A stretch of 21,194 nt of DNA from Saccoglossus kowalevskii (Eukaryota > Hemichordata > Enteropneusta > Harrimaniidae): positions 460,103-481,296 of the forward strand of contig NW_003156737.1 in NCBI RefSeq assembly GCF_000003605.2. Direction: 5' to 3'. Position 1 is the first letter of the stretch; the number at the start of each line of letters is the position of its first letter. The notes beneath the pieces were generated by a model. The model had not been told where the DNA came from. It ran no database searches and worked only from the letters and a program-made list of their open reading frames with translations. A program made the translations under genes and the position numbers. This document shows positions 1 to 21,194 of the stretch, one piece after another.

Positions 1-1265
1 TGGGACAAGTATGATCAATATTTGAACATTTGCCAATGCAGATAAACATGCCTGGACAAATTGTTATCATTCAGCAAATAAGAAGTCATGTATATTCCAT
101 GTATGATATATTGATATTAACACAAGCGATGACAGAGAGCGTAGTACCTGTATGAAAGCTTTTCATGCACGTATGCCAAGTATGGTGTTTTCATGTAGTG
201 AATGATTTCTACGTGTGCTGACTGTAGAAAAGGATGGCTTGCATTGTTCGTGCGACTGTATTAACTTGTGGCTTTCGGTATCCATAGTAATTTATATCTA
301 ACGCATGAAATTAGACAGAGGAGCCAAATGGAAATGGCGGCAAATAATAAAACACAAGTACTATATAAATAACTTCTTTATAGACTTGTCATGTGGATGA
401 TGGTTTATGTCCATTTTCCACCAACGAATTATGAGCCTCGCGTGATTTTATATGACGGTCCGAGAAGAAAATTCGGCGTTTCAAAATAAGGGATGTGACA
501 CCAGCGTGCGCTAGATGAACACATCATTGGGTATTCTAAATTAAACATTTATTTTGAAATATACACAACGCAACACCCGTTTGCAACATGCCATAATATG
601 AGGTTATTACGAGGATAGCTTAAAGTATGCATGAAGACAGTAAAGAGTATCGACCGACGCGCAGCGTCTCAGTGCATACTTTGAGGTATTCTCGTAATAA
701 CCTCATTATTATACATCTTTTCTTTCCAATGATATATCATGGGAATGCCGAAATCCAAAACAGTTTAGAACGGAATCAGCGAAGTGTTTTGTGTCGGGTC
801 GGTCAAACCCTGGTGGCAGCCATGTTTGTTTTTATTTCCATATTTGGACGAAAATACTCCGTAAAATACCGCAAAATTATGGCACGCTGTAACTTATGGC
901 GTTACGGTGACAAATGTATAATAATATTATTAATGTACATTTAATACAACTTTCCATCAAATTTTGAAATTTTTTTGAACATCGTCTATCATCGTTTTTT
1001 CAGCTTAGTAAAATATTATTTATTTTTCACTGTACCGTTACTATCAGTCTACTATTTTTTCTTTAATAACATTATAGTGAATACTTCATTTTCTGAGGCA
1101 AAACTATCGATATTTACAATTTATATGTCGACCATTTTTAAAAAGTCACGTTGTAGCCCGTACCGTACGGTTAAAGACGACTTGCTTGAATTGGTTCAAT
1201 TGGTGTAATCGAAACGTGCCTGAAAAGGTGCATCTCATATGGAAATCTGTGTTTTGTGCTTCCAG
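1..1265. other. Upstream or intronic sequence with no recognised exon
   Basis: This stretch ends in a pyrimidine-rich tract and AG at 1264-1265, the acceptor of the first visible CTLD exon. Because that exon begins at phase 1, an upstream coding exon must exist, but I see no convincing one here. Open frames at 627-944 and 975-1208 are AT-rich and lack domain signal. The stretch holds a dispersed repeat copy at 593-927, listed separately. Confidence 0.6.
593..927. repeat. Dispersed repeat, copy A, containing a long imperfect hairpin
   Basis: This segment matches 20484-20839 in the same orientation over several blocks. Shared blocks include ATGAGGTTATTACGAGGATA near its start, GGGAATGSCGAAATCCAAAAC in the middle (one mismatch between copies), GGTCAAACCC, and GGCGTTACGGTGACA near its end. 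In copy A the first 120 bases fold back on themselves: the arm at about 593-633 pairs with about 674-712, which reads CTCGTAATAACCTCATTATT. The family was not recognised. It could be a non-autonomous transposon. Outer borders are approximate because no clean target duplication was seen. Confidence 0.75.
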
Positions 1266-2748
1266 CCTCAGCGCAAAGATGTGCTGCCGGATGGAAAACA
1301 TTCCACCAAGGTTGTTATTATGTGAAGGAAGCAGATGCACCGAAGACATGGTACGAAGCAAGACAACTATGCGAAGACATTGGTGGACACTTAGCCAGCA
1401 TACATAGCGCAGAACTCAACGTACGTATCCAGCAGATCGGTTAATACAGTCCGGACTAGATTGGCCTTGAGAGTGAGAGATCCAAAAGACTTATTTCCTC
1501 CCCGTCTCCGTTTTGGAGCAGGCTAAAACCAGCCGCGATTTTTTTTTTTTTTTTGTATTTGGCGAGGGCTCAGTGGCTATTTGCAAATAGTGTCTATTGT
1601 CAAGATTAGTTGCGAATTCCTTAGTTATTTGCGTGAGTGATTGTGACTGAAATATATGGTCAATCAATGCTCAGAGCCAGATAGTCTGGGTCCATTGCAT
1701 ATGAACACAGGAATAACAATAATAAATTTGAAGGGGGAAGCAAGGAAACACATTCTCGAAACATGCCATGGCTATCACATAACTTGAATTTCTTTTACAA
1801 CTACGCAATGACACACAATAAAAATCTGTATTCGAAATAGAAATAAAACGCACGTCACAACTTGAAAATAGTTTTATAAAGAATATCCATACCTATATTT
1901 TTCTAGGAATTTCTAGCCGGGCTGCTCAACCGTAACGCCTGGATTGGTTTGCACGACATTGGTGTGGAGGATAAGTTTATGTGGGTAGATCAAACGCCAC
2001 TGGAAAGCGGTGACTATGAGTGAGCAATAGTTTACTTTTCTTTATTTCTTATAGCATTAATTTTCTTATAGCATTGTTACGAATGTACCCACAGACTGTC
2101 ACGTGAGAGTTACTGTTGACGTCTTCATTTCACATGACCGTGAAATATTCCCACCTGCGAAACGAAACGTTCGGTATTCGTAGTTCACTATGCAAGAGGA
2201 ATAAAATAGGCATCCATAGGCAATCTGAATTTCTATACTTGTTTCTGTACGCTTGTTGCTTTGTGATATCTCTGATTTGAGAACCTTAATTTGGCGACTT
2301 GATGGCCATAAACGTTTTCAAACATAAACCTATCAAAATAAGCGCTACTTTTCGGTTTTAGCAAGAAAATTCTGACCTGGATATGTGGATGTGTTTATCG
2401 TATGACGTAGATTACTTGGTATGTCAATGGTTAAATACAAACTATAGTCGACAATACAGATTCAGTATGTTCTGATCAGTAACATATGGAATTTAATATT
2501 TATAGAAATGCTTTCCCGATCACTGCCACGTGTTGAAAGCGTCCCCCTTATTTATTTGTCACAATACTGATATATAACTAGTCTCTTGGATTCTTACAGA
2601 AATTGGGATGATAATCAGCCCGATGATTGGCCGGAAATCGGAGGGGAAGACTGCGTTGAAATTAGAAAATCAAATGGCAAATGGAATGACAAATCCTGCA
2701 TTAATGAGACAACAATACTAGATTCCTACATTTGTGAATCTGTGATGA
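1266..2748 (+). CDS. CTLD1: galactose-type (QPD) C-type lectin domain, 3 exons
   Basis: The exons are 1266-1420, 1907-2019 and 2600-2748 (155, 113 and 149 bases). The domain begins with CAAGW and has the CYY, WYEAR..C and GGHLASI blocks, then [32 protein letters not shown] and a final YICE. QPD followed by Trp and by GGEDC is the arrangement known in galactose-binding CTLDs such as the asialoglycoprotein receptor. WND supplies the other calcium ligands. Galactose or GalNAc preference is inferred. The introns are phase 0 (after ELN) and phase 2 (in YENW), the same pattern as CTLD8-10. The exon could also begin at 1272, because a second AG lies at 1270-1271 in the same phase. Confidence 0.9.
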
Positions 2749-5700
2749 GTACGTATTGACCTTAGACGCAAATGGACGCCCAAGTCTCGTTGAGAGCGAG
2801 AGAACTACGAGACTTATTATTTTTTCCCTCAAATATTCTTCTACTCTCTCCTGGCATCATGCTTACTGTTCCCCTGGTCTATATAACCACGATATTTTGA
2901 AAATTGCCCGCAGTGACAAGGGGAAATGGAACATCATTTTATGGCAAAACAAGTCTTGTGAGTTTCTCGCCATCAACGAGATGTCGGCGGCCATTTGAGT
3001 CTACTTAAGATTTTTTGTAGATTCAACATGCAATATGGAGGAAAACATGTATCTTAAATATTGTTGATTGGTACTACATTTCGAGGAGCCGAGTGGATTA
3101 TAATTATTCGTAAATTAAAATTGTTGCTTTTTCATCACACTGTATTCGCTCGATGACAAACACTATCGAATATGTAGTTAGTATACGTACCAAAAATTAC
3201 AGTCTTATGCCAAAGTGAGTGTTCTCACTACTTTATATGTTTAATTTTAAGACGTACCAATTAAATGTGACGAGGACGATGATTGGATGTCCGTGAACGA
3301 TAAGTGTTATAAGTATTACAGCGCCGCCGCGTCGATGGCAAGAACGTGGGATGAAGCGAAATCGTACTGTGAGGGCGTCAGTGCGAAACTCGTAAAAGTA
3401 CATAATCAGATAATTCAGGACTACGTCACTGAGTTGTCGAAAATATCGGCATTATGGATCGGGCTATCTGATAAGGTGATGTGTATTTATGTACTGGTCC
3501 TCATAAATAGTAAAACTATGTTGACTACTTGATCGTACACCGATATTATCAAAGGAATTGGTGGAAAAAGTAATGGCACCACTATTATACAATACTATAT
3601 ACTAACATATGTAACAAAATCTACGGCTTCAACAAACTACTAAATCTAAAAAAACACTCGCAAATGATTGTATATTCCCCCCCCCACTTTATGTTGCATA
3701 CATATTTGAATTTTCACTTATGATGTTTCTCTAGGAAAATGGTGAAAGCTATACGTGGGTCGATGGTTCAATGTTGAATTATGAAAACTGGGCCGAAGGA
3801 GAACCAATAGGCGGGTAAGAGCGCTATATGGTAGAATACATAAAATATATCACATATTTTGCGTATTTGTTGTTTTGTCTTTCATCTCCTTCGAAAGTTT
3901 AATACAGGAAGAGGAGTCGGTGAATACACTGTGTTCCGATAAAAATTGCCATGGTAACATTTCTCTATGATGTCATTGTTACTCTATTATGTTTGTGTAT
4001 TTTATTTCAGAAATTCTGAAAATTGCGTCGAAGTGAAAACTTTCAACGACGGAAGATGGAGTACCACACAATGTACAATAACAAATGCATTTTTATGCGA
4101 AAAAAACGAAGGTATTTTTATTATTGTTTTTAAACATTCACCTATAAATAGCATGAAGTAAATGTCATAACTCTGGTCAAAGTTTATTATTAAAAAATAG
4201 AGAAAGTTCTTGCCAAATTTAGACTGTTTATTGTGACGTATGTTTGCTTGTAAATTGTTTTCTACAGTCATACGAGTATTGTTAATTACAGGGAAGTGCG
4301 CTCCGGGATGGTACATATTCAAAGGACAGTGTTACCAATTTAATACATATTTTCCATCCACGTGGCCAGACGCAGACCACACATGTGATGCACAAGGAGG
4401 GCACTTAATAAAAATTGACAAGTAAGTGCAATACATGGATATAACTTTAAAACGTGCACATGTGGTAATGTTCTTCACGCTCATGAGAGATGCAGTAGTG
4501 AGTATTGAGTATTCGTATAAAACGTAGTGCGTTACACTATGTTTGGCCACACCACATTGGCCATAAGCACAACACATATAATATAATAATGTGAGTTCTT
4601 ATTAGTATTCGTATTACGTATCTGAATGAAGAAACAAAACACCAATCAGCAGCAATCGCGGTATACCAAAGCGTAATTATTTTTATTTTATTTAAATAAA
4701 ATTCACAAAGATTCGTGGGTCACTGTACTGTGTTTCTCATTGTCTTCTTTTCGTTCAAAGTCAAGCCGAGCAGGATTATCTTGTCAGCCAGTTCGAACTT
4801 CTTCGCTCTGCGCATGTCCACAATATATGGATCGGTATTTCAGGTATGCACGAGTCTTATTCTTACTCAGGGTCAAAAATTACACGTACATCTACTCACG
4901 GACACGTCTGTAATTCGCTAAAACAAGGATATTACATTCGATAAATGTACAATAACCCAAGTTATTCCTTTACCCATATCAATGGGGGAAATATTCACTA
5001 AACAAATGAAAAATACAGTATCACTGAATGAAAACAATAAACACTCGCATATTGAGAGGGCGCAGCTCCATCTAATACATGTTTAGCTGAATCCCAGAAG
5101 AAAATTAGGAAGTTACCGATGTAATTTTTCAATTGTGTTCACAGATGAAGAACGCGATAATTACTTTATTTGGTCCGATGGAACGCCTGTTGTTTTTACA
5201 AAGTGGAACGATAATCAACCCGCGAACACAGAAGGACAAAGCGACTGTGGGACAATTTACACAGGTAAATTACACAGGCCGTTTTTGACATCGGGAGTAA
5301 AATAAAATAATAACAATGTCAGACATGTTATTATCAGTCTGATTTTGGATATAATTTACAAGGTAGTGTTATCTCTATTGATGTCTTCGTGAACACATTG
5401 GACTATGATTGTTTTTTGTAGCTAGTATGTATGCGTTGATAGTTTTCAATTTGCGTTCATGGTTATAAGTTGTCATTTGCGTTCGAATACAAATAATAAA
5501 CATTAAGATGAAGATTTAGCAGCATAACATTAATGTGTACCTAAGTACACCAGTAATGTATATATCTGTGTACTTTGTTACATGTTTTACGATTACAATG
5601 TTTGTTCTGTGTTTCCAACAGCTGGCTATTCGGGACCCACAACGTGGCGGGAAGATGGGCGATGCGGCTCGAATTACCCTAATGCTGACGGTGACCCTGC

Positions 5701-8700
5701 GGAATGTGATCCTAACAACGGACATCCGTGTTGTTCTCCGTATGGGTGGTGTGGACAGACCGATGCCCATTGTACATGTCCATCATGTATAGACTATACA
5801 GAATTCTATGGTAGATATTTAGAATTGCCTATTTGATGTGATAGAAATACATTTATAACATGCGCCACGATTACGATTTTAGTTAAGTGAGACACGTCAT
5901 GCAATCAGCAGCTCAATCTAGTGGGGATTATTTTCACTAGTATGTCATGCTTTAACTGTGTTGATATTGCCATAGTATATACAGCGTTTTTTTTTTTTTT
6001 TTTTTTACACACGTTGTATATATATTTTGAGTATATATATACTCCTTATATGTTTCATATAATTTCACTTTGATTTGCAATGTAACCGACTTCAAACACC
6101 TGTTCTAACTTGTTCGGATGAATATGAAAATGTTCGTGTTTCGACCTGGTATAGAGATACATGGAAGTCTAAATTGTCGGGTGATTTTATTTCATATTTG
6201 CAAAGTAATAATGCTCAGATTTTAAAAGGAGAATTTGAAGTGATGTTAGCTAATTTAAACATCAATGGGGAATATTTTTGACAATAATATTTTTGCTGCG
6301 ACGCATATGAATGAAGTCATTTTAATTTCTGAAGTAGCACACACAATAAATAACCTACTGTGAACAAATCGCCGAGCTCCAACATATAGTGTTATATACT
6401 TTGCTGTCTATTGCATTGTAAAAAGTTTGTGTACCATAGGCTTGGGCCTGTAATGAAAATAATAAACTTGTACACTTTACAATATACCCATATCGAATGT
6501 GATTTTTAATTCCTACAACGCTGGCACCTGAATATACTGTTGTCAGCACAGTCAGCTAGCGGGGCTTTATATGCGTGAAAAAAAGATCACTTTTAAAGTG
6601 GACATAGCATCGACACCTGACTGGTGTTGCCAGAAACTAAACAAATATATGTATGTTTTTCTTTATTTCAGAACTTGGTGATTGGGACACGTACAACTGT
6701 TACGTTCTTCAAGCATTTGTATGTGAAATACAAGTAGGTGAGTGTATCTGCTTGGCACTGGTATATGTATTGTATATTAACATTTTCCGAAATTATACCA
6801 GCGATTTTTTATGAAAAGGATAGCGATGTACTGACGTTGTCATACTGTGATAACTCTGCAAACTATTTACGTGTAGCATGTTGTTTTATATAGGACGAGA
6901 CCCAGTACCACTCGAGCCAGGTGTTGGAATTGGACACTGTGATCCGGGGTGGAATCTCCATGGCGATTATTGTTATCTGCTGGAGACGAATCAGCTCGCT
7001 TTCCATGACGCCGAGGACGCATGCGTCGAGTTGGATGCAATGCTGACAAGTATAGTGGATGGCCAGGAACAAAGTTTTCTCAGTGGTGAATTTGTGTTTT
7101 CTTAGTAACCAAATTAAACATAATAATTTTACGATTTTCGCAAACGGTTTGACTCTTGGTTTACGCGTAAAATGTATTCATTAATACCAACGATATAGTG
7201 CAGTTTTTCATTTCTCTGATTTTTATTTATTCATTCGTAGGTCGAATTGACAACTATCGCACAGCTATGTGGATTGGTTTACACGATAGAAATGGTGAAC
7301 TGGATTGGGAATGGTTAGATGGGGAACCGGTAATTATTAAGCTGTGTACCAAATATTTGTAAACACCACACTTTACTTGCAGTTACACTATAGTATATGA
7401 ACACTAACCAAGGATGAATGTTTGAGACGATAAGAGATTTTCGAAAACAAATAACACGTACAGAAAATGTGTAAAACAAAACTGCTCATACACAGTGCAT
7501 TAATGTTACTCACCAATGTTTGCATAGTGTTTTATGCAAGGTTAAAACAACGTTATTTGTCAAGTCAACTCACTGGAGCAGTATCGAAACTATTTAAAAA
7601 CAAACTAATCTAAATAATCTTTAATATAATTCTATATATTGTATTTGTCTTTTATAGTACAGTTTTACAAACTGGGACACCAATGAACCGAACGACGCTG
7701 GGACCGGGGAAGACTGTGTGCATATGGTGCACGATGAAACGAACGTTGGACAGTGGAACGATAGACCATGTGATCAAACACTGGGTTATGTCTGCAAGAA
7801 ACAAAAATGTGAGTTGCCTAATTTACGTAATGCCAATATTCTTATCTCTATGATCCCATTGTCTAATAATAATTTATTTACTTCTATTGCTAATGACATC
7901 TTTCTCCAACAAATAAATTTCTAAAAGAATTATTACATGGTTTGACAGGACAGTCCAAGTTAGTGGTCCGCGTACAGCAAATGTCCTATCACCACGTGGT
8001 ATTAAACGCGTAATTAAAAAATATATATATTAGAACATTCAGATGCTATCTTAACACAGTTTCCTTTGGAAATTGTTTCAAAAATGTATCATTCTAGACA
8101 GTTTCATTCCAATGTTTCGTGAGGAAAAAAGCGAAAACATGTGACATTCGTTCAAATCAATAATTATGTGAAACCTTTTGAAACAAAATTTATGATAATT
8201 TGTTCAACCGTTTTTTAAGTCAAATACCTTAACATTTTCAGATGGGATCTTTGATCCTTGATCGAAACACTCGTATCTACTCGTTAAATATGATCTGAAC
8301 CAAGCAAAGACCCTCTCTCTGAAATACTCAAATATTGGACTGGCTGTCTCATTTCCAATTACTATAAAACTTAATGGTGTTTATTAAAAAGTAATTTATA
8401 GCATGATGTATTATTTTACAGACGGTGGTGGCATAGTAACAGTAGCCCCGAGACCAACGCGTAAGTTGAAGTTTCAATTGTTTTGATCTTACTTATTAAA
8501 TAAAGTGTGGATCATAAACAGTAATATAGGCGACGCCATGATAATAAAACATCGACATCTAATAAGGGTTTATCGATACAGTACGATACGCAATGTTGTT
8601 GCTAAAATTCCATATTACATTTTAAACGCGTTTTCACTAGGTTGTTGCCACAATACAGATAAAATGACCGAAATTTCTTTCCAATGTTATCTTCATTACT

Positions 8701-11700
8701 TTGTAGCGATTTTTAATCCACGGTGTGGGAGTGGTTATGAATACAACCCTGACACGGCAACTTGCTACAAGTTCGTTCCTGATTGGGTGGAAGCGGTAAC
8801 CCAACATGACGCTGAAGATATTTGCAACAAAGGTGGTGGTCATTTAATAAGCATTGAAAATAGCGAAGAGCAGACGTTTATAGATGGTAGGTAAAAACTA
8901 AAGAATCGAATATGCGTGTAAACAACACGAGTATGAGTGAGTTAAATCTACATTTTTAAAACAGCATAGCAACTTCAAAATTAAACCACTAAATTATTTC
9001 ACAATATAATTTAGTGGCAAGCAACGGTAATGCTCAACAGTCGCTATTGACAACACATACATATTATTAAATAAATCATATCCAAAACCAAATATACAAG
9101 TGTATTTTACGTAAAATAAAAGCAAGTGACAGCAAAGCAGTGGTTAATTTGTGTGGGTGAAAAGTTGTTAGCTGAACTATATTGTTTGAGGCATTATGTA
9201 TCATGGTTTGTCTTGGTGAGATTGATGTACAGATACAGTATAACGCATTATACATAGTTTGTATCTTACTTGCCTTTAATTAGAAAGACATTGACTATTT
9301 TCGGAGGGTATGTGAGGAATTGAATTAACATTTTACAAATACAAGTTTAAAACAAACCTAACAAACTAGATCAATATTTGCAACTAATTGCCTTTTTTTA
9401 TTTTTTGTTTTGTTTTATAGAGTAAATCTGGCACAGCGCCCTAGCCAATGCATGTATGTAAAATCGTAATCCCATAGCCTTGTGTTTTATTACAGCTCGT
9501 CTTTACGGATTGAACGTACATGTTCTTTGGATTGGTGCCCACGATTTGGGTACTGAGGGTGGATGGGAATGGACTGACGGAAAGCCATTTTCATATCTTA
9601 ACTGGGGAGAAAGTATGCCATTTTTACGTTTTATATCATTATACTTGATCTAAGTCATATTAAACTCTATCACTCGGAAAATATTGTTGTATCGTGCGTC
9701 GTGATTACAATCATGTTTCGACTGTCATCCCTGCGTGTACCTTCAACTGTACCGTAAACAAATGACAACGAAACAATGAAGAACTATTCTTTTTTATGTT
9801 TTTATTTTTCTTCGCCAGACGAACCAAATAATGCAGGGGAAGGTGAAGACTGCACTGAGTTAATCGTAGGCATGAAAAACTGGAATGACATGTCTTGTGA
9901 TCAAGAGATCGGATATATATGCAAAAATAAAGGTAACAGAGAATAAAATACAATTTATTTGTGTTAAATAGATTGTATACTCAAGATCTAAATATCAACT
10001 CTTACATGTCCATTTGGATAATCAATATATTACAGGTCCATTGGTAGACTATTTCAACGTCTATCATAACGCTGCGTTAGATGGCTACGATACAAAGATT
10101 ATTGAGGGCCCAGTCTATCCACAGGATTGTGCAACTCTATGTCTGGAAGAATTGACCTTCACTTGTAATTCATTCGACTANNNNNNNNNNNNNNNNNNNN
10201 NNNNNNNNNNNNNNNNNNNNNNNNNNNNNNCGATAAAGTTAATCTACAGTGTGTTCTGAGTAATTCCAATCAACACTCAGGTGGTGGGTTACGGACTGAT
10301 TATCCAGACAATGTTTATGATTATTATGAAGTCGGTAAGTTATCGATGGTTTGCCGAATATGATTCAATGCACAGTAGAATCACTTTGCATGTAGACAAG
10401 CCAGCAGACTTTTTTTCGGCATTTTTTTTGTTACGAGTAGGCATCCATGCTATTTCAAGTCCTTATATAGAAAGTGTTCACGTCAGGGGCGATGCAAAAT
10501 TAAAAATCATTTTTGGGCCAAAAACCCCCATTTTTGGGTTAAAATTTTAAAATAGTCCAATCCATTTGAGATGCGAATCAATTTACTGGTCTTGACGAGT
10601 AGAGATCAAAAATATATAATTTGACCTATTTTTGACCTTGCGTAACGTCACAATGACCGAAAATGTGAAAAGGTCAACATACTTTGCTACTCGTAGTTTA
10701 CTGTTTTGTTTCCACGGAATATAAATTGATAATACAAGCTTCGATTTCATCACAGTGAATGAATATAAATCAATATTCATTTTCGCTTACTAGTGTTTTG
10801 GCATTATAATATCAATGAAATGTGATAAATAAATGAAGTCATTATTAATTTGAGAACTATTTTTGCAGTGGATCGTCCTAATCCTGTCGTCATAACACCG
10901 TTGCCAAGTGGTTCTCGCTGCAGATCTGGATGGTCTAGTTTTGGTAACAATTGCTACATGGTAATAACCACAGGTCAAAGTTGGAATGATGCAAAAGATA
11001 CCTGTAGACGAGAAGGTGGTGATCTTGTTTCCATAGCGGACAAAAACGAAAATGACTACGTTCTCACACTTAGTCGTGCATGTAAGTAAACTCTCGGAAT
11101 ATTATCAGTTAGAATGTTATCACGTGTCATTCCGGATGCATAGTTCGTGATGGACGCCGCAAGGTAAAACATATACAATCTGATTGCTACCAAGTTGACT
11201 TAAATTTGCATATAATTAGAACGTTATTTTTAGTGACCACATTTCGGCTACCGTAAATACCCTTAGAAAGGTGTAACATTGCAATCATCAAATACTTTAA
11301 CAACACAACTAGTGCCATTATCACCACTAGGAACGTCTTTATAATCGTTCCATTGGCCATAGAAATTGAGAAAATAATTATAGCAAAGTTAGTATTTTAC
11401 TAGTTACTTTAGTAGTAACTAATCGCTGTAATACTTACCAAAATCAATACACATACTTGTCTTAGGGACGACGTCAAAAGATCGATGTCGGATAAAAAAA
11501 CTTAATTCCTTTAGTTTTTTCCAAACCCCCTCACCCCCCATTAAAACTTAATATATAAATATTGGTCATGGCGTCAGACTACATTCACCATTAAATACAA
11601 ATTGATAATCGGACAGTAGTATTGCATAGCAGTTGGTTGTCGGGTGGGTGTAAAAAGACTTTACAAATGCACCTCATTTGACGCAGATATTTACACTCGA

Positions 11701-14700
11701 ACCAAGCCATTTTCTCGTCTTGGATGTTTTTTTTTCCTTTTCGGTTATTTCTGTCCATGATTGAAATACTCCAAGATTTTTTTGACTTCATTAAAAATTA
11801 AAATCGTTTTTGTAGGATGGAAACTTTTTGAGGTCAAAACCCCCCACCCCCAAACTAAAGCAAATAAGTTTTTTATCCGACATCGATCTTTTGACGTCGT
11901 CCCTTACTAACTTATTTTATATGGTGAATAGTCACGTGACACTGAACGCAATGTAACGCATGAACACAAAATCGTGCAGGATATTAATGACTCCAAAACA
12001 CGTTGTTGATTGTCACATGCCACCACCCATAATTCTTTGTCGGAAATATTTGGGTATCGCATGAGTTAATGTTAAAGTGGACAATGAAACTTATTTGTGT
12101 GCAACCAACCAGATGTGAAAATACGTCTGTATTGCTTCTCATTATCTTAATTAATTTTCATGAACCTGTGAGAAATGCTATGATGACAGCGTATTGCCAA
12201 TTTGATATTTCATGAATAATATATCCCCCATTTTGAGGGACTTTTGTCATGGCATTGTTGGGACAATTGTGCGTACAAAAACATCAGTACAGTGATGGTT
12301 GTGTTATTCTAATCGCGTATTTTACCTGCATATCAGTGATAGATATATTGCGGTCAACCTTTACTATTCAGAAGCATCTTTTCTCGGCTAAAAAGCAAAA
12401 GTAAATATCATAACACATCTCATTATATGATCTCATTAGTCAATCTGCGTTCACCTAATGTTATACTTTTACTCCGAAACGAGGATAACAGTCAACAGTT
12501 TAAAACCTGTTCTCGAAATGAAGATATGAAAGAAAAAGTACGTAAAAACACTGTGATAAGCATTCTTGTGTGTTACCTAAGATACTTTTTTAAACATTAC
12601 GTTCACTTTCAACTCGGCGTCCAACGACACAATGAAGCCATCCCATACGTTATGCGGCCTTTCTTACTTTTATAGTCAAACAAACAATTAAGCACATATG
12701 TTTTATAACACATCACACGCAGAATTGCCGAAGGAACGTGCATAGATCGTCTGCCGTCTTCTTCCCGACGTCTGCTAGCGGTGTCCCGATTTCTTCACAA
12801 AACGATGTAAAGACGCTTCTAGAAAACGTCCTTCGTCTTTGGTGCATCTTTATTTGCTACTAGTGTGTCAAGTTCTTCTTCTGAACTAAAGCTAAATCGT
12901 CCAGTCTTTCGAGGCGGGCCAAAGATATTAGCGACCGAACTAGCAGACGACATATTGGAAATCACACGATCAGGTGACGAGTGACGTCATCCCCGGGCAC
13001 TAGTTGACGTACTCTCCCTAGGGAACTAGAAATTTGCCTGGCGCTACTATGGTAATTTAGCAGATAACACGTGATCCTGTTTTGGCCAATTACAGTACAG
13101 TATCAACAAGTGATGTGTTATAAATGTTATTATTTCCCAGCTTGTGATGCCTGGTATAGCGATTCGACACCTGATTTTCTCGATTACCATTGGATAGCTG
13201 CACCTGGGGAGCATGTTGTTTTTGAAGTCATGGCAACTAACGATGCACATGTTGCTCTATCTGAAGACCAAAATGATGCTGGTGCTTTTTATGAGATAGT
13301 GATAGGCGGCTGGGACAACACACAGTCCGTTATCAGACGGTGCGCTCAGTGTGCCAATTTAGTAGAGGTCAGCACTCCTGGGATATTGGTTGCCAACAAG
13401 TGGAGAGGATTCTGGATAACTTGGCGTGATGGCATCATCAAAGTGGGAAAGGAAGACGAAAATGCGTTTATGGAATGGACTGACCCTTCTCCGTTGCCAG
13501 TAAACTATGCTGGTTATAGCACAGGACGGGGTAGCGAGGGGGAGTTCAAATTTTGCACCGTTAATACGCGTATGTATTCTATTTAATTGTATTGTATTTT
13601 TAGTCCACTTTCGGATTGACCTCTGTACGTGCATCTGTGCATCTGGGCATGCGTCCGGCTCTATATGTTAGACAGGCTTGGACTGATTACGTTAAAACTT
13701 CACACGTACATCATACATAGTAGTATACATATGCACATCAATGTGTTTCACGATCTGATTCAAGATGGGCAAATGGCGGCCATCAAAATCAAGCAACCCG
13801 GAACCGGATCGGCTGTTTTCATATGTTCAAACTTGGTACATTGTGTGACATTGACGCACGTGAATCTGTTTTTCAAATCAGATTCAAAATGGCTGACTGC
13901 CTGCTATAATGTTTTAATGAGTGCGGTTCTAGAGCCATATCTTCTGTTTGTTTTTTCCTCTCTTCTTCTCTCTATAATGATGTTATATTTATTCATTTAA
14001 TGCAGTTGACAAACTTTGGATTGGTTTGCATGATCAATTGCAGCAGATGACATTTCAGTGGAGTGACATGTCCCCCGTTACATACACATTATGGTCTGCG
14101 AGCGAACCAAACAATTATCTTGGTCGATCAGAAGACTGCGTTCTTATGTATACTAATGTATGTTAAATATAACCTATTTATTATAAAAATTTTAGCATAA
14201 TTTCCTCAAATATTTAAAATTTAATGCTTAAGATTTAATGAGTTTATTCTATATCATATATTGCTTCACATATTCAGGGTGACATGGTTGGTCGCTGGAA
14301 CGATGAAGATTGTTTTGCATTAGTACCATCGGTTTGCAAAACTGCTAAAGAAGTGCTGCCACCAACTACACCTTCCACGGGTGATTGCTCGTCAGTAAGT
14401 TACCTCTAATCTCTAGTCTTTTTATTTTCGCAATTTTATTACACAGGATTTATTTTTCATTTCGCTCTGAGTTAATGATCGTGTTTCGCTAAATGGGTTA
14501 GTGTTCACTCGTTTGACGGTGCATTCTCTCGACAGGGGTGGGTAGGCTACCACACGTCATGCTATAAGTTCGAGTCCAATTCTAAAACAAATTGGAATTC
14601 TGCACAAGATATCTGTCAACAGTCCGGGTCAAGTCTGGTAACAGTTAATGATAAGTAAGTATATCTAAATTTAGCCATGGTCTGTGTTCATTATTTCGTA

Positions 14701-17700
14701 AGACTTCAACTTAAGTTGTTACGCTCTATTAAGAATGACAGTGGGTTAACCCGTTTGTTTTATATTGTCCTATTTTTTAGCTGGGAGCAAGCCTTCCTGT
14801 CATCTAGGTTGAGCTCAGATAGAAACAGTGGATTGTATTGGATTGGTTTATCAGATACTTACGAAGTCGGTACTTATACATGGGTTAGCAATGAGCCTGT
14901 TGAGTATACTAACTGGGCCCGTGGATATCCAGGTGGGTACTCAGTATGTATTGCGTCCGCGAGGTCAAAGATAATAATGAGGTTCTAAGAAAGTTGAAAA
15001 TAATTTGTCTTTAATCGTATTTCAGAGGGTTCTCAGAATTGTGCCCCAGGATGGACGATGTTCCAAGACAGTTGTTTCTATTTGGGAGGTGCACAGGGGT
15101 CACAGTCGTGGTACGAGGCTAGCGATGAGTGCGCAGGTTTGGGTGGCCATCTTGCAGTCATTGACAGCAAGGCACTCAATGTAAGTATTAAAGAGTTTGG
15201 TTATCAATATTCAAGCTTATTTAAAAAAACACAGCCTATATAAGCATGCTGTAAGTGATGTGTACTAATGCTGCTTTGTTTTATCCCGATCCAGGATTTT
15301 TTACAGAATTTCGGTCTAACGTACTCGTGGATTGGCCTACACGATGTCAATAACGAAGGGAATTTCGAATGGGTCGATGGAACACAACTCAAAGGCGGAG
15401 CGTATAAGTGAGTCAAAAGCAAATAGCATGTTCACTTTTTAATACATTCATTTGTGTTAGTTCACTAGCACTTTATCCCATGCCATGCCAAATGGGTACT
15501 ACAACAATATATGAATTTGTATTAAATACTTACCGATAATTATTATGATTGTGTGGAATCCTACTTTTGTAGAAACTGGGACAATGATCAACCTGACGAC
15601 TGGCAAGAACCAATCTCTAATGAGGACTGTGTTGAAATGAGATCTTCTGGTAAATGGAATGATAAACATTGTTCTGAGGCGACTGTGTTGGATGGCTTTA
15701 TTTGTCAGCTGGAAAATCGTAAGCCCAAATTTATCATTGCATTGCGCTTTTCAATGATTATTGTGACTGCATAAATATACGATTCGTACCAGTATGGTGA
15801 ATATTGGAAGAATATAACACAGGATTGAATAGTAATCTAAATGCATATCAAATGTATTGGGTTCATATATGCATATTCAACTTAAATATGCTATTGTCGA
15901 CTATGTACAGTAATTGACAATTGGTGTGGGTTTTTTTTTTTGATTGACTATCAGAGGCTTCCTGTACATCTGGGTGGTGGCCGCATGGAGGAGACTGTTT
16001 TCGTCTAGAAACTACAAAGGGACCTAAGAGCTGGTATCAATCAAGTGACGAATGCACTGGTTTGGGTGGACATTTAGCAGTAATAGATAGTCAGGAACTC
16101 AATGTAAATATACTTTATAATTATATGTATATGTAAATACGCGGGGTTGCGCCCAGGACTTAAGAGGGCGCCACCAATTAAAATACAGTTTTGTCAATCG
16201 AACCTCAGAGATTACGGTACACGAGTACAACTTACCGATCAGCGGGCAAAACCCCGGGGGCAGTTGATACATAGCTGGCTAGGGAGGTGCACCGGAGTGC
16301 TCAAAAGAGTGTGACCATTTTTATAACTGGATAGTGGCAAAAGCCATACCAATATTTATACCGAAGTACCATTTCTGTCATCACTGTTTATTCCACAAAA
16401 AAGGTACCGTATTTGCTCTATTAGAAGAACATCTCAAATAGAAGCACATGTTAGCCAACAGTTGCATTGTATATTGATTTATTAAAATATGTATTTTGAC
16501 CATAGAAACGCTTCTGTCACTTATATAAGAGCATATTATTAACACAATATTCAGGTTATTTAGCGTTGTGTAGGACCACTTTGCTCATGCAATTGTGTCT
16601 AAAACAATAGTTGGGGTTAATAGTATGTATTAATAATTCACCGTGCATTTTTAGAGAACGAATAAGATTTCTCAACTTGAAGCATAGAACATATAGCCTT
16701 GTCAACGTATGCCATATTTTCGCACCAAACTTTTTTATAACAGGTCAATTACAATATGGTTACACTTTCTAGTTGCTTTTTCGTTTTTAGGATTTCCTCG
16801 CAGGATTGGCTAGCTCGAGTTTCTGGATCGGATTACATGACATCGATAACGAAGGGAATTTCCAGTGGGTAGATGGAACAGCACTTGATGGCGATGCGTA
16901 TCAGTGAGTGAATATATCCATTAATTATTTGACAATGTAATTCATTTGATTAAATTAATTTCATTATATGTTCTAATTTTGTGTATACTAAAATGGATCT
17001 ATCAGTACTACGAATAGTGTGTCATATAATTAATAGGAAGAACAATTAATTCACTAAATTATAGTTAAGGTACGTAATGGTTCCTCTTCGACAAATTCTG
17101 CTTGATGCCGGGATATTGCATTAAATTATTATTACACTGACTCCTACCAAGTAATCCTAAACGTAGAATACAGCCTATATGGCAGCACGCTATGCATTGG
17201 CGGATCCAGAAAATCGATAAGGTGGGCGCGCCTCCCCCTAAATCCGCGCGTGCAATGTGCATACATTCACGAATTAGAGTTGTATGTCAAACGTTTCGTA
17301 TGTGCTTATTTTTTGTATTTATTGTGTGTTTACTTTCTAAAGATTATATGACAATGGGGGCATAATGTCAATGGTTAATATTTCGAGGGTAAACGATATT
17401 CATGTGTGTATGTGTTTACCCTTTGGTCATTAGCCTTGATTCAAACTCATTCAATCATACATATTTAATTTGTCTTTCAAAGAAACTGGGAAGACAATCA
17501 ACCTGACGATTGGGGAGGAAACCACGGTGGTGAGGACTGCACCGAGATGAGACCGAATGGAAAATGGAATGACAAATCGTGCTCAGACATTGAGTACTTG
17601 GATGGTTTTATTTGCCAACGACCACAGTCACGTATGACATTTCTTTATTCTGCTAACAGGGTTCATCATAACAATGTTCTATGTATTGTTTTGAACACAT

Positions 17701-20700
17701 TTCAGCCATGTGTTAGAGGAAAAACCCACAGCGATCATGCAAAGAGAAACGTTACAAGAGTTTCCTTGTTAGCATCATATATTTGAACTGTGGTGTTCAG
17801 GAATGCTAAAGCCAAATACTAACTTCAATGTTTGTATATAGTCTAAATGTGGCATACAACCACGGGATTCAAACAGACAAACAGCGTGGATTGTGTATTC
17901 CCGTGGATATCCATGTAGAGGTGTGTCTAAATACAAATCAAATTTCTGCGACTGTATGAACTTTTATTTATTGATACATTAGAAGATGGTTATGTGCCAG
18001 GCGCTTATTTCATACATTGAATACTTGAAATAAGTAATAAGTAATAATAAGTAATCAATATGTCTGCATGTTAAAAATTTCGTATACATATGTGATATGT
18101 CACGTGTGTATGTTTTAAGATCGAACTTTATGAAAAGATTTTAAATCGGTATAACTGTTTGGTATTTTCAGAGGGTTCATGTTCACACGGATGGAACAAA
18201 TATCAAGACGGAAACTGTTACAAACTAGAAGCAGCACAGGGACCAAAGACCTGGTTCCAGGCCAGTGATGAATGCACTGGTTTGGGTGGACACCTCGTTG
18301 TTATTAGCAACAAAGCCATCAATGTAAGAGACTAATGTAGATTCATTCAAACTGACGTTTTTCAATATTATTTTGGTTTAATTTTCATTCCAATAAAATA
18401 CTGCTTTCAAAGTAATGGAATGTAATATATCCATTCCTCCCGTTTAATCCGATTCAGGATTTCCTCCAAAGCTATGCCAGCACGTACTACTGGATTGGTC
18501 TACATGACGTCGATCACGAAGGGACTTTTCAGTGGGTTGATGGAACACCGCTCGATGATAATGCTTACAAGTGAGTAATAACATGTAATCGCATTTATGA
18601 CAAACGCACAGAAAACCATTGGCTGGAACAGATGGTAACAAAAATATAATGTAGTAACTGTTGATGAAATACGATGTTCTGTGTTTTCTTAGAAACTGGG
18701 ATGATGGGCAACCTGACGACTGGCAACTTTTTAATGGCGAAGATTGTGTTGAAATAAGACATAATAATGGAAAATGGAATGATAAAAAGTGTACGGAAAC
18801 TATAACTTTGGAAAACTATATTTGTCAACGGGAAATGTGTGAGTTCACTAGATTTGTTTTTTGATAACGTGTGTGCATATCTCGGTGCTTTACGTTGCAT
18901 GACAGGCAAATTATGATCTTTTCTATTGACAACTCATCTGAATAATGGTCATTACGGTGGTTAAAGAGAAAGCATGCACAACTCGACGCTGAGGGATCTC
19001 ACGCCATGCGTGGTACCGAACGTAAACATTGACAAAGTGAATTTTCGGGACTTGTTTAGTGACTCGTTGTAAACTACGTAAATAAAAATGTCACCGTCCT
19101 CCCACCAATCAACTATGTGCACAGAAATGAAACTGCCCTCTTCAAGTTAAAAGCAGAAAAACCTCCCCGCCCACTAACCTAAACAATATTTTCCCGCCCG
19201 CCCGCAAAACCTCACTCGCACAGCTTTTTAAAGGATCAGCTTCATTGACTTCTTCTGACCTCTTATTGATTCTTGATAAAATGGCGAATAACTGCTCAAC
19301 CTGACATACACATGTGAACACATTTACATTTATAGACGCAGTTGTCGGCGATTGTGTTGCCATGGCATCTGGTAGCGTCGCTACTGGTCTCTGGAGCGGA
19401 AATGGCTGCGGAGATCAGAATTCTTACATATGTGAGAAACTGAAAGACGGATACACACATCCACCGGGCCAAGGACACCATACTATTCCATCTAATAGAG
19501 ATTGTGGTACCGGGTGGATAGGTTATGGATACAACTGCTTTATGGTAATCTAAAAATATCTTGTTCAATTTAATTTGAGCTAGTCAGTCAGTATATATTG
19601 TATTTTTGTCCATAGACTAGCGCATGCAAATCGCGCACTGACTTCGTTTATTACTTTGTAATGAAGCTAAGAATTCTGATTATAAGTTGTTATCTAATTT
19701 CAGCCGTATCGTAAACTTGGTGGTTATGACCAAAAGACTTGGAATGATGCCTTGCAGTATTGCCGTGATCAGGGTGGTGATCTGGCGAGTTTCCATAGTC
19801 AAGAGGAAATGGATTACCTCATACAGAACTCGTTGTTGGCGTGAGTAAAAGCGCGGTTGTCGTCGCGCAGTGCGTGTTCGAATTTCATGTAAATAAACAA
19901 TGAATTTTACACGCGTTGTATACGTCGCTATGAGTCCCATATCGAACAGGATGCGGCACGACGACTGTCGCCATTTAAACAACGAGTCTATATTATGAAT
20001 CATCTGCGACTAATCGGTATATTGTTATAGCTATATAATTGTGGTTGATTTTTACTTATTATTCGTACATTTCACAAATGTCATGTTGGCAGCCTTTAGC
20101 TTTACTGACGCCATATTGTATCTCTTTTCCCAGCGACGTATTTGATTCGTACTGGATTGGGTTGAATGACCTTGACATGGAGACAGGTAACGTTCTACTA
20201 CATTCTTTTTTCGCTTTGTTTGTTTTCGATTACAAATTTGCGAGTAACCTGTCAACGAACGGTGCATATTTGCTGATGATAAAAATAAATTAATTTAGAA
20301 TTTCTTTAAAAAAACATCTGTCGGTCAACTGCAGATTATAACATTATCAACGCTGTAAACGACATTACTTTCCCCCAGTTATGTCGCACAATTGCTGTGT
20401 TATTAGAGAGCGCTATATACTAGTAGTTTTGGGATTGATTTCATTTAAAAGTTGACAACACATTGATAAAATGATATCGGCGAATATTATGAGGTTATTA
20501 CGAGGATACAGCAAAGTATGCACGAAGATAATACAGTGGGAGTATCGAACCACGCCCAGCGGTCGATTTACATATTTTTCTCCTAGAAATACATTATGGG
20601 AATGGCGAAATCCAAAACGTTTAGAACCGTGACCGATTTAACGAACTTCTTTGTGTGGGGTTCGGTCAAACCCTTGGGTCAGTCATATTTTTTATTATTA

Positions 20701-21110
20701 GAGGACACTTACGCGCGTAATCGTTCCATAATTGGAACTCGCGTTTCCTAATATGGTAGGATAAAAGGACTCAGTACAACACCACACAACTACGGCACGC
20801 TCTAACATATGGCGTTACGGTGACAGATGTATAATAATGTCATGTATGTATATCTATACTGTAAATTCTTTCTAATCAAATGCCAAAAAAAAATCCTGTA
20901 AAAATGAAGTATAGCTTATTACCAATAAACTTCTAGGCTTCAAATGGAGTGATGGTACGGCTGTTAGCTATACGAATTGGGGAAATTCAGAACCAAATGA
21001 TCAGGGAAACGAAGACTGTGTTGAAATGTTTGCTGATGGATTATTAAACGATTGGTGGAATGATCTTGATTGCGACAGAGCCAGAAATTGGATATGCAAG
21101 AACCCGAAAA
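1266..21110 (+). CDS. Multi-exon tandem C-type lectin gene, macrophage-mannose-receptor-like, partial at both ends
   Basis: This gene encodes a long extracellular chain of at least 11 C-type lectin-like domains with one PAN/Apple, one hevein-like and one FA domain added. I joined 38 exons by GT-AG boundaries and reading phase. The joined exons total 5532 known bases in a single frame, about 1843 codons. The first exon has a phase-1 acceptor and the last a phase-1 donor (GTACGT at 21111), so coding continues on both sides. No signal peptide, membrane segment or stop of the gene is visible here. CTLD chains of this kind are known as secreted or cell-surface glycan receptors (mannose receptor, PLA2 receptor). 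A role in glycan or pathogen recognition is inferred from the family. It could be two genes fused by my exon chaining, but phase and domain continuity argue for one. Exon edges are predictions without transcript support. Confidence 0.85.
1421..1906. other. Intron in CTLD1
   Basis: The donor is GTACGT at 1421 and the acceptor is TTTTTCTAG. It holds a run of 16 T at 1539-1554. The open frame on the minus strand at 1671-1853 has no domain signal. Nothing else was recognised. Confidence 0.6.
2020..2599. other. Intron in CTLD1
   Basis: The donor is GTGAGC and the acceptor is TTCTTACAG. I see no exon, repeat or transposon signal in its roughly 580 bases. Confidence 0.55.
2749..3251. other. Intron between CTLD1 and CTLD2
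   Basis: The donor is GTACGT and the acceptor is TTTTAAG. The intron contains an 80-codon open frame at 2756-2998 that is not flanked by usable splice sites in the right phase. Nothing else was recognised. Confidence 0.5.
3252..4111 (+). CDS. CTLD2: degenerate C-type lectin domain without sugar-site motifs, 3 exons
   Basis: The exons are 3252-3475, 3735-3814 and 4011-4111, entering at phase 1, split at phases 0 and 2, and leaving at phase 1. The fold residues are present: [51 protein letters not shown] and FLCEK. The calcium and sugar residues are not: EPN is replaced by EPI followed by two glycines, and WND by WST. The domain should fold, since its paired cysteines are kept. It is unlikely to bind sugar in the classical calcium-dependent way. 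This resembles the non-binding CTLDs interspersed in vertebrate mannose-receptor-family proteins. Confidence 0.88.
4292..6737 (+). CDS. CTLD3: C-type lectin domain interrupted by a hevein-like exon
   Basis: The host exons are 4292-4421, 4761-4843, 5145-5264 and 6672-6737. A fifth exon, 5622-5810, lies between the last two and encodes a different domain (listed separately). Host blocks are [69 protein letters not shown], then LGDWDTYNC and AFVCEI. QPA replaces EPN, and WDTYNC replaces WNDxxC, so the sugar site looks lost. The last exon is only 66 bases but carries the two C-terminal cysteines needed to close the fold. Exon 5145-5264 ends at phase 1 and exon 6672-6737 begins at phase 1, so they join directly in frame when the middle exon is skipped. 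Confidence 0.87.
4422..4760. other. Intron in CTLD3
   Basis: The donor is GTAAGT and the acceptor TTCAAAG. Nothing was recognised inside. Confidence 0.55.
4844..5144. other. Intron in CTLD3
   Basis: The donor is GTATGC and the acceptor GTTCACAG. Nothing was recognised inside. Confidence 0.55.
5265..5621. other. Intron upstream of the hevein-like exon
   Basis: The donor is GTAAAT and the acceptor TTTCCAACAG, both phase 1. No repeat or exon was seen. It is one of the two introns that would be involved if the following exon is alternatively spliced. Confidence 0.55.
5622..5810 (+). CDS. Hevein-like (type 1 chitin-binding-like) domain exon nested in CTLD3
   Basis: The exon is 189 bases (63 codons) with phase 1 at both edges. 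It encodes a compact cysteine-rich module: [34 protein letters not shown], then [10 protein letters not shown]. The eight cysteines include the adjacent CC pair and the CCSxYGWCG core that characterise hevein-type chitin-binding domains, with aromatic residues at the usual binding positions. Chitin or GlcNAc binding is inferred from the family. It lies between the loop exon and the last exon of CTLD3, so including it splits that lectin domain. I read it as a shuffled module and a candidate cassette exon. A related small disulfide domain of unknown function remains possible. Confidence 0.8.
5811..6671. other. Intron downstream of the hevein-like exon, with possible retroelement scrap
   Basis: The donor is GTAGAT and the acceptor CTTTATTTCAG. 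It holds 20 T at 5987-6006, a perfect 16-base palindrome GAGTATATATATACTC at 6029-6044, and an open frame at 6075-6281. That frame encodes a hydrophilic peptide with the segments [19 protein letters not shown] and [10 protein letters not shown]. Its style resembles the region after the endonuclease of non-LTR retrotransposons, but no catalytic motif is present, so this is only a guess. Confidence 0.4.
6894..7808 (+). CDS. CTLD4: mannose-type (EPN) C-type lectin domain, 3 exons
   Basis: The exons are 6894-7085, 7241-7329 and 7658-7808, entering and leaving at phase 1. A short leader [14 protein letters not shown] precedes [65 protein letters not shown] and YVCKK follow. EPN with WND is the canonical calcium and mannose/GlcNAc/fucose arrangement, so calcium-dependent binding is likely. 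The first exon has two possible donors of the same phase: after 7085 (GTGAAT, preferred) or after 7082 (GTGGTG), differing by one residue. Confidence 0.9.
7330..7657. other. Intron in CTLD4
   Basis: The donor is GTAATT and the acceptor CTTTTATAG. Nothing was recognised inside. Confidence 0.5.
7809..8421. other. Intron after CTLD4
   Basis: The donor is GTGAGT and the acceptor ATTTTACAG. It is AT-rich, and I recognise no exon or element in it. Confidence 0.5.
8422..8460 (+). CDS. Linker micro-exon between CTLD4 and CTLD5
   Basis: This 39-base exon, phase 1 at both edges, encodes [12 protein letters not shown] plus split codons. It is preceded by TTATTTTACAG and followed by GTAAGT. The Gly/Pro/Thr composition fits a flexible, possibly O-glycosylated spacer. 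Splice sites and frame fit well, but a 13-codon exon has little sequence support of its own. Because it is symmetric it could be optional. Confidence 0.6.
8707..9932 (+). CDS. CTLD5: mannose-type (EPN) C-type lectin domain, 3 exons
   Basis: The exons are 8707-8886, 9496-9612 and 9819-9932, all joined at phase 1. The domain runs [92 protein letters not shown] and WND are both intact, so calcium-dependent mannose-type binding is expected from the family. The internal intron positions differ from those of CTLD1 and CTLD8-10, so it belongs to a different sub-lineage of the array. A second donor (GTAAAA at 8891) exists but is in the wrong phase for the next exon. Confidence 0.9.
8887..9495. other. 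Intron in CTLD5 with a perfect small hairpin
   Basis: The donor is GTAGGT and the acceptor TTTTATTACAG. Bases 8986-8997 (CCACTAAATTAT) are the exact reverse complement of 9006-9017 with an 8-base loop. Nothing else was recognised. Confidence 0.55.
10036..10334 (+). CDS. PAN/Apple domain exon, interrupted by an assembly gap
   Basis: One phase 1-1 exon encodes a PAN/Apple-type module between CTLD5 and CTLD6. Upstream of the gap it reads [19 protein letters not shown]. Downstream it reads [12 protein letters not shown] followed by a polar, Tyr-rich tail ending YDYYEV. The four cysteines have the C..C / C..C spacing of the PAN core. PAN modules mediate protein or carbohydrate contacts, and the partner here is unknown. 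The 50 N at 10181-10230 shift the frame by one if taken literally. The donor is GTAAGT at 10335. Confidence 0.8.
10181..10230. other. Assembly gap of 50 N
   Basis: A run of exactly 50 N lies inside the PAN exon. The flanking frames agree only if the true missing length is a multiple of three, so 50 is a placeholder. A length of zero would give TAC GAT and a normally spaced PAN core. Confidence 0.95.
10335..10868. other. Intron between the PAN domain and CTLD6
   Basis: The donor is GTAAGT and the acceptor TTTTTGCAG. It contains T-runs at about 10411-10430, a palindrome TTTTTGGGCCAAAAA at 10510-10524, and surrounding A/T plus CCCCC-rich sequence that may be repeat-derived. No exon was recognised. 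Confidence 0.45.
10869..14394 (+). CDS. CTLD6: mannose-type (EPN) C-type lectin domain interrupted by an FA-domain exon
   Basis: The host exons are 10869-11081, 14006-14157 and 14278-14394. A different domain exon (13141-13569) lies between the first two. A leader [16 protein letters not shown] precedes [31 protein letters not shown]. After the interruption come [42 protein letters not shown] and SVCK. EPN and WND are intact, so calcium-dependent mannose-type binding is likely if the domain folds. Exon 10869-11081 ends at phase 1 and 14006 starts at phase 1, so direct joining gives an uninterrupted CTLD. The last exon also carries a linker ([12 protein letters not shown]) and the first residues (DCSS) of CTLD7. 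Confidence 0.88.
11465..11903. mobile_element. MITE-like DNA transposon, PIF/Harbinger-type by its target duplication
   Basis: Bases 11465-11517 and 11853-11903 are near-perfect inverted repeats of about 51-53 bases beginning GGGACGACGTCAAAAGATCG. The element is flanked by TTA at 11462-11464 and TTA at 11904-11906. The three-base TTA duplication is typical of PIF/Harbinger elements. The interior encodes no transposase that I can see, and the 66-codon minus-strand frame at 11591-11791 has no domain signal, so it is a non-autonomous copy. The near-identity of the ends suggests fairly recent insertion. The superfamily assignment rests on the duplication alone. Confidence 0.85.
12713..12953 (-). 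pseudogene. Broken N-terminal fragment of a Crypton/tyrosine-recombinase-type transposon protein
   Basis: Reading the minus strand from an ATG at 12953 gives 44 codons including [17 protein letters not shown] and ANKDAPKTK, then a stop at 12819-12821. Shifting one base gives a continuation containing SVFTSFCEE and [12 protein letters not shown] before a stop at 12713-12715. The pattern RF..S.EELD.L..NKDA..TK...-F..F..E....-L..FLR.F is what I know from the N-terminal region of Crypton-derived tyrosine recombinases and related DUF3504/ZMYM-type proteins. The recombinase core is absent. One frameshift and the truncation mark it as dead. The family call is moderate confidence from memory of the motif. 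Confidence 0.45.
13141..13569 (+). CDS. FA (Methyltransf_FA, farnesoic-acid-O-methyltransferase-type) domain exon nested in CTLD6
   Basis: A single 429-base exon, phase 1 at both edges, encodes a complete FA domain. Recognisable blocks are [65 protein letters not shown] and [17 protein letters not shown]. The domain is named after a crustacean farnesoic acid O-methyltransferase. It has no SAM-binding fold that I recognise and occurs widely as an extracellular module, so methyltransferase activity should not be assumed. Its ligand is unknown. The acceptor is TATTTCCCAG and the donor GTATGT. It sits between the N-terminal exon and the WIGL exon of CTLD6, so inclusion splits that lectin domain by about 143 residues. 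Confidence 0.88.
13570..14005. other. Intron downstream of the FA exon
   Basis: The donor is GTATGT and the acceptor TTTAATGCAG. A short direct repeat GATTCAARATGG occurs at 13757-13768 and 13881-13892, possibly repeat-derived. The 123-codon open frame at 13629-14000 has no domain signal. Confidence 0.45.
14383..14932 (+). CDS. CTLD7, N-terminal part: start of a degenerate lectin domain that resumes at 19336
   Basis: This part is encoded by the end of exon 14278-14394 (DCSS), exon 14536-14654 and exon 14781-14932. Blocks are [58 protein letters not shown]. It ends at phase 1 (GTGGGT at 14933) before the calcium loop and before the two C-terminal cysteines, so by itself it cannot form a complete CTLD. 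The next exon in line (15026) starts a new CTLD. The missing part is found at 19336-19439 in the correct phase. If the donor at 14933 is not used, the frame runs [12 protein letters not shown] and stops at 14986-14988. Confidence 0.82.
15026..15718 (+). CDS. CTLD8: galactose-type (QPD) C-type lectin domain, first of an inserted block of three
   Basis: The exons are 15026-15180, 15295-15407 and 15573-15718 (155, 113 and 146 bases). Blocks are [91 protein letters not shown] followed by Trp and WND predict calcium-dependent galactose-type binding. Intron phases (0 after ALN, 2 in YKNW) equal those of CTLD1, CTLD9 and CTLD10, so these four descend from one duplicated unit. The intron before it is only 93 bases. 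Confidence 0.91.
15955..17631 (+). CDS. CTLD9: galactose-type (QPD) C-type lectin domain, second of the inserted block
   Basis: The exons are 15955-16103, 16791-16903 and 17483-17631 (149, 113 and 149 bases). Blocks are [93 protein letters not shown]. The Gly/His-rich loop between QPDDW and GEDC resembles the loop that confers galactose selectivity in the asialoglycoprotein receptor, making it the strongest galactose-type candidate of the four. The first-exon stretch around TGLGGHL is nearly identical in DNA to CTLD10, which indicates a recent duplication. Confidence 0.91.
16104..16790. other. Intron in CTLD9 with a GC-rich segment
   Basis: The donor is GTAAAT and the acceptor TCGTTTTTAG. 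Bases about 16138-16335 are distinctly richer in G and C than the rest of the intron and may be repeat-derived. I found no coding or tRNA-like structure I can support. Confidence 0.4.
16904..17482. other. Intron in CTLD9
   Basis: The donor is GTGAGT and the acceptor TCTTTCAAAG. It carries the foldback element at 17191-17262, listed separately. The remainder shows nothing I recognise. Confidence 0.5.
17191..17262. repeat. Short foldback repeat with GCGGAT arms
   Basis: TATGCATTGGCGGATCCA at 17191-17208 pairs imperfectly with the reverse complement of the segment ending at 17262 (TAAATCCGCGCG...CAATGTGCATA). A GC-rich core GGTGGGCGCGCC and CTCCCCC lies between. Arms of the type GGATCCGCC / GCGGATTTAGGGGG are, from general memory, common in marine invertebrate genomes as miniature transposons. 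The family was not identified. Confidence 0.5.
17632..18171. other. Intron between CTLD9 and CTLD10
   Basis: The donor is GTATGA and the acceptor GGTATTTTCAG. It has an irregular TAAGTAA-type simple repeat at about 18031-18055. No exon was recognised. Confidence 0.5.
18172..18838 (+). CDS. CTLD10: galactose-type (QPD) C-type lectin domain, third of the inserted block
   Basis: The exons are 18172-18323, 18458-18570 and 18693-18838 (152, 113 and 146 bases). Blocks are [93 protein letters not shown] plus Trp and WND are intact, so calcium-dependent galactose-type binding is expected. It leaves at phase 1 (GTGAGT). The next exon, 19336, does not start a CTLD but supplies a CTLD C-terminus, which fits the missing end of CTLD7 rather than this already complete domain. 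Confidence 0.91.
18839..19335. other. Intron between CTLD10 and the C-terminal part of CTLD7
   Basis: The donor is GTGAGT and the acceptor CATTTATAG. It contains a C-rich stretch at about 19160-19215 of unknown origin. No N-terminal CTLD exons are hidden here: I looked for WxxA...C and WIGL-type blocks and saw none. Confidence 0.55.
19336..19439 (+). CDS. CTLD7, C-terminal part: resumes the lectin domain begun at 14383
   Basis: The first half of exon 19336-19544 encodes [20 protein letters not shown], then [11 protein letters not shown], which is the end of a CTLD with both closing cysteines. It enters at phase 1, exactly matching the phase at which the CTLD7 N-terminal part stops at 14932. 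Joined, the boundary reads NWARGYP-D-AVVGDC, a normal CTLD passage. WSGNGC replaces WNDxxC and EPN is absent, so no classical sugar site is expected. No other incomplete CTLD upstream needs this end. The rest of the exon is a linker ([17 protein letters not shown]) and the start of CTLD11. Confidence 0.8.
19500..21110 (+). CDS. CTLD11: mannose-type (EPN) C-type lectin domain, last in the window
   Basis: It is encoded by the end of exon 19336-19544 and exons 19704-19840, 20134-20186 and 20937-21110 (junction phases 0, 2 and 1, leaving at 1). Blocks are [95 protein letters not shown] and WND are intact, so calcium-dependent mannose-type binding is expected. The donor GTACGT at 21111 at phase 1 shows that at least one further exon lies beyond the window. 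Confidence 0.9.
20187..20936. other. Intron in CTLD11 carrying repeat copy B
   Basis: The donor is GTAACG and the acceptor ATAAACTTCTAG. About half of it is the dispersed repeat at 20484-20839. No exon was recognised. Confidence 0.6.
20484..20839. repeat. Dispersed repeat, copy B, same orientation as 593-927
   Basis: It shares ordered blocks with copy A: TATGAGGTTATTACGAGGAT, AAAGTATGCA, GGCGAAATCCAAAAC, GGTCAAACCC and GGCGTTACGGTGACA. It diverges between blocks, with an added segment of about 60 bases around 20700-20780. Unlike copy A it lacks the second hairpin arm, because the region corresponding to 674-712 is altered. The two copies are old relative to each other. Family not recognised. 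Confidence 0.75.
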
Positions 21111-21194
21111 GTACGTTCTTAAAAGTTACCGAATTATTTGACAATGACACAGTTTGTCTAGTGTACAGTGAGTGGCATGTCCGTATAAGCACTT

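What the first reader, a model, noticed from the sequence alone, without database searches (positions are those of the whole stretch)
4292..19439. Three lectin domains in one gene are each interrupted by other whole modules at phase-1 introns
The sequence shows CTLD3, CTLD6 and CTLD7 each split, respectively by a hevein-like exon, an FA-domain exon and a block of three CTLDs. The splits fall at three different places in the CTLD fold, yet every insert begins and ends at phase 1, so each can be skipped with the frame and host domain intact. Phase 1-1 modules are the classic substrate of exon shuffling. Modules placed repeatedly inside rather than between CTLDs are unusual to my knowledge. The inference is a lectin whose binding repertoire can be altered by including or skipping nested modules, either fixed as domain-in-domain proteins or by alternative splicing.
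Basis: partly seen in the sequence, partly recalled or inferred. Interest (0 to 1): 0.88.

Follow-up and report, generated by a model that had tools for sequence, protein, structure and literature searches.

The report
Lectin domains carrying whole inserted domains
One animal gene encodes a string of sugar-binding lectin domains, three of which have other complete protein domains built into their middle; sister genes in the same genome show that two of these arrangements are old and shared, and that the third was added later at a spot that the sisters still have empty.

Summary
CTLD3, CTLD6 and CTLD7 are split at three places in the fold by a hevein-like exon (5622-5810), an FA-domain exon (13141-13569) and a three-CTLD block (15026-18838). 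Each insert enters and leaves at phase 1; removing it restores a full-length Lectin_C match.

Hevein-in-CTLD3 is present in all 5 loci (window included) where that CTLD was found. FA-in-CTLD6 is present in 4 loci (window included); one has its upstream half in an N run. The CTLD7 phase-1 intron is present but empty in all 4 other paralogues where it was found. Nested exons are under purifying selection.

Best reading: exon shuffling into existing intradomain phase-1 introns made fixed domain-in-domain proteins, two insertions ancestral to the family, one gained in the window gene's lineage. The two hosts cut near the ligand site lack canonical sugar motifs; the block supplies three QPD/WND-type CTLDs.

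Alternative splicing is untested; only a weak hevein donor hints at it. Phase-1 symmetry is a frame requirement, not an independent surprise. No RNA, structure model or other animal genome was available.

The parts
1266..2748 (+). CTLD1 (exons 1266-1420, 1907-2019, 2600-2748); QPDDW and WND motifs; introns phase 0 and 2
3252..4111 (+). CTLD2 (exons 3252-3475, 3735-3814, 4011-4111)
4292..5264 (+). CTLD3 first part (exons 4292-4421, 4761-4843, 5145-5264), ends DCGTIYT, phase 1
5622..5810 (+). Hevein-like exon nested in CTLD3, phase 1-1, 8 Cys
   Evidence: same nesting in 4 paralogues
6672..6737 (+). CTLD3 last part (GDWDTYNC...VCEIQV)
6894..7808 (+). CTLD4 (exons 6894-7085, 7241-7329, 7658-7808); EPN and WND
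8422..8460 (+). Short linker exon, phase 1-1 (tentative)
8707..9932 (+). CTLD5 (exons 8707-8886, 9496-9612, 9819-9932); EPN and WND; both inner introns phase 1
10036..10334 (+). PAN/apple-like exon, interrupted by 50 N at 10181-10230
   Evidence: (PAN_1 19.4 bits, below cut-off 21.4)
10869..11081 (+). CTLD6 first part, ends before beta-2 (WIGL), phase 1
13141..13569 (+). FA-domain (PF12248) exon nested in CTLD6, phase 1-1, 4 Cys
   Evidence: same nesting in paralogues
14006..14394 (+). CTLD6 second part (exons 14006-14157, 14278-14394), EPN and WND; the last residues of the second exon begin CTLD7
14536..14932 (+). CTLD7 first part (exons 14536-14654, 14781-14932), ends NWARGYP, phase 1
15026..15718 (+). 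Nested block, CTLD8 (exons 15026-15180, 15295-15407, 15573-15718), QPDDW/WND
15955..17631 (+). Nested block, CTLD9 (exons 15955-16103, 16791-16903, 17483-17631), QPDDW/WND
18172..18838 (+). Nested block, CTLD10 (exons 18172-18323, 18458-18570, 18693-18838), QPDDW/WND
19336..19544 (+). CTLD7 last part (GDCVAM...WSGNGC...YICEK) and the start of CTLD11
   Evidence: homologous exon directly follows CTLD7b in 4 paralogues
19704..21110 (+). CTLD11 (exons 19704-19840, 20134-20186, 20937-21110), EPN and WND

Best explanation
This is part of one large gene for an extracellular mosaic protein with at least 11 CTLDs, in which complete modules were inserted by exon shuffling into phase-1 introns that already cut the CTLD coding sequence, and were kept as domain-in-domain proteins. 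Shown here: exon map, phases, intact host CTLDs after removal of the inserts, recurrence of hevein-in-CTLD3 and FA-in-CTLD6 in paralogues, an empty CTLD7 site in four paralogues, purifying selection on the nested exons. Inferred: the inserts are translated constitutively; each folds on its own (even Cys counts: 8 in hevein, 4 in FA, 6 in each CTLD) and projects from a loop of its host; host disulphides, of which the C1-C4 pair brackets all three sites and the C2-C3 pair brackets the hevein site, staple the host halves together across the insert (disulphide pairing recalled from known CTLDs). The hosts cut next to the ligand site (CTLD3, CTLD7) lack the canonical sugar motifs and act as scaffolds; CTLD6, cut on the far side of the fold, keeps EPN/WND. 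The block gives the window protein three more QPDDW/WND-type, probably Gal/GalNAc-binding, CTLDs besides CTLD1. Likely role: a multivalent glycan- or microbe-binding protein of innate defence or the extracellular matrix (inference).
For: Exon map and splice sites. Skip forms restore full-length Lectin_C, inclusion forms break it. Paralogues: hevein between CTLD profile positions about 108 and 108 in window gene A and B, C, E, F; FA between about 54 and 58 in A, B, C, and with the downstream half seen in D. HEV and FA exons phase 1-1 in every one of these, with flanking host exons in phase 1 wherever both were readable. CTLD7 phase-1 intron empty in B, C, D, E, with lengths 94, 976, 1045 and 126 nt. 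Unrooted tree places A with B and F apart from C, D, E, so one gain of the block in A is simplest. NG86 dN 0.19-0.41 for HEV (10 pairs) and 0.28-0.43 for FA (6 pairs) with dS saturated or 1.3-2.4; block copies dN 0.25-0.35, dS 1.4-3.2. Repeats among the block copies are confined to exons. C10 matches CLEC10A at 1.1e-19, its best single-CTLD chain.
Against: No transcript or protein evidence. Gene ends, signal peptide and membrane anchor are not seen (N runs). The weak HEV donor with the strongest acceptor of 38 just downstream could mean that HEV is often skipped. For HEV and FA no paralogue with an empty site was found, so that they were inserted, rather than the hosts having been assembled around them, rests on domain logic. 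Two CTLD7 introns (C, D) are about 1 kb and were called empty only by profile search and ORF inspection. In E the CTLD6 first half lies in an N run, so FA there is unknown. First-guess acceptors for the last CTLD3 exon of B and C gave phase 0; the phase-1 sites were chosen by homology with A.
Confidence: 0.8

Rival explanations
1. Regulated cassettes: the nested modules are included or skipped by alternative splicing, so one gene makes several lectins with different binding sets.
For: All three inserts keep frame when skipped and the skip form is a complete CTLD. The HEV donor is 2nd weakest and its acceptor 6th weakest of 38, while the next acceptor is the strongest.
Against: FA donor ranks 20th and acceptor 31st, block entry acceptor 24th and block exit donor 19th of 38, that is, ordinary. 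HEV donors of paralogues C and E look consensus-like. The block would need nine exons skipped together. Conservation of the inserts does not call for skipping.
Confidence: 0.15
2. The inserts are separate genes or unused exons nested in introns of a CTLD gene.
For: Reading through the CTLD10 donor meets a stop after 8 codons.
Against: The 93-nt intron before CTLD8 has two ATGs, neither opening a frame into CTLD8. Nested HEV and FA exons keep phase, place and strand in paralogues and are under purifying selection.
Confidence: 0.04
3. Assembly or haplotype artefact: exon order was scrambled by scaffolding.
For: The assembly has many N runs around the window; the block is seen in the window gene only.
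Against: The sole N run in the window is 10181-10230, outside all three nested regions. HEV and FA nesting repeats on other contigs.
Confidence: 0.03

Closest known systems
Mannose-receptor-like multi-CTLD proteins (CTLD group VI: MRC1, MRC2, PLA2R, LY75)
   Same: Long tandem array of CTLDs; the best solved matches of CTLD3 and CTLD10 are PLA2R, yolk sac IgY receptor and LY75.
   Different: Hevein-like, FA and PAN-like modules, and modules inside CTLDs. No ricin-B or FN2 was met in the exons scanned; gene ends are not seen, so membership is open.
Phase 1-1 exon shuffling of extracellular modules
   Same: All inserts are 1-1; lancelet shuffled exons are reported to be biased to 1-1 (PMC4284660, passages); 28 of 49 novel-exon domains gained in the middle of proteins were flanked by symmetrical phases (PMC2926785, passages).
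   Different: Target introns lie inside the recipient domain rather than between domains.
Hevein-like domain of PGRP3 (solved as 4zxm, 4z8i; from an amphioxus, recalled)
   Same: Sequence match over residues 5-59 of the exon, E 4.4e-17.
   Different: There it lies beside a PGRP domain as a separate module, here inside a CTLD.
Known intron sites in CTLD genes (fish antifreeze-like: upstream of C1, downstream of WIGL, between C2 and C3; PMC514892, passages)
   Same: The hevein insert sits between C2 and C3, a site where CTLD introns are on record.
   Different: There the intron carries no module.

Membership tests
CTLD (Pfam Lectin_C) | full-length profile match over the cut-off of 22.6 bits | tested here: met
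   11 of 11 CTLDs of the window, 77.0-93.5 bits, CTLD3, 6 and 7 in skip form
CTLD (Pfam Lectin_C) | six Cys of the long-form CTLD | tested here: met
   6 Cys in each of 11; pairing recalled
FA domain (PF12248) | profile match over the cut-off of 24.2 bits | tested here: met
   131.8 bits, profile 4-136 of 140
Hevein-type chitin-binding domain (PF00187) | profile match over the cut-off of 27.8 bits | tested here: not met
   24.9 bits; yet PGRP3 match E 4.4e-17 and hevein 1t0w E 0.0089, so called hevein-like only
PAN/apple domain (PF00024) | profile match over the cut-off of 21.4 bits | tested here: inconclusive
   19.4 bits on the part before the 50-N gap
Mannose-receptor group VI | N-terminal ricin-B and FN2, at least 8 CTLDs, one transmembrane helix | tested here: inconclusive
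   11 CTLDs seen; gene ends lie in N runs, so the ends could not be tested
Galactose-type CTLD | QPD plus WND | tested here: met
   CTLD1, 8, 9, 10 by sequence; CTLD10 nearest single-CTLD chain CLEC10A; sugar specificity itself not tested
Alternatively spliced cassette exon | skip and inclusion junctions in RNA | not testable with these tools
   no RNA data

The most novel reading that the evidence does not exclude
A lectin family in which degenerate CTLDs have become docking scaffolds: their loops have repeatedly taken up whole binding modules by exon shuffling, each stapled in by the host's own disulphides, and inclusion of at least the hevein module is regulated by splicing, so that the same protein array can be re-equipped without altering the number of CTLD platforms.
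Probability: 0.15. Interest if true: 0.85.

Novelty: new variant of a known kind. Interest (0 to 1): 0.6.

Why it matters
Exon shuffling is taught as joining modules end to end. Here one gene has taken modules into the inside of a compact disulphide-bonded domain at three different places, and the genome keeps a before-and-after pair for one of them: the same phase-1 intron empty in four paralogues and filled with three CTLDs in the window gene. That makes it testable how a fold tolerates a 100-400 residue guest, and whether such insertions begin in domains that have already lost their binding site.

Tried and rejected
Separate nested genes: rejected on the paralogues and on the 93-nt intron before the block. 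Assembly artefact: unlikely. Recent block: rejected, since the copies have dS 1.4-3.2 and repeats limited to exons. Phase 1 as a surprise: by hand count, 5 of the 22 other introns inside CTLDs are phase 1, 9 phase 0, 8 phase 2; but only a phase-1 intron can take a 1-1 module in frame, so no significance is claimed. Nested module in a 1.8-kb CTLD intron of paralogue C: only retroelement-like and other ORFs, judged by eye. FA against solved structures: 0 matches up to E 1. Literature: ten searches; no listed title or abstract start described a module inside a CTLD; this covers only open-licence PMC papers and those terms. PMC4967905 (abstract and passages) warns that odd lancelet domain architectures, one with Lectin_C, were gene-prediction errors; that warning applies here until RNA is seen.
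Full report
What is there. The window (C4613:460103-481296 of a 572-Mb genome) holds the middle of one large gene on the + strand. I mapped 38 exons; 37 have GT/AG borders by direct reading or after correction of two ends (FA, CTLD6c), and one, the PAN-like exon, contains the window's only N run, 10181-10230. They encode eleven CTLDs, all with full-length Lectin_C matches of 77.0-93.5 bits when CTLD3, 6 and 7 are read in skip form, plus a hevein-like exon, an FA-domain exon, a PAN-like exon and a short linker.

The nesting. The hevein-like exon lies between C2 and C3 of CTLD3 (profile about 93 of 107), FA lies between the second helix and WIGL of CTLD6 (about 38), and a block of three CTLDs lies in the long-loop part of CTLD7 (about 84). 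Skip forms score 85.0, 84.2 and 77.0 bits in one stretch; inclusion forms are truncated or split. All inserts are phase 1 at both ends. Structural names of the sites follow conserved motifs and recalled CTLD anatomy, not a model.

Paralogues. I call the window gene A, and others B (C4613:356-384 kb, minus strand), C (C1649), D (C777), E (C4131), F (C166); these labels are mine. Of 41 hevein-like places in the genome, 30 loci were read; 5 have CTLD halves on both sides that break at profile about 108 of my window profile: A, B, C, E, F. Two more (L037, L058) have one CTLD piece nearby and 23 have none in the 1.5-kb flanks. Of 11 FA places (all read), A, B and C have CTLD6 halves on both sides (A's first half seen in the window), D has the second half with an N run where the first should be, one (L020) has a CTLD piece but no such split, and six have no CTLD piece in the flanks. 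HEV is phase 1-1 in A, B, C, E, F and FA in A, B, C, D. My first-guess acceptors for the last CTLD3 exon in B and C were phase 0, and the first donor guess in F was not found; the sites homologous to the window's are phase 1.

The empty site. CTLD7 was found in B, C, D, E besides A. In these four the two exons that flank the block in A are separated by one phase-1 intron of 94, 976, 1045 and 126 nt. My CTLD profile found nothing in them, and no CTLD-like ORF was seen by eye. In the tree of concatenated pieces, A goes with B and F, and D with C and E (support 97 for the latter split, 61 for B+F; F has only 61 residues). One gain in A is therefore simplest. The block copies resemble one another (58-60% over two exons) more than CTLD1 (41-45%) and share CTLD1's intron phases 0 and 2. 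For the third exon of CTLD9, matches of 56-64% are CTLD8, CTLD10, CTLD1 and places on C4613 and C166. So a CTLD1-type unit is the likely source (inference).

Selection. NG86 dN for HEV is 0.19-0.41 in 10 pairs; dS could not be estimated in 7 and is 1.3-1.7 in 3. For FA dN is 0.28-0.43 in 6 pairs; dS could not be estimated in 5 and is 2.4 in 1. Block copies: dN 0.25-0.35, dS 1.4-3.2. I read the missing estimates as saturation. The inserts are thus old and constrained, which fits coding use.

Sugar motifs. CTLD3 lacks EPN/QPD together with WND in A, B, C, E, F (QPA, QPV, QPV, QPV, HPL; WDT or WSA). CTLD7 lacks them in A-E (GYP or QPG; WSG or WYG). CTLD6 has EPN and WND in A-D; in E it has EPY and WVD. 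CTLD1, 8, 9, 10 have QPDDW and WND; CTLD4, 5, 11 have EPN and WND; CTLD2 does not. The link of these motifs with sugar type is recalled knowledge. CTLD7 lacks them with and without the block, so the block did not cause the loss there. Thus the two hosts opened beside the ligand site are degenerate and the host opened away from it is not. With three hosts this is a pattern, not a test.

Splicing. Leave-one-out scores over the 38 exons: HEV donor 2nd weakest (2.5 bits, median 6.8), HEV acceptor 6th weakest, the acceptor after it the strongest; FA donor 20th, FA acceptor 31st, block entry acceptor 24th, block exit donor 19th from the weakest. Only HEV hints at skipping, and paralogue HEV donors vary from weak to consensus-like.

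Taxon. In the mitochondrial contig C4830 ATA stands at Ile sites of COI, AAA at Lys sites of ND1, AGA at a Ser site, TGA is Trp. This fits hemichordates rather than echinoderms or lancelets; the conserved sites and codes are recalled, so this is a lead only.

Known ground. 1-1 exon shuffling, CTLD arrays, hevein-like domains in deuterostomes and domain insertion as such are known. I found no report of modules inside CTLDs in ten searches of open-licence PMC papers, which is a narrow look. I rate it a new variant of a known kind. Open risks: no RNA, no structure model, gene ends unseen.

Noticed in passing
window 11464-11904: A 441-bp element with perfect 36-nt terminal inverted repeats, MITE-like, in the intron before the FA exon.
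   Followed up: partly
window 593-943 and 20484-20856: Two copies of an interspersed repeat, 78-83% alike in pieces, in introns near both window ends.
   Followed up: no
L060 5633-7436 (C1649:52281-54084): A 1.8-kb CTLD intron of paralogue C holds long ORFs, one of which reads by eye like a reverse transcriptase remnant.
   Followed up: no
L068 (C4830:12-16 kb, mitochondrial contig): Codon use fits a hemichordate-type mitochondrial code: ATA Ile, AAA Lys, AGA Ser, TGA Trp.
   Followed up: partly
L040-L050 (C120, 11.6 kb): Near-identical hevein-like exons about every 1.03 kb along a small contig.
   Followed up: no
G000:C4110 and C3820: Almost identical CTLD exons repeated about every 8 kb on C4110, either a tandem array or an assembly effect.
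   Followed up: no
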